From NCBI GenBank assembly GCA_029688995.1, contig JARULA010000009.1, forward strand, positions 1 through 64,000: DNA of 64,000 nt. The letters run 5' to 3'. The DNA comes from Marinilabiliaceae bacterium ANBcel2 (GTDB taxonomy: Bacteria > Bacteroidota > Bacteroidia > Bacteroidales > Marinilabiliaceae). A program made the translations under genes and the position numbers. Positions 1-64,000 of the stretch are shown piece by piece. Every line of letters starts with the position of its first letter. The first letter of the stretch is position 1. Below the pieces are notes generated by a model. The model had not been told where the DNA came from and did no database searches. It worked only from the letters and a program-made list of their open reading frames with translations.

Positions 1-32
1 GTTGTACATGGACCTACAACTACTAAGCAGAC

Positions 33-60
33 AATAGATTTAGGTAAGTAGAAATCTATT
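33..60 (-). terminator. AT-rich hairpin downstream of the patatin gene
   Basis: A perfect 9-bp inverted repeat (AATAGATTT at 33-41, AAATCTATT at 52-60) with a 10-nt loop lies just past the 3' end of the minus-strand patatin gene. There is no GC-rich stem and no clear U-run, so a terminator role is only a guess. It could equally belong to a gene outside the window. Confidence 0.2.
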
Positions 61-81
61 ATAGCAGGTACATAACAAAAC

Positions 82-1482
82 TTATTTAACTACCTGCAGC
101 TCTTTTTTTACCTGTTTTGAGTAGATATCGATGTGAAAGCGGGCAGGATTAGAAATAACAGGGTGTCCCAACGAGATATAACCTTTAAGGTAAAATCTTT
201 TTGGGTCACCCTTTTTTTGTGATAAACTTAGCCATTTACCAAAAGCAACACCCAGTTGATCTAATTCATTAAATTTTTTTACTGCATCTAAATTATATTT
301 TGTGCCATCCCGTAGGCTTTTGGGTAATTTTAGATTTAGGCCATACTCATTATTAATATCCTTTAATACTTCTAAACTCTTTTGCGACCAAAAGAGTTGA
401 AAACGGCTATATTCAATAATGCTTTGATTTTTATCTAAATCTTTTTCTGCAATATAGCTTTGTTGTTCGCTTGCGTCATTCATAAGTTCACTTATAATCC
501 AACCCAGCCAGTTCCAGGCTCTTCTTTTGGCCATTGCTTCTCCTTTCTCCATATTCGATATTTTTCGTCCCGTGCCAAAAGAGACGACCTTAGTTTTACC
601 GGGTTTGTATAAATTATCATCTTCAGGATAATAATACAAAGGCCATTTACCTTTAGGATCGGTCTTTCCTTTATCGTTGACCCATCCTTTAATAATTTTT
701 TTTGCACTATACCTTAAAGCTTCTACCGGAGCTGCATAACTTACATTATTAAAACTACCCAGTCCACCATCAATAAAACGTCCAACAGCCCTGAAATATG
801 TTGGTGCTGAGCCCGCACTTGCTGTTATAGCAGAAGCTAAAGAGACATCTTTATAAGTACCTCTTATATCACTTTTTCCATTATGAAATGCAGTAAAATA
901 TGTTGTTTCTCCGCGCACAGTATCCTTGCCGGTAATAAAGATGTCTTTATGGCATTCGGCCAATGTAGTATCCTTAAAAAGTAATTTTAAAATCTTTATC
1001 ATATTTTTATTGTCGTACCTTTCAATAAAAATACCTCCCATACTTATTAAAAATCCAACTACAATACCGGCAGCAATTCCAATTGATAAAGATTTTAATG
1101 TGCCTGCTATAAAACCGCAAGCTGCTCCTGTTAAAATACCTGCTGCAACAAGTAAATACCTTTTTTTTGAACGTGTAAAAATTTTTTTATAATTATTTCT
1201 ATAGAGCTTGATCAAATCATCAACCGGTACTCCGTAAGCCAATGCACCTGCAATAATAGCTCCTGTGCTGGTTCCTGCAAACATGTCAAATATATCGATG
1301 CAGCGTCCTTTAAGCTCTTTTTCCAGAGCTTTAAGAGCATGAAGAGTTACAATACCACGAACACCGCCACCATCAATACATAAAATAGTTTTACTGCCCC
1401 CTTTAAACTCAATAACTTTTTTAGATAATTTGGAGGCCGGTAAAGGATCTACTCTTTTAGTCTTTTGCAAAGAAAAACTCAT
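82..1482 (-). CDS. Patatin-like phospholipase with a membrane-helix insertion
   Basis: This is a 466-residue member of the patatin-like serine lipase family, which hydrolyses acyl ester bonds of membrane lipids with a Ser-Asp dyad. The oxyanion-hole motif DGGGVRG is at residues 37-43. The nucleophile elbow GTSTG at 70-74 makes Ser72 the nucleophile, and the catalytic Asp238 lies in FIDGG, so all catalytic parts are present. Residues about 109-152 form two very Gly/Ala-rich hydrophobic segments inserted between the serine and aspartate blocks; most patatins have no such insertion. It looks like a hairpin or glycine-zipper membrane anchor. There is no signal peptide, so the lipase probably faces the cytoplasmic side of the inner membrane. 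It stands alone, divergent from a TonB receptor gene, with no cyclase or other defence partner beside it. The fold and active site are clear; the substrate is unknown. Confidence 0.87.
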   Translation of the reverse strand: MSFSLQKTKRVDPLPASKLSKKVIEFKGGSKTILCIDGGGVRGIVTLHALKALEKELKGRCIDIFDMFAGTSTGAIIAGALAYGVPVDDLIKLYRNNYKKIFTRSKKRYLLVAAGILTGAACGFIAGTLKSLSIGIAAGIVVGFLISMGGIFIERYDNKNMIKILKLLFKDTTLAECHKDIFITGKDTVRGETTYFTAFHNGKSDIRGTYKDVSLASAITASAGSAPTYFRAVGRFIDGGLGSFNNVSYAAPVEALRYSAKKIIKGWVNDKGKTDPKGKWPLYYYPEDDNLYKPGKTKVVSFGTGRKISNMEKGEAMAKRRAWNWLGWIISELMNDASEQQSYIAEKDLDKNQSIIEYSRFQLFWSQKSLEVLKDINNEYGLNLKLPKSLRDGTKYNLDAVKKFNELDQLGVAFGKWLSLSQKKGDPKRFYLKGYISLGHPVISNPARFHIDIYSKQVKKELQVVK

Positions 1483-1799
1483 AAAAAATATTTATGTAAA
1501 GATTGTTATTTTATTAAATAGTGTCAATATTTAATCCTTATATAAAATAAATGAGCAAGCTTATAAATTAATTCTTTTAATTTCGTAGTAAACTAGTGCT
1601 GTTGTGCTTTATTATCTTTATTAAGTTATTTTAATTATCAATCTCCATTTTTGATTAATGAATTGAGCTGTCAGGTAAAAAATAGTATTTTTATAAAATA
1701 TTGTAAAATCATAAAAGGTGCATAATTATCTCATCTTATTCTCATTTTTATTGAGATACTTAGAAGAGAGCAAATTAGGATATTAAATTGTCTTTTTTA
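1483..1799. other. Divergent intergenic region, promoters expected
   Basis: This AT-rich spacer separates the divergent patatin and TonB-receptor genes and must hold both promoters. I see only degenerate matches to the Bacteroidota -7 element, and no RNA gene or clear operator. Confidence 0.5.
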
Positions 1800-4178
1800 A
1801 TGGTGAATTTACCGGTTGTTACTCTTTTTATAGTTTTTGGTTTATCATGCCTGGTTAGTAAAGCCGAAAACAGATTAACAGGGCGGGTATTTGATGGTGA
1901 TACAAATGAGGCTTTAGAAGGTGTAGTTATAGGTTATAATAATTATACAGTTGCCATAACCGATGAAGAGGGTCTGTTTACACTGCAAATTCCTGATAAT
2001 GAAAACGACTCTTTGGTTTTTTCCCATTTGGGTTATCAAACTAAAACTGTGTTGTTTTCTTATATGGCAGCAGTTGGTGATACAGTTCATATTGATTTAG
2101 CACCTTTATCAGTTGAAATGGATGAGGTTTTGGTGGTTCACTCTAACCACAAGAGATTTATTGATGATACACGAACAGGAGTAATTGAGCTCTCTTTAGG
2201 CGATAGCCAGTATTTACCACAATTTATAGGGCAATCCGATCTTTTTAAAACCCTCGAACTCATGCCCGGATTTCAAACAGGAGGGGAGGGCGATGCTGCA
2301 ATATATATAAGAGGAGGCTCTTTTGATCAAAACCTTATTTTATTAAATGGAGCTCCCGTTTATAATCCTTCACATCTCTTGGGTTTCTACTCGGTATTTA
2401 ACCCCGATATTATTGATAATATCGAGTTGATTAAGTCGGGAATTCCAGTTGAGTATGGCAACAGGCTCTCATCGGTAATTAATTGTTCGGTTGATAATCG
2501 TGTTATAGGTGACTCTATTGCAGGAAAAGGATCTGCAGGAGTGTTATCAACAGCCTTTTCTTCTACAATTCCTATTGTTAAGGATGAGCTTACTTTATAT
2601 GCGGGCTTTAGAAGAACACATATAAATATTATTCTTGATTTAATGGATAAGTTTGACTTAATGGATACCCGATCGGTAGATTTTGAGACCGGGTATGATT
2701 TTTACGATATAAATGCAGGATTAAATTATCAACCAAATGATAGACACACCTTTTCATTAGATTTTTACAAAGGGCGCGATCTATTTGATATGTTTACTCC
2801 AGATATATTACTTGATGCTGATATGAGCTGGGGAAACGAGTTAGTTACATTTAACTGGAATCATAAAATAAACAGAAACTTTTCAGCCTCTCACAATCTT
2901 TATTATTCAAGCTATGATTACGAATTAGATCTTCGTAATCCTGCATATAATTTGAATTTAGGCTCTTCGGTCAGTTCTGTAGGCCACAAATCTAAATTGT
3001 CATATTTTGCAGATCGCTTTAAAATAGAAGCAGGAGTAGATAATAAATATCAAAAATTTACTCCAAATTCAAGTGATGTAAGTACATCAACTATTAAATT
3101 TGATTTTGGATCTGTTGATAGTCATAATTTGGGAGAGTACAGCCTTTTTTTATCAATGGATGGAGAGTTGTCAACACGGTGGATGCTTTCTGCCGGTGTA
3201 AGGCTTAACAGAGCTGTGCACTATGGCTCTTACCGTCATTTTCATTATGATGACAATAATGTTATATCTGATACAACCTTTTATAGTAGTGGAGAAGCAA
3301 TTTACAGCTTTACCAACCCTGATTATATGGCTTCATTGCGTTATAGAACCTCAGGCAACTCTTCTTTGAAATTTTCTTTTAATCGTAATCATCAATATAC
3401 ACATATGGTTAATGCTACAGCAGTATCATTTCCCGTAGATTTTTGGGTCTCTTCGGGAAAAGATATACCTTCCCAATCTGGTTGGCAGGTAGCAACAGGG
3501 TGGTATAAACTAAGTAATAATAATGATTTTAGATTTTCGGTAGAAGGCTATTATAAAGAGACAAAAAACCATAGTGAATTTGATAATGCTTTTATGCGAT
3601 CGGTTGATAACACATCAGTTGTTGAAAGCTTAGTATATGGTAAGGGAAAATCATGGGGAATTGAATTTTTAGCGCATAAAATGCAGGGGAGATGGAAAGG
3701 GTGGTTAGGATATACCTTTTCAAAAAGTATAAGTAGTATTGAAGAAATAGAGCAGGGGCGTTGGTTTCCTACCAGTTATGATCGTCCGCATGATATTTCA
3801 TTGGTAACAATATATGATCATAATGAAAAATGGAAATTTGGCGGAACATTTGTATATTCAACCGGAAGGCCTTTTACTCCCAGTATAGGGCGTTATTTTT
3901 TAGAGAATAATGTAGTAAGTATATATGGTGCCCATAACTCTGATCGTTTTCCCGATTTTCACAGATTCGATTTGTCAGCAACACGAGTATTAAAAGATAG
4001 TAACAATCGCTACTCTGCATTAACCCTTTCGATATATAATGTTTATAATCGTAGCAACCCTTTTTTTATATTTCCTAAAACAACAGGTGATTTAAATGAT
4101 TATTATATGGAGGTTGAACCTTATGAAGTCTCTATATTTCCAATACTACCGTCGGTTAGTTGGCAGTTTAGATTTTAA
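1800..4178 (+). CDS. TonB-dependent receptor with carboxypeptidase-regulatory N-terminal domain
   Basis: This outer-membrane receptor is about 792 residues from the ATG chosen here; an upstream TTG at 1788 in the same frame is less likely. A signal peptide covers roughly the first 23 residues. It is followed by a carboxypeptidase-regulatory-like beta-sandwich (about 25-105), then a plug domain recognisable by the IYIRGGSFDQN and NGAPVYNPSH stretches. The beta-barrel ends in a terminal Phe (WQFRF), the usual BamA signal. Such receptors use TonB-ExbBD energy to import chelated metals, vitamins or oligosaccharides. The partner 22 nt downstream is a DUF4249 lipoprotein, a pairing common in Bacteroidota, and the two are probably co-transcribed. 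There is no SusD gene, so a glycan role is less likely than a small-ligand role. The substrate cannot be told from the sequence. Confidence 0.9.
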   Translation: MVNLPVVTLFIVFGLSCLVSKAENRLTGRVFDGDTNEALEGVVIGYNNYTVAITDEEGLFTLQIPDNENDSLVFSHLGYQTKTVLFSYMAAVGDTVHIDLAPLSVEMDEVLVVHSNHKRFIDDTRTGVIELSLGDSQYLPQFIGQSDLFKTLELMPGFQTGGEGDAAIYIRGGSFDQNLILLNGAPVYNPSHLLGFYSVFNPDIIDNIELIKSGIPVEYGNRLSSVINCSVDNRVIGDSIAGKGSAGVLSTAFSSTIPIVKDELTLYAGFRRTHINIILDLMDKFDLMDTRSVDFETGYDFYDINAGLNYQPNDRHTFSLDFYKGRDLFDMFTPDILLDADMSWGNELVTFNWNHKINRNFSASHNLYYSSYDYELDLRNPAYNLNLGSSVSSVGHKSKLSYFADRFKIEAGVDNKYQKFTPNSSDVSTSTIKFDFGSVDSHNLGEYSLFLSMDGELSTRWMLSAGVRLNRAVHYGSYRHFHYDDNNVISDTTFYSSGEAIYSFTNPDYMASLRYRTSGNSSLKFSFNRNHQYTHMVNATAVSFPVDFWVSSGKDIPSQSGWQVATGWYKLSNNNDFRFSVEGYYKETKNHSEFDNAFMRSVDNTSVVESLVYGKGKSWGIEFLAHKMQGRWKGWLGYTFSKSISSIEEIEQGRWFPTSYDRPHDISLVTIYDHNEKWKFGGTFVYSTGRPFTPSIGRYFLENNVVSIYGAHNSDRFPDFHRFDLSATRVLKDSNNRYSALTLSIYNVYNRSNPFFIFPKTTGDLNDYYMEVEPYEVSIFPILPSVSWQFRF

Positions 4179-4200
4179 ATTAAAAAGCTTAAATTAAAAC

Positions 4201-5106
4201 ATGTTATACTTTATAAAAAAACATAAGTTAGATAGTACAGCCCTTTACTTCATAATTATTATGTTTTTTATTGGCTGTGAGGAGTCACCTTTAGATGAGT
4301 ATAACAGGTTTCAATCAAAGTTGGTTGTTGATGGGAGGATTGAGTCGGGTAGTTTTGCCCGCGTTTTTGTAACACGTAATATCCCATACTATTTTGAATT
4401 AGACTCTTCAAATATTATGGACTTTATAATAACTCAAGCCCGGGTTGAAGTTAGTGATGGAGAAAACAGTGAGTTTCTCTCACTTCGTTATGATGAAAAC
4501 TTTTTCCCTCCCTATTTTTACCAGGGTCGAAATATTAGAGGAGAGCCAGGTAACACCTACTATCTTACTGTTACTGTTGGAGAGCATGAGGTAACCTCTT
4601 CAACATCTATCCCCCAACCGCCTGTTGTTGATACTGCATGGGTTGAGCCAGTGGATGAGAATCCCGAAAAAGGAGCTTTATCAGTAAAAGTTATACCAGA
4701 ATGTGATCAAGAGCTTTTTTACAGGTTTTACACTATGGTTTACTCCGACTCTAAAATTTTTCACCCCTCTCTTTTGCCTAATTTTGATAGTCGCTTTTTT
4801 CCTCACAACGAAGTTGTTTTATCCTTAAATAAAGGTCCGTCATCATTTATGAAGATGGAGGATGCTGAGTTTTTGTTTAATTTATCAGATACAATAGCTT
4901 TAAAAATTTGCAGAATCGATCATGAGCAGTATCAATTTTGGGAATCATATCAGGAGGAGGTGTTTGGCGGTTCCAACCCCTTTACTGCCGGTAATCGACA
5001 AGTAAAATCTAATATTAACGGAGGTTATGGAAATTGGGGCGGTTTTTCTGTGAAGTATTTTACAATATATCCCGATTTAACTCATAATTTAAAATTTGAT
5101 AGATAA
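4201..5106 (+). CDS. DUF4249 family lipoprotein
   Basis: This 301-residue lipoprotein starts with a hydrophobic signal ending in the lipobox FIGC (Cys26). The region after it has the features of DUF4249: an early LVVDGRIESG strand, the FVTRNIPYY segment, and a PGNTYYLTVTV strand pair with an SSTSIPQPP stretch, all typical of an immunoglobulin-like N-terminal part. DUF4249 proteins are regularly encoded directly downstream of carboxypeptidase-regulatory TonB receptors, as here (22-nt gap). They are presumed surface or periplasmic partners of the receptor; no biochemical role is established. It is shorter than many family members, but both ends look intact. The gene ends 5 nt before a hairpin shared with the convergent neighbour. 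Confidence 0.8.
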   Translation: MLYFIKKHKLDSTALYFIIIMFFIGCEESPLDEYNRFQSKLVVDGRIESGSFARVFVTRNIPYYFELDSSNIMDFIITQARVEVSDGENSEFLSLRYDENFFPPYFYQGRNIRGEPGNTYYLTVTVGEHEVTSSTSIPQPPVVDTAWVEPVDENPEKGALSVKVIPECDQELFYRFYTMVYSDSKIFHPSLLPNFDSRFFPHNEVVLSLNKGPSSFMKMEDAEFLFNLSDTIALKICRIDHEQYQFWESYQEEVFGGSNPFTAGNRQVKSNINGGYGNWGGFSVKYFTIYPDLTHNLKFDR

Positions 5107-5137
5107 AAAAGATCCCCGTAGATAACTCTCGGGGATC
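5105..5137 (-). terminator. Rho-independent terminator of the acidic lipoprotein gene
   Basis: A perfect 8-bp GC-rich stem (GATCCCCG at 5111-5118, CGGGGATC at 5130-5137) has an 11-nt loop. On the minus strand it is followed by six T residues (plus-strand A run 5105-5110). It lies 43 nt past the stop of the minus-strand gene and just past the stop of the convergent DUF4249 gene. The U-tract fits minus-strand termination best; on the plus strand the tail is weak. Confidence 0.8.
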
Positions 5138-5180
5138 AATATATTCAAAAATAATAAAACTTACTCTTACTAATATCTCT

Positions 5181-6404
5181 TTAAAGTCTTATTCCAAGCT
5201 CGTCTAAAATAGCATTCAACTCTTCCAGAATATCCTGAAAAGACTCTTGAAAATAGGCTTCAAAATCTCCTCTGGAATCATCGGCAAAAATTAATTGTAA
5301 ATCATAATAGTGATGATCATCAAAATCGCTTTCGACAACATAAAATTCACTCTCTGCAAATTTTGTGTTGCTATCGGCATAGGCAATTATGAATTTAGCA
5401 TTTTCATTTGCGATTGTTACAAATTCATTAGCAGCCTGTTCAAAGTCAAAATCTTCAGAATGTCTATTTTCATAAATTCTTTGTTCTGCTTCATATATAT
5501 AATTTACATTGGCTTGTCCTATGAATATAACATCAGCAAGTTGTAACGATATATTTGCATTTTCAACAAACTCTACGGGTCCATCTACACTTTCTTCAAG
5601 TGTTTCTATATCAAAATCACCCTTTGAGCTTACTATAAATTCAATAAGTGTTAAAGAGTTTTCTTTAACCGAATAGCTGGCATTTATATCGTCTTTATTA
5701 TACTCAGCATTAGCAGATATAATATAATCATCATCTATTGATGTATTAAGAGACATCTCATTGGGCAAGCCATCACTATCGTAGGATGCTGTCATTTTAT
5801 GAGATATAAGCGAAGTATTATGTTGCTCCAGAGTAAACTCTATTAGTTCAGGTAGTTCAATTCCTTCTATTGCTTGTTTGCCTGAGAAATCAAAAGTGGC
5901 TATCAAATCGTTTTCTGTTGCAAGATCTGTAACCGATGGAAAGTGAAGTTCAATTTTATCTGAACCTGAATCAAAAACCCAGTCATTAGTTTCGCTATCC
6001 CAATGATATACACCAACATTGTCGTCAAAAATTTCACTTATTGATTCATTTTCATAACTGGCACCTTTTAAGTTTGGCAATGCGGTTGAGTTTTCAGTGT
6101 TATTTGCATAAATGTCAAGGTTTCGGAATAGCTTTTCAAACTCTTCATCAAAATGCTTTCCGGTTTCAATATAATAGATCATCACTTCCATTGCCTCCAT
6201 AGCTGATGAGTTTGCCATTTGGTCCATATGGTTCATAAGATCCTTTCCGGAATTTTCAAGAGCTTGTTTCCCTTCGTTAGCAGATTCATCTGCAAAGCTG
6301 TACTTCTCTATATCTTCTATGCCATAGTCATCATCGTCATCACTACAGGCCGAGAAAACAAAAAAGAAAAGAATTAATGGATAGATAACACTAAATTTGT
6401 TCAT
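5181..6404 (-). CDS. Acidic lipoprotein of unknown function
   Basis: I do not recognise this 407-residue protein. It begins with a signal peptide and lipobox (FSAC, Cys20), followed by a run of five aspartates. That Asp-rich +2 region is typical of Bacteroidota lipoproteins and may act as an export or retention signal. The mature part is strongly acidic, rich in Asp, Glu, Asn and Ser. It alternates helical N-terminal stretches (about 45-110) with beta-rich repeats (about 130-300) resembling a DUF-type beta-sandwich. No catalytic motif or cysteine pattern is visible after the lipobox. It is monocistronic, with its own terminator, and lies between unrelated genes. It is probably anchored in the outer membrane; any ligand-binding role would be a guess. 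Confidence 0.75.
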   Translation of the reverse strand: MNKFSVIYPLILFFFVFSACSDDDDDYGIEDIEKYSFADESANEGKQALENSGKDLMNHMDQMANSSAMEAMEVMIYYIETGKHFDEEFEKLFRNLDIYANNTENSTALPNLKGASYENESISEIFDDNVGVYHWDSETNDWVFDSGSDKIELHFPSVTDLATENDLIATFDFSGKQAIEGIELPELIEFTLEQHNTSLISHKMTASYDSDGLPNEMSLNTSIDDDYIISANAEYNKDDINASYSVKENSLTLIEFIVSSKGDFDIETLEESVDGPVEFVENANISLQLADVIFIGQANVNYIYEAEQRIYENRHSEDFDFEQAANEFVTIANENAKFIIAYADSNTKFAESEFYVVESDFDDHHYYDLQLIFADDSRGDFEAYFQESFQDILEELNAILDELGIRL

Positions 6405-6804
6405 AATTAAAGCTGTTTTGGTTTATAATATAATTATATTTTGTGCTCAATATCAAGCCAATAGATAGTTGGCAAACTATTGATTTTACTCTGCTAAATT
6501 ACAATTTTTTAATGTATGTAGCAAAATTTAATTTTTTTCACCCTTCTATCTTTTTTACTATTTTTTATACGTTTTTTTTGATAAATAGTTTCTTTTGCGT
6601 TTTCTCTTTTGCATTATTCGGTTTAGCCATATTATCATACCTGTGACAGGTATAGCTGTAGTATTTCATTTCACATTTTACTCATAATTCTTAGATATAA
6701 ATTTTTATTATCACTGTTTCTATTAGTAATTTTATAATCTGTTGCCTAGAGGATAAATTAATGCCGATAAAGTAAATTAACTAACATATTTGAAACCAAT
6801 ATTT
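6405..6804. other. AT-rich intergenic region with a small dyad
   Basis: No gene is supported in these 400 bases. A reading frame of about 67 codons near 6443-6646 is low-complexity, Phe-rich and has no family signal. A 6-bp dyad (ATAGTT at 6465-6470, AACTAT at 6475-6480, loop GGCA) lies upstream of the minus-strand lipoprotein gene and could be an operator. The rest probably holds the two divergent promoters. Confidence 0.4.
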
Positions 6805-7380
6805 ATGCAAGTATTAGCAATTAATGGAAGTCCGCGCAAAGGCGGAAATACAGAGTTATTGTTAAAAGAGGTTTTAAAACCCCTTGAGACTCAAAATATA
6901 GATGTCGAAATTTTTCAATTGGGGGGAAGACAAGTTAATGGCTGCACAGCATGTGGGAAATGTCGTGAAGCAGCTGACGGAAAGTGTCATATTAAAAATG
7001 AGGCTATAAATGAGTGTATAGAAAAAATGCTAAAAGCCGATGCTATAGTTTTAGGTTCGCCTGTCTATTTTTCGGATATGACACCAGAGATGAAAGCATT
7101 AATTGATGTATCGGGTTATGCCTTAAGGGGATGTGGAAATCCGTTACGAAAAAAGGTGGGCGCATCAGTTGCTGTAGCACGCAGGGCAGGGGGTACCAAC
7201 ACTTTTGTTAACATGAATCAGTTTTTTCTCATTATGGAGATGATTATACCAGGTTCAAACTACTGGAATGTAGGATATGGAAAAGATAAGGGTGATGTGC
7301 TAAAAGATCAGGAAGCAGTAAAAACTATGCACACTTTAGGTGAAAATATGGGTTGGTTAATAGAGAAGATTAAGTATTAA
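6805..7380 (+). CDS. Flavodoxin-fold NAD(P)H-dependent FMN reductase / iron-sulfur flavoprotein-like
   Basis: This cytoplasmic 191-residue protein belongs to the NADPH-dependent FMN reductase family of the flavodoxin superfamily. The FMN phosphate-binding loop GSPRKGGNT is at the start (residues 8-16). The second flavin contact is GSPVYFSDMTPEMKALID. A cluster CTACGKC followed by another Cys about 10 residues on resembles the cysteine arrangement of archaeal-type iron-sulfur flavoproteins, so it may hold an Fe-S centre or redox thiols. I chose the ATG at 6805; a TTG five codons upstream is also in frame, but the conserved strand starts right after this Met. It is a single gene, convergent with the cobalamin operon (4-nt gap). 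It likely reduces quinones, nitro compounds or flavins; the substrate is unknown. Confidence 0.85.
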   Translation: MQVLAINGSPRKGGNTELLLKEVLKPLETQNIDVEIFQLGGRQVNGCTACGKCREAADGKCHIKNEAINECIEKMLKADAIVLGSPVYFSDMTPEMKALIDVSGYALRGCGNPLRKKVGASVAVARRAGGTNTFVNMNQFFLIMEMIIPGSNYWNVGYGKDKGDVLKDQEAVKTMHTLGENMGWLIEKIKY

Positions 7381-7384
7381 CTAT

Positions 7385-8515
7385 CTATTTAAAACAGAAT
7401 GCTCCGGGAATAATACCTACTTTAAAAGTATCTACCGGAGTTGCATCTGGCATAAATCTGTAAACAACGCCCTGTTGAACATAGTCTATTGCATCGGCTA
7501 CATATATTTCGGAGGTATATGGATCTACATCCAGACCGTAGTAGCCTCCGGAGTAGCTTCCGGTGTATGGACTTTCAATGAATTTTTCCGGAGGCTCTTT
7601 TGAGGCTACCGGGTGGCGATAAATATGACGATTAATATAGTAAAGAGTATCTCCTGTTTTATTTATAGAGACCTCAGCAGGCCAGTCTCCCAGTTCAAAA
7701 CGAAAAACATGTTCTACTTTGCGTGTTTCTGCATCAATTCTAATTAATCCGGGAGCTTCATGGCCGTACGGACTACCATAAAAGCCCCCATCCGTTACTG
7801 TCCATATTTTATCATACTTGTCTATTACCAGTGAGGTGGGTTGAATTAATACTTCAATAGAATCTACAAGTTGATCGGTTTCACTGTCTATTACTAATAT
7901 TTGGTTATCATAACTCCAGCAGTTGGTGAATACATATTGTTTGTATTGTACCATTTGCTCGGTTGGATGTTGGTAAAACATAGTTTCATGATTGTTTACG
8001 TCAATTTCTCCTGTTATTTCAAATGTGAGCGGATTTATTATAGCTATCGATTTTGCATATAAATCGGTTACATAAGCTTTTTCTTCATTCACAAAATGAA
8101 TATAGCGAGGAGATGTTAAGCCTGTTATTTTTCCCACATATTCAACGGTGTTAGTATTAATAACATAAATTTTACCACTATTATTAACTGCAATATACCC
8201 TAAAGAATCTCTTATTGCCATTGATTGAGCTACATCACCCAAAGGCAAACCGTTAGTGTTAAAAAAAATATCATTTTTCACCTCTTTCGTTTCTATATCA
8301 TAATATGAAAGTGATGCATTATTATACATAAAATTACCTTCATTGGTAATAAATACCCCTTTGCTGATATTAGAATTTTCATCATTGTTATCACAATCTT
8401 CTTTATCTGTTTTTTCTCTTTCTTTAACTTTTACATCCCAAATTTTATCATCTTGCATGCAGGCAAATAATAGTATAGAGGAGATCACAATTAGAATATA
8501 GTTTTTTGTTTGCAT
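7385..8515 (-). CDS. DUF5074/YncE-like beta-propeller lipoprotein (BtuG-like)
   Basis: This protein of about 376 residues has a lipobox (LFAC, Cys19) and an acidic linker. Repeated beta-propeller blades follow, each with a YxxVxNxxxxxIxVIDxxT type core (for example [15 protein letters not shown] and [15 protein letters not shown]). This matches the DUF5074/YncE-like propeller family that includes BtuG, the surface cobalamin-binding lipoprotein of Bacteroides. It is the last gene of a B12-riboswitch-controlled operon, 11 nt after a BtuB-like receptor gene, which strongly supports a role in capturing cobalamin at the cell surface for the receptor. The ATG at 8515 gives a normal signal peptide, so I preferred it to a TTG three codons upstream. 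The B12 role is inferred from family and context. Confidence 0.8.
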
Positions 8516-8526
8516 TATTGACAATT

Positions 8527-10533
8527 TTAAAAATTGAAGGATACTAATAAGTGGTAGTTGCGTCCCGGCATTGGACGGTATAATATTGAGTGATATGTTT
8601 CATCAAAGAGATTATAAACTTTTAGTCGGGTAGATATATTAATATCATTTTCCGTAAAATTGTATCCAGCTGATAAGTCATTCATATAATATGGGTATAG
8701 CCAGTCACGTTTTGATACATTATTACTTGAAGTTGTAAATCTTTCACTATAAGAGTTGTGCTGCCAGCCCAATGAAAATCCATTGTACGATAGTTCACCC
8801 ATTATATTTCCTGAATGAACCGGGACATAAACTAACTGTTTACCATACGATTCATCACCCCATACTAACGGATCACCATAATTTATTGACCTGGTATAAG
8901 CATATGAACTTAACAATGAATATTTGACATTACCCAGATAGCCATCTATTTTTACCGATGACTCAAAACCTTTCGACAGCACATTTTTTATATTCATTGG
9001 TTCCCAGTGTCCTTTAAAACTGGGGATCCAAATAATCCAATTATCAATATCGTTGCGATAAAAAGTTATTTCTGATTGAATTATATGATCATTAATATAG
9101 GTTAGATACTCCATTCCTGTTTCAATACTAAACCCTTCCTCGGGTTGTAAGTCAGGATTTCCTCCCGGCTGCCAATATAGATCGTTAAGAGAGGGATGAT
9201 GATGGTTTTTTGCAATATTGCCTTTTATTATCCATTTTTTGTCATTTAATACTTTAAAGTCGAATCCTAAATATGGAATAAATGGCAAACGTTTTCCTTC
9301 GACCCACTCCTGACGAAACATTGCATTTAAATTAATTCGATTGGCTATACTTTTTCTAATGCCCATAAAGGAGCTGTATTCCCAGCGATCTATTTTATAT
9401 CCGGTTTTTTGAACAGAGTCACGTGAAGCAACATCATACATGTTAGCATCAAATTTTGTCTCTATTGATAACGACGGAGTAACGGAGTATCTATATTTTA
9501 ATTGATTTAAAAAACTCTTTTGCTTGCTTTGAGAATATATTGCTGCTACCAAACCTACCCCCGTAACGCTGTTTTTTAGTTTATAGTCAAGCTCTTTATT
9601 AGCATACCCACTTCTAATTAAAACATTTCCCTTATCTCCATAATAGCTCCAGTCTGCCACAACCTTATGATCTCGATCTTGCTGATCATTAAGATTTGAG
9701 TTGTCGGGACCTTCATAACTTGTGGCTCTGGGTATAGTACGATCGGCCCACTGACTCCACCATTTTACCGATACAACGCTCTTTTCTGATGCTCTTAAAT
9801 ATAACTCTTGTAGAATACCATATCTTTCGTAGTCAGCCAGATGGTTAGTATCTAACGGATTTGTTATAATGCCGGTTTCAGGATCTATATCTCCAATTCC
9901 TCTGTTTAAAAAAGTGTAATCATTTGCCGACTTGTTGTAGTAAAGTCTTGTTTTTGATTGAAATTTTTGATTTCCAAAACCTGCCATTAAAAATTGATCA
10001 TAACTACTATAGCTGCCAATTCCCTGAGAATATCCTGCTGTAAAAGAGTTGTTCCAGTTTACATTATTCTCTATATTAATAGAACCTCCCAGTCCGCCAC
10101 TTTGATCACTCATTGATGCAGCTCCATGTTTAAGTGACATGTCATCAATAATATAGACAGGAATTAAAGAGAAATCAACCATTCCTGTCATTGGCGAATT
10201 AATGTTAATCCCATTCCATGTTACCTGTGTATGAGATGCTGCAGTTCCTCTAAAAGATGCCGTTGCTAAAGCACCTCTTCCATGACTTTTAATAAACACT
10301 GAACTGTTTTCAGATAGAAGCTCTGATAGGGTTAAATGTACCTTATCTATTAAGACTATTGAATCAATCTTAGTTTGTTTCATCCCTGCTTCATCCTTAT
10401 TAAATACTCGTTCTGCTTCAACATTTACAGGATTTAATTGAAACACTGAATCCCGGATGCCCTGAGCAAGGGTCATCCGGTTTAAACCAGTTATCATAGT
10501 AATAATAGCCAGGATAAAAAGTCTGATTATCAT
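8527..10533 (-). CDS. btuB: TonB-dependent receptor, probable vitamin B12 transporter
   Basis: This 668-residue outer-membrane receptor has a signal peptide (about 1-24). A short N-terminal stretch with a possible TonB box is followed directly by a plug domain (about 45-155; SEVELLSE-like [14 protein letters not shown], then [15 protein letters not shown]) and a barrel ending in VSFNF. Unlike the other receptors in the window it lacks a carboxypeptidase-regulatory domain, as is usual for BtuB and other small-cofactor receptors. It is the middle gene of three packed genes (1-nt and 11-nt gaps) downstream of a cobalamin riboswitch. That makes cobalamin or a corrinoid the likely cargo. No inner-membrane BtuCD or BtuF gene is present here, so they must lie elsewhere. 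The symbol rests on family plus riboswitch, not on a diagnostic motif. Confidence 0.85.
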
Positions 10534-10534
10534 A

Positions 10535-12928
10535 TTACTGTTTGATAAGTTTTAAAGTTTTTCTATATGAATCTGTTTCAATTACTACCAAATAAATTCC
10601 CCTTGGCAGGTTGCTAATTCCTATAGCTTGTGAGCTGTTATAGTTAACAATATCTATCAATTTAGAGCCGATAGTGTTTATTACCTTAATATTTGCATTT
10701 TTCACACCCTCTATTCTAAATTTATCTGTTACCGGGTTTGGATAGATAGTAAAGTTGCTCTCTATTTTCGGCTTATTAGATGAGATTGTTACATCTACAT
10801 CGGTTGAAACTATTGCTGTTATATCTGGATTTTTATCCAGTGAAGCAGTAAGCTCAAGCTCTCCCGAGTATTCAGGTAAATGCAGAACATTGTTTTCATC
10901 TACATAAGCATCAGCAATGTTCGCCGACCAGTTTATTTGCCAATCTTTTTTCACCCTTCCTCTTTTAAAAGCAAAAGCCTCAAGTTGAAGTGTTGGCTCT
11001 TCGATTGTGTATGGTAGCTCCTTAATCACAATCATTTCTAAAACACCCGTAATATCCGAATTTGGTTTTGTTACTGCTGCACCTGTAATTTCGGTAGAAA
11101 CTTCACCAAGCCATCCTGCATTACCTTGCATTGCTCCAACAACTTTTATAAAATCTATTTCATCCAGCTCTACATAGTTCCCCTCACTATCAACAGCCCA
11201 ACTTATGTCAAATCCGTCACCTCCTGCATTTTCATTTGTATTGTTATAGGGATTATTAGGGATAGTCCATGGTGCTGTACCACGTGGATTGTTATCTACA
11301 TATCCAAATTCTCTGGCATAGGACATTATATATGTAGGATTGCGCATATCTAAAGCTCCTTCAATTAGGGTGCCGGTGAGAGTATAGCTCTCATTATCTA
11401 TATTGCTAAAAACATCATTTTGTGGATAGTATGGTTGGTTATGAAAGTCATTTTTTAATACATACCCCGAATTGCCTTGATTGTCGGTCCATGGAACATC
11501 TGCTGCATCCGTCTTTTTGGGATTAAAATAGGTTACTTCATATTCTTGTATTGTCGATGAAAACCAATAATCACTTCCAGCAAGTTCATACCAGGTGCCA
11601 TCAGGGATACCATTTTTGTTTCCATCTTTCATCACCCATACACTACCAGGTTCAGACCATGTATCAAGAGGGTTACCAAATATTGTAAAATCTATGCCAT
11701 AAGGGTTATCAGGATGATTTTTTACTGGCTCTTCAAACTTAAATACAACATAGCCTCCAAAGGCTCCCAGACTCATAGAACCTTGAACTCCGCCTATTAA
11801 CGACTCTTTTGATTCAGGAGTTCCCCAGGGCGATTTATTTATGAATTGACCCGGAGCTGGAACAAACTCCAACACTTCAGAGATGAAATTCGATTTTTTT
11901 GTTAATTGTGCAATTGGTTTACCATAAATAGAGGTAAAAATAGCATTACCATTTTTATGGCAATTAATGCTACCCATGGTTTTAATCATAGTAATCCAGT
12001 CAGTTTCAACCGGAGACTCTGCTAAAACCTCATAATTTAATCCGTCTCCTTTTGTTCCGTCCCACTTCACTAAAAAAGATGCAGAAGAAAAACTGTTTAC
12101 GTTAAAAAGAAGATTGCCGTCGGCATCTACCTCACAATCATAAACCTGGTGTCCCGTAGGCAGGTCAGATATTTTAACCCCATCATCAATTGTAAGAATC
12201 TTATCGTTGTCAATTGCATTTTGTACATCCTCATTTGCCCATTTATAAACAGCATTCTCTTTTTGCAAAAAATAGGTTCCGTAATAGATATTTCCTGCTG
12301 CATCCACAGCCAAACCTGCCGAATTACCACCAATTTCTATTATTTTTTGATGATTTTTATTATCACTTTTATCCAACAGAAAAATAGAGTTAGGATTATT
12401 CCAGTCGGGGCTATTTAATCCGGAAATGAGAGCTTCACCATTCCTAAATTCCAGATCAAAATTTCCCGGGATATTATCTATTAATTGCCATTCTCCACTC
12501 TCTATGTTGATACTGTAGATACGGTCATCGTCATTTCCCATGTTTGTATAACCTGCCCAAAGATCAGTTCCATCGGGTGATACATTAAGAAAACTTGCCC
12601 ATATCATCTCATCATAATCTTCAGGTGTTTCATAAGTTTCTATTAGTTCACCTTTTAAATTGTAGCGATAAATAGTATTATCATTATTACCATAAAAATA
12701 GTTGTCGAATACATCAAAGGCAGCAAATGAGTGATTAGAAAACAACTCATTAAAACGAAACTCCTCAGCGGGAATTAATAAATCATCTGAAGAAGATTTT
12801 AGTGATTTTACTTTTACTCCTGTATTGGGGTCAATCCCTCTTGCACTTAAATGGTTTGCATGCCCTTGTGCATAAATAGTTACGTTGCAACATAGAAATA
12901 TTGCAACAAAAATGTAAATTTGTTTCAT
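10535..12928 (-). CDS. T9SS-exported surface protein of the B12-uptake operon
   Basis: This 797-residue secreted protein has a signal peptide (about 1-21) and an N-terminal propeller-like region (about 45-345) with YRYN, IYSIN, LLDKSD and GLAVDAAGNIYYGT-type blades. A middle domain follows (about 380-690), rich in Trp, Asn and Gly (GGYVVFKFEEPV, YELAGSDYWF). The C-terminus is a clear T9SS type A sorting domain (about 725-797), beginning with FTIYPNPVTDKFRIEG and ending in KTLKLIKQ. It is therefore exported through the type IX system and attached to the cell surface. It is the first sizeable gene behind the cobalamin riboswitch, 1 nt from the BtuB-like receptor. Proteins of this layout recur next to B12 receptors in Bacteroidota; a corrinoid-binding or scaffolding role is inference. 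Confidence 0.82.
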   Translation of the reverse strand: MKQIYIFVAIFLCCNVTIYAQGHANHLSARGIDPNTGVKVKSLKSSSDDLLIPAEEFRFNELFSNHSFAAFDVFDNYFYGNNDNTIYRYNLKGELIETYETPEDYDEMIWASFLNVSPDGTDLWAGYTNMGNDDDRIYSINIESGEWQLIDNIPGNFDLEFRNGEALISGLNSPDWNNPNSIFLLDKSDNKNHQKIIEIGGNSAGLAVDAAGNIYYGTYFLQKENAVYKWANEDVQNAIDNDKILTIDDGVKISDLPTGHQVYDCEVDADGNLLFNVNSFSSASFLVKWDGTKGDGLNYEVLAESPVETDWITMIKTMGSINCHKNGNAIFTSIYGKPIAQLTKKSNFISEVLEFVPAPGQFINKSPWGTPESKESLIGGVQGSMSLGAFGGYVVFKFEEPVKNHPDNPYGIDFTIFGNPLDTWSEPGSVWVMKDGNKNGIPDGTWYELAGSDYWFSSTIQEYEVTYFNPKKTDAADVPWTDNQGNSGYVLKNDFHNQPYYPQNDVFSNIDNESYTLTGTLIEGALDMRNPTYIMSYAREFGYVDNNPRGTAPWTIPNNPYNNTNENAGGDGFDISWAVDSEGNYVELDEIDFIKVVGAMQGNAGWLGEVSTEITGAAVTKPNSDITGVLEMIVIKELPYTIEEPTLQLEAFAFKRGRVKKDWQINWSANIADAYVDENNVLHLPEYSGELELTASLDKNPDITAIVSTDVDVTISSNKPKIESNFTIYPNPVTDKFRIEGVKNANIKVINTIGSKLIDIVNYNSSQAIGISNLPRGIYLVVIETDSYRKTLKLIKQ

Positions 12929-12953
12929 GATACAATTGTTTGTTTTAAATAAA

Positions 12954-13091
12954 TTATTGTATTGGATTATTAGGGAGCGGCATAAAGTTTTGGCGAACGC
13001 TGCCGTTCCCTTTTTTGAAAAAAAAGTAATAGAGCTTTAAAACAGATAGCAATAAAGCTGTTAGTTTAGAAATGATTTTTGATTTTTCCAT
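12954..13091 (-). CDS. Possible 45-residue hydrophobic leader peptide
   Basis: An ATG at 13091 opens a 45-codon frame that starts MEKSKIISKLTALLLSVLK, continues through an aromatic stretch (YYFFF), a KKGNG turn and a Pro/Asn-rich tail, and ends 25 nt before the T9SS gene. It has one short transmembrane-like segment after a basic start. It lies between the B12 riboswitch and the first structural gene, inside the same transcript. It could be a small membrane protein, a translated leader, or chance. The frame stays open for 39 more codons upstream into the attenuator region, but that part looks random. No family is recognised. Confidence 0.35.
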   Translation of the reverse strand: MEKSKIISKLTALLLSVLKLYYFFFKKGNGSVRQNFMPLPNNPIQ

Positions 13092-13111
13092 CGTTGCTTT
13101 TTTTAAGTAAA

Positions 13112-13214
13112 AAAATCTTTGATTAGATTTTGCAGCTAACGATGGTAAAGAATGGAATATAATGAGACACATCATTTGACCAGCTAACCCGTTCACCGCA
13201 GGCTGCAAAATCTA
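13112..13214 (-). promoter_or_regulatory. Candidate expression platform of the B12 riboswitch (alternative hairpins)
   Basis: Two mutually exclusive stems share one arm. A 13-bp perfect long-range stem pairs 13202-13214 with 13124-13136 and starts 3 nt past riboswitch P1. A local hairpin pairs 13125-13131 (AGATTTT on the plus strand) with 13112-13118 (AAAATCT) across a 6-nt loop. On the minus-strand RNA it ends in a U-run continuing 3 nt beyond the stem, like a weak AU-rich terminator. The arrangement reads as antiterminator versus terminator. The pairings are seen in the sequence; the function is inference. Confidence 0.5.
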
Positions 13215-13216
13215 TG

Positions 13217-13429
13217 TTTCACTGGCAGGTCTTCTGACTTATCCATTGCTTCTGAACCCTTCCCATACGTTAATCACGTACAGTGGCTTTTGTTTTCAGA
13301 AGTCGATTGGTTGTATAGTAATAATTATTTCAACCACGGACTTACAGCAGCGGGAACTGTTGTCGATTTTCACGACATTCCCTTTTAATCTCATCTTCGA
13401 CAAAATGTCTAAATGAGAAACCAATGAAA
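13217..13429 (-). ncRNA. Cobalamin (AdoCbl-type) riboswitch upstream of the B12-uptake operon
   Basis: Read on the minus strand, the conserved cobalamin aptamer elements occur in order: AAAAGGGAA, GTGAAAATC, a core with CCCGCTGCTGTAAGTCC, GCCACTG, ATGGGAAGG and AGTCAGAAGACCTGCC. The closing P1 stem is 9 bp with one G-U pair (5' strand 13421-13429, 3' strand 13217-13225). An extra hairpin (13389-13394 with 13413-13418) sits inside the 5' part. Cobalamin binding usually turns expression off. Downstream are the T9SS protein, a BtuB-like receptor and a BtuG-like lipoprotein, so it should limit uptake when B12 is plentiful. Confidence 0.93.
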
Positions 13430-13432
13430 AAA

Positions 13433-13440
13433 CAAATATA
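13433..13440 (-). promoter_or_regulatory. Promoter -7 element of the B12-uptake operon
   Basis: On the minus strand these bases read TATATTTG, an exact match to the Bacteroidota TAnnTTTG element. They end 4 nt before the first base of riboswitch P1, which places the transcription start at the riboswitch's 5' end. No good TTG is seen 19-21 nt upstream. Confidence 0.6.
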
Positions 13441-13670
13441 CAATTTTTATTTTTAATGTATATTATCTTGCATGGCTCTTATAGTTAAATATAAGTTTGG
13501 CTTTGGGTGTAAGAATTTTAATTTTAAAATTATCCATTGAAAAATAGATCGTTGCACTAACTACCATTGTTTTTTTGTTTAAATGTTACTGTTTTACTTT
13601 ATACAATAATTATATTTATCCTAACTTTAGTTTTTATCTTAATAACCTTATTAAACAAAAATTTAATCTA

Positions 13671-14021
13671 ATGAGTTCCGAATCTGTTCCTAAGTATTCT
13701 ATTCAATTGAGTTTTGAAGATATTCGTTTACCTCCTGTTAAAGATATTTTAGTTCTTGGTAAAAAATGTCCGCAAGGTAGAATTGGTGTTTTTAGATCTT
13801 TTCAATTTTTAGTTCCTAATGAATTTGACTCTTTCGAGATTGATAACGAGGAGGCAGTTGAAGCTGTTTTTATTAATAAGCGAGTTTTGAAAAAGATTAG
13901 TCCAGAAAAAATAATTGCTATATTGAAGGAGAATGTATTCCCTTATGTTTCGGAGAATGAGGTTTTAAAAGTTGATTTCAAGTTGAGAGTTTATTATGAA
14001 TCTATAGAAGGTGAATTATAG
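13671..14021 (+). CDS. Small protein of unknown function paired with a CBS-domain kinase
   Basis: This 116-residue soluble protein has no recognised family. The ATG at 13671 gives a Ser-rich start (MSSESVPKYS). An in-frame ATG 32 codons upstream adds an aromatic, low-complexity stretch and is unlikely. The sequence alternates strands and helices (IQLSFEDIRLPPVKDILVLG, a charged EIDNEEAVEAVF helix, an IIAILKENVFPYV helix and a VDFKLRVYYES strand) and has no membrane segment or catalytic motif. The kinase gene begins 12 nt after its stop, so the two are probably one operon. An input or accessory protein for that kinase is the natural guess, but nothing in the sequence proves it. Confidence 0.65.
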   Translation: MSSESVPKYSIQLSFEDIRLPPVKDILVLGKKCPQGRIGVFRSFQFLVPNEFDSFEIDNEEAVEAVFINKRVLKKISPEKIIAILKENVFPYVSENEVLKVDFKLRVYYESIEGEL

Positions 14022-14033
14022 AAATTTTTTTTG

Positions 14034-15107
14034 ATGGAAATTGATAAATATATAAAAAATAATTTTCCTAAGGTTAATATTTATGATGGGGTTAAAACGG
14101 TTGAGGGTAAGCTCTTAGATTATGGTTATCTTGTAGTTTTTGATGAAGACAATAAGTTTTACGGAATATTGTCTCCTGTAGATTTAGTTAGACGCCCTCA
14201 TCTTATTGTTGCTGATTGTGTTACAGATAAGGAGGTTATCTCTTATGACGATTGTAGTTTTGATATCATGAGAAAGTTTTCTTATTGTAATAGTAGTGCC
14301 TTACCGGTTTTTAATAATAAAGAATTTATTGGAATAATTGAGAGAAGTGATGTTTTGTCAGGATTAGAATCTAAAGTTGATGAGCTTCATAAAAAATCGT
14401 TGATCTCTGATGAAGCAAAAAATAATTTTTTACGAAACATCTCTCATGAAGTAAGAACTCCACTTAATGGTATTTTAGGATTTCTTGAGATGATTCAAAA
14501 TTTAAAAGCTACAAAAGAAGAAAAAGATACTAAACGGTTTATTCAAATTATGAGATCTTCGGCTGACCGTTTTTTGTTGGTTATGAATGATTTAATTGAG
14601 TTGTCTCTTATTGATGCCGGGGAAAAACCCAACCTTACTATAGATAAGATATTAGTAAAGCAGATATTTGATGAGGTAATTATGATGTTCAATTCAAAGT
14701 CTGATATAGCCAATAATAAAGTTGATATAAATTATGATATATCTGATAAGGTACGATATATCTACACCGATGCTAAAAGGTTAAAACATCTTTTGTATCA
14801 TCTCATCGAGAACGCTGTTAAATTTAGTGCCTCTAAATATATTTCAATATTTTACCAGACAGCAACAGATACCGACAAAGTCTCCTTTATTATAAGAAAC
14901 AATACAAATGATAATTTTGATTTTGAAATGCTGCATCCTTTTCAAAAACAAGATTTAAATAATGATGAATTTAATCCCGGTTTGGGAATTGGTTTGCCCG
15001 TTGTAAAAAAGCTCACAACAATTTTAGAAGGAAACTTAAATATTAAGCACTTAGATATGGAGATGGAGGTGACCGTGACGATTCCTGTTCGTCATTCACA
15101 ATTTTAG
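14034..15107 (+). CDS. Soluble sensor histidine kinase with N-terminal CBS pair
   Basis: This cytoplasmic kinase of 357 residues has no transmembrane segment. Residues about 8-110 contain two CBS-like units (LVVFDEDNKFYGILSPVDL and ALPVFNNKEFIGIIERSDV), which commonly bind adenine nucleotides. A short coiled coil leads to the HisKA domain with H-box NISHEVRTPLNG (His138). The ATPase domain has the N-box LIENAVKF and the G-box GLGIGLPVV; the F-box is weak. No response regulator is next to it, so its partner must be elsewhere. The start is the ATG at 14034; a TTG one codon upstream is also in frame. It probably senses cellular energy or a nucleotide; that is inference from the CBS pair. Confidence 0.85.
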   Translation: MEIDKYIKNNFPKVNIYDGVKTVEGKLLDYGYLVVFDEDNKFYGILSPVDLVRRPHLIVADCVTDKEVISYDDCSFDIMRKFSYCNSSALPVFNNKEFIGIIERSDVLSGLESKVDELHKKSLISDEAKNNFLRNISHEVRTPLNGILGFLEMIQNLKATKEEKDTKRFIQIMRSSADRFLLVMNDLIELSLIDAGEKPNLTIDKILVKQIFDEVIMMFNSKSDIANNKVDINYDISDKVRYIYTDAKRLKHLLYHLIENAVKFSASKYISIFYQTATDTDKVSFIIRNNTNDNFDFEMLHPFQKQDLNNDEFNPGLGIGLPVVKKLTTILEGNLNIKHLDMEMEVTVTIPVRHSQF

Positions 15108-15307
15108 TACTCCATGAACTATTTTTACTTACCTCCTTATTAATTCAGCCTATTTTCCTGATAGTTGAGTATCGTTTTTATGATGTTGAATAAAATATTA
15201 AACGATTCCAATTATCAATACTTTTAATTTTACCACTTCAATATTGAATTAAAGTTATGTTTTCTTCAGGTATATACTAATTGTATTTACTGGTAAAATA
15301 GAGTTTG

Positions 15308-17797
15308 ATGATAAAACTTTTGAGTTTGCTATTTCTAATTGCCTTACCTTTTTTTGATAGTGAAGCGCAAAAGACGGCTGTACAGGGTTACATATATGAC
15401 ATTGAAACCAACGAACCGGTTCCCTTTATAAATGTGATTTTTAAAAATAGTGTTGTGGGAATGTTAACAGACTCCACCGGTTATTACTCATTAAAAACCG
15501 AAAAGTATGTTGATACTCTGTTAGTTTCAGGATTTGGCTACCATCCTGTTGAGCTGCCTGTTGTTAATGGTAAAGAACAGGAGTTCAATATTCCTCTTGT
15601 ACCCAACTCTTTTGCTTTGGATGAAATTTCTGTTTCACCCGATGATGGTCCTGTTAGAAGATTATTAGAGAAAATGGTTAACAACAAGAGTAGAAATGAT
15701 CCTGCAAATCTTAAGAGTTATTCGTATCGCAGATATTCCCGAGAAGAGTATCGGGTTAATAATGTAACCGATAGAATGAAAAATTCTCGGTTTTTTAGAA
15801 GTGCTGATACTAATATTTTTAGGTATGATGATGATAGTACCCGTTATATGCCAGTCCATTTTTCCGAAAGAGTTTTATTTAATGAACATCAAAAAAATCC
15901 TGAAAGAGTAAGATCTACAATTGAAGCAGAAAATATTACCGGACTGGGTATGCTTGAGGATACTGAGATATCCGGATTTGCATCTCAATTAGATGCCGGC
16001 ATTAACTTTTATAACAATTCAATGGAGGCTTTTGGTCAAAATCTTATCAGTCCGGCCTCCGATAACGGTTGGTTTTATTATAACTACTATTTAATGGATT
16101 CTGTTAAAACCGATTCGGGAAAAAATTATAAAGTTAGGTTTACCCCGCGACGAAGTGGAGATAACACCTTTGCCGGTTATATGACTATTGAAGATAGATA
16201 TTATGCTGTGAAAAGCGTAACGGCTGAAATGACCAATACCGACCATTTGAACTTTATTAAAGATGTTGGTTTCACAATCACTTATGATCTAATTAATGAT
16301 TCCATTCCTTTTTTTAGAAAAACAGAGATTAATGCAACAGTAGATTACATGCCTGTTGAGATACGTAAAAATCAGGAAAGGGTGGAGCTTAAGTTTTCTA
16401 TGTTACATAGTTATAATGATATTTCGGTTGATTTAGAAGAGCCTATAGAGTTAAGTCATCGCAGTTTAACCTACGAAACAGTTAGAAAAAGAGACTCCCG
16501 TAATCGTGATGAAAAATTATGGCAGCAAGTGCGTCCTTCAAATCTCACAATTAGCGAGCTTGAATTTAGGGCAGCAATAGATTCGGTTAATCAGCTACCA
16601 CTTATAAAATATATGGACAACCTTGCTAATATGTTTTTAACAGGATATTATGATTTAAATTACATTGGTATTGGTCCGTACGATCAACTCTTAATAATGA
16701 ATGAGGTGCAGGGAACTCAGATGTTTATAGGAGGTAGAACAAACTCCCGGGTTTCTGAATATTTTAGTCTGTGGGGAGGTGTTGGTTATGGTACACGCAA
16801 TCAAAAGTGGCTTTGGCGAGCAGGCGGAGGATATCGATTACCAACTCAACGTCGCAATATTTTTCAAGCTGAATATCGCAATGACTTTATAACTATTGGT
16901 GAAAATGAAAAAATATTATTACTGTACGAAAACAAGCAACACACATCTGAAAGCAATATTATTTCTCATATTTTTAAAAGAGAAGATTTGTATGAAGTGC
17001 ATAGAAGAGAGCAGATGGCTTTAAGTGTTGAGTCTGAAGTTCGCACCGGCTTTTCAATTAAATCCTCTGGTAAATGGATGCGTATGCACTCACCTCCTTT
17101 TTTTCCATATACTTCTGATGGTAATTTTATAGATAGTTTTGATGCAGCAGAACTTGGTTTAAATTTACGTTGGTCCTGGAGAGAACGCTATATGGATTAT
17201 GGATATAGGAGAGTTTATATGGGATCTCCCGACCCCATTATTAACCTTACTTTAACAGGCGGCACCTCATCTGTTGATGATAACAGAAAAGAGTACTTCA
17301 ATATTCATTCCAGTTTAAAACACTACTTTTTTATTGGGCAAACCAGACTTGATTATGCAGTTGAAAGTGGAGCTATATTTGGAACCGCTCCTTATCCATT
17401 ATTAAATTTGGCACGAGCCAATACCACCTATGGTTCTATGCGTTATAATTTTAATATGATAAATCAGCTGGAGTTTGTTCACGATAGATACTTACAAACA
17501 TATCTTGAATACCGGCTTAATGGATTTTTGTTTAAGCGTACTCCTTTACTTCGCCAAACCGGTCTGCGTGAAGTTGTAAGTGCAAAAATGATGATAGGAG
17601 ACATTAGTGACCGGCATAGCTATTTTTTAAACTATCCTTTAGAGTTGAAGAGCTATAACAGTGAACCTTATGTTGAGGTTGGATTTGGAGTGGAAAATGT
17701 TTTGAGGTTTTTTCGCTTCGATGGTATATGGCGAGTTACAAGATCAGATGAGGCTCCCAGGTTTGGTTTGAGGGCACGAATGGAGATTAGGATTTGA
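15308..17797 (+). CDS. DUF5686 family outer-membrane protein with carboxypeptidase-regulatory domain
   Basis: This secreted protein of about 829 residues has a signal peptide (1-~19, cleavage near EAQ). A carboxypeptidase-regulatory-like sandwich follows (about 24-105; VQGYIYDIETNEPVPFINVIF). The long remainder matches DUF5686: a SYRRYSREEY start, an FTPRRSGDNTFAGYMTIEDRYYAV central strand region, and many Tyr/Arg-rich amphipathic strands ending with Ile (RMEIRI). The C-terminal half looks like an outer-membrane barrel. Family members are widespread in Bacteroidota, with no settled function. It is transcribed alone; a 12-bp perfect palindrome (15237-15248, TTCAATATTGAA) lies 59 nt upstream of the ATG and could be an operator. 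The ATG at 15308 follows an in-frame TTG. Confidence 0.82.
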   Translation: MIKLLSLLFLIALPFFDSEAQKTAVQGYIYDIETNEPVPFINVIFKNSVVGMLTDSTGYYSLKTEKYVDTLLVSGFGYHPVELPVVNGKEQEFNIPLVPNSFALDEISVSPDDGPVRRLLEKMVNNKSRNDPANLKSYSYRRYSREEYRVNNVTDRMKNSRFFRSADTNIFRYDDDSTRYMPVHFSERVLFNEHQKNPERVRSTIEAENITGLGMLEDTEISGFASQLDAGINFYNNSMEAFGQNLISPASDNGWFYYNYYLMDSVKTDSGKNYKVRFTPRRSGDNTFAGYMTIEDRYYAVKSVTAEMTNTDHLNFIKDVGFTITYDLINDSIPFFRKTEINATVDYMPVEIRKNQERVELKFSMLHSYNDISVDLEEPIELSHRSLTYETVRKRDSRNRDEKLWQQVRPSNLTISELEFRAAIDSVNQLPLIKYMDNLANMFLTGYYDLNYIGIGPYDQLLIMNEVQGTQMFIGGRTNSRVSEYFSLWGGVGYGTRNQKWLWRAGGGYRLPTQRRNIFQAEYRNDFITIGENEKILLLYENKQHTSESNIISHIFKREDLYEVHRREQMALSVESEVRTGFSIKSSGKWMRMHSPPFFPYTSDGNFIDSFDAAELGLNLRWSWRERYMDYGYRRVYMGSPDPIINLTLTGGTSSVDDNRKEYFNIHSSLKHYFFIGQTRLDYAVESGAIFGTAPYPLLNLARANTTYGSMRYNFNMINQLEFVHDRYLQTYLEYRLNGFLFKRTPLLRQTGLREVVSAKMMIGDISDRHSYFLNYPLELKSYNSEPYVEVGFGVENVLRFFRFDGIWRVTRSDEAPRFGLRARMEIRI

Positions 17798-17899
17798 TCT
17801 CATAGAGAGACAAAATCGTCTTAACATATAATTTTGACTGCTCAGTATCATATTTTTTTACTTCCGCTAATCAATTCTTTACATAGCTTTTTATCATTT

Positions 17900-17907
17900 T
17901 ATTTTTG
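17900..17907 (+). promoter_or_regulatory. Candidate -7 promoter element for the RND efflux operon
   Basis: TATTTTTG matches the Bacteroidota TAnnTTTG element exactly and lies 41 nt before the adaptor ATG. The position 19 nt upstream reads TTT instead of TTG, so the -33 box is weak. Confidence 0.5.
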
Positions 17908-17948
17908 CATTAAAATTATAGGGTTTAACTAATTAAAGTTATGTAGAG

Positions 17949-18980
17949 ATGAAAGTTGTAATTTTTCTTTCGGCAGTAGTAGGTTTGCTGCTGCTAAATT
18001 ATGGATGTGGACAAACTGACAAGGAGAGTGTTTCACCACGAAATGTTAAAGTAGTTTCTCCGCATAGTGCCGGAACAACTATTACCAGAGAGTTTAACGG
18101 TGTAGTAGAGGAATCTCGCAATGCCAATCTCTCTTTTCGTGTGGGAGGGCCGTTGGTAGGTGTTTTTGCTGAAGAGGGCGATTTTGTGAGAGAAGGAGAA
18201 TTATTGGCATCAATTGATCCACGTGACTATCAGGTTCAGTTACAAGCAGCCAAAGCACAGTATCACCAGGCAAAGGCCGAGTATGAAAGATTTAAAGAGC
18301 TTTATAAACAAGATAAGTTGCCGGTAAATACATTTGAAAAATTGGAAACTGCATTTACAGCTGCTAAAAGTAGTTATGAAAATGCACAAAATGCATTGGC
18401 CGATACACGTTTAAAAGCACCATTTTCAGGAACAGTATTTCAAAAAAACATTAGTAACCATGAGACAATTGCTGCAGGTATTGTGGTTTATACAATTATT
18501 GATATAGAGGATCTTGAGATTGTATTTGGCGTGCCCGAATCAATAGTTGCAGAAATGGCAAACACAAAAGAGGTTACTGTTGATATTTCAGGAAAAACTA
18601 TTGCTGCAAAGGTCAAATCAGTATCTAATAAATCAGGAGAGGACAACTTATTTGAAACCCGTATATCTGTGCAAAATCCCGATTATAATGAAATTCGTCC
18701 GGGAATGAATGCCAAAGTTACTGTTGAAACTCACCGTGAAGCGCTAAAAGCAACCTCATTACCTGTTGAGGCAATTTTTTATAACAATAAGAAACCCTTT
18801 GTTTGGATTTATGATGAAACAACAGGAACCGTTAAATCTCGTTCTGTGCAAATTGGCAGAGTTTTGTCGGGCGGATATATAGAGGTAACAGATGGAGTTA
18901 ATAAGAGTGATAAAATAGTATCAGCCGGAGTACACTCATTATATGAAGATCAGCGTGTAGAAAAGGTTAATAAATTATAG
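17949..18980 (+). CDS. RND efflux periplasmic adaptor (membrane fusion protein), lipoprotein
   Basis: This 343-residue adaptor is anchored by a lipobox (NYGC, Cys20). It has the standard order: barrel-sandwich half (LSFRVGGPLVGVFAEEGDFVREGELLASIDPRDY), alpha-helical hairpin (about 90-150, Ala/Lys/Glu-rich), second half-lipoyl motif (TRLKAPFSGTVFQKNI), beta-barrel and membrane-proximal domain. It bridges the inner-membrane pump and TolC. The pump gene starts 5 nt after its stop and a TolC gene follows, so the tripartite set is complete. No TetR or MarR regulator is adjacent. It belongs to the AcrA/MexA side rather than the heavy-metal CusB side because it lacks the longer N-terminal extension. 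The exported compound is unknown. Confidence 0.92.
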   Translation: MKVVIFLSAVVGLLLLNYGCGQTDKESVSPRNVKVVSPHSAGTTITREFNGVVEESRNANLSFRVGGPLVGVFAEEGDFVREGELLASIDPRDYQVQLQAAKAQYHQAKAEYERFKELYKQDKLPVNTFEKLETAFTAAKSSYENAQNALADTRLKAPFSGTVFQKNISNHETIAAGIVVYTIIDIEDLEIVFGVPESIVAEMANTKEVTVDISGKTIAAKVKSVSNKSGEDNLFETRISVQNPDYNEIRPGMNAKVTVETHREALKATSLPVEAIFYNNKKPFVWIYDETTGTVKSRSVQIGRVLSGGYIEVTDGVNKSDKIVSAGVHSLYEDQRVEKVNKL

Positions 18981-18985
18981 TTGTG

Positions 18986-21900
18986 ATGTTAGATAAAATA
19001 CTTACTCAACGAGCATTACTAAATGCTTTTTTGGCTATATTAGTTATTGGAGGAGTTTGGTCATTTGCTAATCTTAGCAAACTTGAGGACCCTGAAATAC
19101 CTGTTAAGGCTGCAGTTGTTGTCACCTCTTATCCCGGAGCATCAGCCGAAGAGGTTGACAAGGAGGTGACTGACGTTTTAGAAGAAGCTATTCAGGAGCT
19201 CCAAGATATTGATAATATTGAATCGGTATCGATGCCGGGCATATCTCAAATTACTATTGATATCGAAGGCTATGTTACCAAAAATGAGCTTCCTCAAAAG
19301 TGGGATCACTTGCGAAGAAAAGTAAATGATGCCACCTCTTCTTTACCGCCCGGAGCAAATACACCTGTAGTAAATGACGATTTTGGTGATGTTTACGGCA
19401 TTTTTATGGCACTTAGTAGTGATGGATACAGTTATAGCGAGTTAGATAATTATGCCGAATTTTTAAAACAGGAACTATTACAGGTAAAAGGGGTAAAAAG
19501 AATCAATATAATAGGGCAAAAAACTGAAACAGTTGATATAATTTTTTCTCCTGAGCAGTTTGCTTCATTAGGAATAAACCCTATGGCTATAGTTCAAACT
19601 ATTAATGATCAGGGTGATGTTGCAGATGCAGGCTCGGTGGTATCGGGTTCCAAGAGAATTAGGTTGGCTCCCGGAAATAAATTTCAAAGTGTAGAAGAGA
19701 TTGAAAATCTTAATATTCAGGGAGTAGCAGGAAATAATTTCAGACTGGGAGATATAGCTACAATAGAAAGATCATTTTTAACCCCAGCCCATACAGGTTT
19801 TAGCTATAACAACAGGGAGAGTTTGGGATTAGCTATATCTATGCAAACAGGTGATAACATTATTAAGCTTGGGGAACGAATTGATAAAGAGCTTGCCGAT
19901 TTAATCCTGGATATTCCTGTTGGAATTGAAGTTCATACAGTTTTTGATCAGGCTTCTCAAGTGCAATCTGCCATTAGAGAGTTTACTGTTAATCTTGCCA
20001 CATCGGTATTAATAGTAATTGTTGTATTACTCTTATCGATGGGTTTTAGAGCGGGATTACTTATTTCCAGCAGTCTGGTTTTCACCATCCTGGGGACCTT
20101 TATTTTTATGGGCTTTTTTAATATGACTCTTGATAAGGTATCCCTTGCAGCTATTGTAATTGCTATGGGAATGTTAGTTGATAATGCAATAGTTGTTGCA
20201 GATGGAATATTAGCCGACTTATCTAAGGGCGTCTCCCGAAAAGAGGCTTTTGTTAAAGCAGCTAAGCAAAACTCTTTTCCTCTAATAGGAGCCACTTTTA
20301 TTGCAATACTAGCATTTATGCCTTTGGCATTTAACACAACATCTGCAGGAGAGTTTTTAAAACCACTCTTTTATGTGTTAACCATATCGTTAAGTCTCAG
20401 CTGGTTATTAGCTATGGTTCAGGTACCTTTTATGGCTTCTCTGTTTTATAAAAACGGATATAAAAACGGCAACAATAAAAAGAGTGATACAACTAAACAA
20501 TCCAATAATGTAAATAGTGGAGCTCTTTATCGCTACTTTGGAGGAATAATACGTTTTGCACTATTACATAAAACGATGTTTACGCTCTCTACTTTGATTA
20601 TACTACTTCTTTCTTTTTTGGCTTATGACTGGGTTAATAAAGATTTTTTCCCTCAGGAGGAGTATGACCAGTTTATGTTAGAGTACCGACTTCCACAAGG
20701 GGCTGATATTTATCAGGTAGAAAACGATCTATATGAAATGACTAATGAGCTTTTGCAATGGGATGAGATCGATTTTGTTGCAAGTTCCATAGGACGCTCT
20801 CCTGTTCGATATACTCTATCTCGGCCAATGAACAGTTACAATCCAAGGTATGGAGAGTTAATTATAGGCTTAAAAGATGCAGGCGATATTTTTGATGTTA
20901 TAGAACAAGCTGAAACGTATTTTTCTGATAAATATATAGATGCCGATATTCGATGTCGCCAGTATAGCCCTATTGGAGGAGATTATAAAATACAGGCAAT
21001 GTTTACGGGCCCCGATTCAGATGTTTTAAACAGTTTGGCCTTAGAGGCAAAACAGATAATGCATCAAGAGCCCGGAGCTATATTTGTTAATGACGATTGG
21101 GGTAATCGCACCAAGGTTTTAGCACCTGTTTACTCACCTGTAAAAGGGCAGCGTCTTAATATTACACGCAGCGCAATGGCCAACTCTTTAGCTATGTCAT
21201 CTAATGGAATGCCTGTGGGACTCTATTTTGAAGATAATAATCGCATACCTATTGTTATGAAGATAGATACCAATATTTCTGATAAACCCGATCAAATAGA
21301 GTCAATTCCTGTTTGGGGGCGTCAATCACGAAATAGTGTGCCATTGGGACAAATTGTTGATGAAGTTACCATAGAGAGTGAATCCTATGTTATTAACCGT
21401 TATGATGGTCAGCGTGCCATTAAAGTACAATGTGATCCCGCTCGTGATTTAACAGCACCTGAAGTGATGGATCGTATTCGTGCTGATATTGAAAACATCT
21501 CAATGCCTCGTGGATACAAAATGGAGTGGCATGGAGAGTATAAATCCAGTAACAGAGCTAATCAGGCATTATTGGAGAATCTGCCTTTAGCTTTACTGCT
21601 TATGGTTATTATAGTTATCGCTCTCTTTAATAACTTTAAACAACCTGTTATAATTTTTCTGATTTTTCCATTAGCCTTTATAGGTATAATAGCCGGATTT
21701 TTACTGACTCGTTTAAATTTTGGTTATTTGGCTATAACAGGAGGATTGGGCTTAATTGGTATGATGATTAAAAATACCGTAGTACTACTCGATCAGGTTA
21801 ATATTGAAATTAAGTCGGGCAAAGTACCGCTTATAGGACTTATTCGTGCTGCAATATCCAGAGTACGACCAGTTAGTATGGCAGCATTAACAACAATTTT

Positions 21901-22072
21901 AGGGATGTTTCCATTAGTATTTGATGACATTTTTCAGTCTATGGCTATCGCAATAATGTTTGGATTACTGGTAGGAACATTAATAACACTATTGGTTGTA
22001 CCGGTTTTATATGCACTATTTTATAAAGTGGATACAAAAAAGCTTAGGCTGATCGGTAAATCTAAAAAATAA
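18986..22072 (+). CDS. RND family efflux pump, inner-membrane permease (AcrB/MMPL-like)
   Basis: This 1028-residue proton-driven transporter has the usual 12-helix RND plan: TM1 (about 12-30), a large periplasmic loop (about 35-330), a helix bundle, a second loop (about 560-860), and a final helix bundle. The conserved helix-4 motif GMLVDNAIVVADG carries a single Asp, and a Lys-containing helix 10 (GLGLIGMMIKNTVVLLDQ) lies opposite it. This is the hydrophobe/amphiphile type, not the metal type. The start is the ATG at 18986 after an in-frame GTG. It sits between its adaptor (5-nt gap) and TolC (13-nt gap). A hydrophilic, Asn/Lys-rich insert near residue 500 joins the two halves. Substrates are likely drugs, bile acids or lipids. 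Confidence 0.93.
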   Translation: MLDKILTQRALLNAFLAILVIGGVWSFANLSKLEDPEIPVKAAVVVTSYPGASAEEVDKEVTDVLEEAIQELQDIDNIESVSMPGISQITIDIEGYVTKNELPQKWDHLRRKVNDATSSLPPGANTPVVNDDFGDVYGIFMALSSDGYSYSELDNYAEFLKQELLQVKGVKRINIIGQKTETVDIIFSPEQFASLGINPMAIVQTINDQGDVADAGSVVSGSKRIRLAPGNKFQSVEEIENLNIQGVAGNNFRLGDIATIERSFLTPAHTGFSYNNRESLGLAISMQTGDNIIKLGERIDKELADLILDIPVGIEVHTVFDQASQVQSAIREFTVNLATSVLIVIVVLLLSMGFRAGLLISSSLVFTILGTFIFMGFFNMTLDKVSLAAIVIAMGMLVDNAIVVADGILADLSKGVSRKEAFVKAAKQNSFPLIGATFIAILAFMPLAFNTTSAGEFLKPLFYVLTISLSLSWLLAMVQVPFMASLFYKNGYKNGNNKKSDTTKQSNNVNSGALYRYFGGIIRFALLHKTMFTLSTLIILLLSFLAYDWVNKDFFPQEEYDQFMLEYRLPQGADIYQVENDLYEMTNELLQWDEIDFVASSIGRSPVRYTLSRPMNSYNPRYGELIIGLKDAGDIFDVIEQAETYFSDKYIDADIRCRQYSPIGGDYKIQAMFTGPDSDVLNSLALEAKQIMHQEPGAIFVNDDWGNRTKVLAPVYSPVKGQRLNITRSAMANSLAMSSNGMPVGLYFEDNNRIPIVMKIDTNISDKPDQIESIPVWGRQSRNSVPLGQIVDEVTIESESYVINRYDGQRAIKVQCDPARDLTAPEVMDRIRADIENISMPRGYKMEWHGEYKSSNRANQALLENLPLALLLMVIIVIALFNNFKQPVIIFLIFPLAFIGIIAGFLLTRLNFGYLAITGGLGLIGMMIKNTVVLLDQVNIEIKSGKVPLIGLIRAAISRVRPVSMAALTTILGMFPLVFDDIFQSMAIAIMFGLLVGTLITLLVVPVLYALFYKVDTKKLRLIGKSKK

Positions 22073-22085
22073 AAAAGTTATAAAA

Positions 22086-23438
22086 ATGAAATTTATTAAA
22101 TATATCATAGTTGCTTTAATATTGCTTACTTCATCTATAGGAACAGTTTCCCAGGTTTCTGTAACAATAGATGAGTGTCGCCGGGATGCATTAGATTATA
22201 ATAAATCTCTTGATTTATCGCGCATGGATGAAGATTATGCAAAAGCTGCTGTAAAAGCTGCACGTACCGCTTATTTTCCTAAAATAGATGGTTCGGGTTC
22301 GGCTCTTTATATGCCCGATTTTGATGGCGTTGCTATGCCGGGATTTACTTTACCAACAACAGAAGAAGCTATGGCAGGTCATTTTGCAGGAACCAGCGGA
22401 GTAGATTTTCCTGGTTATGATTTAGGTATGGACGATCTACAGGTGTATATGGCAGGAGTAACAGCCGAGCAGGTTGTATATGCCGGCGGACAGGTTCGCA
22501 GGGGTAATGAGATGGCACAACGAGGGGCCGATATAGCAAGAGAAGCACTCAACCTAACCCGCTCCGAAGTTAAACATGCGGTTGATAAAGCTTTTTGGAG
22601 TCTTTATCTGGTTCAGCAACAAGTTGAAGTAACCGAAAGTCATGTTGATGCATTAACAACATTAGAAGATCAACTTAAAACACAATATCATCTGGGGATT
22701 ATTCCGCGAAGTGAAAAACTTAAAGTATCAGTTAAACGTACCGAAGCCGATTTACAATTGGTTGAAATTAAAAATATGCTTAATATTACATCGATGAATT
22801 TGGCACGTTTAACCGGTCGTTCATTAAATGAACCATTAAGAGCTTCAGTTTCAAATGATGAGGTAACCGAAAGTTATGAGGAAGTTGATTTTTCTTCAGA
22901 TTTCTCTTACCGTTCCGAATTAGAAATTTTAAGTCAGAAAAAAGAGATTGCACGTTTAGAGCGGCAGTCTGTATTGGGAGAGTATTTGCCACAGATTGGA
23001 GTTAATGTAGGTTATCGTTATATACATGTTCCCGATTTAACATCCGGTGACTGGAATATAACTATTGGAGCAGGGGTGTCAATTCCTATTTTTCACTGGC
23101 GAGAGAAAAAGCATAGAACCGATATGGCACGTATATCCGAAAAACAGGCAGCGATAAAATTAAGTGATACCGAAGATCAAATAGCTCTTGAGGTTGAGCA
23201 AAGCAGGCAAAGTTTGGATGCCGGATTTGACAGGGTTGAGGTTGCTAAGTTAAATCTTGAGCAAGCAAAAGAGACATATTCCGAAGTTGAGATCAGTTAT
23301 GATGCAGGCCTGAATAACATAACCGACCTGCTTAATGCACAGGTTGGTCTTCAAAGAGCATCTGCAATGCTGGTTGAAGCCCGTGCAAATTTAGAGATAT
23401 TAAAATCAGCCTATTTAAAGGCTTTAGGAACTCTCTAA
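22086..23438 (+). CDS. TolC family outer-membrane efflux channel
   Basis: This 450-residue outer-membrane factor has a signal peptide (about 1-23). Two homologous OEP halves are rich in heptad helices (AVDKAFWSLYLVQQQVEV in the first; AKLNLEQAKETYSEVEISYDAGLNNITDLLNAQ in the second). The latter contains the conserved Y-x-x-G-x-x-x-x-x-D-L-L-x-A signature. An unusual Gly/Met/Pro-rich segment lies near residues 75-120, where the first barrel loop should be. It completes the tripartite pump encoded upstream and is followed, 26 nt later, by a beta-barrel protein gene that is probably co-transcribed. Assignment to the TolC family is firm. Confidence 0.92.
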   Translation: MKFIKYIIVALILLTSSIGTVSQVSVTIDECRRDALDYNKSLDLSRMDEDYAKAAVKAARTAYFPKIDGSGSALYMPDFDGVAMPGFTLPTTEEAMAGHFAGTSGVDFPGYDLGMDDLQVYMAGVTAEQVVYAGGQVRRGNEMAQRGADIAREALNLTRSEVKHAVDKAFWSLYLVQQQVEVTESHVDALTTLEDQLKTQYHLGIIPRSEKLKVSVKRTEADLQLVEIKNMLNITSMNLARLTGRSLNEPLRASVSNDEVTESYEEVDFSSDFSYRSELEILSQKKEIARLERQSVLGEYLPQIGVNVGYRYIHVPDLTSGDWNITIGAGVSIPIFHWREKKHRTDMARISEKQAAIKLSDTEDQIALEVEQSRQSLDAGFDRVEVAKLNLEQAKETYSEVEISYDAGLNNITDLLNAQVGLQRASAMLVEARANLEILKSAYLKALGTL

Positions 23439-23464
23439 AATATTTAGTTAAGTAATAGACAATA

Positions 23465-24337
23465 ATGATTAAGTGTAGAGCTGTTCTTTTTTTATTTTTT
23501 TTATTAAAAAGTAGTTTTAGTTTATATTCACAAACATCAATTAGTGAAGCCTTTTCAGCCAGATCCTCACTGATGCCTAACAGGGCGGAAGTGGGGATTT
23601 ACAAAATGGCTATATCTGTGCCCGTTACATATAAAACATTGGGCAACGAGAATGGAGCTCTATTGCTTAATAGCGGATACTCTTTAACCAGTTTTCATTA
23701 TAATAGCGTATCTCAAGATGTTGAAGCAGACAATCAATATCATAATCTTTTCTTCAACTTCACCTATTTTAAGTCAGTTAATGAAGATAGGTACTATACT
23801 GCAATGCTTATTCCTACTGTTGAGTCAGATTTTCGGCAAAGCATAAACAGAAAAAACTTAGGATTAACCGCAATTGTTACTTACTCAATTCAAAATAGCA
23901 GTAAAAAGAGTGTTACCTCATTGGGTCTGGCTTATAATGTTCATCTTGGATTAAACTATCCGTTTCCCGTAATACTTTATAGCAGAAATCTTAATAATTG
24001 GTCTTATACGTTAGGGTTTCAAAATGAACTTAAATACACATTTAATGATACAGGTTCACTGGCATTTTATCTAAAACCCGACGGCTTTCGCGGATATTCA
24101 GGAAGAGTTGATATGGAGAGATTCTCCAGTCATGTAAGAATACAACATCAATCACTTTTATCAGGCTTTAACTATCAAAGGGGTATAAATGAGATGTTTA
24201 CTCTTACCTTTGAGGCTGCATACACACTCTATAACTCTTTAGAAGTACAGGATTACAACAACAATACTATTTTTGACTTTGGTATTGACAAAAATTTATA
24301 CTTTGGTTTAGGTATTAATTTAAAAAGCCCTTTTTAA
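23465..24337 (+). CDS. Outer-membrane beta-barrel protein (DUF6268-like)
   Basis: This 290-residue protein has a signal peptide (about 1-23) and then a mature sequence of alternating amphipathic strands (LLLNSGYSLTSFHY, YHNLFFNFTYF, RYYTAMLIPTVESDF), ending in a terminal Phe. That fits a small outer-membrane barrel of the DUF6268 type. It follows tolC by 26 nt and is likely the last gene of the RND operon. It might help the pump at the outer membrane or only share its regulation. No catalytic motif is present. The family call is moderate; the barrel call is stronger. Confidence 0.7.
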   Translation: MIKCRAVLFLFFLLKSSFSLYSQTSISEAFSARSSLMPNRAEVGIYKMAISVPVTYKTLGNENGALLLNSGYSLTSFHYNSVSQDVEADNQYHNLFFNFTYFKSVNEDRYYTAMLIPTVESDFRQSINRKNLGLTAIVTYSIQNSSKKSVTSLGLAYNVHLGLNYPFPVILYSRNLNNWSYTLGFQNELKYTFNDTGSLAFYLKPDGFRGYSGRVDMERFSSHVRIQHQSLLSGFNYQRGINEMFTLTFEAAYTLYNSLEVQDYNNNTIFDFGIDKNLYFGLGINLKSPF

Positions 24338-24541
24338 AATTGTGTTAACTTTTTTAATTACGCGGTATATCAAGGTAGGTAAAATTCACCTTTATTTGCG
24401 TTTATATTATATCCCTATTAATGGTTAGATGATTTCACCTCTTTTATCTTTACAATATCTCTTTATTTAACTGATATATAACCGTTAACACCTTCTTTTT
24501 TCCAATAGTTTATTATGCTGTAAAATACCCTATTGTTGGGA

Positions 24542-24572
24542 TTGCCGGAGAATTTATCTGCAGCTAATTTTG
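24542..24572 (+). promoter_or_regulatory. Promoter of the TonB/ABC/PepSY operon
   Basis: TTG at 24542-24544, a 20-nt spacer, and TAATTTTG at 24565-24572 match the Bacteroidota primary-sigma consensus (TTG, 19-21 nt, TAnnTTTG) exactly. The expected start of transcription is near 24578, inside the left arm of a 13-bp inverted repeat that reaches the start codon. Confidence 0.65.
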
Positions 24573-24623
24573 TCTTTACAAATTCAGCACATCATAAATG
24601 ATAATCAATGTTTGTAAAGACAA
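24570..24623 (+). repeat. 13-bp perfect inverted repeat spanning promoter and start codon
   Basis: TTGTCTTTACAAA (24570-24582) and its reverse complement (24611-24623) are separated by 28 nt. The left arm overlaps the last bases of the -7 element; the right arm starts directly after the ATG at 24608. It could be a DNA operator with two half-sites or an RNA hairpin presenting or hiding the start codon. Confidence 0.7.
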
Positions 24624-27376
24624 TTAAAATAGAAAGTGTAAATAAAAATCTGTCGGTTTTTATTCTTATGCTTATTATATCAACAACTCTCTTTGCAAAC
24701 GAAACATTCACTTTAGAAGGCGAAGTGGTTGATGTAGAAACAGGTGAACCCATACCTTATGTTACAATATACCTTAAAGAAGCAGATGTTTGGCAATTTA
24801 CCAATCAATTTGGATTATATACTTTTAAAAATATCGAAAAAGGTAAATATACTATAGTTACTCACTGCTTAGGTTATAATCAACACTCTTTTAAAATAGA
24901 TGTTAATAACAACAGCCATAAAACATTAGAACTCTACAAACAAAACCTTGAATTACAAGAAGTTGTAGTTACAGCCACTGAAAAAGCGAGTCAGCCCGGC
25001 ACATCAGTTATTAACCAGCAGGCAATGCAGCATATTCAGCCTTCTGGTTTTGGAGATCTGTTAGAGTTACTACCAGGGCATCGTTGGCAAGATATAAACA
25101 TGTCACAAGTTAACAGTATTAGTCTGCGACAAGCTGGCAGTGATGAAAACACAACTTTTGGTACGAGCTTTTATGTTGACGGAATGCCTGTTGGAGTTGA
25201 TGGCGGATTAGAAGGTGGAATATTACGAAGTGGTGATCTTAAATTGAGTGGCAGGTTAAATGTTGGCAGTGGGGTAGATATGAGAGAAATTCCTACCGAT
25301 GATATAGAAAGTATTGAGGTTATTCGCGGAGTTCCATCAGTAAGGCATGGAAACCTATCAACAGGGGCGGTTGTTATAAACAGAAAGTGGGGAACAACAC
25401 CACTTACCGTTAGGGTAAAAAGTGACCTTAAAACCAAATTGGCCTCAATTAACAAAGGTGTTAGGTTGGGTGATAACAGAGGTGTTTTAAATGTTGGCAC
25501 CGAAGTAGTTTCATTTGTAAATGATCCTCGCAATCCCTTAGAATCTTATCTGCGAAATAAAACATCATTAAAATATTCTAATAGTTATAATTTTGGTAAT
25601 AGTTCGCTTCGGTTGAACACCGGTATTGATTACTTAATTACCATTGATGAGGATAAAGAAGATCCCGAGTTGAACTACGGATTAAAAGATTATTATCGTT
25701 CAAACCTTTCAAAATTAAGTTATAGCTTATCTTCAAGCTATAATAGTGCGGGTAACATCTTAAAATCTTTAACATTTAGTTTTAGAGCCGATTATTCAAA
25801 AAACAGCTTAAAGCGCGAGCGATTGGTCGCTTTGACCGGACCGGTACCGCAGCCTACATCTATAGAACCGGGTAAACGCGACGGAGAGTATTTACCCTCA
25901 AGATATAAAGCCCGGTTTGAAAGAGATGATCAGCCCTTTTCTCTATTTTCATCTATTCACTTTTCATTATCAGGAAGAGGGGACCATTTTCAACATAGAT
26001 TTAATGGTGGTGCAGATTGGAGATATATTAAAAATTTTGGGAAAGGTGATATTTATGATATAAGTCGTCCAATTTATGCTCCGTCTCGTGGTCGCCCTTA
26101 TGATTTCAGTTCGGTTCCCGGTTTACATAACATCTCTTTTTTTGGTGAAGAAGAGTTATCATGGTCAATAGGAAACAGCACTCTTAAAGTAACACCCGGA
26201 GTCAGGGTCTCTATGTTATCAGGATTAAGTGCCGATTATGATATAAAAAATAAAATGTTTACCGATTTTCGTGGCCATATAATTTATTCATTTCCTCAAT
26301 TTAATTTTTTAGGCAATAATATTAAAGTCTCTTTAAATGGTGCCATAGGAGAAATGACACGAATGCCTGCACTATCACACCTTTATCCTCAGGAAAATTA
26401 CTATGATATTATAGAGCTAAATTATTATGCACAGGATCCTGAATTGCGAAGATTATATGTTAATACTCAAATCAAAGATATTACTAACTATAACCTTCAG
26501 CCTGCTAAAAACTTCAAAAAAGAGGTAGGAATTGATATCGAGGTTGGTAAAACCCGATTTCTTGCTACTATATTTAATGAAGAGATGACAAATGGTATAA
26601 TGTCGGCAAGTCGTTACATCCCATTTACTTATAAAAGTTATGACCCCTCTTCGGTACCTACCCATGGTTTATCTGCTCCTCCTGATTTGGATATGTTTGA
26701 ATATGAAGAGAGAAGCCGTCTATATTCATACAGTCAATATATTAACGGATCCGATTTGAATAAAAAAGGGGTAGAGTATCAACTGATTTCTCCACGTATA
26801 GAAAGACTTCAAACCCGAATTTCAATTTCAGGCGCCTGGTTTAAAACACGTTATCATATTTCGCAACCCGAATATACCTCAAGATCATTTATCTATAAAG
26901 GAAAAGAGTATCCATATGTTGGAGTTTTTGAGCGGGGAAGAGATAGCGAGGAGAGAGAATTACATAATACAAACATACAGTTTGATACTCATTTACCTAG
27001 TCACAGGCTACTCTTTACTATATCAGTACAAAGCACATGGTACGAAAAAAGCAGACGCCTTGTCGACGATGGAACACCAACAGCTTATCTTGATAATTAT
27101 GGAAATTACCATAAATACAGCAGTTCCCATCAGGAAGACCCAATGCTCCGATTATTAATGCGATCATACACTTCTTACTATTTTGATACAAACCGGAGGG
27201 CAATAGATGTGGGGGTTAATCTAAAACTTAAAAAAGAGATAGGGGATAATATGAGCTTTTCATTTTTTGTGAATCGCATTATGAATTACCTGCCCGACTA
27301 TACAACACCTTCTGGAACCGTGCAATCACGCCGTGCAACACCCTATTTTGGAATGGAATTTACATTATCAATATAA
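24608..27376 (+). CDS. TonB-dependent receptor with carboxypeptidase-regulatory domain (metal-uptake-like operon)
   Basis: This 922-residue outer-membrane receptor starts with a long basic n-region and signal peptide (to about residue 33). A carboxypeptidase-regulatory domain follows (about 36-120; LEGEVVDVETGEPIPYVTIYL). The plug (about 125-260) contains the conserved IESIEVIRGVPSVRHGNLSTGAVVINR block, which is especially well kept in metal-chelate receptors. The barrel ends in YFGMEFTLSI. It heads a run of eight same-strand genes including a DUF4876 lipoprotein, an ABC exporter-like pair and a PepSY-type membrane protein. That company suggests iron, haem or another metal chelate, but no ligand motif is visible. 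The start codon lies between the arms of a 13-bp inverted repeat, so translation may be regulated. Confidence 0.9.
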   Translation: MFVKTIKIESVNKNLSVFILMLIISTTLFANETFTLEGEVVDVETGEPIPYVTIYLKEADVWQFTNQFGLYTFKNIEKGKYTIVTHCLGYNQHSFKIDVNNNSHKTLELYKQNLELQEVVVTATEKASQPGTSVINQQAMQHIQPSGFGDLLELLPGHRWQDINMSQVNSISLRQAGSDENTTFGTSFYVDGMPVGVDGGLEGGILRSGDLKLSGRLNVGSGVDMREIPTDDIESIEVIRGVPSVRHGNLSTGAVVINRKWGTTPLTVRVKSDLKTKLASINKGVRLGDNRGVLNVGTEVVSFVNDPRNPLESYLRNKTSLKYSNSYNFGNSSLRLNTGIDYLITIDEDKEDPELNYGLKDYYRSNLSKLSYSLSSSYNSAGNILKSLTFSFRADYSKNSLKRERLVALTGPVPQPTSIEPGKRDGEYLPSRYKARFERDDQPFSLFSSIHFSLSGRGDHFQHRFNGGADWRYIKNFGKGDIYDISRPIYAPSRGRPYDFSSVPGLHNISFFGEEELSWSIGNSTLKVTPGVRVSMLSGLSADYDIKNKMFTDFRGHIIYSFPQFNFLGNNIKVSLNGAIGEMTRMPALSHLYPQENYYDIIELNYYAQDPELRRLYVNTQIKDITNYNLQPAKNFKKEVGIDIEVGKTRFLATIFNEEMTNGIMSASRYIPFTYKSYDPSSVPTHGLSAPPDLDMFEYEERSRLYSYSQYINGSDLNKKGVEYQLISPRIERLQTRISISGAWFKTRYHISQPEYTSRSFIYKGKEYPYVGVFERGRDSEERELHNTNIQFDTHLPSHRLLFTISVQSTWYEKSRRLVDDGTPTAYLDNYGNYHKYSSSHQEDPMLRLLMRSYTSYYFDTNRRAIDVGVNLKLKKEIGDNMSFSFFVNRIMNYLPDYTTPSGTVQSRRATPYFGMEFTLSI

Positions 27377-27431
27377 CATAACCCTAAACAATAAATAATA
27401 AACAATTAAACCATAAATAAAAAGTAGATAT

Positions 27432-28634
27432 ATGAAACAGATTAAGATTATTTTAGCGATGATGCCATTTATTTTTTTTGCATCATGTAGTGACGATGAT
27501 GATAAAGTCGCAATGACCGAATTCTTGGTAAGTGTAGTAATGCCTGATGTAATGGGTGATAGTGTAACACCCGAAGGATTATCTGTTGAATTAACCAACA
27601 TGGGTAATGGGCGAGAGACTATCGGAGAGGTTGATGATACAGGTAGTTATACCGTTACAATTGAAGAGGGTGTATATGAAATTGTTGTTTCAGGTGAAAA
27701 GAGTTACACCTCACAAATAGGCGAAGATCAATTTGAACAAACCGTAACAGTAACCGGATTAGCTGAAAATATTAGTATATCGGGTAACTGGGATGAAAAA
27801 GAGATTGCTCTGTTTATAGCGCCATCAAATCAGGGATGGGTTTTTAAAGAGTTATATGTAACGGGTTCACAAACGCCCGAGGGAAGAATGTATTATAAGG
27901 ATAAATATTTTGAAATATATAATAATACCAATGAGGTTTTATATGCCGATGGTATTTCTATAGGAGAATCAGATCATACCACATCATCAGATATAAATCC
28001 CTGGGCTGATATAATCGATGATTATTTTGTTACTCACGTTGTTTATACAATACCCGGTGATGGTACAGAGGTTCCTGTTAATCCCGGAGAAAGTTTAATA
28101 ATTGCCGACATTGGTATTGACCATACTCAGGATAATCCCAATGCAATAGACCTTTCTTTTGCCGATTTTGAGTGGTACGATGATCATCCTTTAGATGTTG
28201 ACGTACCCGATGTGCCAAATATGATAAAATATTTTAGTAGTTCAGCATCAATTTGGACACCTCATAATCGCGGTTTTAAATCGTATGTTATTTTTAGATA
28301 TGATGAGGGATCAATGGAAGAGTATATGGATAATTATATGGTAGAGAGAGTCGCCCCCAGCGGTTCAACTCTTATCAGGTACAAAGTTCCAAACTCTATC
28401 ATTCTCGATGCTGTAGAGATGGGCACTCCATCCGATTTTTCAAGTAAAGCATTAAGTCCCGCTTTAGATTTAAGTTATATAAATTGTGGTGATGGTGATG
28501 AATCGCGCTTTGGAAAAGTTGTACGCAGGCGTGTTCAGTCTCGAGAAAATGGCAGAGTTATCTATCAGGATACGAATAATTCGGCAGTTGATTTTCATAG
28601 TACCGTAGAACCACAGCCCGGAGTTATTGAATAA
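27432..28634 (+). CDS. DUF4876 family lipoprotein
   Basis: This 400-residue lipoprotein has a signal and lipobox (FASC, Cys19) followed by SDDDD. An N-terminal beta-sandwich resembling a carboxypeptidase-regulatory fold (about 30-120) is followed by a larger domain typical of DUF4876: FKELYVTGSQTPEGRMYYKDKYFEIYNNT and PVNPGESLIIADIGIDH resemble a lamin-tail-like beta fold. Near the end, PALDLSYINCGDGDESRFGKVVRRR carries one of only two mature cysteines. The gene lies 55 nt after the TonB receptor and 12 nt before a barrel protein, an arrangement that recurs for this family in Bacteroidota. It is probably a surface or periplasmic partner of the receptor. No function is established. Confidence 0.8.
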   Translation: MKQIKIILAMMPFIFFASCSDDDDKVAMTEFLVSVVMPDVMGDSVTPEGLSVELTNMGNGRETIGEVDDTGSYTVTIEEGVYEIVVSGEKSYTSQIGEDQFEQTVTVTGLAENISISGNWDEKEIALFIAPSNQGWVFKELYVTGSQTPEGRMYYKDKYFEIYNNTNEVLYADGISIGESDHTTSSDINPWADIIDDYFVTHVVYTIPGDGTEVPVNPGESLIIADIGIDHTQDNPNAIDLSFADFEWYDDHPLDVDVPDVPNMIKYFSSSASIWTPHNRGFKSYVIFRYDEGSMEEYMDNYMVERVAPSGSTLIRYKVPNSIILDAVEMGTPSDFSSKALSPALDLSYINCGDGDESRFGKVVRRRVQSRENGRVIYQDTNNSAVDFHSTVEPQPGVIE

Positions 28635-28646
28635 TACTTTTAAGAT

Positions 28647-30170
28647 ATGTTATATCGAATTGTTTTGATAGCATTAATATTTAACCTTAGCCATACAAAG
28701 ATGTCGGGAGGGGAGAGCAACTCTCTTCTTTCCCGATATTATCAATGGTATAGCGATGAAAACATTCTATTTTTTTCTGTAGAGAATAATCCTGCTATCA
28801 GACAATATATTCCTTTAAATCACTTTAATATATTGTCGGGAAATTTTTCATCTCGTAATAGTAACACTCTTCATTATACTTTTAAAGGAGATAAAAACAG
28901 ACAGTATTACGGAAATGCCGAAGGCTTTTTTAAAGATGAACAAACCTCACTTTATGGTTCTGCACAATATATTAACGGGCGAACTCAAAATATTAGATGG
29001 AGTTCAGTTGCCGACCCCGAAAGGATTGGGCCATATCATGCAGCTGACAGTACTTATAGGGATAACGATTTTGAAACTTATCTGCTAAATGGCGCTATAA
29101 CCTGGCAATTATTTTCAGGAGTTTCTGGTATTTCCGGGAGTTATCGTGCCGAAAGTCGTTATAGCACTAAAGATCCTCGAAACCGCACCGTAGTATCAGA
29201 TTTTGATATTTCTAAAGGATGGGCTGGTAAGATAATGGATGAATATTTGCTCGGATTATCATTTAAGTATGGTACTTATACACAAGATTTATCAATTACC
29301 AGTTCGCAATCCGATCGTAAAGATATGTTCTATTTTATGTATGGATATGGTATGTATAATAAATCGGTATCAGGAACCAGCCGAAATTACTCTACAGCTT
29401 ATTCAGGTAATAGTTATCTTGTTTCAGCTCAGATTTTACCTTTAAAAGAGAGTGGCTTCTTTTTTGATTTAAGTTTTGAGAAAGAGGTTATGGATGCCGA
29501 CTATCACCGAAGGCGACGTGGTCGTTTTATTACTTTTAATCAAAATCATTTAGCGGGATATCAATGGCAGCAAAATTTAACCAAACATAGAGTTGGATTA
29601 AACTATACCCATAATAAAGGCGATGGAACCGAGTATTATTATGAAACAGTTATAGTGGATGAGTCCACCATGACCTCCGAGATAAAACTTCTCTCTAAAG
29701 CAACAAAATATTTAAGAGACAAGCATGATTTCTCTTTTCAATATAATACCTGGCGCTCATTCGGAAATTATAAAATTAAACCATCGTTACAAAGTGGTAT
29801 AAAAAATTACTCATCTCAATATCGAACTACACCTTACAAAGAGGAAGTTAAACAGTGGTACACTACAGCTGCTCTTGGTTTATATCATATTACCGAATCA
29901 GCACTTTCGGGTGTGGATGTTTATTTATCGGGATTTTCTTCATATGAGGATGATCTTATAGTTCCTCATGATAACCGGTTTGTTGAAACAGTAATGGTTC
30001 CCGATCATGATTATCGCAGTGGAGATAGAATAGTTGCGGGGATTACCGCGCGATATGTTAAAAAAATGAATAATAATAATGCATGGCAGGTTTTATCCAG
30101 ATTCAACCTTGTTAATTCCAATGGGGAAACATCCGCAGGAGTTGATTTTACCATTGCCTATGTTTTGTGA
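28647..30170 (+). CDS. Outer-membrane beta-barrel protein (DUF6850-like)
   Basis: This 507-residue protein has an N-terminal signal (about 1-22). The mature sequence is made of amphipathic strands rich in Tyr, Ser, Arg and Gly (LHYTFKGDKNRQYYGNAEGFF, FSFQYNTWRSFGNYKIKP, SAGVDFTIAYVL). It has no plug domain, so it is a barrel but not a TonB receptor. The DUF6850 label is from memory of Bacteroidota proteins found beside DUF4876, and is less certain than the barrel fold. It lies 12 nt after the DUF4876 gene and 22 nt before an ABC ATPase. It could form a second outer-membrane route or assemble with the receptor. Confidence 0.7.
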   Translation: MLYRIVLIALIFNLSHTKMSGGESNSLLSRYYQWYSDENILFFSVENNPAIRQYIPLNHFNILSGNFSSRNSNTLHYTFKGDKNRQYYGNAEGFFKDEQTSLYGSAQYINGRTQNIRWSSVADPERIGPYHAADSTYRDNDFETYLLNGAITWQLFSGVSGISGSYRAESRYSTKDPRNRTVVSDFDISKGWAGKIMDEYLLGLSFKYGTYTQDLSITSSQSDRKDMFYFMYGYGMYNKSVSGTSRNYSTAYSGNSYLVSAQILPLKESGFFFDLSFEKEVMDADYHRRRRGRFITFNQNHLAGYQWQQNLTKHRVGLNYTHNKGDGTEYYYETVIVDESTMTSEIKLLSKATKYLRDKHDFSFQYNTWRSFGNYKIKPSLQSGIKNYSSQYRTTPYKEEVKQWYTTAALGLYHITESALSGVDVYLSGFSSYEDDLIVPHDNRFVETVMVPDHDYRSGDRIVAGITARYVKKMNNNNAWQVLSRFNLVNSNGETSAGVDFTIAYVL

Positions 30171-30192
30171 TTATTGATAATATTAATTAAAT

Positions 30193-31071
30193 ATGGATAC
30201 AGTTATTGAATGTCGTAATTTAACTCACTATTACGGTAACAGATGCATTTATGAAAACCTTAATTTTTCTATTCCACAAGGTAGAATAGTTGGTCTTTTG
30301 GGCAAAAACGGAACGGGAAAAACCACAACCATTAATATTTTGAATGGTTATTTGCAGCCCCGATCCGGAGAATGTTTAATGTTAGGCTATAGAGCAGGAA
30401 TGTTACCTCCCACTGTGAAGCAAAAAATAGCTCTGTTAATGGAAGGTCATGTTCAGTATTCATTTATGAATATTGGTCAAATAGAGAAATTTTATTCTGC
30501 ATTTTACCCTAAGTGGGATAAGGCGCCTTTTTATGAACTAATGAGCAAATTAAAAATAGCTCCTTCTCAAAGAATTTCTAAAATGTCTTGCGGACAGCGA
30601 TCTCAGGTTGCATTAGGTATTGTGTTGGCACAAAATTCTGATCTGTTAATTTTGGATGATTTTTCTATGGGCCTTGATCCAGGCTATCGACGTTTGTTTG
30701 TAGATTATTTAAGCGAGTATGCACGCTCTCAAAACAAAACAGTTTTTGTTACTTCCCATATTATACAGGATATGGAACGTTTAATTGATGACTGTTTAAT
30801 ACTTGATTACGGTAAATTGCTCCTTCAGCAATCTGTTCAACAATTTCTTAGCGAATTTAAAAGATATCGTCTGGTAAGCTCTCAGGAGCCTGATTGGAGA
30901 GATATGCCTGTTGTTCATCCCGAAAAAATCAGAGATAAAATAGAGTTCTATTCAACATCCGACAAAAAAACTTTATCTGCTTGCTTATCACGTCAAAATA
31001 TTAACAACCAACTTGTTGAAGAGTCATTAACACTTGAAGAAGCTTTTATTGGTTTAACAGGGAAATATTAA
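30193..31071 (+). CDS. ABC transporter ATP-binding protein with atypical signature and Walker B
   Basis: This 292-residue cytoplasmic ATPase drives the membrane protein encoded 4 nt downstream. Walker A is GKNGTGKT (37-44), the Q-loop region is around 79-95, the signature reads MSCGQRSQ (131-138) instead of LSGGQ, and Walker B is LLILDDFSMGLDP, so the usual catalytic Glu is Asp156. The H-loop is His189 (VTSHI). The type resembles YtrB/EcsA-like two-gene ABC systems, which act as exporters or membrane remodellers rather than binding-protein importers; no substrate-binding protein gene is present. The Asp for Glu change may slow hydrolysis. Its operon position links it to a metal-uptake-like receptor system. 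Confidence 0.88.
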   Translation: MDTVIECRNLTHYYGNRCIYENLNFSIPQGRIVGLLGKNGTGKTTTINILNGYLQPRSGECLMLGYRAGMLPPTVKQKIALLMEGHVQYSFMNIGQIEKFYSAFYPKWDKAPFYELMSKLKIAPSQRISKMSCGQRSQVALGIVLAQNSDLLILDDFSMGLDPGYRRLFVDYLSEYARSQNKTVFVTSHIIQDMERLIDDCLILDYGKLLLQQSVQQFLSEFKRYRLVSSQEPDWRDMPVVHPEKIRDKIEFYSTSDKKTLSACLSRQNINNQLVEESLTLEEAFIGLTGKY

Positions 31072-31075
31072 AATT

Positions 31076-31744
31076 ATGATAAAATCACTATTATATAAAG
31101 AATGGATAAAAACCAGATGGTTTCTCCTTGCAATAGCTATAGCCGGGGCAATAATTGAGATATATATGTTTTTGCGTGTTGGCAGGTCTATTCGACTTGT
31201 TGGTGCAGAACATATTTGGGATGTAGTAGTTAATCGCGATCAGTTTCTTTTTTATCACATTAAATACTTTCCTTTGGCAGCCGGAATAGTATTAGGGTTA
31301 TCACAATTTATACCCGAAGTTATAGATAAGCGAATTAAACTAACATTTCATTTACCGCTTCCCGAAAAAACTATTACATCAGTAATGACAGGATATGGTT
31401 TTACTGTTTTGCTGGCACTATTTTTAATTCAGTACGTATCTCTTTTAGCCGGTATAAGATCTCTTTTTGCTTTTGAGATTACTGTTACAGCAGCTTTAAC
31501 ACTTTTGCCCTGGTTTGTTGCAGGAATTTGTGCTTACCTGGCATGCGTTTTTGTTTGTGTAGAGCCATCATGGCGAATGAGGATACCCAATTTTTTAATA
31601 GGTGTAGCTATAATACGAACACTCTTTATTTCTGGTTTTCCCGGTGCATATATTAAGATGTCGCTATTTATGATAGCCATAACAGTTATGTTTACACTTT
31701 TTTTATGGTTATCGGTTTATCGTTTAAAAATTGGTCGACAATAA
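31076..31744 (+). CDS. ABC transporter-associated integral membrane protein
   Basis: This 222-residue protein has about six hydrophobic segments (near 14-33, 60-78, 100-122, 130-155, 165-180 and 190-215). It starts MIKSLLYKEWIKTRWF, a pattern usual for ABC-2-type permease subunits. It lies 4 nt behind the ABC ATPase gene and is almost certainly its membrane partner. It is short for an ABC-2 permease, and the DUF4857 protein encoded next also has membrane helices, so the full transporter may combine both. No substrate clue is visible. Confidence 0.78.
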   Translation: MIKSLLYKEWIKTRWFLLAIAIAGAIIEIYMFLRVGRSIRLVGAEHIWDVVVNRDQFLFYHIKYFPLAAGIVLGLSQFIPEVIDKRIKLTFHLPLPEKTITSVMTGYGFTVLLALFLIQYVSLLAGIRSLFAFEITVTAALTLLPWFVAGICAYLACVFVCVEPSWRMRIPNFLIGVAIIRTLFISGFPGAYIKMSLFMIAITVMFTLFLWLSVYRLKIGRQ

Positions 31745-31784
31745 AGAGTGGGTTACAGTAAAAAATATAAAATAGAAAAATTCG

Positions 31785-33002
31785 ATGAAGACAATTAAAG
31801 CCATATTAATAGTTATTACAACCCTTATATTTGCCTGGGTATTGCCATGGATATATGATCTATCTACCGATACTCCTCAAAACTATCCCTTTACCTATTA
31901 TAGCAGTGTTGCTGAGACCTTTGGCATGAGAAAAAATATAGATGGAGAAACAGTTTTAAAGGATGACAGGGGAAATGAATATTCCGAAGCACAGTTTGAT
32001 TCCATATTGCCAATGTTATATTACAGGCAGTTAGCACGCGACGGACATCTGCCAGATTCATTACACGGTGTAGATATTTCTCAAAGATTACTCTCTAATG
32101 AAAGCTTTGTTTTTAGGTATCGACCAAGAGACAAAAACAGTCCGTCCATCCCTCTCTACACCCTTATAGAATCGATGCCGCGTCGTGTTGATCTGGAGAT
32201 GCCGGGTGATATGTTTAGGTTAGATGATGAAATTCAGTTCATTAAACCCGAAACCAATACTGTAGATTGGGATAAAAGCTCCTATTTTAACGAGATGCTG
32301 AATCGGCGTGGTTTTGTTTGGCCTGCAAATATAGTTGCAGGAAACCCCACAACACGTAAATCTTATGACGAAGGATATTTAATTACCGATAATAACCATA
32401 ATCTTTATCATTTTAAAATGGTAAATAGTCGTCCCTATCTTCAAAACATTGAGCTTTGCGAAGATGTTATTCCTGTATGGTTAGAGGTTACCGAATATCG
32501 CTCACGTAACTATTACGGCTTTGTTATCTCTCAGGATGGTCGTTTGTTTGTAATTCATACAGGAGGATACCGTGTAGAGGAGATACCGGTGCCATCCTTT
32601 AATCCGCAAACCGATAATCTTTTAATAATGGGTAACCTCTTTTACTGGAACATTCAGGTTACCACTGCAAATAAAAGAACAATTTATGCTGTATGCTCAA
32701 ACAGTTATGATCGGGTAAATTCCATCACATTTGATGCACCCGATAGTAGTGATAATGTAAAAAAAGGGTTATTCCCTTTTGAAATATCTTTTACATCTTC
32801 TAATGATGCATATGTATATCCGCGAGTTCAATTTTTTGGGTTTTACTATTTAGCTCTCTCCCTGTTATTAGCTTTAGGTTATATAGTTTTTACAAAGCGA
32901 GCAAATCGTGCGATTGACTATTTTTCTCTAATTTTAATTGCTCTAACAGGTTTTATTGGTGTTGCATCAGTCTTAACAGTAGGTGATTTAAAACATGTTT
33001 AA
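31785..33002 (+). CDS. DUF4857 domain membrane protein
   Basis: This 405-residue protein has one N-terminal transmembrane helix (about 5-25). A large non-cytoplasmic domain (about 30-345) contains propeller-like stretches (EGYLITDNNHNLYHFKMVN, ISQDGRLFVIHTGGYRVEEIPVP). Two helices close the C-terminus (about 350-370 and 378-398). The overall plan and the early SSVAETFGMRKNIDGETVLKDDRGNEYSE-type region (positions about 40-68) fit DUF4857. In Bacteroidota this family occurs beside the same ABC pair. It may be the extracytoplasmic part of that transporter, interacting with periplasmic cargo. Its role has not been established. It starts 40 nt after the permease gene. Confidence 0.78.
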   Translation: MKTIKAILIVITTLIFAWVLPWIYDLSTDTPQNYPFTYYSSVAETFGMRKNIDGETVLKDDRGNEYSEAQFDSILPMLYYRQLARDGHLPDSLHGVDISQRLLSNESFVFRYRPRDKNSPSIPLYTLIESMPRRVDLEMPGDMFRLDDEIQFIKPETNTVDWDKSSYFNEMLNRRGFVWPANIVAGNPTTRKSYDEGYLITDNNHNLYHFKMVNSRPYLQNIELCEDVIPVWLEVTEYRSRNYYGFVISQDGRLFVIHTGGYRVEEIPVPSFNPQTDNLLIMGNLFYWNIQVTTANKRTIYAVCSNSYDRVNSITFDAPDSSDNVKKGLFPFEISFTSSNDAYVYPRVQFFGFYYLALSLLLALGYIVFTKRANRAIDYFSLILIALTGFIGVASVLTVGDLKHV

Positions 33003-33063
33003 TAAACTATTATTTACTATATCTACAAAAAAAATGAATAAGTTAAATTTAAAATTAAATAAA

Positions 33064-33606
33064 ATGAAGTGTTCAGTTTTAATAATTGTATTTACTGTAA
33101 TGTTATCAGGTTGTACAAGTTGTGGCAGTTCTGGAAGTCCGGATGATTTTGTTGAGCGAGAACCTGCTGTTGATGTTGAAAGTGCAATAACCATTTCACA
33201 GTTAATGGATATGGCCTCAGATAATGTAGGAGAGGAGGTTATTATTGAAGGTGTAATTACCCATGTTTGCCGTCATTCAGGAAAAAGATGTTTTATCAAC
33301 GATACTTCAACCGATACATCAATTAGAGTTGAAGCCAAAGGTAACATAGGAGGATTTTACTCTGAGCTTAAAGGCAACAAAGTTGTGATAAAAGGGTCAA
33401 TAAACGAGAATCGTTTGTCCGAAGAGTATATCGATGAGTGGGAGCAAAAAACCCTTGAAGAGCAGCAACAAGCCGAGGTCGATCAAAATCAGTGTAGTGC
33501 CGAACTGGCCAATATTGAACAGATGCGAAACTGGATGGCAGCCAATGATAAAAACTTTTATTCTGTTTTTTTTATTGAAGGAGTTGATTACGAAATAGTT
33601 GAATAA
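33064..33606 (+). CDS. OB-fold lipoprotein of unknown function
   Basis: This 180-residue lipoprotein starts at the ATG at 33064, which gives a clean signal and lipobox (LSGC, Cys17). In-frame starts at 32995 and 33034 would add a Lys/Asn-rich extension. The mature part has an OB-fold-like core (ITISQLMDMASDNVGEEVIIEGVITHV, then VCRHSGKRCFI and SIRVEAKGNIGGF). The paired cysteines and His of HVCRHSGKRC could bind metal or form a redox pair. A charged helix and a final Cys-containing helix follow. Its stop codon overlaps the ATG of the PepSY gene by one base, so the two are translationally coupled. It is probably periplasmic; a role in metal handling is inference. Confidence 0.72.
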   Translation: MKCSVLIIVFTVMLSGCTSCGSSGSPDDFVEREPAVDVESAITISQLMDMASDNVGEEVIIEGVITHVCRHSGKRCFINDTSTDTSIRVEAKGNIGGFYSELKGNKVVIKGSINENRLSEEYIDEWEQKTLEEQQQAEVDQNQCSAELANIEQMRNWMAANDKNFYSVFFIEGVDYEIVE

Positions 33607-34136
33607 TGAAAAAAAAGAATAAAGTAAGATTGTGGTTACGTCGTCTTCATCGAGATGCAGGTTACTTTGTAGTGGGTATCACCTTAGTTTATGCCTTGTC
33701 AGGAATATTTCTGCATCATAAAATGGCAGTTAAAACCACTGTTGGAGAAATAGATTTCACAGATTCATTAACACAAGAAGATCTTGCAGCAAAGTGGGAG
33801 GTAAAAACTGATCAACCATCTATTACATACTCCGATGAACGAACAACTGTTATACATTTTTATTTCCCCGGAGGTATGGGGGAGTATAACAAATTGACTG
33901 GGTTAGCAACTTATGAAACATTTAGGGATCGCCCTGTAATGAAATTTATGAGTCAGTTGCATGAAAATCAGGTTAAAGGATGGGGTTATGTTGCCGATTC
34001 TTATGCAGTAATTTTAATATTTTTAGCCATATCAGGACTATTTATAGTCCCCGGTAAAAACGGATTTTTACAACGGGGTATTTGGTGGTTTAGTGCAGGC
34101 GTCCTGGTAGTTCTTTTATTTGCGTTTATATACTAA
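33606..34136 (+). CDS. PepSY-associated transmembrane protein
   Basis: This 176-residue inner-membrane protein has the PepSY-associated TM start RLHRDAGYFVVGITLVYALSGIFLHH (residues about 13-38), with His at both ends of the first helix. A periplasmic segment of about 90 residues and two further helices follow (about 128-147 and 157-176). Related proteins (including the C-terminal part of FoxB-type and XusC-type proteins) reduce or help release iron from chelates at the inner membrane. That fits a metal-uptake operon. It is shorter than typical PepSY proteins of about 350-500 residues and holds only one PepSY-like unit. Its last 21 bp overlap the convergent CusA-like gene. Confidence 0.78.
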   Translation: MKKKNKVRLWLRRLHRDAGYFVVGITLVYALSGIFLHHKMAVKTTVGEIDFTDSLTQEDLAAKWEVKTDQPSITYSDERTTVIHFYFPGGMGEYNKLTGLATYETFRDRPVMKFMSQLHENQVKGWGYVADSYAVILIFLAISGLFIVPGKNGFLQRGIWWFSAGVLVVLLFAFIY

Positions 34137-37100
34137 TAGATAAAGTGTTGGCAAAACAAGTAAGGTGGCAGCCGGAGCTGTCATCATACTTGCCACTACT
34201 ACCTGTGCAAGAGGTTGTTGTGTTTCTGATCCAATTCCTGTAGATATAGCAGCCGGGAATAACCCTATACCGGCTGCCATTGCAATCATCATTACAGCCC
34301 TTAAACGCAGCTTAGAACCTTCGGTTACAGCATCTATAAGAGACTTCCCATCTTTTCTTAGTTTATTTATAAAACTTACCAGTATTACCCCATTTAGGAC
34401 CACTTCGCCTAAAACACAAATAAATCCTACTGTTGCCGAAATACTAAAATCGGTGCCCGTTATAATCAAAATAAGTACTCCTCCTATCATTGCAAAGGGT
34501 ACCGAAGCAAGTACCAGTAAACAATCTCTTAAATTTCTAAAATGAATATAGAGCAGAAAAACTATTAGAATTATTGAGAGAGGAATAACTACTATTAATC
34601 TGTCAATAGCATCTTGCAGTTGTTGAAACTCTCCGGCCCACTCCATTCGGTAGCCCGTTGGTAAATCCACCTGCTCCAGTATGCTTGCTTCTGCTTCGTT
34701 TACAGTGCCTTGCAAATCTCTTCCTCTTACGCTAAAGGCAATAGGAATATATCTTGCATTACCTTCTCTGTAAATAAATGATGCTCCCGATTGAGTATAT
34801 ACTTTTGCAACCTCTTTAAGAGGTATATATCCCGCACCTGTGGATACAGGAATATTTTTAATTTCTTCTTTAGTAGTACGAAATTCGGGCAGAGTTCTAA
34901 CAACAACATCAAAACGGCGATCCCCGTCTAATCTTTGAGTTACAGCTTCTCCTCCTACAGCAGCCTGCACAATTTTATTTACATCCTTTGTAAGAACACC
35001 ATACCTGGCAGCGCGTTCACGATCTATTTCAACAAGCATATTAGGTTGTCCCAATTTTGTATAGATAGCAAGATCGGCAATTCCTTCAACCCCTTTCATT
35101 GTCTCTTCTATTTCGGCCGCTTTTATTTCAAGAGTTTCTAAATCCTCCCCAAATAATTTCACCACATTTTCTCCTCTTACACCTGCCATTGCTTCTTCTA
35201 CATTGTCCTGGATATTTTGGGAAAAACTAAAAGCAACACCAGATATTTGAGAAAGAGTGGTCTCAATTTCACTTATTAACTCCTCCTTATTTAACCCATC
35301 TCTCCACTCATTCATTGGTTTAAGATCAACAAACATATCAACATTAAACCAGCCTATAGCCTCGGTTCCTTCATCATCCTGTCCCAGCTGACTAACTACA
35401 GTTGTAACTTCAGGATGATTATCCAGTATTAACTCCCTCATCTCATCTACCAGCTTCTCCGATTTGGTAAAAGAGATGCTATTTGGCATAGTCGCTCTTA
35501 CCCATAAGTTACCCTCTTCTAACCGGGGCATAAATTCCCCACCTATAAAGGGAATTGTCGACAGGGTGCCTGCCAAAACAATAGAGCTTATTGCTAATGT
35601 AGCTTTAGGCCATTTTACACACTTATTAATAATGGGATTATACCCTGCTTTTAGCCATTTTACGATAAAGGTATCTTTACGTGACGATCTTCCTTTAAAG
35701 AAAAAGGCTGCACAGGCCGGAGAGTAGGTGAGAGATAGAAATAGAGCTGCAGCCAGTGCAAATCCATAAGTAATTGCAAGAGGCCCAAAAATTCTGCCCT
35801 CAACACCCTGCATGGTAAAAAGTGGTAAAAAAGCCACAATTATAATAGCAATCGAAAAAAATATTGGTCCGGCAACCTCCTTTGCTGCAGAGAGTATTGT
35901 ATCTTTTACGTTTGCATAACCTTTTACCTCTCTTCCTGATAAACGTCGATGGATATTCTCTACCATTATAACAGATGCATCAACAATAATTCCCAAATTT
36001 AAAGCACCCATCGAAATAAGATTAGCTGAATCTCCTCTAATAACCATCATTAAAAATGTTACAAGAAGAGATAGGGGTATTGAAATTGTTACTATCAGTG
36101 CCGCCTTATAATTCCCTAAAAAAGCCACCATTATAAATCCAACCAGCAATATTGCGGCGAGCAAAATATGTTGAACAGTATTTACTGTTACATTAACCAG
36201 CTCAGTGCGATCATAGTAGGGAACAATCTTCATCCCATCAGGGAGAATTCCTCCCTCATTAATCTCTTTTACTTTCTCTTGCACCTTTTCAAGAGTTGGT
36301 AGTGTGTTTTGTCCACGGTACATGTTAACAATTCCGGTAACAACATCGGAGTTATAATCTTTACCAACCTTTCCCAGTGGTACTTTTTGACCAATTTTTA
36401 CTTCCCCAAGCTGATGAACATATATAGCTGTTCCATCTCTCTCATCAACCATAACATTGGCAATATCATTAATAGAGCTAAACAAGCCAACCCCTCTTAC
36501 ATTGTAGCTTTGTTCTCCTATATTCAAATAGTTTCCCCCCACATTCGAATTGCTCAACTCTATTGCGTCCATTACATCCGATATAGAGACATTGTACGCA
36601 ATTAGCTTATTGGGGTCTATTTCAACATGGTACTCCTTAGTTGGTCCTCCAAATCCTACTACATCAATGATTCCGGGAACCTGTCTAAACTGTCTTTCTA
36701 CAATCCAATCCTGCGCTTCTTTAAGCTCCATGGTTGTATAACCTTCACCCACTAATTCATAGCGGTAAATTTCTCCCAGGGCTGACCACGGACTAAGTTC
36801 GGGAGATACATCATCGGGCAGATCTGCCATTTGCAGTCTGTTAATTACCTCCTGACGCGCTTTTTCATAATCAGTTCCCCATTCAAAATAGACTTTAATA
36901 TTAGATAATCCAAAAAGAGATATTGACCTTATCACATCAATACCACGTATTCCATTTAATTCAGTTTCAAGCGGCACAGTAATTTGACGCTCCATCTCTT
37001 CGGCCGACCATCCCGACTTTTGTACTATTACCTCTACCAATGGAGGAGTAGGATCGGGGTAGGCTTCTATATTTAATTTTGTGTAAGCCCATATTCCTAT

Positions 37101-37181
37101 AATAAAAAGAGTTGCTGAAACCGTTATTGCAAATCCTTTTTTACTAACCGAAGAATCAATTATTTTGTCAATCCACTTCAT
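34116..37181 (-). CDS. CusA/CzcA family heavy-metal RND efflux pump
   Basis: This 1021-residue proton-driven pump has the heavy-metal RND signature near its start (LNIEAYPDPTPPLVEVIVQ, SAEEMERQITVPLETELNGI). The helix-4 motif GIIVDASVIMVENIHRR contains the relay Asp; two periplasmic loops and twelve helices complete the plan. The MVEN element separates this family from drug-type RND pumps. The DPTPP variant is found in a Bacteroidota branch whose metal is not certain (Cu/Ag, Co/Ni, Zn or Cd). It is the last gene of the tolC-adaptor-pump operon, 37 nt after the adaptor. Its 3' end overlaps the PepSY gene by 21 bp, and no terminator is visible between them. Confidence 0.92.
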   Translation of the reverse strand: MKWIDKIIDSSVSKKGFAITVSATLFIIGIWAYTKLNIEAYPDPTPPLVEVIVQKSGWSAEEMERQITVPLETELNGIRGIDVIRSISLFGLSNIKVYFEWGTDYEKARQEVINRLQMADLPDDVSPELSPWSALGEIYRYELVGEGYTTMELKEAQDWIVERQFRQVPGIIDVVGFGGPTKEYHVEIDPNKLIAYNVSISDVMDAIELSNSNVGGNYLNIGEQSYNVRGVGLFSSINDIANVMVDERDGTAIYVHQLGEVKIGQKVPLGKVGKDYNSDVVTGIVNMYRGQNTLPTLEKVQEKVKEINEGGILPDGMKIVPYYDRTELVNVTVNTVQHILLAAILLVGFIMVAFLGNYKAALIVTISIPLSLLVTFLMMVIRGDSANLISMGALNLGIIVDASVIMVENIHRRLSGREVKGYANVKDTILSAAKEVAGPIFFSIAIIIVAFLPLFTMQGVEGRIFGPLAITYGFALAAALFLSLTYSPACAAFFFKGRSSRKDTFIVKWLKAGYNPIINKCVKWPKATLAISSIVLAGTLSTIPFIGGEFMPRLEEGNLWVRATMPNSISFTKSEKLVDEMRELILDNHPEVTTVVSQLGQDDEGTEAIGWFNVDMFVDLKPMNEWRDGLNKEELISEIETTLSQISGVAFSFSQNIQDNVEEAMAGVRGENVVKLFGEDLETLEIKAAEIEETMKGVEGIADLAIYTKLGQPNMLVEIDRERAARYGVLTKDVNKIVQAAVGGEAVTQRLDGDRRFDVVVRTLPEFRTTKEEIKNIPVSTGAGYIPLKEVAKVYTQSGASFIYREGNARYIPIAFSVRGRDLQGTVNEAEASILEQVDLPTGYRMEWAGEFQQLQDAIDRLIVVIPLSIILIVFLLYIHFRNLRDCLLVLASVPFAMIGGVLILIITGTDFSISATVGFICVLGEVVLNGVILVSFINKLRKDGKSLIDAVTEGSKLRLRAVMMIAMAAGIGLFPAAISTGIGSETQQPLAQVVVASMMTAPAATLLVLPTLYLLVYKRK

Positions 37182-37218
37182 GGTTTACGGTATTGAAAGT
37201 TGTTGTTTGTTGCCCTTA

Positions 37219-38334
37219 TTATTGTTTCGCAATAAGTTGATTGTAAACAAGAATATGGCGATTAAATATCACACTCTCTCCTTTATTAACGCCCGATTTT
37301 AGAAAAACGCGGTCATTATTTCTTCTTTTAATTGTAACTGGTCTTATCTGCACATCGCATTTGTCATTAAAGAGCACCACATAATATTTATTTTCATCAA
37401 AAATGAGCGCATCTCCCGGTATATGCACAAAGCTCTCATCTTCGTATGCTTTTACCTTAACATTGGTAAACATCCCCGGCTTTAGTATATAATTGGGGTT
37501 TGGGAGCTCTATAATTGCCTGCATGGTTCTTTTATTGGGATCGATACTATTTGAGAGTCGTGTAATTTTACCGTTGAACATTTTATCCGGAAAAGCAAGC
37601 GTTGTTATTGAAACAGAATCTCCCGACTGAATATTTCCAATATCACTCTCCGGAACATTGGTAACTACCCAAACATCCTGCAGATCTGATATTTTAAATA
37701 CATAACTATCGTTATTTCGTAATGTAGTACCCGGATTTATATTTCTTTCGATTATGAATCCCGATTCGGGAGCTCTTATAGTATAAAAGGGTTGATCATC
37801 TTCAATGCCTAAAACTTTTTGCTCCTCCTTTAATCTTGTTATTTCAGATTTTATTTTCTCCAGTTTGCTTTCAGCTTCGAGGAGATCGCGGCGTGAATAT
37901 ACTCCCGATTCGGTAAGTGATTTAGCCAGACTATAATTTTGTTTTGCTATAGATTTTTCTGCTAAGGCATGTTGCATATCTCTTTTAAATGCAGCGATGT
38001 CCGGACTTTGAATTGTAGCTAGTACCTCCCCTTTTTTTACCTGATCACCTTCTCTTACATGTACATCTGAAATAACTCCTCCTGCATTTGGAAATACTCT
38101 ATATACCCTGTCACTGTTAACTTCAATTTTCCCAGGTAGTTTTAACGATCGTTCAACCCTTCCCATTTTAGCTTCCTCAACCGAAATTCTATCTACCATT
38201 TCATCAGGCAGGCAGTTGCTCTCTAACTCATCACTGCTACTTTGCTTCTGCTCACTTGTTAATTCACATGAGTAGAGTAAAACTGTAAACAAGGTAATTG
38301 TAACAACTCTATTTATTAAATGTAAACTGTTCAT
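37219..38334 (-). CDS. Heavy-metal RND efflux periplasmic adaptor (CusB/CzcB-like)
   Basis: This 371-residue membrane fusion protein has a lipobox (LYSC, Cys23). A short acidic N-terminal stretch with one extra Cys leads into a beta-barrel/lipoyl half (FPNAGGVISDVHVREGDQVKKGEVLATIQSP), a helical hairpin (about 115-170), the second lipoyl half (YTIRAPESGFIIERNINPGTTL) and a membrane-proximal domain ending in a Cys-containing strand (NDKCDVQIRPVTIKRR). This order is typical of CzcB/CusB-type adaptors. It lies between tolC (11-nt gap) and the pump. Two free cysteines could contact metal, but this cannot be judged from sequence. Confidence 0.9.
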   Translation of the reverse strand: MNSLHLINRVVTITLFTVLLYSCELTSEQKQSSSDELESNCLPDEMVDRISVEEAKMGRVERSLKLPGKIEVNSDRVYRVFPNAGGVISDVHVREGDQVKKGEVLATIQSPDIAAFKRDMQHALAEKSIAKQNYSLAKSLTESGVYSRRDLLEAESKLEKIKSEITRLKEEQKVLGIEDDQPFYTIRAPESGFIIERNINPGTTLRNNDSYVFKISDLQDVWVVTNVPESDIGNIQSGDSVSITTLAFPDKMFNGKITRLSNSIDPNKRTMQAIIELPNPNYILKPGMFTNVKVKAYEDESFVHIPGDALIFDENKYYVVLFNDKCDVQIRPVTIKRRNNDRVFLKSGVNKGESVIFNRHILVYNQLIAKQ

Positions 38335-38345
38335 ACTGTTTTGTA

Positions 38346-39632
38346 TTAGAAATTAAACTGAAAAATATCCCGACCCACTTCAAAATTCAACTCTTCAGCT
38401 GCAATTAAAAGTTCTTGCTGTACACTATATTTTCTTATAACACTTTCACGAAATGATTCATAAAAATCTACAAATTCGATCAATCTGATATCTCCGCGTT
38501 TATATTGTATTGTTAATGCCTTAATAATCTCTTCAAACTCTGCTTCATAAAAAAACTCTGTTCTTTTATACAATCTTTTAGCGCGATTTAATTTATTAAG
38601 AGCACTTTCAATTTCAAGTTTTAATTTTTGCTCTTTTTGGTTAAGTATAAGCTGAGACTGCTTAATTCTATGTGATGCAATTCTTACATTTTCTCTGTTT
38701 CTATTCCATAATGGAAGTTCCATACTTAATGTAATTCCAAAATAGTTATCAATAACACCATCAAGTTTATCATAGGCCATCCCAATAGTTAAGTCGGGCC
38801 ATTGATTTGCCTCTTCAAGTTTTAGCTCTCTCTCAGCACTATTAACATTAATAACAGATGATCTAATATCTCCACGCGACTCAAGAGCGGTTTGGTAAAA
38901 GTTATTTAAATTTAAGTATTGCGGTTTTTCAGTATATTGCCAGGGATCTTCGGGGAGTTTGGGAACCGGTGTTTTATCCTCTAATTGCAGCAACACTTTT
39001 AATGATTGTTGCGACTCCATCTTTTTTTTAAGAACAACACTGTACTCTTTTTCCAGCTCCAGGAGAAGAGATCTAAAGCGAACTATTTCTAAACGTCGAA
39101 TGTTGCCTTCTTTGTACTGACTTTCGAACCCTTCAAGAATCTTCTCCAAAGCATCAATCTGTTTTTGGTATAACCCTTTAATTCGGTTAAGGTAAGCAAG
39201 CGTTACATACTCCTCCCTTAAAGTTTTTGTCAAGGTTCGGATAAGTTTATTTAACTGTGCCTCACTTTTTAATCTGTCCAGCTCCCTAAGTTTAATATTA
39301 TGCCCTCGCTTTCCGGCTGTGCTAAACAGCTGTTCAATTTCAAAAGCAGTATTGTCACTTCCGGTAAACCCTACCGGTCCGCTCTCATCTCTATTAATAA
39401 TTTGATGCTCCACTTCAAACTCCGGATTATTCCAACGTTTGGCCTCCCTTATTTTCAACTCCTTTATGTCCATTTCGAGCTTTTCTGCCATTAAAACAAT
39501 GTTTTTTTCGAGAAAACGCTCTTCAGCTTCTTTTAAACTTAGTGAAAGGTTGTTGCCGCCATTAACTGAAATAGAGATCAAAAAAATGATTAATAATAGT
39601 GTGCAATAATATTTTAATCCAACTACATTCAT
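38346..39632 (-). CDS. TolC family outer-membrane protein of the heavy-metal efflux operon
   Basis: This 428-residue CzcC/CusC-like outer-membrane factor has a signal peptide (about 1-24). Its first OEP half starts LSLKEAEERFLEKNIVLMAEK. A long helical hairpin and the second half (LNRAKRLYKRTEFFYEAEFEEIIKALTIQYKRGDIRLIEFVDFYES) carry the conserved Y-x-x-G-x-x-x-x-x-x-F motif typical of metal-type members. It heads the operon. Upstream is a pair of 10-bp direct repeats in an 11-bp register overlapping the -33 position, which looks like the site for the response regulator encoded nearby. Confidence 0.9.
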   Translation of the reverse strand: MNVVGLKYYCTLLLIIFLISISVNGGNNLSLSLKEAEERFLEKNIVLMAEKLEMDIKELKIREAKRWNNPEFEVEHQIINRDESGPVGFTGSDNTAFEIEQLFSTAGKRGHNIKLRELDRLKSEAQLNKLIRTLTKTLREEYVTLAYLNRIKGLYQKQIDALEKILEGFESQYKEGNIRRLEIVRFRSLLLELEKEYSVVLKKKMESQQSLKVLLQLEDKTPVPKLPEDPWQYTEKPQYLNLNNFYQTALESRGDIRSSVINVNSAERELKLEEANQWPDLTIGMAYDKLDGVIDNYFGITLSMELPLWNRNRENVRIASHRIKQSQLILNQKEQKLKLEIESALNKLNRAKRLYKRTEFFYEAEFEEIIKALTIQYKRGDIRLIEFVDFYESFRESVIRKYSVQQELLIAAEELNFEVGRDIFQFNF

Positions 39633-39719
39633 TCCTGTATAATTAAGTTACGTTACTGTTTAGGAGCAACTTGCATAAAAAAAATATTTTTAAGCAATTA
39701 GAGTCCCAAAAATCGACCG

Positions 39720-39756
39720 CAAATATGATTTTTAGCACCTTAAAATCACCTTAAAA
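39720..39756 (-). promoter_or_regulatory. Promoter with tandem direct-repeat operator upstream of tolC
   Basis: On the plus strand CACCTTAAAA occurs at 39736-39745 and again at 39747-39756. The 11-bp period puts both copies on one face of the helix, the usual binding mode of OmpR-family regulators. A -7-like element (CATATTTG on the minus strand, one mismatch) lies at 39720-39727, so the repeats cover the -33 region as in activated promoters. A degenerate third copy is near 39768-39777. Confidence 0.6.
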
Positions 39757-39766
39757 AGGATTAAAT

Positions 39767-41137
39767 TTATCTTAAAGGGTAAGTTAACTCGAAAATATTA
39801 AGATTCTCTTTAGGATTAGAGTAGGTGATAGTAGCATCACACAGAGCCACAATTTTTTTAGTAAGTACCAGTCCGAGCCCAAACCCAGCCCTGTTTTCAC
39901 TGTTTTTACCTCTAAAAAAGTGGTTAAATAAAAGTTTCTCTTCTTTGCCCGATATTGGTTTGCCCACATTTATAACACTCACTTTGGTAGCTTTATAATT
40001 TGCACAGTTAATTTTAATTTGAGCTTTTAACTGATCGCTGTAGGTAGCGCAATTACATAACAGGTTTTGAAATACCTGCCTTATAAGCATTGGGTTTGCA
40101 TGAATAATTAATCGATTCTCATCAAACGATTCGGGTTCATAATATACTTCAAAACTAAAATCGGGGTAGATAATATTCAATTCATCTATAACATCAAAAA
40201 TTATCTCATCTATTCTGCAATTCTCCTTTTGCACTATCTGTCCGGTCTCAATTTTTGATATTTCTAACAATATATTAATTATATTACCTAATGATTTTAC
40301 TTTAACAGTCTGATTTTGAATAGCAGGCTTAATATCCTCAACATTATTATATTGTTCAATTTTCTCCAGTTCCGAAACAATCACTGCAATAGGAGTTTTT
40401 AATTGATGAGAAATATGGTGTATTGTATGCTTTTGAAAATCGAAAGCATCATTGGCACGGTTCAGCAGCTCTTTAAACCTTTTGGTTAACTGCTCTATTT
40501 CATAAGTTGATGTTTCTATAGCCAGCTCTTTATCCGTTTTAGATCCCAGTTTAAAACTTTTTAGCTTATTGGTGAGAATGGTAAGAGGTTTTGATATTTT
40601 TGTTGTAAGAAAATGTGCAACAAATATTACTATAGCAGCAATAAAGAGAAAAATACCAATTAAAACATTTCCCAGGTAAAAAAGTTTTGTAAATCCAAAA
40701 TCATCATACGCTTTACTTATAGCATAAAAGCTTTTATTATCCTTTATAATATGAGTTCCTATAACATTATATTTACCCTCTTTTCTTTTTATCCACTCAT
40801 TGTCTTGTGAGAGAAGAGGCAATATCTCATCAATATCGGGATCAGGAATATCCTCTTTACTTCTATAAATTAATTGTTTGTTTTCATCAAAAATTAAAAG
40901 CTTTTCATCATAAAAATCATAAACTGTAAGCACATCCATTGTTTCTTGTATATTTTCACCATCCTGAACCACCTCTGTAAGAAGCTTTAAAGTTGTTTGG
41001 ATACGCTTATTTTGTTGTTGTAAAAACTCTTCGGCTCTATAGTTAGAAAACAAAATATAGATGATTGTAAACGAAATTGCCGTAAGCAAAATCATAGTAG
41101 TTGAGAAGTAGATGAGTATTTTGTTTCTAATCTTCAT
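39767..41137 (-). CDS. Sensor histidine kinase of the heavy-metal efflux locus
   Basis: This 456-residue membrane kinase has TM helices at about 7-30 and 150-175, flanking a periplasmic sensor of about 120 residues. A HAMP-like linker leads to HisKA (FQKHTIHHISHQLKTPIAVI), the N-box region NLLCNCATYSDQ and G-box GFGLGLVLTKKI. The canonical ENA of the N-box is changed (CNCATY), but the Asn is kept. The periplasmic loop has few His or Met residues, so a metal ligand set is not obvious. It follows the regulator gene by 23 nt and precedes tolC, a CusRS/CzcRS-like layout. The role is sensing the metal, or the damage it causes, and activating the pump operon. Confidence 0.88.
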   Translation of the reverse strand: MKIRNKILIYFSTTMILLTAISFTIIYILFSNYRAEEFLQQQNKRIQTTLKLLTEVVQDGENIQETMDVLTVYDFYDEKLLIFDENKQLIYRSKEDIPDPDIDEILPLLSQDNEWIKRKEGKYNVIGTHIIKDNKSFYAISKAYDDFGFTKLFYLGNVLIGIFLFIAAIVIFVAHFLTTKISKPLTILTNKLKSFKLGSKTDKELAIETSTYEIEQLTKRFKELLNRANDAFDFQKHTIHHISHQLKTPIAVIVSELEKIEQYNNVEDIKPAIQNQTVKVKSLGNIINILLEISKIETGQIVQKENCRIDEIIFDVIDELNIIYPDFSFEVYYEPESFDENRLIIHANPMLIRQVFQNLLCNCATYSDQLKAQIKINCANYKATKVSVINVGKPISGKEEKLLFNHFFRGKNSENRAGFGLGLVLTKKIVALCDATITYSNPKENLNIFELTYPLR

Positions 41138-41160
41138 TTTACAGTAAAGAAGTTATTTTG

Positions 41161-41844
41161 TTATAAGTCAAGATAGTAACCGTATCCTACCTTAGTTTTA
41201 ATACTGTTTTTGTCAAAAGGTTTATCAATTTTTTTTCTTAAAAAATTAACATAAACCTCAATTGTATTCGTATTGGCTCCAAATGATTTCCCCCAAATCT
41301 CTTCTATTAGTTCATCTTTTGAAACAATTTCGCCTCTATTTTTTATTAAGCGCATTAAAATTTGATATTCACGCGGGGTGAGCGATATCTCTTTTCCTTG
41401 TCTTAAAACCTTTCTTTGTGAGTCATTCACCGTAATATCCCCGGCTATCAAACTATTGTTACCACTATTTTTATCCCCGCTATGCATAAATCTTTTAATT
41501 AAAGAGTTTATGCGTATTATCAGTTCTCTCATATAAAAAGGTTTTGTAAGGTAATCATCGGCACCACAATCAAAACCCTTAACCTTATCTTCTAATTCAC
41601 TAAAGGCAGTAAGCATTATTATTGGGGTAGCACTATTATACTCTCTAAAACTTTTGCACAAATCAAAACCGTTTTTCCCGGGCATATTAATATCCATAAC
41701 AATGCAATCGAATCGATCTTTTTTCAAAATTCTTTCGGCCAATAAACCGTCATAAACAACCTCAGCATTCATCTTTTCAGCCTTTAATGCCTCTTTTATG
41801 TTTTTACTTAATGTTGGGTCATCTTCTATTATTAAAATTTTCAT
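41161..41844 (-). CDS. OmpR-family response regulator of the heavy-metal efflux locus
   Basis: This 227-residue regulator has a receiver domain (about 1-115) with the acidic pair EDD at 7-9, the phosphorylation Asp in VMDINMPGKNG (about residue 51), a conserved Thr (MLTAF) and Lys (LTKPF). A winged-helix DNA-binding domain follows (about 130-225), including LTPREYQILMRLIKNRG and TIEVYVNFLRKKID. It is transcribed first, then its kinase. The neighbouring tolC-adaptor-pump operon has a direct-repeat site suited to a dimer of this family. A single-operon layout with read-through from the kinase gene is also possible, since only 134 nt separate kinase and tolC. Confidence 0.92.
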   Translation of the reverse strand: MKILIIEDDPTLSKNIKEALKAEKMNAEVVYDGLLAERILKKDRFDCIVMDINMPGKNGFDLCKSFREYNSATPIIMLTAFSELEDKVKGFDCGADDYLTKPFYMRELIIRINSLIKRFMHSGDKNSGNNSLIAGDITVNDSQRKVLRQGKEISLTPREYQILMRLIKNRGEIVSKDELIEEIWGKSFGANTNTIEVYVNFLRKKIDKPFDKNSIKTKVGYGYYLDL

Positions 41845-41989
41845 TTGGATACTATATCTTTTAATTATATAACATCAAAAATAGTAACAAATCAATAATC
41901 ACACCAATTGTTATAAATATACGAGACAAATATCCAAATTGAATTTCTTGTAATAAGAATTACTTAGTTTATATATTATCATTTTTATT

Positions 41990-41997
41990 TATCTTTA
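41990..41997 (+). promoter_or_regulatory. Weak -7-like element before the ankyrin gene
   Basis: TATCTTTA differs from TAnnTTTG at one base and lies 51 nt before the ATG, with TTT at the -33 position. It is the best candidate in this spacer, but weak. Confidence 0.3.
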
Positions 41998-42048
41998 CAA
42001 TCGTTTACCATTTTAACCAAATTGAACTAACCCTTTATCTAACCCAAA

Positions 42049-45000
42049 ATGAAGCACAAAGTTATTTTTGTATTACTATCTTTATTATTCTCTATCCAAT
42101 GTTTAACATCGCAAAATAGCATTAAAGCACTCTATTACGATTATGTTCAGATGGGGCTTTTGCCCGCACTCAATGATAAAGAGTGGACACCCGAAAAAAG
42201 CGATAAAACCTTTACTGCATTTGTTGAGTTTATTGGCCAGGGGCAAATTAAGAATCAATTACATTACGATTTGTTTATCTGGCTCTATAATAAAGGAGTA
42301 TCTCATGAGGCTGCAATGATTACTGTTTATCAAGAGCTGCCACATCTTTTCTATATCTTATTAAATGAGGGATTTGAACCCCCTTCAAAATTTTTATTGC
42401 CTAATGGAGAAGAGAAGTTATTGATAAATCATTTTGAGAGAGATTTAGGAAGAACTTACTATGTTTTAAATAAGTTACTTAACTTAGGTTATAAGGCCGA
42501 TACACAAACACTTGATGTGTGGCAGCGACATGATATGGTAATTGGAGAGATCTTAAACCATCCCACAAACAAAGAATTTGTCGAAAACAACATTTACAAC
42601 ATAGCTCAATTTTTAAGTCAAAAGAATCTTCTTTTTACCCTTTGGGACCATCCTTTAATTAATGATTATAATAGAGCTGTTAACTCTCTTATACTTGATA
42701 TAAAAAGCGGCTGTGATAATAGTATTGAAAAAAATCTGCAAACTGTTTTTGAATTTTTAGATCTGTTTATTGCAAATAACCCTAAATCGAATCCTGCAGA
42801 AATAGATTATCCTCAATACATTACTGAAACTATTAAAGAGCTTTCAAAATATGCAATCCATTATGATTGTGCCATGTTTTTTCGCCTTTTTAAAGAGGAG
42901 TATTCTCACCTTATTGATTATCAGTGGCTTTTATTGCGAGGCGGCTGTGATATAACAGAGATGATATTAAATGAGAAGCCTTATGTAATTGACAAAGTTC
43001 TGCAGCAGGAGGAAATTTTCACAACCAACAACAGATTGGTTTTAGAGCTTTTTAAACGGGATCCTTATTATAACAGTGAAAAACTTATTTTTAATGAAGT
43101 CTTTACTTTTAAAGGGTTTAGTAAAGAGATGGTTCAAGAGTATTATAAACTCTCATTAAAGAACCTTAACCAATTAATGGAGGATACGACCACAGAAAGT
43201 ATTCACAATGAGTATCTATTATTATATAATATTATTGAGGCAATAATTAATGATGATGTAGCATATATAAGTGATAAGCTGGAAACTTTAGAGTCGGAAG
43301 TTTTAAAAGATATCTCTATCCAATGGGCATTAAAAGGGGGTAGCTCAAACATGATACATCATTTGTTTGAAAAATTTAATATATCTGATTTAGTTGAAGA
43401 GGATTACTTGTTAATTCTTTCACATAATCCCAATGTCATTGATTATTATCAGCTGCTCGATAACACAGATCTCACTTTATATAAGTTGTTGCTCACCGCA
43501 ATTGCTCTTTCAAATGGTGATAAGGAGTTAATTGACTTTTTGATTAGTAAAGGTTTTGATTTTTCTTCGATAACTAACAAGATGATTACTTTACAAAACC
43601 TTCCCAATGAGCAAATAATAAGAAAATCAATAGAGGCCGGGATGTCTCTTTCTCAATTTGTTATCTCCGCAGAGTATGCCATGCCCTATCGGCTATCTCC
43701 CTCAGAAAAATTAGAACTGCATCAAAGCAGCTTATATAATCAGACTCCACTTATTTATTATATTATTACACACTATCCAGATAATATTGCTATAGAGCTT
43801 TTAGATTTTTGGATTGAAGAAAAAAATAAGCATGACCATCAAATTATTGCCACACATGAAGAGCTTTTAAACCTTGCAATAAAAGCAAACCGCAAAAATA
43901 TTGTTGAACATCTTATAAATAATAAGACCTTTAATAATAGTTGTGAAGTTGATTATAGCAATCTTCTTGATATTGCTGTAAGGAATAGCTCTGTTGATGT
44001 TTTAGAGCCTATATTATCTGTTGTAGATACAGATGATATTCATTCGGTTATAAAGAAAATGTATAATAAAAATAATCTTTATAACCATATAACTTATGCC
44101 ACTCAATCATTTTTGATGGAAAACATTAAATGTTTAAATAGTTTAATCAACACTCTTTTTACTTACGATTTTTATTCACGACACAATCTTACTACTTATC
44201 TGAAAGCTCTTGTGCAGGAGCATGAATCTGATATTAAGTTTTACATGTTAGTAAACGACAATTTCTCTCTTTTACGTGACGCCATTTTAAACAGCAATGA
44301 AGAGTTTGCCTCATTTATTGTTCATGAAAAGCCTCAGTTTCGTCTCCTTGATAGTGATTTTTTGTTTAACGATCTTCGCAGAACTATTGATTTGCAATGG
44401 TTTTGGCTTGCAGAGATCTTAATTCTCGATTATCCCTCTGTTTTAAATCAAAAGGTTGATGGCTATACACTTCTTGACTATGCGATTGACCTGGGATGTG
44501 ATGAGTCGATAAACCTACTTATAGAGATGGGTGCCCATCGAAATATTCCGGATGACGATACCCGTTTAACCGATTTAATGACCGAAGCTGTTATGGATGA
44601 TGATTACCTACAAGTAATAGAGCTGTATAATAAAGGTGCTTCTATTGATGAAGAATTAATATATCGATCGTGGGGCGAAGAATATACCGAGTCGTACATA
44701 AATTATGCATCGCGTCAGGGATTAGAGGTTATGGCATTTCATCTTTTAATGAGAGGTGTGAATCCCAACTGCAGACAAAATAGTCAGGGTCTTAACCCAC
44801 TATCATTAGCACTACTCAATGATAATTTTGAAACTGCACGTATTCTTATTCAGTTTGGAGCAGATATTGGCTTTATTCCCGGTAAAAAAGCTCAGCAATA
44901 TTTTAGAGGAATTGAACCCGGAATGTCAATTAAAGAGTGGGCTATTGATTTCCAAAGGATGGGGGCTACACTTTTCCCTTGTGATGGAGTTACAGAGAAT

Positions 45001-46749
45001 GAGTTTGAAAAGTTTCAATATGTTTTAGAATATGAGAGCCCCGACTCTCTTATAAATCTACTCAATATAGACCGATCCTACTTAACAGAGTTTTTTAGTA
45101 AAGATGGCTCAGATGCTTTAATTCATCTCTTTAATGAAAAGTCTTTTGATTATATAGAAAGGGTTTTTACCGAAACAGATATTAATAATCATCCTTTTAT
45201 TTTTTTACATAAAGCCGCCTCTATTGGAAGATCTGGACTAGTTGATCTTATTATTTCATTAGAGAACGACACTTCATCCTTATATAAACTTGAGTCACCT
45301 CATTATAAACACAATATATTTGAGTACAATATAAAACAGATTATTCATAACTATGCAGATGGTAACTCTCTATTAGAGATAGAAAATTATGATCCATTAA
45401 AACAGCATCCACCACTCAGCGATGAGGAGAAAAAAGCATTAATTTATTGCATCCGTATGCACTCCATCGATAGCAATTTAGATACAACAGCAATGAGATG
45501 GAACTTTACGCGACCACTTATGTATGATAGTCCGGAGATATTTCTTACTTTATTAGAAAACTATCAGGGAGTTGATGATACACTTCTTTCAGTTTATCGT
45601 GCCATATATAACGGTGATTTAGATAGAGTACAAGCAATTATTGAGAATAGTAATGCCAGCCCCAACTTTTTTTGGTATGGTTGTACTGCACTCAACTGGG
45701 CTTCGATAAATGGAGAGACAGATATAGCACTGCTTTTGCTTAATTATGATATTGAAGTAAAAACACGAATAGTAGGTCACCGGCACACATTTGTTGAACC
45801 TGTTAACAGGGTTTGGAAAGCCCCTGTAACCTGGGCTATTATTAAGCAAAATAAAGAGTTGGCAAGGGCACTGGTTGATAATGGCGAGGATTTATCTGAT
45901 TTGACCTTTTCACCTTTTGCACACGATCCGGAGTATCAATTTTTATTCTGTTTTGCATTAGAGTCGGGTTTAACTGATGTTTTGGAGTATTTTATTGATA
46001 AAGGTTTGGTAATGTATGATTACGGGGATAACTTAACTAACCTGTTGAACAGATCAATTAAATATGACAATTTAAAAATAACCTTAAAGCTTATCGAAGG
46101 TTTTGGTGAAGGAGAAATTCACCGGGCATATATTGAAGCTGGTTTTGAAGAATCCTACACAGCAGTTAATAATAAACCATCTGCAATATGGTATGCTATA
46201 TCTCAAAACTCAAACGATTTAATAGAATATTTTAAAGAAGATTTCTCTCAGTTTGATTCTGTTTATTACAGCACCGAATCTCTTAATATTGCCATAGGTA
46301 ATGCAAACTGTGATGTGGCAATTGATATACTTAGCAGTGGCATTATTCCGGATAGTAGCTTAGCTCAAAATCAGTATAGAGTTAGAACATTATTAACCGA
46401 GGGTAGTAACGAGCTTTATCGGGCTTTAGCATTAAGTGGTTGGGATAAAAGAAGGATTATTAGGGAAGCGCGTAGAGTAGAGGGTTCTTCAGTCATCACT
46501 TCTCCGGGATGGATTAAAGCATATTTAGAAGAGAGTGATTGTGCTTATACTGCCGGAGAGTCAATTCTTCAAGCCATGGCTTATACTGATAATTTTGAGC
46601 ATTTAGATACATTTTTAAAAAATGGTGGGGTATGGCACAGCAATCGGAGTTTTGAAACTAACCGCACCTATCTTTCAGGCATTAACAACTATGCGGTTTG
46701 GCAGCATGCAATGGATAGCATAATTGAATATGAGACGAGCCATTATTAA
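42049..46749 (+). CDS. Very large exported ankyrin-repeat protein
   Basis: This 1566-residue protein has a signal peptide (about 1-22, cleavage near LTSQ), so it leaves the cytoplasm. Recognisable ankyrin-type units are spread along it, for example DGYTLLDYAIDLGCDESINLLIEMGA (about 803-828), LNPLSLALLNDNFETARILIQFGAD (about 914-938) and CTALNWASINGETDIALLLLNYD (about 1211-1233). Many others are degenerate two-helix repeats. There is no T9SS tail, lipobox or membrane helix, so it is likely periplasmic or secreted. The N-terminal 350 residues resemble ankyrin least. Ankyrin stacks bind other proteins; no enzyme motif is seen. A YARHG-domain protein is encoded 54 nt downstream and may be its partner. 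Internal stops are absent despite the length, so it is under selection. Confidence 0.82.
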   Translation: MKHKVIFVLLSLLFSIQCLTSQNSIKALYYDYVQMGLLPALNDKEWTPEKSDKTFTAFVEFIGQGQIKNQLHYDLFIWLYNKGVSHEAAMITVYQELPHLFYILLNEGFEPPSKFLLPNGEEKLLINHFERDLGRTYYVLNKLLNLGYKADTQTLDVWQRHDMVIGEILNHPTNKEFVENNIYNIAQFLSQKNLLFTLWDHPLINDYNRAVNSLILDIKSGCDNSIEKNLQTVFEFLDLFIANNPKSNPAEIDYPQYITETIKELSKYAIHYDCAMFFRLFKEEYSHLIDYQWLLLRGGCDITEMILNEKPYVIDKVLQQEEIFTTNNRLVLELFKRDPYYNSEKLIFNEVFTFKGFSKEMVQEYYKLSLKNLNQLMEDTTTESIHNEYLLLYNIIEAIINDDVAYISDKLETLESEVLKDISIQWALKGGSSNMIHHLFEKFNISDLVEEDYLLILSHNPNVIDYYQLLDNTDLTLYKLLLTAIALSNGDKELIDFLISKGFDFSSITNKMITLQNLPNEQIIRKSIEAGMSLSQFVISAEYAMPYRLSPSEKLELHQSSLYNQTPLIYYIITHYPDNIAIELLDFWIEEKNKHDHQIIATHEELLNLAIKANRKNIVEHLINNKTFNNSCEVDYSNLLDIAVRNSSVDVLEPILSVVDTDDIHSVIKKMYNKNNLYNHITYATQSFLMENIKCLNSLINTLFTYDFYSRHNLTTYLKALVQEHESDIKFYMLVNDNFSLLRDAILNSNEEFASFIVHEKPQFRLLDSDFLFNDLRRTIDLQWFWLAEILILDYPSVLNQKVDGYTLLDYAIDLGCDESINLLIEMGAHRNIPDDDTRLTDLMTEAVMDDDYLQVIELYNKGASIDEELIYRSWGEEYTESYINYASRQGLEVMAFHLLMRGVNPNCRQNSQGLNPLSLALLNDNFETARILIQFGADIGFIPGKKAQQYFRGIEPGMSIKEWAIDFQRMGATLFPCDGVTENEFEKFQYVLEYESPDSLINLLNIDRSYLTEFFSKDGSDALIHLFNEKSFDYIERVFTETDINNHPFIFLHKAASIGRSGLVDLIISLENDTSSLYKLESPHYKHNIFEYNIKQIIHNYADGNSLLEIENYDPLKQHPPLSDEEKKALIYCIRMHSIDSNLDTTAMRWNFTRPLMYDSPEIFLTLLENYQGVDDTLLSVYRAIYNGDLDRVQAIIENSNASPNFFWYGCTALNWASINGETDIALLLLNYDIEVKTRIVGHRHTFVEPVNRVWKAPVTWAIIKQNKELARALVDNGEDLSDLTFSPFAHDPEYQFLFCFALESGLTDVLEYFIDKGLVMYDYGDNLTNLLNRSIKYDNLKITLKLIEGFGEGEIHRAYIEAGFEESYTAVNNKPSAIWYAISQNSNDLIEYFKEDFSQFDSVYYSTESLNIAIGNANCDVAIDILSSGIIPDSSLAQNQYRVRTLLTEGSNELYRALALSGWDKRRIIREARRVEGSSVITSPGWIKAYLEESDCAYTAGESILQAMAYTDNFEHLDTFLKNGGVWHSNRSFETNRTYLSGINNYAVWQHAMDSIIEYETSHY

Positions 46750-46803
46750 AGTTTTAACATTTAACAGGTAAACAGATAAACAGGCTATAAATTTAATCAG
46801 GTT

Positions 46804-47604
46804 ATGAGAAACGCACTACTTTTATTACTGGTTACAACTTGCTTTTTTACTTCTTTTAGCATAAAAGCTTATAGTGAAATAGATTATCGTATAACTCTAA
46901 AAGACGGCAGGCAGATTGATCTTACAGACACCCTTACACGACGAGACTTAGAAGCATTTTCTCTTTACGATCTTCGCATAATAAGAAATGCTTATTATGC
47001 AAAACATCTCTACATATTCCAGTCCGACGAACTAACCTACGCTTTTCTTCCCTACGAATGGTATCTTCCCTTAAACCCCGATGTTTCTACCTTTCTAGGC
47101 AGTATGGACAAACAAAACATTCAAAAAGTACAAAAGGCAGAGGACAGGTTACGTAATGCAATAAAGCGTAATAAAGATAACCCTTTAGCATCACAAATTA
47201 TAGGTGTATGGCACGAACTTCCATTTATGCCTGCTGGTTTTGCCGATGCATATCAATTTTTTAAAGATGGGGTATTTATAAAAAATTTTAATCAAATGGA
47301 CTGCTCTAAGAGGGTGTTAGCTTATGTTGGTACCTGGGAGATAAACGAAAACGACTCTATTAAATTAACTATTAATGCTAAACGAGAAATTGTAGGTGGT
47401 GAGTATATGCCAGCTGCTGGCTCCTGTGTAGGTGAAAAAGAGTTAGTAGGGGGCGAAATAGTTGAAAACCATATATCTAAACCGAGTAGCATCTGGTACC
47501 TCTCTTTTGAGGATTATAATTTACATGATCAATATTCAACATTAAAAATAGAACTGGAAAAAACATATTTTAAATATTCCGGTAATCCCAAAGATTATTA
47601 CTAA
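46804..47604 (+). CDS. Exported YARHG-domain protein
   Basis: This 266-residue protein has a signal peptide (about 1-23). A YARHG domain follows (about 50-93), recognisable from LYDLRIIRNAYYAKHLYIFQSDELTYAFLPYEWYLP, where the name-giving Y-A-x-H is YAKH. A basic helix (about 105-125) leads into a beta-rich C-terminal half (about 130-266) with Trp-rich strands (IIGVWHELPFMPAGFADAYQFF, VLAYVGTWEIN). YARHG domains are extracellular modules of unknown function, thought to interact with cell wall or proteins. It follows the giant ankyrin gene by 54 nt on the same strand, so co-expression is likely. No lipobox or sorting tail is present. Confidence 0.78.
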   Translation: MRNALLLLLVTTCFFTSFSIKAYSEIDYRITLKDGRQIDLTDTLTRRDLEAFSLYDLRIIRNAYYAKHLYIFQSDELTYAFLPYEWYLPLNPDVSTFLGSMDKQNIQKVQKAEDRLRNAIKRNKDNPLASQIIGVWHELPFMPAGFADAYQFFKDGVFIKNFNQMDCSKRVLAYVGTWEINENDSIKLTINAKREIVGGEYMPAAGSCVGEKELVGGEIVENHISKPSSIWYLSFEDYNLHDQYSTLKIELEKTYFKYSGNPKDYY

Positions 47605-47646
47605 ATCTATTTACTTATGGTATGGGAACTATTATATAAAGCTTAT

Positions 47647-48987
47647 TTACCATCTTATAAAGAACTCAGTTCTTCCGGGAATCGAGTTACAACCAATAGT
47701 TCCACCATGTGCTCGCATAATTTGGCGTGAATAGCTTAAGCCAATACCCGAGCCCTCTTCTTTGGTGGTGAAAAAGGGAATAAATATTTCGTCTTTGATA
47801 TCATCAGGGATACCTTTGCCGTTATCTATCACCACAATTTCACAATGATCACCATTTATTAATCGGGTATTTACCTCGACATATCCATTATCAACCTCCC
47901 TTAATGCCTCTATTGAATTTTTAATAAGGTTTATAATAAGTTGAATCATCAACTGTTCGTCCATACTAACTTTAAAATTCTCTTTTGGTTGTATAACCTT
48001 TATTTCAGCACCGTTCTCTTCTTTCATGGGAGATATTAGAATATTTATTCGATCAAAAAAACCTCTCATCTCAACTTTCGATAGTTTTAGATCGGGCATT
48101 CTTGAAAACAAGCGATAACTCTCAACAAAGCGCATCAAAGCTACACCACGCTCCTCTATAGCATCCAGTCCGCCTACTGTTTGCTTAACAACAAGTGGTT
48201 TTATCTCATGTGGTGAACTACTTTTCCATAACTCTTTTAAAGATTGCGCAATAGAGGTAACCGGAGTAAGAGAGTTCATTATCTCGTGATTTAAAACACG
48301 AATAAGTTTTAACCATGAATCTAACTCTTTTTGCTCCAACTCTCCTTTTATATCTTGCATTGTAACAAGCGTGACAGTCTCGTCGCGCAGTTTTATCACT
48401 CTGCTTCTTATAATTAACTGCATTGTCTCTTTATCCTTTTTAATAAGGATAGATCTCTCTTTTAGATTTTTAGAGTTTAGGAGCATCTCTCTTAACGATT
48501 TATTTACTTTATTAAGTTGGCGTAAATGTGTTAATCTGTTTAATCCCAATAGTTGAAGAGAAGATTTATTACTGTTAAGCACAAACTCCTTTTCGTTAAA
48601 AACCAAAACTGCAGTATCTATATGTTGAAGAATTTCACTAAAATACTGTTCTGCCATACGCACTCTAATACTTTTCTCCTGTATTATCTTATTGAGATTG
48701 TTAAGAGAAGTGTGCAACCCATCTAAAAATGAGCTCCCTGTTTTAGTAGAGAAGAGGGTGCTTGTATCATCATTTTTAATTGATTCAATAAAGTAGTGCA
48801 ATTTTTTATATGGTTACTGTACATATTTTATCAATTTATAAATCATCCAGGTGGCTAATAGTAATAACAATATAACAACATAAAGATTTGCACTACTGCT
48901 GCCAATTAAAAGACCAATAGTAATTGATATTAATACAATAGAAGAGATGCGGCAAAAAACGTTGTTTCGAAGTGATTTATAAATCAT
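47647..48987 (-). pseudogene. NtrY-like sensor histidine kinase broken by an in-frame TAA
   Basis: The open 3' part (47647-48801) encodes about 384 residues: the end of a HAMP-like linker, a PAS-like domain (about 52-150), HisKA with RVLNHEIMNSLTPV, N-box INLIKNSIEAL, G-boxes DNGKGIP and GSGIGLSYS. No membrane anchor is in that part. In the same frame upstream, from an ATG at 48987 that overlaps the regulator gene's stop, 57 codons encode two transmembrane helices (ISSIVLISITIGLLIG and LYVVILLLLLATWMIY) ending KLIKYVQ. Then TAA (48814-48816) interrupts, and PYKKLHYF continues the expected linker. One nonsense codon therefore splits an otherwise intact gene of about 446 codons. Translation restart at TTG 48801 would give a soluble fragment. 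Sequencing error cannot be excluded. Confidence 0.8.
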
Positions 48988-50170
48988 ACTTTTTAATTTT
49001 ATTGTATAAGGTTTGCCGGGTAATGCCTAATTGCATAGCAACTGAAGTCATATTTCCCTCATGTTTTACTATTGCATCTTCAATTAAGCTTTTCTCCATC
49101 TCCTCAATAGTTCCACTAAACTGATTTATACTTTTAGATGACTCAACTTCACGAAGCATAAAATCTGCAGGTTCAATTTTATCGCGGTCACTTAATATTA
49201 CTGCTTTTTCTATAGAGTGTTGTAATTCACGAATATTACCGGGCCAATTATATGCCAGTAAAAGATCCATAGCTGAATCTGATATTGTTAATCCTGATTT
49301 ATTATACTTATTGCTATATTTTAACAGAAAGTAGTTAACAAATTGGGGGATATCGGCTTTACGCTCTCGTAAAGGAGGAATTTCAATATGAATTGTATTT
49401 ATGCGATATAGCAAATCTTCACGAAAGTGGCCATTATTCACCATGTTTAAAAGGTCTCCATTTGTTGCGCAAATCAATCGTATATCTATTTGGCGGACTT
49501 CATTTTCTCCCAGTCGGGTTACCGTTCTGTTTTGCAGAACAGTTAAAAGTTTTGCTTGCATAGGTAATGCCATATTTGCTATTTCATCAAGAAATAGCGT
49601 TCCTTTATCGGCCTCCTCAATCTTTCCTTTTCTATCTTGTTTGGCATCAGTAAAAGAGCCCTTTTTATGTCCAAACAGCTCACTCTCAAACAGTCCATCC
49701 ACGATGGCCCCCATATCTACCATCACCATAGAATTATCTTTTCTGTTTGATAATTGATGTATTTTTTTTGCTGCAACCTCTTTACCGGTTCCATTTTCAC
49801 CAGTGATAAGTACATTGGCATCTGTTGCAGCCACTTTATTTATAATTTGTAACACCTTTTGCCAGCTTTCTGATTTTCCCTCAAAAAAATCCTCCTTTTT
49901 TTGGGTTGCTTTATTGTTGTTCACATTTTTATCTTTTGCCTTTTTTCTTCCGGATGAAAGCTTGTAGGCCGACTCAATAATTTGTAACAACTTATCATTT
50001 TCCCAGGGTTTGGTAACAAAATCTGCAGCACCCATTCGAACCGCTTTAACAGCAAGTTCAATTCCACCGTAAGCTGTAATCATTATCACACTTAAATTGG
50101 GATTTTTATCCAAAACCCTTCTTAACCAATATATCCCTTCATTACCGGTATTTCCAATTAACTCTATCAT
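48977..50170 (-). CDS. Sigma-54-dependent response regulator, receiver domain truncated at its N-terminus
   Basis: This NtrC-type activator has an AAA+ domain (Walker A GENGTGKE, sigma-54 contact loop GSFTDA in place of GAFTGA, Walker B GTLFLDEI) and a Fis-type helix-turn-helix C-terminus (MTSVAMQLGITRQTLYNKIKKY). The receiver domain is only its second half: homology starts at NTGNEGIYWLRRVL and keeps the Thr (MITAYG) and Lys (TKPW). The first 60-70 residues, with the acidic pocket and the phosphorylation Asp, are gone. True coding sequence ends at 50152, exactly where the divergent HlyD gene begins. Upstream in-frame codons to 50290 are antisense of hlyD. An ATG at 50170 could start a shortened protein, which could not be phosphorylated normally. 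Confidence 0.85.
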   Translation of the reverse strand: MIELIGNTGNEGIYWLRRVLDKNPNLSVIMITAYGGIELAVKAVRMGAADFVTKPWENDKLLQIIESAYKLSSGRKKAKDKNVNNNKATQKKEDFFEGKSESWQKVLQIINKVAATDANVLITGENGTGKEVAAKKIHQLSNRKDNSMVMVDMGAIVDGLFESELFGHKKGSFTDAKQDRKGKIEEADKGTLFLDEIANMALPMQAKLLTVLQNRTVTRLGENEVRQIDIRLICATNGDLLNMVNNGHFREDLLYRINTIHIEIPPLRERKADIPQFVNYFLLKYSNKYNKSGLTISDSAMDLLLAYNWPGNIRELQHSIEKAVILSDRDKIEPADFMLREVESSKSINQFSGTIEEMEKSLIEDAIVKHEGNMTSVAMQLGITRQTLYNKIKKYDL

Positions 50171-51197
50171 GTTGGATGTAGAAGAGGGGGGGAAGGTTAT
50201 CGAAAAGGTAGTAGAAGAGGGAGCCAACTTAAAGAAAGGGGATGTTATTGTCAGGTTGGAGAATAATGATTTAAACCTGCAAATTCTCAACAGCGAGTCG
50301 CAGCTTGCTTATCAATCAAATGAGTTGCGTAATACCATGATTAACATGGAACAGCAAAAGATAAGTAATAAACAACAATTACTTGCTATTGATTATGAGA
50401 TAAGAAGATTGCGTAGAAACTATGAACAAAATCTGGAATTAAAGGAGAAAGGTTTTATCGCACAAGAGGAGTATCTTATCTCTAAAGAGGATTATCATTT
50501 GGCTACTGCAGAGAGAGAGCTTCGATATGAGCGAATGGTTCAGGATTCAATTTTTAGGGAAAATCAGCAGATACAGATGAATAACAGTTTAAATAATATG
50601 GAGCAAAACCTTAAGATAGTGAGGCAAAGGATGGAAAAGCTCAATATTCAAGCTCCGGCTGATGGTCAATTGGGAAGTTTAACAGTAGATCCGGGACAGT
50701 TAATATCCAAAGGTGAGAGAATAGGACAACTGCACCTGTTAGATGACTATAAAATTAGTGCCGATATTGATGAGCACTATATAGACCGGGTTAGGCATGG
50801 ATTAAAAGCTACATATCAGCGTCAGGATGAACGATATGAAATAGAAGTAAGTAGAGTATATCCTGAGGTACGAAATGGCAGATTTCAGGTTGACTTTACT
50901 TTTAGCGGTGAGACACCCTCAAATTTAAGAACCGGACAAACCTATCATTTAAGTCTGGAGTTAGGACAACCCGTAGAGAGTGTAATTATACCGAGAGGAG
51001 GATTTTTTCAGAGCACAGGCGGACAATGGATTTTTGTTTATAATGAATCAACTGGTATTGCAACCAGGCGGGATATTCGTATAGGAAGACAAAACCCTAC
51101 TCATTATGAAGTTCTTGAAGGTCTTGAAGCAGGCGAAAAAGTGCTTACCAATAATTATGACCTGTTTGGAAGGAATGAGCGAATTGAGGTGAGGTAG
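50154..51197 (+). CDS. HlyD-type ABC exporter adaptor, N-terminus lost at a deletion junction
   Basis: About 345 residues of a periplasmic adaptor remain: first lipoyl half (INSIMLDVEEGGKVIEKVVEEGANLKKGDVIVRL), long helical hairpin (about 40-165), second lipoyl half (LNIQAPADGQLGSLTVDPGQLI), beta-barrel, and the C-terminal IPRGGFFQSTGGQW block of this Bacteroidota family. Family members start with a cytoplasmic tail, a transmembrane helix and about 30 more residues, roughly 65 in all; these are missing. The frame continues to 50097 only because it runs antisense through the regulator gene. The first native-side ATG is at 50169. Without a membrane anchor or promoter the protein is probably non-functional. 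It is followed by an S23-type relic, then the ABC ATPase and FtsX permease it should serve. Confidence 0.85.
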   Translation, partial: PINSIMLDVEEGGKVIEKVVEEGANLKKGDVIVRLENNDLNLQILNSESQLAYQSNELRNTMINMEQQKISNKQQLLAIDYEIRRLRRNYEQNLELKEKGFIAQEEYLISKEDYHLATAERELRYERMVQDSIFRENQQIQMNNSLNNMEQNLKIVRQRMEKLNIQAPADGQLGSLTVDPGQLISKGERIGQLHLLDDYKISADIDEHYIDRVRHGLKATYQRQDERYEIEVSRVYPEVRNGRFQVDFTFSGETPSNLRTGQTYHLSLELGQPVESVIIPRGGFFQSTGGQWIFVYNESTGIATRRDIRIGRQNPTHYEVLEGLEAGEKVLTNNYDLFGRNERIEVR

Positions 51198-51244
51198 GGG
51201 AGAAGGGAGGACGGAGAGGGGAAAACGGGGAAGGGAGAGGGGAG
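51198..51244 (+). repeat. Polypurine tract after hlyD
   Basis: These 47 bases are almost only G and A, with short G runs. They lie between the hlyD stop and a tandem repeat. A pyrimidine-rich tract follows the S23-type gene on the other side (51751-51807), giving rough inverted symmetry around it. Confidence 0.6.
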
Positions 51245-51360
51245 ATGTTTTTATCCAATAACCCGTTTATTATGAAGTCGATTAATGTTTTTATCCAAAC
51301 AATCCGTTTATTATGAAGTCGCTTAATGTTTTTATCCAATAACCCATTTGTTATGAAATT
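51245..51360 (+). repeat. Three tandem copies of a unit of about 40 bp
   Basis: Units start at 51245 (40 bp), 51285 (41 bp) and 51326 (35 bp, partial), each beginning ATGTTTTTATCCAA and containing a TTATGAA segment. The last copy runs into the start of the S23-type gene, whose ATG at 51353 is the TTATGAA of unit three. The array looks like local duplication of that gene's 5' edge. Confidence 0.8.
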
Positions 51361-51715
51361 AAAAATTGAAAAATTTGAAGACCTCACAGTTTGGCAAGAA
51401 TCAGTTACGCTTGCAGAGACTATTTACAAGTTGTTAGCAGAATGTAAAGATTATGGATTCATAAATCAAATAAGAAGGGCTGCTGTTTCGATCCCGAGTA
51501 ATATTGCGGAAGGATTTGACAGGCAAACCAATAAAGAATTTATTCAATTTTTACATATATCGAAAGGTTCAACAGCCGAAGTTCGAACATAATTATATCT
51601 GGCTCAACGACTGAAATATATTAATGAAGAAAATGGAGCATTGCTTCTTGACCATACAAGGAAAATATCCTCAATGCTATTTAAACTTATACAAACTAGA
51701 AAAGAGAGATTCTAA
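51353..51715 (+). pseudogene. S23-type four-helix-bundle protein gene with an in-frame stop
   Basis: The first 79 codons match the four-helix-bundle family first known from 23S rRNA intervening sequences ([53 protein letters not shown]). TAA at 51590-51592 stands where the family usually has Gln. The frame then continues for 40 more codons with the expected fourth helix (LYLAQRLKYI, then LDHTRKISSMLFKLI) and stops at 51713. A single CAA-to-TAA change explains it. The gene is inserted between an exporter's adaptor and its ATPase, flanked by low-complexity purine and pyrimidine tracts and a tandem repeat. The truncated 79-residue product would lack the last helix. Confidence 0.8.
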
Positions 51716-51750
51716 CTTAATACTAAACACTGAAGATCATTGAAAATCAG

Positions 51751-51807
51751 GCTTCGGTTTCCGGTCTATTAAATCCGGTCTCCCGTTTCTGATTTCTGGT
51801 CTCCTAA
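51751..51807 (+). repeat. Pyrimidine-rich region with repeated CCGGTCT
   Basis: Short imperfect repeats of the type TTCCGGTCT, ATCCGGTCTCCCG and TTCTGGTCTCC lie between the S23-type relic and the ABC ATPase gene. A 12-bp word CATTGAAAATCA just before it (51738-51749) recurs at 52636-52647 beyond the ATPase gene. Confidence 0.5.
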
Positions 51808-51819
51808 ATTCATTTAGAA

Positions 51820-52518
51820 ATGATACAAACAAAAAATCTTACAAAAGTCTTTAGAACCGAAGAGATCGAGACGTTGGCATTAAACAGCGTGAATTTTGAG
51901 GTAAAAAAAGGTGAATTTGTTGCAGTTATGGGTCCATCGGGTTGTGGAAAATCAACACTCTTAAATATTATAGGATTGTTGGATAACCCCGATAAAGGGA
52001 GCTATTTTTTTGATGATATAGATGTAGCAGGCTTTAAAGAGAGTCAGCGAACCAATCTTCGAAAAGGAAATATCGGATTTGTTTTTCAAAGTTTTAATTT
52101 GATTGATGAATTAAATGTTTTTGAAAATGTTGAGCTGCCATTGATGTATCTTAAAATTGCGGCCAAAACCAGAAAAGAGATGGTAAATACTGTTTTAAAC
52201 AGGATGAATATAAGTCATCGCGCAAAACATTTTCCCCAGCAACTTTCGGGTGGACAGCAACAACGAGTGGCTATTGCTCGTGCTGTTGTAGCAAATCCTA
52301 AGCTAATACTTGCCGATGAGCCAACAGGTAATTTAGATTCTAAAAATGGTCTTGAGGTAATGAATCTGCTTACAGAACTAAATCGCGAAGGCACTACAAT
52401 AGTAATGGTTACTCACTCATTACACGATGCCGGATTTGCCCATAGAACAGTTAACCTGTTTGATGGTCAAATAATAACAGAAGAGGTTAAAGAGGAGTTG
52501 GGTGAAGCTTTATTATAA
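51820..52518 (+). CDS. ABC transporter ATP-binding protein (LolD/MacB type)
   Basis: This 232-residue ATPase has Walker A GPSGCGKS (about 38-45), the Q-loop FVFQSFNLI, signature LSGGQQQR, Walker [13 protein letters not shown] with the catalytic Glu, and the H-loop MVTHS. All motifs are canonical. It belongs to the MacB/LolD/FtsE type that works with FtsX-like permeases by mechanotransmission, and the permease gene follows 141 nt on. The matching HlyD adaptor gene upstream has lost its start, and 622 bp of relic and repeat DNA lie between. The enzyme itself looks intact, but its promoter may have been lost with the deletion upstream. Confidence 0.92.
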
Positions 52519-52659
52519 TATTTGCTACCATAAAACGAACCATGAGAATCGGCAGATCAACGAAGTCAAAGAGTTATCACACAGGGGAATCGAAGATCGG
52601 CGTAGCCAATGATTATCTGGCGAGTTTCATGTGACCATTGAAAATCAAATTATAAACAA

Positions 52660-54990
52660 ATGAAAACAGTAAACTATATTTTTAGAAAACTACAAAAAGA
52701 TAAAGTTCCAAATTATCTTGGAATTGCTGGTTTGGCAACCGGATTAATTTGTGTGCTTTACATCTTTTTATGGGTAAACAATGAAGTTAATTATGATCGG
52801 TTCCATAAAAATATTGATGATATCTTTGTTGTTCATGCAATTTTGGAAAGTGGAGATGAACCAATTACATTTGATGGAGCCCCTCCTGCAGTGGCAGAAG
52901 CTATTGAGAGTGAATATCCGCAGGTTACAAAAACTGCCAGAATGGTTCCCGCATTTGCTCAATGGATGCTCTCTTACAAAGATGAAAAGCAGATGCGTTA
53001 TACAGGATTTGCCGATTACTCTATATTTGATATCTTCTCTTTTGATTTTATTTATGGTAGCGCAGGAGAACCTTCGGTGCCAAACCAAATAGTGCTTACC
53101 CGTGCAACTGCTTTAAGTTTATTTGGCGATAAAAATCCGGTTGGAGAAATCGTTAATTTTAACAACATGGAAAACCTGGTAGTCTCGGGAGTTATAGAGG
53201 AGATACCGCCAAACTCTTCCATTCAGTTTCAGGCATTAATTCCACTTGAAATATTGACTACAGTATTCAATAACGATAATTTCCTTAACACATGGTATAA
53301 TAACGCCTTTATGACCTATGGTTTGTTGAACCATTCAAACAGCTTTTCTGTAGTTGATGAGGCGGTAAAAAGTCGAATACAGCGGGAGTATCCCGACTCT
53401 AAGAATTTTCTTAGAGCATATAAATTTAAAGATACCTGGTTATACGAAAAAGAGAATATCAGGTATGTAAGAATATTTTCCCTTATAGGGTTTTTAATAT
53501 TAATAACAGCCATTCTCAATTTTATCAACTTAAATACTGCAAGATCGGCCCGTCAGGTAAAAGAGAATGGTATTAGAAAAAGTCTTGGTGCGGGTAAAGT
53601 TAATCTAATAAAAATAGTCTATTCTGAGATTTCTGTTATCTGTTTAATAGCCTTTACTATTGCGTTAGTAATTACTGTAATTGGGTTGCCATCTTTTAAT
53701 CAGCTTATTAATAAAGATATATCTTTATTATCACTGCTTAATTGGGAACCACTGTTAATACTTGTGCTTATACTAATTACCACCATAGGTTTATCCGGTC
53801 TTTATCCTGCGGTTGTTCTACCCGGATACTCTCCGGTACAATCTTTACGAAGCTCTTATCAAAGCATTAAAAAGAGAGGTTTTGTTCGAAATTCATTAAT
53901 AATAACAATTTTTGCAATGTCAATAACTTTGCTAGCTTCTACCTTTGTTATTAATAAACAGATAAATCATTTACAAAACCTTGATCTTGGCTTTACTAAG
54001 GATAATATTGTATATTTGCCTTTAAACGGACAGCTTCAATCACAACCTGCAACGCTTCAAAATGAGTTAACCGGTAATCCAAACATCATTTCTACCACAG
54101 TTTTATCACATTTGCCAAATGCTATTGGGGATAATGGCGAAGGTTGGGACTGGGAGAATAGAGATGCTCAATATCGACCTTTGGTTTATAACTGGCATGC
54201 AAGTCATGAACTTTTAGAGACTTTAGATATAGAACTTAAAGAAGGTAATTTTTTTAGGGAAAATCAGCAAAATGCGGTTGTTATAAACCGGACTTTTGCA
54301 CGAATGATTGGATGGGAAACTTTTCAGGGAAGATCCCTAACAAATTGGGATAATAGATATGAAATTGCCGGAGTGGTTGAAGATTTCCACTTTAATAATA
54401 TAGGTACTGCCACAGAACCAATCGCCATATTCGCATCCGCCCAGGAGTGGAGCGCTAATTTTCTTGCAGTTAAAATCTCTTCACAAAACTTAAGCGAAAC
54501 ACTTAGTTACATAAGAGATGCAGCATTAAATATTGAGCCTTCTTTTCCTATACAACCCACTTTTTTGGATGATGAATATAAAGTGATGCTTGAGGCTGAA
54601 GACAATCTTAAAAAACTTATTTCAATATTTACTCTTTTTGCAATAGTTGTTTTAACCCTGGGCTTAACAGGCTTGATAATGTTTATGGCCGAACAAAAAA
54701 CCAAGGAGATAGGAATTAGAAAATCACTTGGTGAAGAGACAGTATCTATTATTATGCGTCTTTTAAAACCATTTATTATGGCCGGATTAATCTCTGCGGT
54801 TATTGCTATACCACTTTCGTGGTACGCCATGAACAGGTGGCTTGAGAATTATGCACAAAGAATTACCCCCGGAATAGATGTTTTTTTAATTGCATCGGCA
54901 GCAACTATTTTACTGGCAGTAATAACTGTAAGCATACAAATTTGGAATGCCGCAAGAAAAAATCCTATTAATGCATTGCGTAACGAATAG
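52660..54990 (+). CDS. FtsX/MacB-like ABC transporter permease
   Basis: This 776-residue permease has two FtsX-type halves. Each half has one helix (about 17-37; 415-435), a MacB-like periplasmic domain (about 45-270; 440-650) and three more helices (about 275-400; 660-770). The conserved RQVKENGIRKSLGAGKVNLI and KTKEIGIRKSLGEETVSII coupling helices follow the periplasmic domains, as in the family. Such transporters move peptides or lipoproteins out of the inner membrane. The frame is intact. Operons of this kind usually carry several permease genes in a row; here there is only one, and the next gene is unrelated. The 141 bp before it holds repeat-like sequence and no gene. Confidence 0.9.
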   Translation: MKTVNYIFRKLQKDKVPNYLGIAGLATGLICVLYIFLWVNNEVNYDRFHKNIDDIFVVHAILESGDEPITFDGAPPAVAEAIESEYPQVTKTARMVPAFAQWMLSYKDEKQMRYTGFADYSIFDIFSFDFIYGSAGEPSVPNQIVLTRATALSLFGDKNPVGEIVNFNNMENLVVSGVIEEIPPNSSIQFQALIPLEILTTVFNNDNFLNTWYNNAFMTYGLLNHSNSFSVVDEAVKSRIQREYPDSKNFLRAYKFKDTWLYEKENIRYVRIFSLIGFLILITAILNFINLNTARSARQVKENGIRKSLGAGKVNLIKIVYSEISVICLIAFTIALVITVIGLPSFNQLINKDISLLSLLNWEPLLILVLILITTIGLSGLYPAVVLPGYSPVQSLRSSYQSIKKRGFVRNSLIITIFAMSITLLASTFVINKQINHLQNLDLGFTKDNIVYLPLNGQLQSQPATLQNELTGNPNIISTTVLSHLPNAIGDNGEGWDWENRDAQYRPLVYNWHASHELLETLDIELKEGNFFRENQQNAVVINRTFARMIGWETFQGRSLTNWDNRYEIAGVVEDFHFNNIGTATEPIAIFASAQEWSANFLAVKISSQNLSETLSYIRDAALNIEPSFPIQPTFLDDEYKVMLEAEDNLKKLISIFTLFAIVVLTLGLTGLIMFMAEQKTKEIGIRKSLGEETVSIIMRLLKPFIMAGLISAVIAIPLSWYAMNRWLENYAQRITPGIDVFLIASAATILLAVITVSIQIWNAARKNPINALRNE

Positions 54991-55013
54991 CGTGTATTAT
55001 ATTATAAAATTGG

Positions 55014-55021
55014 TAAATTTG
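55014..55021 (+). promoter_or_regulatory. Candidate -7 element for the TIM-barrel lipoprotein gene
   Basis: TAAATTTG matches TAnnTTTG, with GTG 19 nt upstream in place of TTG. It lies 133 nt before the ATG, which would leave a long leader. Confidence 0.35.
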
Positions 55022-55154
55022 GTAGTATTCCTGAACTATAATAGTTAGGTCAAGAAAAATAAGAAGACGTAGATTTTCATTAAAGGAAATTGAGCATAAA
55101 GTAATAGATGTGAGATAGGAAAAGTATACAAAATAATTTAAAATATTAATTATT

Positions 55155-56255
55155 ATGATTAGGTGTTTTTTTAAACTTACAACATTATTTACTTCTATAG
55201 TTTTGATGTTTAGTTTTGGTGCATGCAACTCTTCTGCTGATAATAGAGAAAAGGATTTTGTTAAAGGTGTTTATGGTGATCCCGGCACTTTATTGGAAGC
55301 TGGTTATAATTTTAACGAATTAGGGCTTAATGCCATATTCGTTAGAAGTTACTCTCTCAATGACGAGCTGTATCATACAGCACGTGAACAGGGCTGTAAA
55401 ATTTTTGTAGAGTTTCCTGTATTGTTAGGAGGCAATTTTCTTGAAGATAATCCCCAGTGCGCACCTATAGAACCTTCTGGCGAAATGTCTCCACCTGCAG
55501 ATTGGTTTATGGGGGTATGTCCTACATGTCCTGATTTTAAAGAAGATAGACGAGAATATCTTAAAAGTATATTAGATCAGTTTAATGTTGATGGTGTTTT
55601 TCTTGATTATCTGCATTGGCATGCTCAATTTGAAACACCTGATCCAATTTTGCCCGAAACTTGTTTCTGTGAGCGTTGTACCAATCTATTTTTTACTAAA
55701 AATAATATAGATAGTCCTGAACAAGATATTCCCGAAACCTCCAATTTTATTTTAACATATTATGAAAATGAATGGAGAGAGTGGCGCAGTACCATATTAA
55801 CAAACTGGATAATTGATTTAAAAGAGATATTAAAAAGTAACCAGCCCAAGTCGTTACTAGGTCTCTTTTATTGCTCCTGGTATCCAGATGAATATGATTC
55901 TGCACTTTACCGTATAATGGGTATTGATATAGATGATTTTGTAAAAGAGGCAGATGTTTTAGCTCCAATGTTATTTCATCATATGAAAGATCGTCCTGTA
56001 AACTGGATAGGAGAGTATTTAAACTGGCTTGATTCGGTAAGCACTTCAATACGTCCTGGAAGCACACCTGAAATTTGGCCTATTGTACAAGCACATAATA
56101 ATCCGGGAGAAGTTAGTCCGGAAGAATTTCGAGAAGCTATGACACAAGGTTCTTCAGCGCCTTCAAGCGGAATAATGATGTTTTCTGATAGAGCCTTGCT
56201 GGATGATCCGCGCAAAATTGAAGTTATGAAAGAGCTATACCTCACTGAGCCTTAA
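55155..56255 (+). CDS. Putative TIM-barrel glycoside-hydrolase-like lipoprotein
   Basis: This 366-residue lipoprotein has a lipobox (FGAC, Cys24). The sequence suggests an (alpha/beta)8 barrel: a first strand FVKGVYGDPG, LNAIFVRSY, then CKIFVEFPVLLGG. The clearest motif is VDGVFLDYLHWHAQFETPDP followed by CFCERC, as in the hypothetical glycosyl-hydrolase groups related to GHL/DUF4015 proteins, where the Asp of FLDY is a candidate catalytic residue. Further Cys pairs (CPTCPDF, CFCERC) could bind metal or form disulfides. Later strands include LLGLFYCSWYP and VLAPMLFHHM. It is a single gene convergent with nrdG. No polysaccharide locus surrounds it, and the substrate is unknown. Confidence 0.7.
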   Translation: MIRCFFKLTTLFTSIVLMFSFGACNSSADNREKDFVKGVYGDPGTLLEAGYNFNELGLNAIFVRSYSLNDELYHTAREQGCKIFVEFPVLLGGNFLEDNPQCAPIEPSGEMSPPADWFMGVCPTCPDFKEDRREYLKSILDQFNVDGVFLDYLHWHAQFETPDPILPETCFCERCTNLFFTKNNIDSPEQDIPETSNFILTYYENEWREWRSTILTNWIIDLKEILKSNQPKSLLGLFYCSWYPDEYDSALYRIMGIDIDDFVKEADVLAPMLFHHMKDRPVNWIGEYLNWLDSVSTSIRPGSTPEIWPIVQAHNNPGEVSPEEFREAMTQGSSAPSSGIMMFSDRALLDDPRKIEVMKELYLTEP

Positions 56256-56291
56256 TTGAACTTGAGATATCTATTTCATTAATAAGATGCC

Positions 56292-56906
56292 CTATAATAG
56301 TCCCAAATTTTTGTCCCTATATTCGTTTATCTGATATTTACAATATGAGAATTTTTTGTGCAATTTATTTATCATTTCTTTTGTATGAAATTGTGGAACC
56401 ACAGTTGTTCTAAGCTGATAATCAATGCCTGATGTTTTAACTATTTCGATAGATTCTTCGATCTTATGGAGCAGTTGGTGATCTTTTATGCCACAAATGT
56501 TTTGATATGTTTCTATTTCTAAGATAGTTTTAATATCTATAGCTACATAATCAAGCAAATGCGCTTTTAATAACTCTTTTAAAACCTTTGGGGAAGAGCC
56601 ATTGGTATCTAATTTTACCTCAAAGCCTAACTCTTTAACATTCACTATAAAATCTTTTAAACCTTTTTGTACTGTAGGTTCGCCACCAGAAATAACAACT
56701 CCGTTTAACCAGCTTTTTCTTGTTGAAAGAAAATCAAAGACCTCTTTTTCAGGTATATCTGTTAATTGTTCTATAAGTTTAGGATATACCAATTCGGGAT
56801 TATGGCAGTATCCGCAACGAAAATTACAACCTTTGGTAAAAATTACTGCTGCTGTTTTACCTTCCCAATCAATAAAACTTTGCTTTGTAAAGCCCCCAAT
56901 CCTCAT
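56292..56906 (-). CDS. nrdG: Anaerobic ribonucleotide reductase activating protein (radical SAM)
   Basis: This 204-residue radical SAM enzyme generates the glycyl radical of NrdD using S-adenosylmethionine and a [4Fe-4S] cluster. The CxxxCxxC cluster motif is CNFRCGYC (Cys27, 31, 34). SAM-binding elements follow (GVVISGGEPTVQKGL, with the GGE triad, and VKLDTNGSSP). The opening MRIGGFTKQSFIDWEGKTAAVIF is typical of the longer NrdG subtype found with Bacteroidota and clostridial NrdD. The gene starts 4 nt after nrdD's stop, so the two form an operon under the B12 riboswitch upstream of nrdD. All core motifs are intact. Confidence 0.95.
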   Translation of the reverse strand: MRIGGFTKQSFIDWEGKTAAVIFTKGCNFRCGYCHNPELVYPKLIEQLTDIPEKEVFDFLSTRKSWLNGVVISGGEPTVQKGLKDFIVNVKELGFEVKLDTNGSSPKVLKELLKAHLLDYVAIDIKTILEIETYQNICGIKDHQLLHKIEESIEIVKTSGIDYQLRTTVVPQFHTKEMINKLHKKFSYCKYQINEYRDKNLGLL

Positions 56907-56910
56907 TTTT

Positions 56911-59070
56911 TTAGCTTTCTATACCTATTTTTTGATGCTCTTTATAATTAAGAGATTCAGTTTTATCAATGTCAAACAGTTTCCTGTCCTTAAACTCCTG
57001 TTGCTTACCGTTGTTCCATTGTTTAACAGGACGCATATAACCTACTATTCGACTATATACTTCGCAATCTAATTCACACTTGGGACATTTAAAATATTCC
57101 CCTGCAATATATCCATGTGAGGGACAGATACTGAATGTTGGTGATATAGTTATATAAGGTAAGTGAAACTGGCTTGTTATCTTTTTAATTAGATTTTTAG
57201 CTGCTATACCGGGCATATTTTTTTCTCCGGTAAACAGATGCAGTACAGTTCCTCCTGTGTATTTTGTTTGTATATCATCTTGCAAGGTCAATACTTCAAA
57301 AATATCATCCGAATAGTTTACAGGTAAATGAGTTGAATTGGTATAATATGGATCTGCTCCAGCTTTGTATGCTTCCTGATTTGCTGTTATAATATCCGGA
57401 TGCTGACTGGTATCAATTTTTGCAAAACGGTACGCTGTACTTTCTGCCGGTGTAGCCTCCAAATTGTATATATTACCTGTTTCTACCTGAAAATCTTCTA
57501 ACACACTACGCATGAAGTCCATTATTTTCATTGCAAAAGAGTTACTCTCTTCATGGGCAATATTTTTACCCAGAAAATTTAAGCAACACTCATTCATGCC
57601 GTTTATCCCTATTGTTGAAAAATGATTTTTCCAATAACAATTGTAATTTTGGTAAACATGACGTAAGTAAAACCTTGAATATGGATAGAGCCCCTTTTCT
57701 GTGTAGTTTTCAATGGTTTTACGTTTTATTTCTAAACTGTCCTTTGCAAGTACCATCAGGTTTTTAAGTCGTTGGTACAAATTTTCTTCCGATGTGGCTT
57801 CATAACCCAGTTTAGCAAGATTAATAGTTACAACACCTATCGAACCGGTAAGAGGATTTGAGGCAAATAATCCGCCACCTCGTTTATTAAGCTCCCTTTT
57901 ATCTAAACGTAAACGGCAACACATACTGCGAACATCATCGGGCTTCATGTCAGAGTTGACAAAATTTGAAAAATATGGAATGCCATATTTTGCAGTCATT
58001 TCCCAAATGCTATCATAATCAGGATTTTCCCAATCAAATTCTGGTGTAATATTGTAAGTTGGTATTGGAAATGAGAACAGACTACCATTGGCATCTCCCA
58101 TTAGCATTACTTCGGCAAACGCTTTATTTATCATGGTTACTTCGGGTTGATAATTTTCATAAACCTCGTCTAACACTTCGCCTCCCCAAACAACCGCCTC
58201 TTTTTTCATAAACTCAGGAACAACCAAATCCATAGAAATATTTGTGAAAGGAGTTTGAAACCCCACTCTGGTAGGTATATTTATATTAAAAAGAAACTCC
58301 TGCATACACTGTTTTACCTGCTTGTAAGTTAGATTATCTTTTCTTATAAATGGTGCAAGCAGGGTATCAAAGTTAGAAAAAGCTTGTGCTCCTGCTGCTT
58401 CGCCTTGCATGGTGTAGAAAAAATTTACTGTTTGTCCGAGTACTGTTCTAAGATGTCTTGCCGGTTTACTCTCTGTTTTACCCATTACACCCTTAAAACC
58501 TGAAAGCAACAAATCTTTTAAATCCCAGCCTACGCAGTAAACACTTAAGAATCCTAAATCATGAATATGGTAATATCCTTTTTTATGGGCTTCTGATATA
58601 TTGTCGGGGTATAGCTTTTTGAGCCAGTACTGCGATGTTATCAAGGTAAAAATATGTTGGTTTAATCCCTGAAGCGAATAAGCTGAGTTTGCACTCTCTT
58701 TTATTCGCCAGTCATGCATTTCAAGATAATCGTCCATTGCATCAATATTACCAAAAAGCTCTTTGGCACTTCTCGATTGCTCCCTCTGCTTTCGATAAAG
58801 TAAAAAGGACTTAACCAACTCAAAACTTTCCTGTTCAAACAAAACTTTTTCAACTAAATCTTGAATTTGCTCTACACCAGGAGCATCGGTTTGTTTTTGT
58901 GCAATTAATAGTTTTAGCACATCTATGCTTAACTCTTTTGCCCTTGCTCTGTTTGGTTCTCCAACAGCACGCATGGCTTTGAAAATAGCATGCTCAATTT
59001 TTTCAATTTGAAAATCAGCAACAACACCATTACGCTTTACAATTTTTTTTAAATGAAGTTGACCATTCAT
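56911..59070 (-). CDS. nrdD: Anaerobic ribonucleoside-triphosphate reductase (class III)
   Basis: This 719-residue glycyl-radical enzyme makes deoxyribonucleotides without oxygen. An N-terminal ATP-cone allosteric domain covers about 5-95 (IVKRNGVVADFQIEKIEHAIFKAM). The catalytic ten-stranded barrel includes NECCLNFLGKN. A zinc region follows (ICPSHGYIAGEYFKCPKCELDC), in which one position of the usual four-Cys set is occupied differently (CPSHGY). The radical site RIVGY puts the glycyl residue near 677. The 42-residue tail is longer than in many homologues. A cobalamin riboswitch lies 105 nt upstream, so B12 should repress it, presumably because a B12-dependent class II enzyme exists elsewhere. 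nrdG follows at 4 nt. Confidence 0.96.
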   Translation of the reverse strand: MNGQLHLKKIVKRNGVVADFQIEKIEHAIFKAMRAVGEPNRARAKELSIDVLKLLIAQKQTDAPGVEQIQDLVEKVLFEQESFELVKSFLLYRKQREQSRSAKELFGNIDAMDDYLEMHDWRIKESANSAYSLQGLNQHIFTLITSQYWLKKLYPDNISEAHKKGYYHIHDLGFLSVYCVGWDLKDLLLSGFKGVMGKTESKPARHLRTVLGQTVNFFYTMQGEAAGAQAFSNFDTLLAPFIRKDNLTYKQVKQCMQEFLFNINIPTRVGFQTPFTNISMDLVVPEFMKKEAVVWGGEVLDEVYENYQPEVTMINKAFAEVMLMGDANGSLFSFPIPTYNITPEFDWENPDYDSIWEMTAKYGIPYFSNFVNSDMKPDDVRSMCCRLRLDKRELNKRGGGLFASNPLTGSIGVVTINLAKLGYEATSEENLYQRLKNLMVLAKDSLEIKRKTIENYTEKGLYPYSRFYLRHVYQNYNCYWKNHFSTIGINGMNECCLNFLGKNIAHEESNSFAMKIMDFMRSVLEDFQVETGNIYNLEATPAESTAYRFAKIDTSQHPDIITANQEAYKAGADPYYTNSTHLPVNYSDDIFEVLTLQDDIQTKYTGGTVLHLFTGEKNMPGIAAKNLIKKITSQFHLPYITISPTFSICPSHGYIAGEYFKCPKCELDCEVYSRIVGYMRPVKQWNNGKQQEFKDRKLFDIDKTESLNYKEHQKIGIES

Positions 59071-59175
59071 AACACGATGAAATTTAAAGTTAATAAATGG
59101 TAACTAGCGGGAATGTAAAAGAATAATTACAGAAGTAATTTATCTTTCGCCTTTCACCCGAAAGCTACGATACAT

Positions 59176-59336
59176 GTATTCGGCAGGTCTTCTGACTTGT
59201 TCTGGTTTTATCGCCTTCCCATTCTGTTAAAATAGAATAGTGGCAGTAGTGATAAAACTCCCTTTTGGAACTTACAGCTACGGGGATAGTCCCTGATTTT
59301 CACAGGATTCCCTTTTAATCAATAAGAACCGAATAC
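59176..59336 (-). ncRNA. Cobalamin riboswitch upstream of nrdDG
   Basis: On the minus strand the aptamer elements appear in order: AAAAGGGAAT, GTGAAAATC, CCCCGTAGCTGTAAG, GCCACT, ATGGGAAGG and AGTCAGAAGACCTGCC. P1 is a perfect 8-bp stem (59329-59336 with 59176-59183). A -7-like element with one mismatch (TTACTTTG) ends 5 nt before P1. The leader continues 105 nt to the nrdD ATG and contains a small hairpin (AATTAC/GTAATT), but no obvious terminator, so control may be at translation. Confidence 0.93.
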
Positions 59337-59415
59337 AATTACAAAGTAAATCAGAAAAAATTAAGAATGCTTACAAAACTCGAATTGTTTATGAACAATT
59401 TTTTATAAATTTATA

Positions 59416-59619
59416 AAAGGTGGACGAGGCATGAGAATTGTTTCAACTCCGGACGATATGTAGTTGATGTTTTCCCAGGCTACTTCTGAAGCTCTCAATG
59501 CTTTTGGAAATTCATAGGTTTATATCGAGAAATACATTGAAAATCCTAAGCATGTTGAAGTTCAGATTGTTGCCGATAATTATGGCAATGTCATTCATTT
59601 AAACAGTAAAGTCATGTAG
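59416..59619 (+). pseudogene. Biotin carboxylase (AccC-like) fragment with in-frame stops
   Basis: One frame reads KGGRGMRIVSTPDDM, a stop, LMFSQATSEALNAFGNS, a stop, then [20 protein letters not shown] and [13 protein letters not shown]. This is the ATP-grasp region of biotin carboxylase (acetyl- or propionyl-CoA or pyruvate carboxylase subunit). Only about 68 codons remain, with two TAG codons inside at places where the family has Glu, and a third stop at the end. No other part of the gene is nearby, so this is a transposed or deletion-derived scrap. Confidence 0.75.
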
Positions 59620-59725
59620 GCACTAATTTGCATTTTAGAATAGGATGGGATTTTTAATATGGTATAATATTTGTCTTGATAATCAGTGTAATGTGTTGTA
59701 ATTTGCACTTAAAATGGAGGTTGTT

Positions 59726-60145
59726 ATGCGTTACCTGATAATTTTTAGTTTCGTGATTGGATTTCTTTTGGCGTCATGCGGTGTACAAAAGAATATTGAT
59801 GCTCCCGACCAGACTGTTAAGCTTGAGAATGAGGTTGCTGCCGACGACACCATTGATTATGAACTCATCATTCTAGACAGCCGATTTGAAACTTTTTTGG
59901 CCACGCAACCTTCTGCTGCATATCATACTCAATCTTATTACGAGAGCTGGAACAAGCGTTATGTTACTGAGTGGAACACACGGCATTCCAATCCTCTGCG
60001 TTATGGGGATTTTTATCAGACCAAGATTGAATATCGTCCCGATAGCAATGATTATGGTCTGGAATTAAATTACCGGCTATACTATTATTTCCAGTTTATT
60101 GAACAGGAGTATGGCATCAGATTGATAAGAAGAAGGGGTAATTAG
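59726..60145 (+). CDS. DUF6146 family lipoprotein
   Basis: This lipoprotein of about 139 residues has a signal and lipobox (LLASC, about Cys18) from the ATG at 59726; an ATG four codons upstream is also possible. The mature part matches DUF6146: DTIDYELIILDSRFETFLATQPSAAYHTQSYYESWNKRYVTEWN, then RYGDFYQTKIEYRPDSNDYGLELNYRLYYYFQFIEQEYGI (both shown here only in outline, at about residues 40-84 and 91-130). This small family is common in Bacteroidota and has no known function. The gene lies among relics (a biotin carboxylase scrap before it, a barrel scrap directly after it on the other strand, overlapping by a few bases), yet it is itself intact. Confidence 0.82.
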   Translation: MRYLIIFSFVIGFLLASCGVQKNIDAPDQTVKLENEVAADDTIDYELIILDSRFETFLATQPSAAYHTQSYYESWNKRYVTEWNTRHSNPLRYGDFYQTKIEYRPDSNDYGLELNYRLYYYFQFIEQEYGIRLIRRRGN

Positions 60146-60428
60146 TTTAAGTGTTTACCCATTAAAAGGGAGCTCCAGATATTAGCATCGATAATGTACT
60201 GATTGATAGGTCTTACAGGATTAGCACCTCCTGTAAGGCGCATCTTGAGGTATGATTTTTCGGGGAAGTAAGCAGCCCATTGTAGAGCCCCAAAGAGCAC
60301 CAAAATTTAAGGTTTATAATACTGCCCATATTAAATACTGTAGTGTTAGCGCTTTCAGACTCTGACTCATAAGAATCTTCTAACTTAACCTTACCGGTAA
60401 TATAATTGAAACCAAGATGGGGCTGTAT
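60142..60428 (-). pseudogene. Degraded outer-membrane barrel-like fragment
   Basis: On the minus strand a frame reads QPHLGFNYITGKVKLEDSYE and continues to NMGSIINLKF. After a frame change near 60306-60312 another frame reads LFGALQWAAYFPEKSYLKM to NIWSSLLMGKHLN and stops at 60142. The amphipathic strands in both pieces resemble the C-terminal part of a beta-barrel. No start is present, and the family is not recognised. Confidence 0.35.
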
Positions 60429-60461
60429 TTATATAAAAAAATGGGAGATATTTTTTTTGAA

Positions 60462-62069
60462 TCAATTATTTATGATTTTATAATTCTGTCCCGAACCAGC
60501 TCCATTATGCTTTAATACGTAAACTCCTTTGTTCCATCCAGACATATCTATTATGGTTTCAGTTGAAATAATAGAGCTTTTTTTAATTAGGTGTCCATGA
60601 ATATTGTATATGTATATATCTGAGCCAACACCTTCGTTAGAACTTATAATACGAGCTGTTGAGTTTTTAGGATTTGATGATACCTCAAGTAATTGTTCTG
60701 TTTCAAACCTTTGTGTGCTGGTAGCGGCATCCTGATATATTCGCACATACTCTATTTCCATAGCACTTTCAGTAAAAGAGTCTTCAATTCTGGGCTGTAT
60801 AGCTACGTTTAAAAGTAAGTACTGATCATTATCAAACGGCCAGGTATCAGCATCTCTAACACCTGGTTGATAGGTGTAATGCACAACATCATCCACGCTA
60901 AAAACCATCCTGTCGGGATACCAGTCCAATGCATACACATGAAACTGGGTAGATACAGTTGGAATTTCCTGTCCACCATGATTAACTGTTCCTCCGTAGC
61001 TAGAAGGAGTATGCATGGCGCTTTGAACGAAGTTCTGGTTATGCCCCCAATGCTCCATAATATCAATTTCTCCGCAGTAGGGCCATGGGGTATCTCCGTA
61101 TTGATCATACCAGTAACCACCCTTCTCGCTGATATTTTTCCCAAGCATCCAAATGGCCGGCCATGTACCAACACCAGTTGGTAGTTTCGCTTTTACCTCT
61201 ACTCGTCCGTAGGTAAACGCAAATTTTGAGTTTAATCTGGCTGAAGTAAAGTCTTTAGTTACACCCTGATCAGTGAAGGTTTCTTTTTTCGCAACCAGAT
61301 GCATCACTCCATTTTCTACATAACTATTCTCAATTCTGTCGGTATAGTGTTGTATTTCATCGTTGAACCAACTGTCCCCGTCTGGCAACAAAGTTTGATG
61401 ATGCCATTTTGAATCATCTAAAGAGCCATCAACATCAAATTCGTCGGACCAAACCAATACATCATATATTGGATCATTGGGTTCATCTAAAACCTCTGAT
61501 TCGAAATAGAAATCATCAATATATCCAATGACCTTGTCGTTATTGTCTTCTCCATTTAATTGGATTACCACCCTGTTAAAATCAGACCTTTGGTTTGGAG
61601 ATGGAGAGTTGGGGTTGAGGTTGATGTATGTGTCGTTAATAAAATCAAATGTCACTTCTTGCCATTCATCAAGCACTATTGGTTTTATTATTTCACTTTG
61701 AGTGGACCATGGCTCTGCTAAATTGCCGTTTTGAAGTTTAAGAGAGATTTGATTGGGTTGATTACCTGTTATGCCATCTGATGGAACATAAATCTTTAAA
61801 CTAAAAATGGCTCCATCTGTAATGTTAATTGCCGATGTGGTATTGAATCCAATATTTGCATACTGCCCTCCGGTATCCTCATATCGTAATACTTTAGCTG
61901 AATTATTGTCCTCATCAATAAAGGGATTTGAATACGATGTATCCATTAGACAGTCATCGGCATACCAGGTATCTATAGTGCTGTCACCCTCGAAATCATC
62001 TTTTAGGGTTTGTCCAAAAGCAGAAACATATGATAAAATCAATAGAAGTGTAAAAAAAAGTCGAATCAT
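60462..62069 (-). CDS. GH16 beta-glucanase/laminarinase with T9SS sorting domain
   Basis: This 535-residue secreted enzyme has a signal peptide (1-~19) and an N-terminal carbohydrate-binding-like beta-sandwich (about 22-192; DDFEGDSTIDTWYADD, YIDDFYFES). The GH16 catalytic domain (about 200-445) contains GEIDIMEHWG: Glu334 nucleophile, Asp336, Glu339 acid/base. A WPAIWMLG strand and WYPDRMVFSVDD follow the family pattern. The C-terminus (about 455-535) is a T9SS type A sorting domain (IYNIHGHLIKKSS, GVYVLKHNG). It cleaves internal beta-1,3 or beta-1,3/1,4 glucan bonds; the EIDIME form with the extra Met favours the laminarinase group. It stands alone, without SusCD or other CAZyme genes. Confidence 0.93.
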   Translation of the reverse strand: MIRLFFTLLLILSYVSAFGQTLKDDFEGDSTIDTWYADDCLMDTSYSNPFIDEDNNSAKVLRYEDTGGQYANIGFNTTSAINITDGAIFSLKIYVPSDGITGNQPNQISLKLQNGNLAEPWSTQSEIIKPIVLDEWQEVTFDFINDTYINLNPNSPSPNQRSDFNRVVIQLNGEDNNDKVIGYIDDFYFESEVLDEPNDPIYDVLVWSDEFDVDGSLDDSKWHHQTLLPDGDSWFNDEIQHYTDRIENSYVENGVMHLVAKKETFTDQGVTKDFTSARLNSKFAFTYGRVEVKAKLPTGVGTWPAIWMLGKNISEKGGYWYDQYGDTPWPYCGEIDIMEHWGHNQNFVQSAMHTPSSYGGTVNHGGQEIPTVSTQFHVYALDWYPDRMVFSVDDVVHYTYQPGVRDADTWPFDNDQYLLLNVAIQPRIEDSFTESAMEIEYVRIYQDAATSTQRFETEQLLEVSSNPKNSTARIISSNEGVGSDIYIYNIHGHLIKKSSIISTETIIDMSGWNKGVYVLKHNGAGSGQNYKIINN

Positions 62070-62505
62070 GATATTGATGTTTAAACTAAATTAACATTTA
62101 AAAGTAGTTAATATTTTTTGTTCTTCAACAAAATAGAAGCGATGATGAATTATTTATTTTTTATTGTTATCATCAGTACCCTTGACAAAATATTCAAATA
62201 GTTTTGTGAGTGGTTTAATTGGCGATTATGCAGAGGTATTGTATTAACTGTTTCCCAAGGTTTAAAGGAGACCCGCACTACGGTGGTGTCGTTAGTTTGT
62301 GGTTTAGGGGACTTTGTGGAGAAGAAAGAATAAATACACGAACTTTGGTTAAACCGCTCCATCTGCTGCGTTAACTTTAGGGTTGTGTTAGATAGAATCT
62401 AACTCTCATATTAATGACAGCAGCTTTATTGAGTTAGAGCCAGAGAGTATTTAGGGCAGAACCCATTATTACGATGTTAGCCACTCAATGCGGAGCATAA
62501 ATTAA
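62070..62505. other. Non-coding region between GH16 and the IS110 fragment
   Basis: No gene is supported. The left part should hold the GH16 promoter. A minus-strand frame of about 70 codons (62150-62362) has no recognised family. The right part (about 62345-62505) could be the left end of an IS110-type element, including a compact hairpin (GTTAGAT at 62387-62393, ATCTAAC at 62397-62403, loop AGA). Confidence 0.4.
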
Positions 62506-62511
62506 ATGTTT

Positions 62512-62688
62512 ATGAAAGTATATGGAATTGATTTATCGATGGAAAAGTTCGATGTGAACTTTATTGATGAGAATGGAAAGGAAAAGAAGAAACAGATAAA
62601 TAATAGTCTAAGTCCTGTGTCTTCGTTTTTAGAGGAACTATCTCATTTTTTAAGTACAGTATGTACTAGGCCGAATGGTTACGGATGA
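62512..62688 (+). mobile_element. IS110-family transposase, N-terminal fragment
   Basis: The first 45 or so codons match the DEDD nuclease start of IS110-family transposases: MKVYGIDLSMEKFDVNFIDE with the first catalytic Asp in GIDLS. After FLEELSHF the match ends, and a stop follows at 62688, against a usual length of about 300-400 residues. The DUF488 fragment on the other strand begins 14 nt beyond. This is a dead element piece. Confidence 0.7.
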
Positions 62689-62701
62689 AAAGTACCGATT
62701 A

Positions 62702-63010
62702 TCACGAAAGGATTTCTTCTTGCTTTACTGTTACCTGCGGTAGGGTATCTGTCTTGTATATTTTAAATAGTTTGTCGTAATCGGCTTGTGTGTTTAATTC
62801 TTGTCTTTTATCCGATTCAATGCCAACCTCCGGAATATGGATATAAGCAATACCAACCCCATCACATGTTGTTTTCAATTGTTTTTTACTAAAACCGTAT
62901 TTCATGCTAAAAGAGTTTTTGCGCACATCACATAAAACTTTAATATCGTTAACAATTAGCTTGTTTATGTATTGTTCCAGCGATATTCCTTCATAACCAA
63001 TTGTAAACAA
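62702..63010 (-). pseudogene. DUF488 protein, middle part only
   Basis: The frame encodes the central DUF488 region: VLFTIGYEGISLEQYINKL, VLCDVRKNSFSMKYGFSKKQ, YIHIPEVGIESDKRQELNTQ and LPQVTVKQEEILS. In the long Bacteroidota members of this family (about 290 residues) an N-terminal helical domain precedes VLFTIGYEG and a Cys/His-rich segment follows EEIL. Both are missing: the 3' end stops where IS110 sequence begins and the 5' end stops where recombinase sequence begins. The start codon would be TTG, which is not credible. It is a relic flanked by mobile DNA on both sides. Confidence 0.75.
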
Positions 63011-63011
63011 A

Positions 63012-63143
63012 ACCTCCGAGCAGAGTGATATTAAAGAAGTGCGCGGATACTTTCACAACATGCTTAGTGACGGGAGACACCGTCCGGGCAGTGTAAAGAT
63101 GGGTTATTTCGCATTAAAGTTTCTGTTCTGTAACATTCTTTGA
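63012..63143 (+). pseudogene. Tyrosine recombinase core-binding domain fragment
   Basis: This frame has no start codon and reads TSEQSDIKEVRGYFHNML, SDGRHRPGSVKMGYFALKF and LFCNIL, then a stop at 63141. The pattern (short helix, basic turn, S/T-V-K-x-x-Y-x-A-L-K-F-x-Y) is that of the SAM-like core-binding domain of phage-integrase-type recombinases. The catalytic domain is absent. The IS91 frame takes over at once in another frame. Some IS91-like units in Bacteroidota carry an integrase gene directly before the transposase, so both pieces may come from one element with an internal deletion. Confidence 0.55.
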
Positions 63144-63678
63144 ACAATGCAACCAATGCGGTCATCTGGAAAAAGCCTATAACTCCTGTCGAAACCGGCA
63201 TTGTACGAACTGCCAGCAAAAAGACAGGTTGGCATGGATGGATAAACGCATGCAGGAGCTTTTGCCCGTGGGCTATTACCATCTGGTTTTTACCATTCCC
63301 CATGAGCTCAACGCGATTTGTTTCAAAAACAAAAAAGTCATGTACAACATCCTCTTCCAGGCGGTTTCACAAACCATTCTGGAGTTATGCAAAGAGCCTA
63401 AACATCTGGGTGCTGATACTGGTCTCATATCGGTACTGCACACCTGGGGGCAAAACATGATGGAGCATCCTCATTTGCATATTATTATGCCCAAAGGAGG
63501 ACTGAGTTTTGATCGTACCCATTGGGTGATGCCTAATAAAAAAGATGATTTTCTGATTTTTTATAAAATACTCTCCCGAAAGTTTAAGGGAAAGTTTCTT
63601 TGGTTGCTCGAGAAGGCTACAGTGTTGGTTTTGAGTTATGACGTTAGTTTGCTATTTGTTGTATTGAGTAGGGCTTAA
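63139..63678 (+). mobile_element. IS91-family transposase, internal fragment
   Basis: The frame opens without a start and reads FEQCNQCGHLEKAYNSCRNR, then HCTNCQQKDRLAWM: the N-terminal zinc-binding domain of IS91/Y2 transposases. The catalytic core follows (GYYHLVFTIPHELN, and HTWGQNMMEHPHLHIIMPKGG with the HxH of the HUH motif). Homology ends near KGKFLWLLEKA (about 63620). The rest to the stop at 63678 is unrelated, so the tyrosine pair expected further on is lost. A normal transposase has about 380 residues; about 160 remain. Confidence 0.8.
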
Positions 63679-64000
63679 AAACAGGTGTTGGATGTTAATG
63701 TATGGGTAAAGTTGATATATTGACAATGCCGATGCTGTGTTTAATAAACATTTATTGCTTGTTAAGGTTGCTTGTTAAGGTTTGCGGGTTGAGGTGTGGA
63801 TTTGGATTTGGTGTTGGGGATTAAATTATATTTTTTATTGTTGAAATTATTTTGTTTTGATGGGGTAGATCGTGGAATAGTGGTAGTCTTATTAGGCAAT
63901 TTGAGTATTTGTCACTTTGCGGAAGTTTGCGCCCATCATGTTTTGATTGGTAGTACGGACTTGAGTGCAGACTTAAATAGTGGAACACTGCTTTGATATT
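63679..64000. other. Unassigned GT-rich region at the window end
   Basis: No gene or family is recognised. It contains a perfect tandem duplication of the 13-mer TTGCTTGTTAAGG (63755-63767 and 63768-63780) and a small palindrome (63738-63750). A frame near 63796-63996 has no protein-like character. Confidence 0.4.

Follow-up and report, generated by a model that had tools for sequence, protein, structure and literature searches.

How Bacteroidota release iron from ligands imported through TonB-dependent receptors is only partly understood, and several described systems provide partial counterparts for the locus considered here. NosRDFYL, the copper-centre machinery of N2O reductase, combines a periplasmic partner with an ABC ATPase and permease that lack a substrate-binding protein (SBP); the periplasmic fold of NosD is a beta-helix. 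The Bacteroides XusABC system (BT2063-2065) comprises a TonB receptor, a surface lipoprotein and an inner-membrane PepSY reductase, is induced by iron starvation and, in the available part of its description, lacks a DUF6850 barrel as well as an ABC complex, a DUF4857 protein and an HxCxH lipoprotein (PMC13142918). In B. thetaiotaomicron the consecutive, iron-repressed genes BT3625-3633 encode DUF4857, an ABC ATPase, PepSY, DUF4876 and a TonB receptor; the accessible portion of that publication describes them solely as a regulated locus, leaves the permease, barrel and HxCxH lipoprotein unnamed, and calls the whole a fimbrillin locus, BT3630 being annotated as fimbrillin (PMC10434189). Fus and the Fus-related, Fur-regulated ydd/pqqL operon are TonB-receptor operons of iron limitation with an M16 protease, in whose account, again as far as available, neither a PepSY reductase nor a DUF4857 complex is mentioned (PMC6793856).

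The window, i.e. the whole 64,000-nucleotide stretch of DNA analysed, carries eight closely spaced open reading frames at 24608-34136, all on the + strand:

24608..27376, + strand: TonB-dependent outer-membrane receptor, 922 aa (Pfam Plug 2.7e-11, CarbopepD_reg_2 3e-19)
27432..28634, + strand: DUF4876 lipoprotein, 400 aa (PF16215 4e-51)
28647..30170, + strand: DUF6850 predicted outer-membrane barrel, 507 aa (PF21012 4.7e-64)
30193..31071, + strand: ABC ATPase, 292 aa (ABC_tran 2.7e-20)
31076..31744, + strand: small multi-TM permease, 222 aa (by hydropathy; ABC-2-like by eye)
31785..33002, + strand: DUF4857 protein, 405 aa (PF16149 1.1e-95)
33064..33606, + strand: HxCxH lipoprotein (lipobox by eye; ORF 32995-33606 before start revision)
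33606..34136, + strand: mini-PepSY membrane protein (PepSY_TM_like_2), 176 aa (PF16357 3.2e-10)

The gaps between successive genes (55, 12, 22, 4, 40, -8 and -1 nt) and the coordinates confirm, on one strand, the tight packing described in the initial annotation; of the overlaps it mentioned, that of 8 nt is probably a start-codon artefact, because the Met conserved in 31/31 relatives of gene 7 is M24 (33064). The operon consists of three separable modules: A (receptor, DUF4876, DUF6850), B (ATPase, permease, DUF4857) and C (HxCxH lipoprotein, mini-PepSY). Unlike the window, BT3625-3633 contains the additional 'fimbrillin' gene and orders modules B and C differently, and the 176-aa mini type of PepSY distinguishes the window from Xus. 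A CusA/CzcA efflux operon adjoins the eight genes.

The operon is widely conserved in gene order and content. The gene-neighbourhood survey suggested at the outset found the genes together in other genomes, DUF4876 being present in 29 of 30 DUF4857-bearing genomes of an order-level set (Fisher 4.5e-27, phylogeny uncorrected) and lying within 12 kb at 29 of 35 DUF4857 places. Across 59 fetched DUF4857 loci there were at least 52 with the ABC ATPase, 47 with the permease, 48 with the receptor, 43 with DUF4876, 42 with DUF6850, 32 with the HxCxH lipoprotein, 28 with PepSY and 11 with a polyferredoxin, these counts being lower bounds because ORF calling was faulty for some GC-rich loci, with genes overlooked or wrongly read (for instance in L013, L014, L018, L020, L055 and L069). 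Five loci were excluded, namely L007, L010, L012 and L022 (duplicate contig) and L019 (another strain of the species represented by L022/L025); still counted are near-duplicates such as L003/L005, L015/L016 and L032/L033. Residue conservation was scored on full-length, stop-free members above set length and score limits. DUF6850 scored above cut-off in 39/41 DUF4876-bearing genomes, and module A occurred without DUF4857 in 12 of these 41, so the modules separate. At 10 of 15 sampled places HxCxH and PepSY genes were adjacent but remote from any DUF4857 operon, so module C may serve envelope redox chemistry more generally; at the genome level PepSY_TM_like_2 showed no significant tie to DUF4857 (18/30 versus 93/217, p = 0.08).

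Where expression has been measured, this widespread set is strongly iron-repressed. According to the parts of the reports available, BT3625-3633 rises 37- to 128-fold with dipyridyl in haemin-containing medium (PMC10434189), P. gingivalis PG1019-1022 rises 21- to 215-fold under iron depletion, and a P. gingivalis DUF4876 gene has an LFC of -5.42 in excess haemin (PMC10470040); the same literature gives only a 3.5- to 7.4-fold response for BT1933-39, a second B. thetaiotaomicron locus with DUF4876 and a receptor, and, in the accessible part of a diguanylate-cyclase study of oxidative stress, a shift of PG_1019/PG_1020 as well (PMC10101095). Expression insensitive to metals, named at the outset as evidence against the proposal, is not what the matching B. 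thetaiotaomicron locus shows. The description of the system as poorly described accordingly holds for its function and not for its regulation by iron, already published for the homologous locus. Searches for a Fur box gave no signal upstream of the window receptor (13/19 positions agreeing with a Fur-box consensus; p about 0.10 by rough shuffles) or across 50 receptors, of which 2 reached p <= 0.05 (mean best 11.3, against 11.2 in 450 control genes, as a plain comparison of means). Dipyridyl chelates metals besides iron.

In module A, the receptor has a CarboxypepD_reg-like N-terminal domain, a plug and a barrel, and its NCBIfam matches, to siderophore, PqqU and haemin receptors, are weak and all far under cut-off. 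Lipoproteins exposed at the surface tend to have acidic residues close behind their lipobox Cys. For DUF4876, whose lipobox Cys19 is kept in 48/48 members, at least two such residues follow in 36/46, against 0/27 for the gene 7 lipoprotein (for rows L021 and L027 of the latter the count started from an earlier Cys; by eye the later one is also followed by fewer than two). For this reason DUF4876 is a candidate surface ligand-binding lipoprotein, probably exposed and acting as receptor partner or ligand binder. Its relative BT_1938 has a solved structure (4q1z) with a transthyretin/CNA-like N-terminal part, whereas XusB is a seven-bladed propeller of the DUF4374 family, for which Pfam gave no match among the eight operon proteins. 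The assignment of DUF6850 as a barrel is consistent with its L067 relative, which matches both DUF6850 and OMP_b-brl in Pfam.

The HxCxH motif of module C is almost invariant (H90 31/31, C92 31/31, H94 30/31). The window protein (203 aa before start revision) has no Pfam match, and no meaningful PDB relative was found by sequence; an L067 relative, found by the window-family profile at 38 bits, matches DUF4920 at 6.8e-12. The lipoprotein may be DUF4920-related and is probably periplasmic. In the mini-PepSY protein, whose profile found no PDB relatives, H15, H38 and H119 are invariant in 23/23 members, suggesting a probable haem-dependent metal reductase; ferrisiderophore reductase activity has been characterised for a few members of the PepSY_TM group, FoxB showing two haems in the accessible part of the report (PMC13038864). 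Polyferredoxin is absent from the window's eight genes by Pfam, occurs without PepSY in five Bacteroidales loci (L044, L045, L047, L051, L053), and shares a locus with both the HxCxH lipoprotein and PepSY in L065, L067 and L068, which rules out mutual exclusion of PepSY and polyferredoxin. An HMA-like metal-binding domain suspected by eye in the polyferredoxin had no match in Pfam. A reductive step in uptake is plausible because of the three invariant PepSY histidines, the characterised PepSY_TM reductases and the polyferredoxin of other loci; the earlier suggestion of metal-chelate uptake with such a step is partly supported, on the metal side by the dipyridyl induction in B. thetaiotaomicron.

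Module B is the most distinctive part of the operon. Asp occupies the catalytic-Glu position (LDD for LDE) in all 54 family ATPases scored, and 40 of the 54 have the signature SCGQR, so the unusual motifs noticed in the initial annotation are a signature of the family; in a control from the window organism's own genome (30 of 45 ABC matches taken, 17 Walker B sites read by pattern) one site, at L098, likewise has Asp. This substitution suggests a slow ATP cycle. Against the PDB, the ATPase profile matched NosF (7o0y_B) with E 1.9e-18, ABCA and others scoring higher, and its best family matches are exporter-type (PmtA, DrrA and GldA, all under cut-off). The permease has many hydrophobic segments by hydropathy and invariant residues K8, E9, K12, Q77, P80, E81, P94, G108 and G220 (38 rows). 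It has no significant Pfam match, and its profile retrieved no PDB chain at E <= 1 from a library that holds NosF entries and presumably the NosY chain.

In L074-L076 (three genomes, one genus of another class), near TonB receptors, permease and DUF4857 are fused, and since they are fused DUF4857 is, to judge from sequence, part of the ABC complex and not the separate periplasmic or lipoprotein factor for which it had been taken. In the L074 locus Pfam also identifies a PepSY gene and a pair of CbiX-family genes, with look-alikes in L075. The predicted DUF4857 structure (pLDDT 91.4) has an N-terminal TM helix, a beta-rich periplasmic domain and two C-terminal TM helices; its fold matches are weak and mostly beta-propellers (best Z 7.9; TMq 0.17-0.28 in the 17 best), which hints, at the level of class only, at a propeller-like periplasmic domain. 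AztD was rejected as a fold relative, its Z of 7.9 being tied with unrelated propellers, as were NirN, methylamine dehydrogenase, YCF48 and BtuK1, with Foldseek TMq of 0.17-0.24. As initially noted, an ABC-type SBP is absent, by Pfam, from the eight genes and likewise from seven scanned neighbours, although DUF4876 offers a candidate binder at the surface.

Taken together, the gene set bears on iron release by uniting receptor, reductase and SBP-less ABC complex, and on balance we favour a system that, under iron starvation, takes up an iron-bearing ligand (a ferric chelate, haem or other iron carrier) from which PepSY or a linked polyferredoxin releases the metal by reduction in the periplasm; for the ligand and the role of the ABC complex we rely on inference. 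Surface DUF4876 would capture the ligand and deliver it to the TonB receptor, partnered by the DUF6850 barrel, much as XusB serves XusA, and the receptor, as its family function implies, would move it into the periplasm using TonB energy. There the mini-PepSY protein, or elsewhere polyferredoxin, would reduce the metal at the periplasmic face, as family and invariant residues suggest, with the HxCxH lipoprotein as metal or redox partner, and Fe(II) would enter through FeoB, which is encoded elsewhere in the genome of the window organism. Haem on PepSY, a DUF4857 complex and a periplasmic metal site are predictions of this gene set. Least certain is the last step, in which ATPase, permease and DUF4857 would form a single SBP-less complex in which ATP turnover drives movement of the periplasmic part of DUF4857, so as to act on ligand, reductase or emptied carrier from the periplasmic side without import.

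Such a complex may, like NosFYD, work from the periplasmic side, and the periplasmic company of DUF4857 points to an ATP-driven periplasmic machine about as well as to the chelator export or recycling initially suggested. A bolder reading, on balance unlikely, is that module B is a new machine of this kind, through which no substrate crosses the membrane and whose slow cycle moves the propeller-like domain to strip or reshape the iron-bearing ligand together with the haem reductase or polyferredoxin and the HxCxH lipoprotein. If true, a NosFYD-like principle would have evolved independently to serve metal uptake. The likeness to NosRDFYL lies in the SBP-less ABC pair with a periplasmic partner, to which some relatives add polyferredoxin and a possible metal-ligand lipoprotein. 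Beyond general ATPase similarity the eight genes gave no Nos match, neither NosD nor NosY appearing with Pfam, the permease PDB profile or the DUF4857 fold searches, and the DUF4857 domain looks propeller-like where NosD is a beta-helix, in an operon tied to a TonB receptor and iron.

An ordinary ABC-2 exporter, expelling emptied chelator or a toxic by-product after reductive release, with DUF4857 as periplasmic adaptor and DUF6850 as possible exit, is the strongest competitor. The exporter-type and ABCA matches of the ATPase, the missing SBP and the near-constant barrel in module A would suit it, as would the precedent of Bradyrhizobium ExsFGH, which in the available part of the report effluxes ferric xenosiderophores from the periplasm (PMC10760861). 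We nevertheless consider it rather unlikely: Pfam finds no HlyD-type adaptor or TolC-type gene among the eight, the invariant Asp suggests a slow cycle, and the ligand is expected to remain periplasmic, which would leave an inner-membrane exporter with no obvious cytoplasmic cargo.

A Fus-type piracy, in which an iron protein or haemoprotein is bound, imported and cleaved by periplasmic proteases before its metal is reduced, is distinctly less probable. An M16 peptidase lies in the L067 operon (of another class) and an M28 peptidase in L066, and the BLAST cluster containing the L067 and L058 M16 proteins spans nine fetched loci, eight within 6 kb of the core, reminiscent of ydd/pqqL; however, six of the nine belong to another class, the window operon is protease-free by Pfam, M16 included, and in the accessible part of the ydd/pqqL account deletion of yddB or pqqL caused no growth defect in iron-limited LB (PMC6793856). 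Acquisition of copper or another metal with a periplasmic metallochaperone, in the style of CrtA-CrpH, appears very doubtful: the HxCxH motif, the adjacent efflux operon and the link of Bordetella PepSY CrpH and receptor CrtA to copper, as partially available (PMC13038864, PMC12914433), would agree with it, but in the parts available the published inducers are dipyridyl and, in the case of the P. gingivalis DUF4876 gene, a limited haemin supply. Fimbrillin synthesis or secretion, as the B. thetaiotaomicron authors proposed from a locus with BT3630 so annotated, is scarcely credible here, for although secreted-looking proteins neighbour several loci, Pfam finds no such gene in the window, the remaining genes are for transport and redox, and in the Bacteroides loci L009 and L023 the large proteins encoded at the corresponding position match InlB-repeat and GLUG models, not fimbrillin; BT3625-3633, filed as fimbrillin synthesis, thereby gains a better reading.

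ORF calling on the window places eight genes, all on the plus strand, at 24608-34136, with intergenic gaps of, in order, 55, 12, 22, 4, 40, -8 and -1 nt. Pfam identifies a TonB receptor, DUF4876, DUF6850, an ABC ATPase, DUF4857 and PepSY_TM_like_2; a Pfam search of the 222-aa (permease) and 203-aa (HxCxH lipoprotein, gene 7) products gave no significant match. The start of the 203-aa gene probably lies at 33064, to judge from a Met kept in 31/31 relatives. The eight-gene operon proposed in the initial annotation is confirmed. Its setting is as follows:

17949-24337, plus strand, directly upstream: a further set of RND efflux genes (for adaptor, permease and OEP), then a DUF6268 protein
24608-34136, plus strand: the operon (receptor, DUF4876, DUF6850, ATPase, permease, DUF4857, HxCxH lipoprotein, mini-PepSY)
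34116-41844, minus strand, downstream and convergent: CusA/CzcA-type RND permease (over the NCBIfam cut-off), adaptor, outer-membrane factor, histidine kinase (best match PorY family, next heavy-metal family; below cut-off) and response regulator (best match heavy-metal family; below cut-off), with a 21-nt overlap between the 3' ends of this operon and the PepSY gene
42049-46749: ankyrin-repeat protein, 1566 aa

Among 247 genomes of the same order DUF4857 occurs in 30, DUF4876 in 41 and DUF6850 in 39 over cut-off (47 at E <= 0.001), and the three coincide closely: without correction for phylogeny, 29 of the 30 DUF4857 genomes also encode DUF4876 and 28 DUF6850, which is likewise present in 39/41 DUF4876 genomes. 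DUF4876 lies within 12 kb of DUF4857 at 29/35 DUF4857 places in the order. Phylum-wide, DUF4857 was found in 15/395 genomes, 12 of those 15 outside the class by listing. The ANBcel2 genome holds a single DUF4857 and a single PepSY_TM_like_2 match, both in this operon, and the closest named DUF4857 relatives (Marinilabilia and Geofilum) share 52-56% identity. We fetched 74 neighbourhoods (22 + 20 + 20 + 12) and mapped them with profiles made from the window proteins; five DUF4857 loci were dropped beforehand, and presence counts at the 59 counted are lower bounds, the ORF caller having missed genes in GC-rich loci. The receptor is present in at least 48, DUF4876 in 43, DUF6850 in 42, the ABC ATPase in 52, the permease in 47, the HxCxH lipoprotein in 32, PepSY in 28 and a polyferredoxin in 11. 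The gene set is a conserved operon.

It is composed of three modules, each also found apart: A (receptor, DUF4876, DUF6850), B (ATPase, permease, DUF4857) and C (HxCxH lipoprotein, mini-PepSY). Of 41 genomes with module A, 12 lack DUF4857 (neighbourhoods L057-L064 come from such genomes, for example), and module B stands away from A in e.g. L046 and L053. Module C is a separable pair: the HxCxH lipoprotein adjoins mini-PepSY in 10 of 15 places picked outside DUF4857 operons (L108-L122), among which no constant neighbour was seen. PepSY_TM_like_2 exceeds its cut-off in 111/247 genomes of the order, and at genome level its association with DUF4857 is not significant (18/30 with versus 93/217 without DUF4857; p = 0.08). 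In L057, L058, L059 and L061 the lone module A adjoins 718-751-aa proteins of one BLAST cluster, with HEAT repeats in both L057 members and N-termini that appear protease-like by eye only.

Within module B, the Walker A residues and H-loop His of the ATPase are kept in 41/41 aligned sequences and its signature reads SCGQR in 40/54 family members scored, whilst the Glu following the Walker B Asp, which we take to be the catalytic Glu, is replaced by Asp in 54/54. As a control, Asp occupies that position in 1 of 17 Walker B sites read from 30 of the 45 ABC matches in the same genome. The best NCBIfam match, the exporter ATPase PmtA, falls far below cut-off (143 versus 350 bits); PDB matches include ABCA-type and, further down, NosF ATPases. 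In three genomes of one genus from another class (L074-L076) permease and DUF4857 form one polypeptide, the permease profile running from residue 7-24 to 221-234 and the DUF4857 profile from 235-252 to 643-661, and because of this fusion DUF4857 is taken as part of the ABC complex. Its AlphaFold model (mean pLDDT 91.4) has a beta-rich domain preceded by a single N-terminal helix and followed by two C-terminal ones; structural matches are mostly low-scoring beta-propellers (Z up to 7.9), and the 17 fold matches with E <= 0.001 have TMq of 0.17-0.28.

Among the outer-membrane components, DUF4876 is related to BT_1938, whose structure is solved (4q1z; Z 32.1, rmsd 7.0 over 352 residues), model residues 25-131 of DUF4876 match transthyretin/CNA-like domains, and its lipobox Cys is present in 48/48. 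Acidic residues after this Cys are a mark of surface lipoproteins; since two or more occur among the following six residues in 36/46 DUF4876 proteins versus 0/27 HxCxH lipoproteins, DUF4876 would face outwards and gene 7 the periplasm. PMC13142918 refers to an export signal of lipoproteins. A DUF6850 relative in L067, from another class, also matches an outer-membrane beta-barrel model.

The redox module carries H15, H38 and H119 in 23/23 mini-PepSY proteins, and H90 and C92 in 31/31, with H94 in 30/31, gene 7 homologues; the L067 relative of gene 7 matches DUF4920. In FoxB, two haems are held by conserved His on both membrane sides (PMC13038864). The polyferredoxin, a membrane protein with Fer4_5 and dicluster domains, accompanies the HxCxH lipoprotein and PepSY in L065, L067 and L068. 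Other-class operons also encode peptidases, of M16 type in L067 and M28 type in L066, and in L067 a YCF48-like protein that ends in a type IX sorting tail; in L074 two CbiX-family proteins flank mini-PepSY, and L075 has look-alikes in the same arrangement.

Iron regulation of the matching B. thetaiotaomicron locus is already published: BT3625-BT3633, where DUF4857, ABC ATPase, PepSY, DUF4876 and TonB receptor are annotated, rose 36.7- to 128-fold in iron depletion (150 uM dipyridyl, in BHI with 5 ug/ml haemin; one of three species). The rise was 3.5- to 7.4-fold for BT1933-39, which likewise holds DUF4876 and a receptor, and 20.8- to 214.5-fold for P. gingivalis PG1019-1022 (DUF4876, receptor) (all PMC10434189). 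A literature search on BT3633, BT3631 and BT3625 matched solely that paper. We match the locus by annotated gene content and by L009, L023 and L026, which hold the same families in BT order (L009 and L023 being named Bacteroides). A P. gingivalis DUF4876 gene has an LFC of -5.42 in excess haemin (PMC10470040), and PG_1019 and PG_1020 were also altered in an oxidative-stress study (PMC10101095). Worked out here are how the operon is built, the fusion of permease and DUF4857, the invariance of the Asp, and the polyferredoxin and DUF4920 links; novelty is claimed for none of them beyond the literature searched.

The earlier reading of metal-chelate uptake with reduction is partly supported. In such a scheme DUF4876 would capture the ligand and, from what is known of these families, TonB-driven import would proceed through the receptor and PepSY would reduce the metal; Fe(II) might then go on to FeoB, which the genome encodes. 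The ATPase, permease and DUF4857 would act as a periplasm-acting machine, which we favour because a binding protein is absent and the complex has its own periplasmic domain, because it accompanies periplasmic metal and electron proteins, and because Asp in place of the Walker B Glu suggests that the ATPase cycles slowly. The main rival is that the complex exports the emptied ligand, and the near-constant DUF6850 barrel could be used by either.

Several loci carry further genes. Genes for TonB receptors and one for a cytochrome c-like protein lie near the fusion in L074-L076; in L046 and L055 DUF4857 is duplicated and SusD-like proteins (by eye) adjoin, and in L046 a PKD_2 protein takes the place of DUF4876. 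Near a DUF4857 operon without PepSY, L042:1-2612 encodes ApbE (Pfam) and a thioredoxin-like protein (by eye), possibly another electron route. A FecR-type protein directly precedes the receptor in L066, L069, L071 and L072 (Pfam in L071, the same BLAST cluster in the rest), suggesting surface-signalled control in these lineages.
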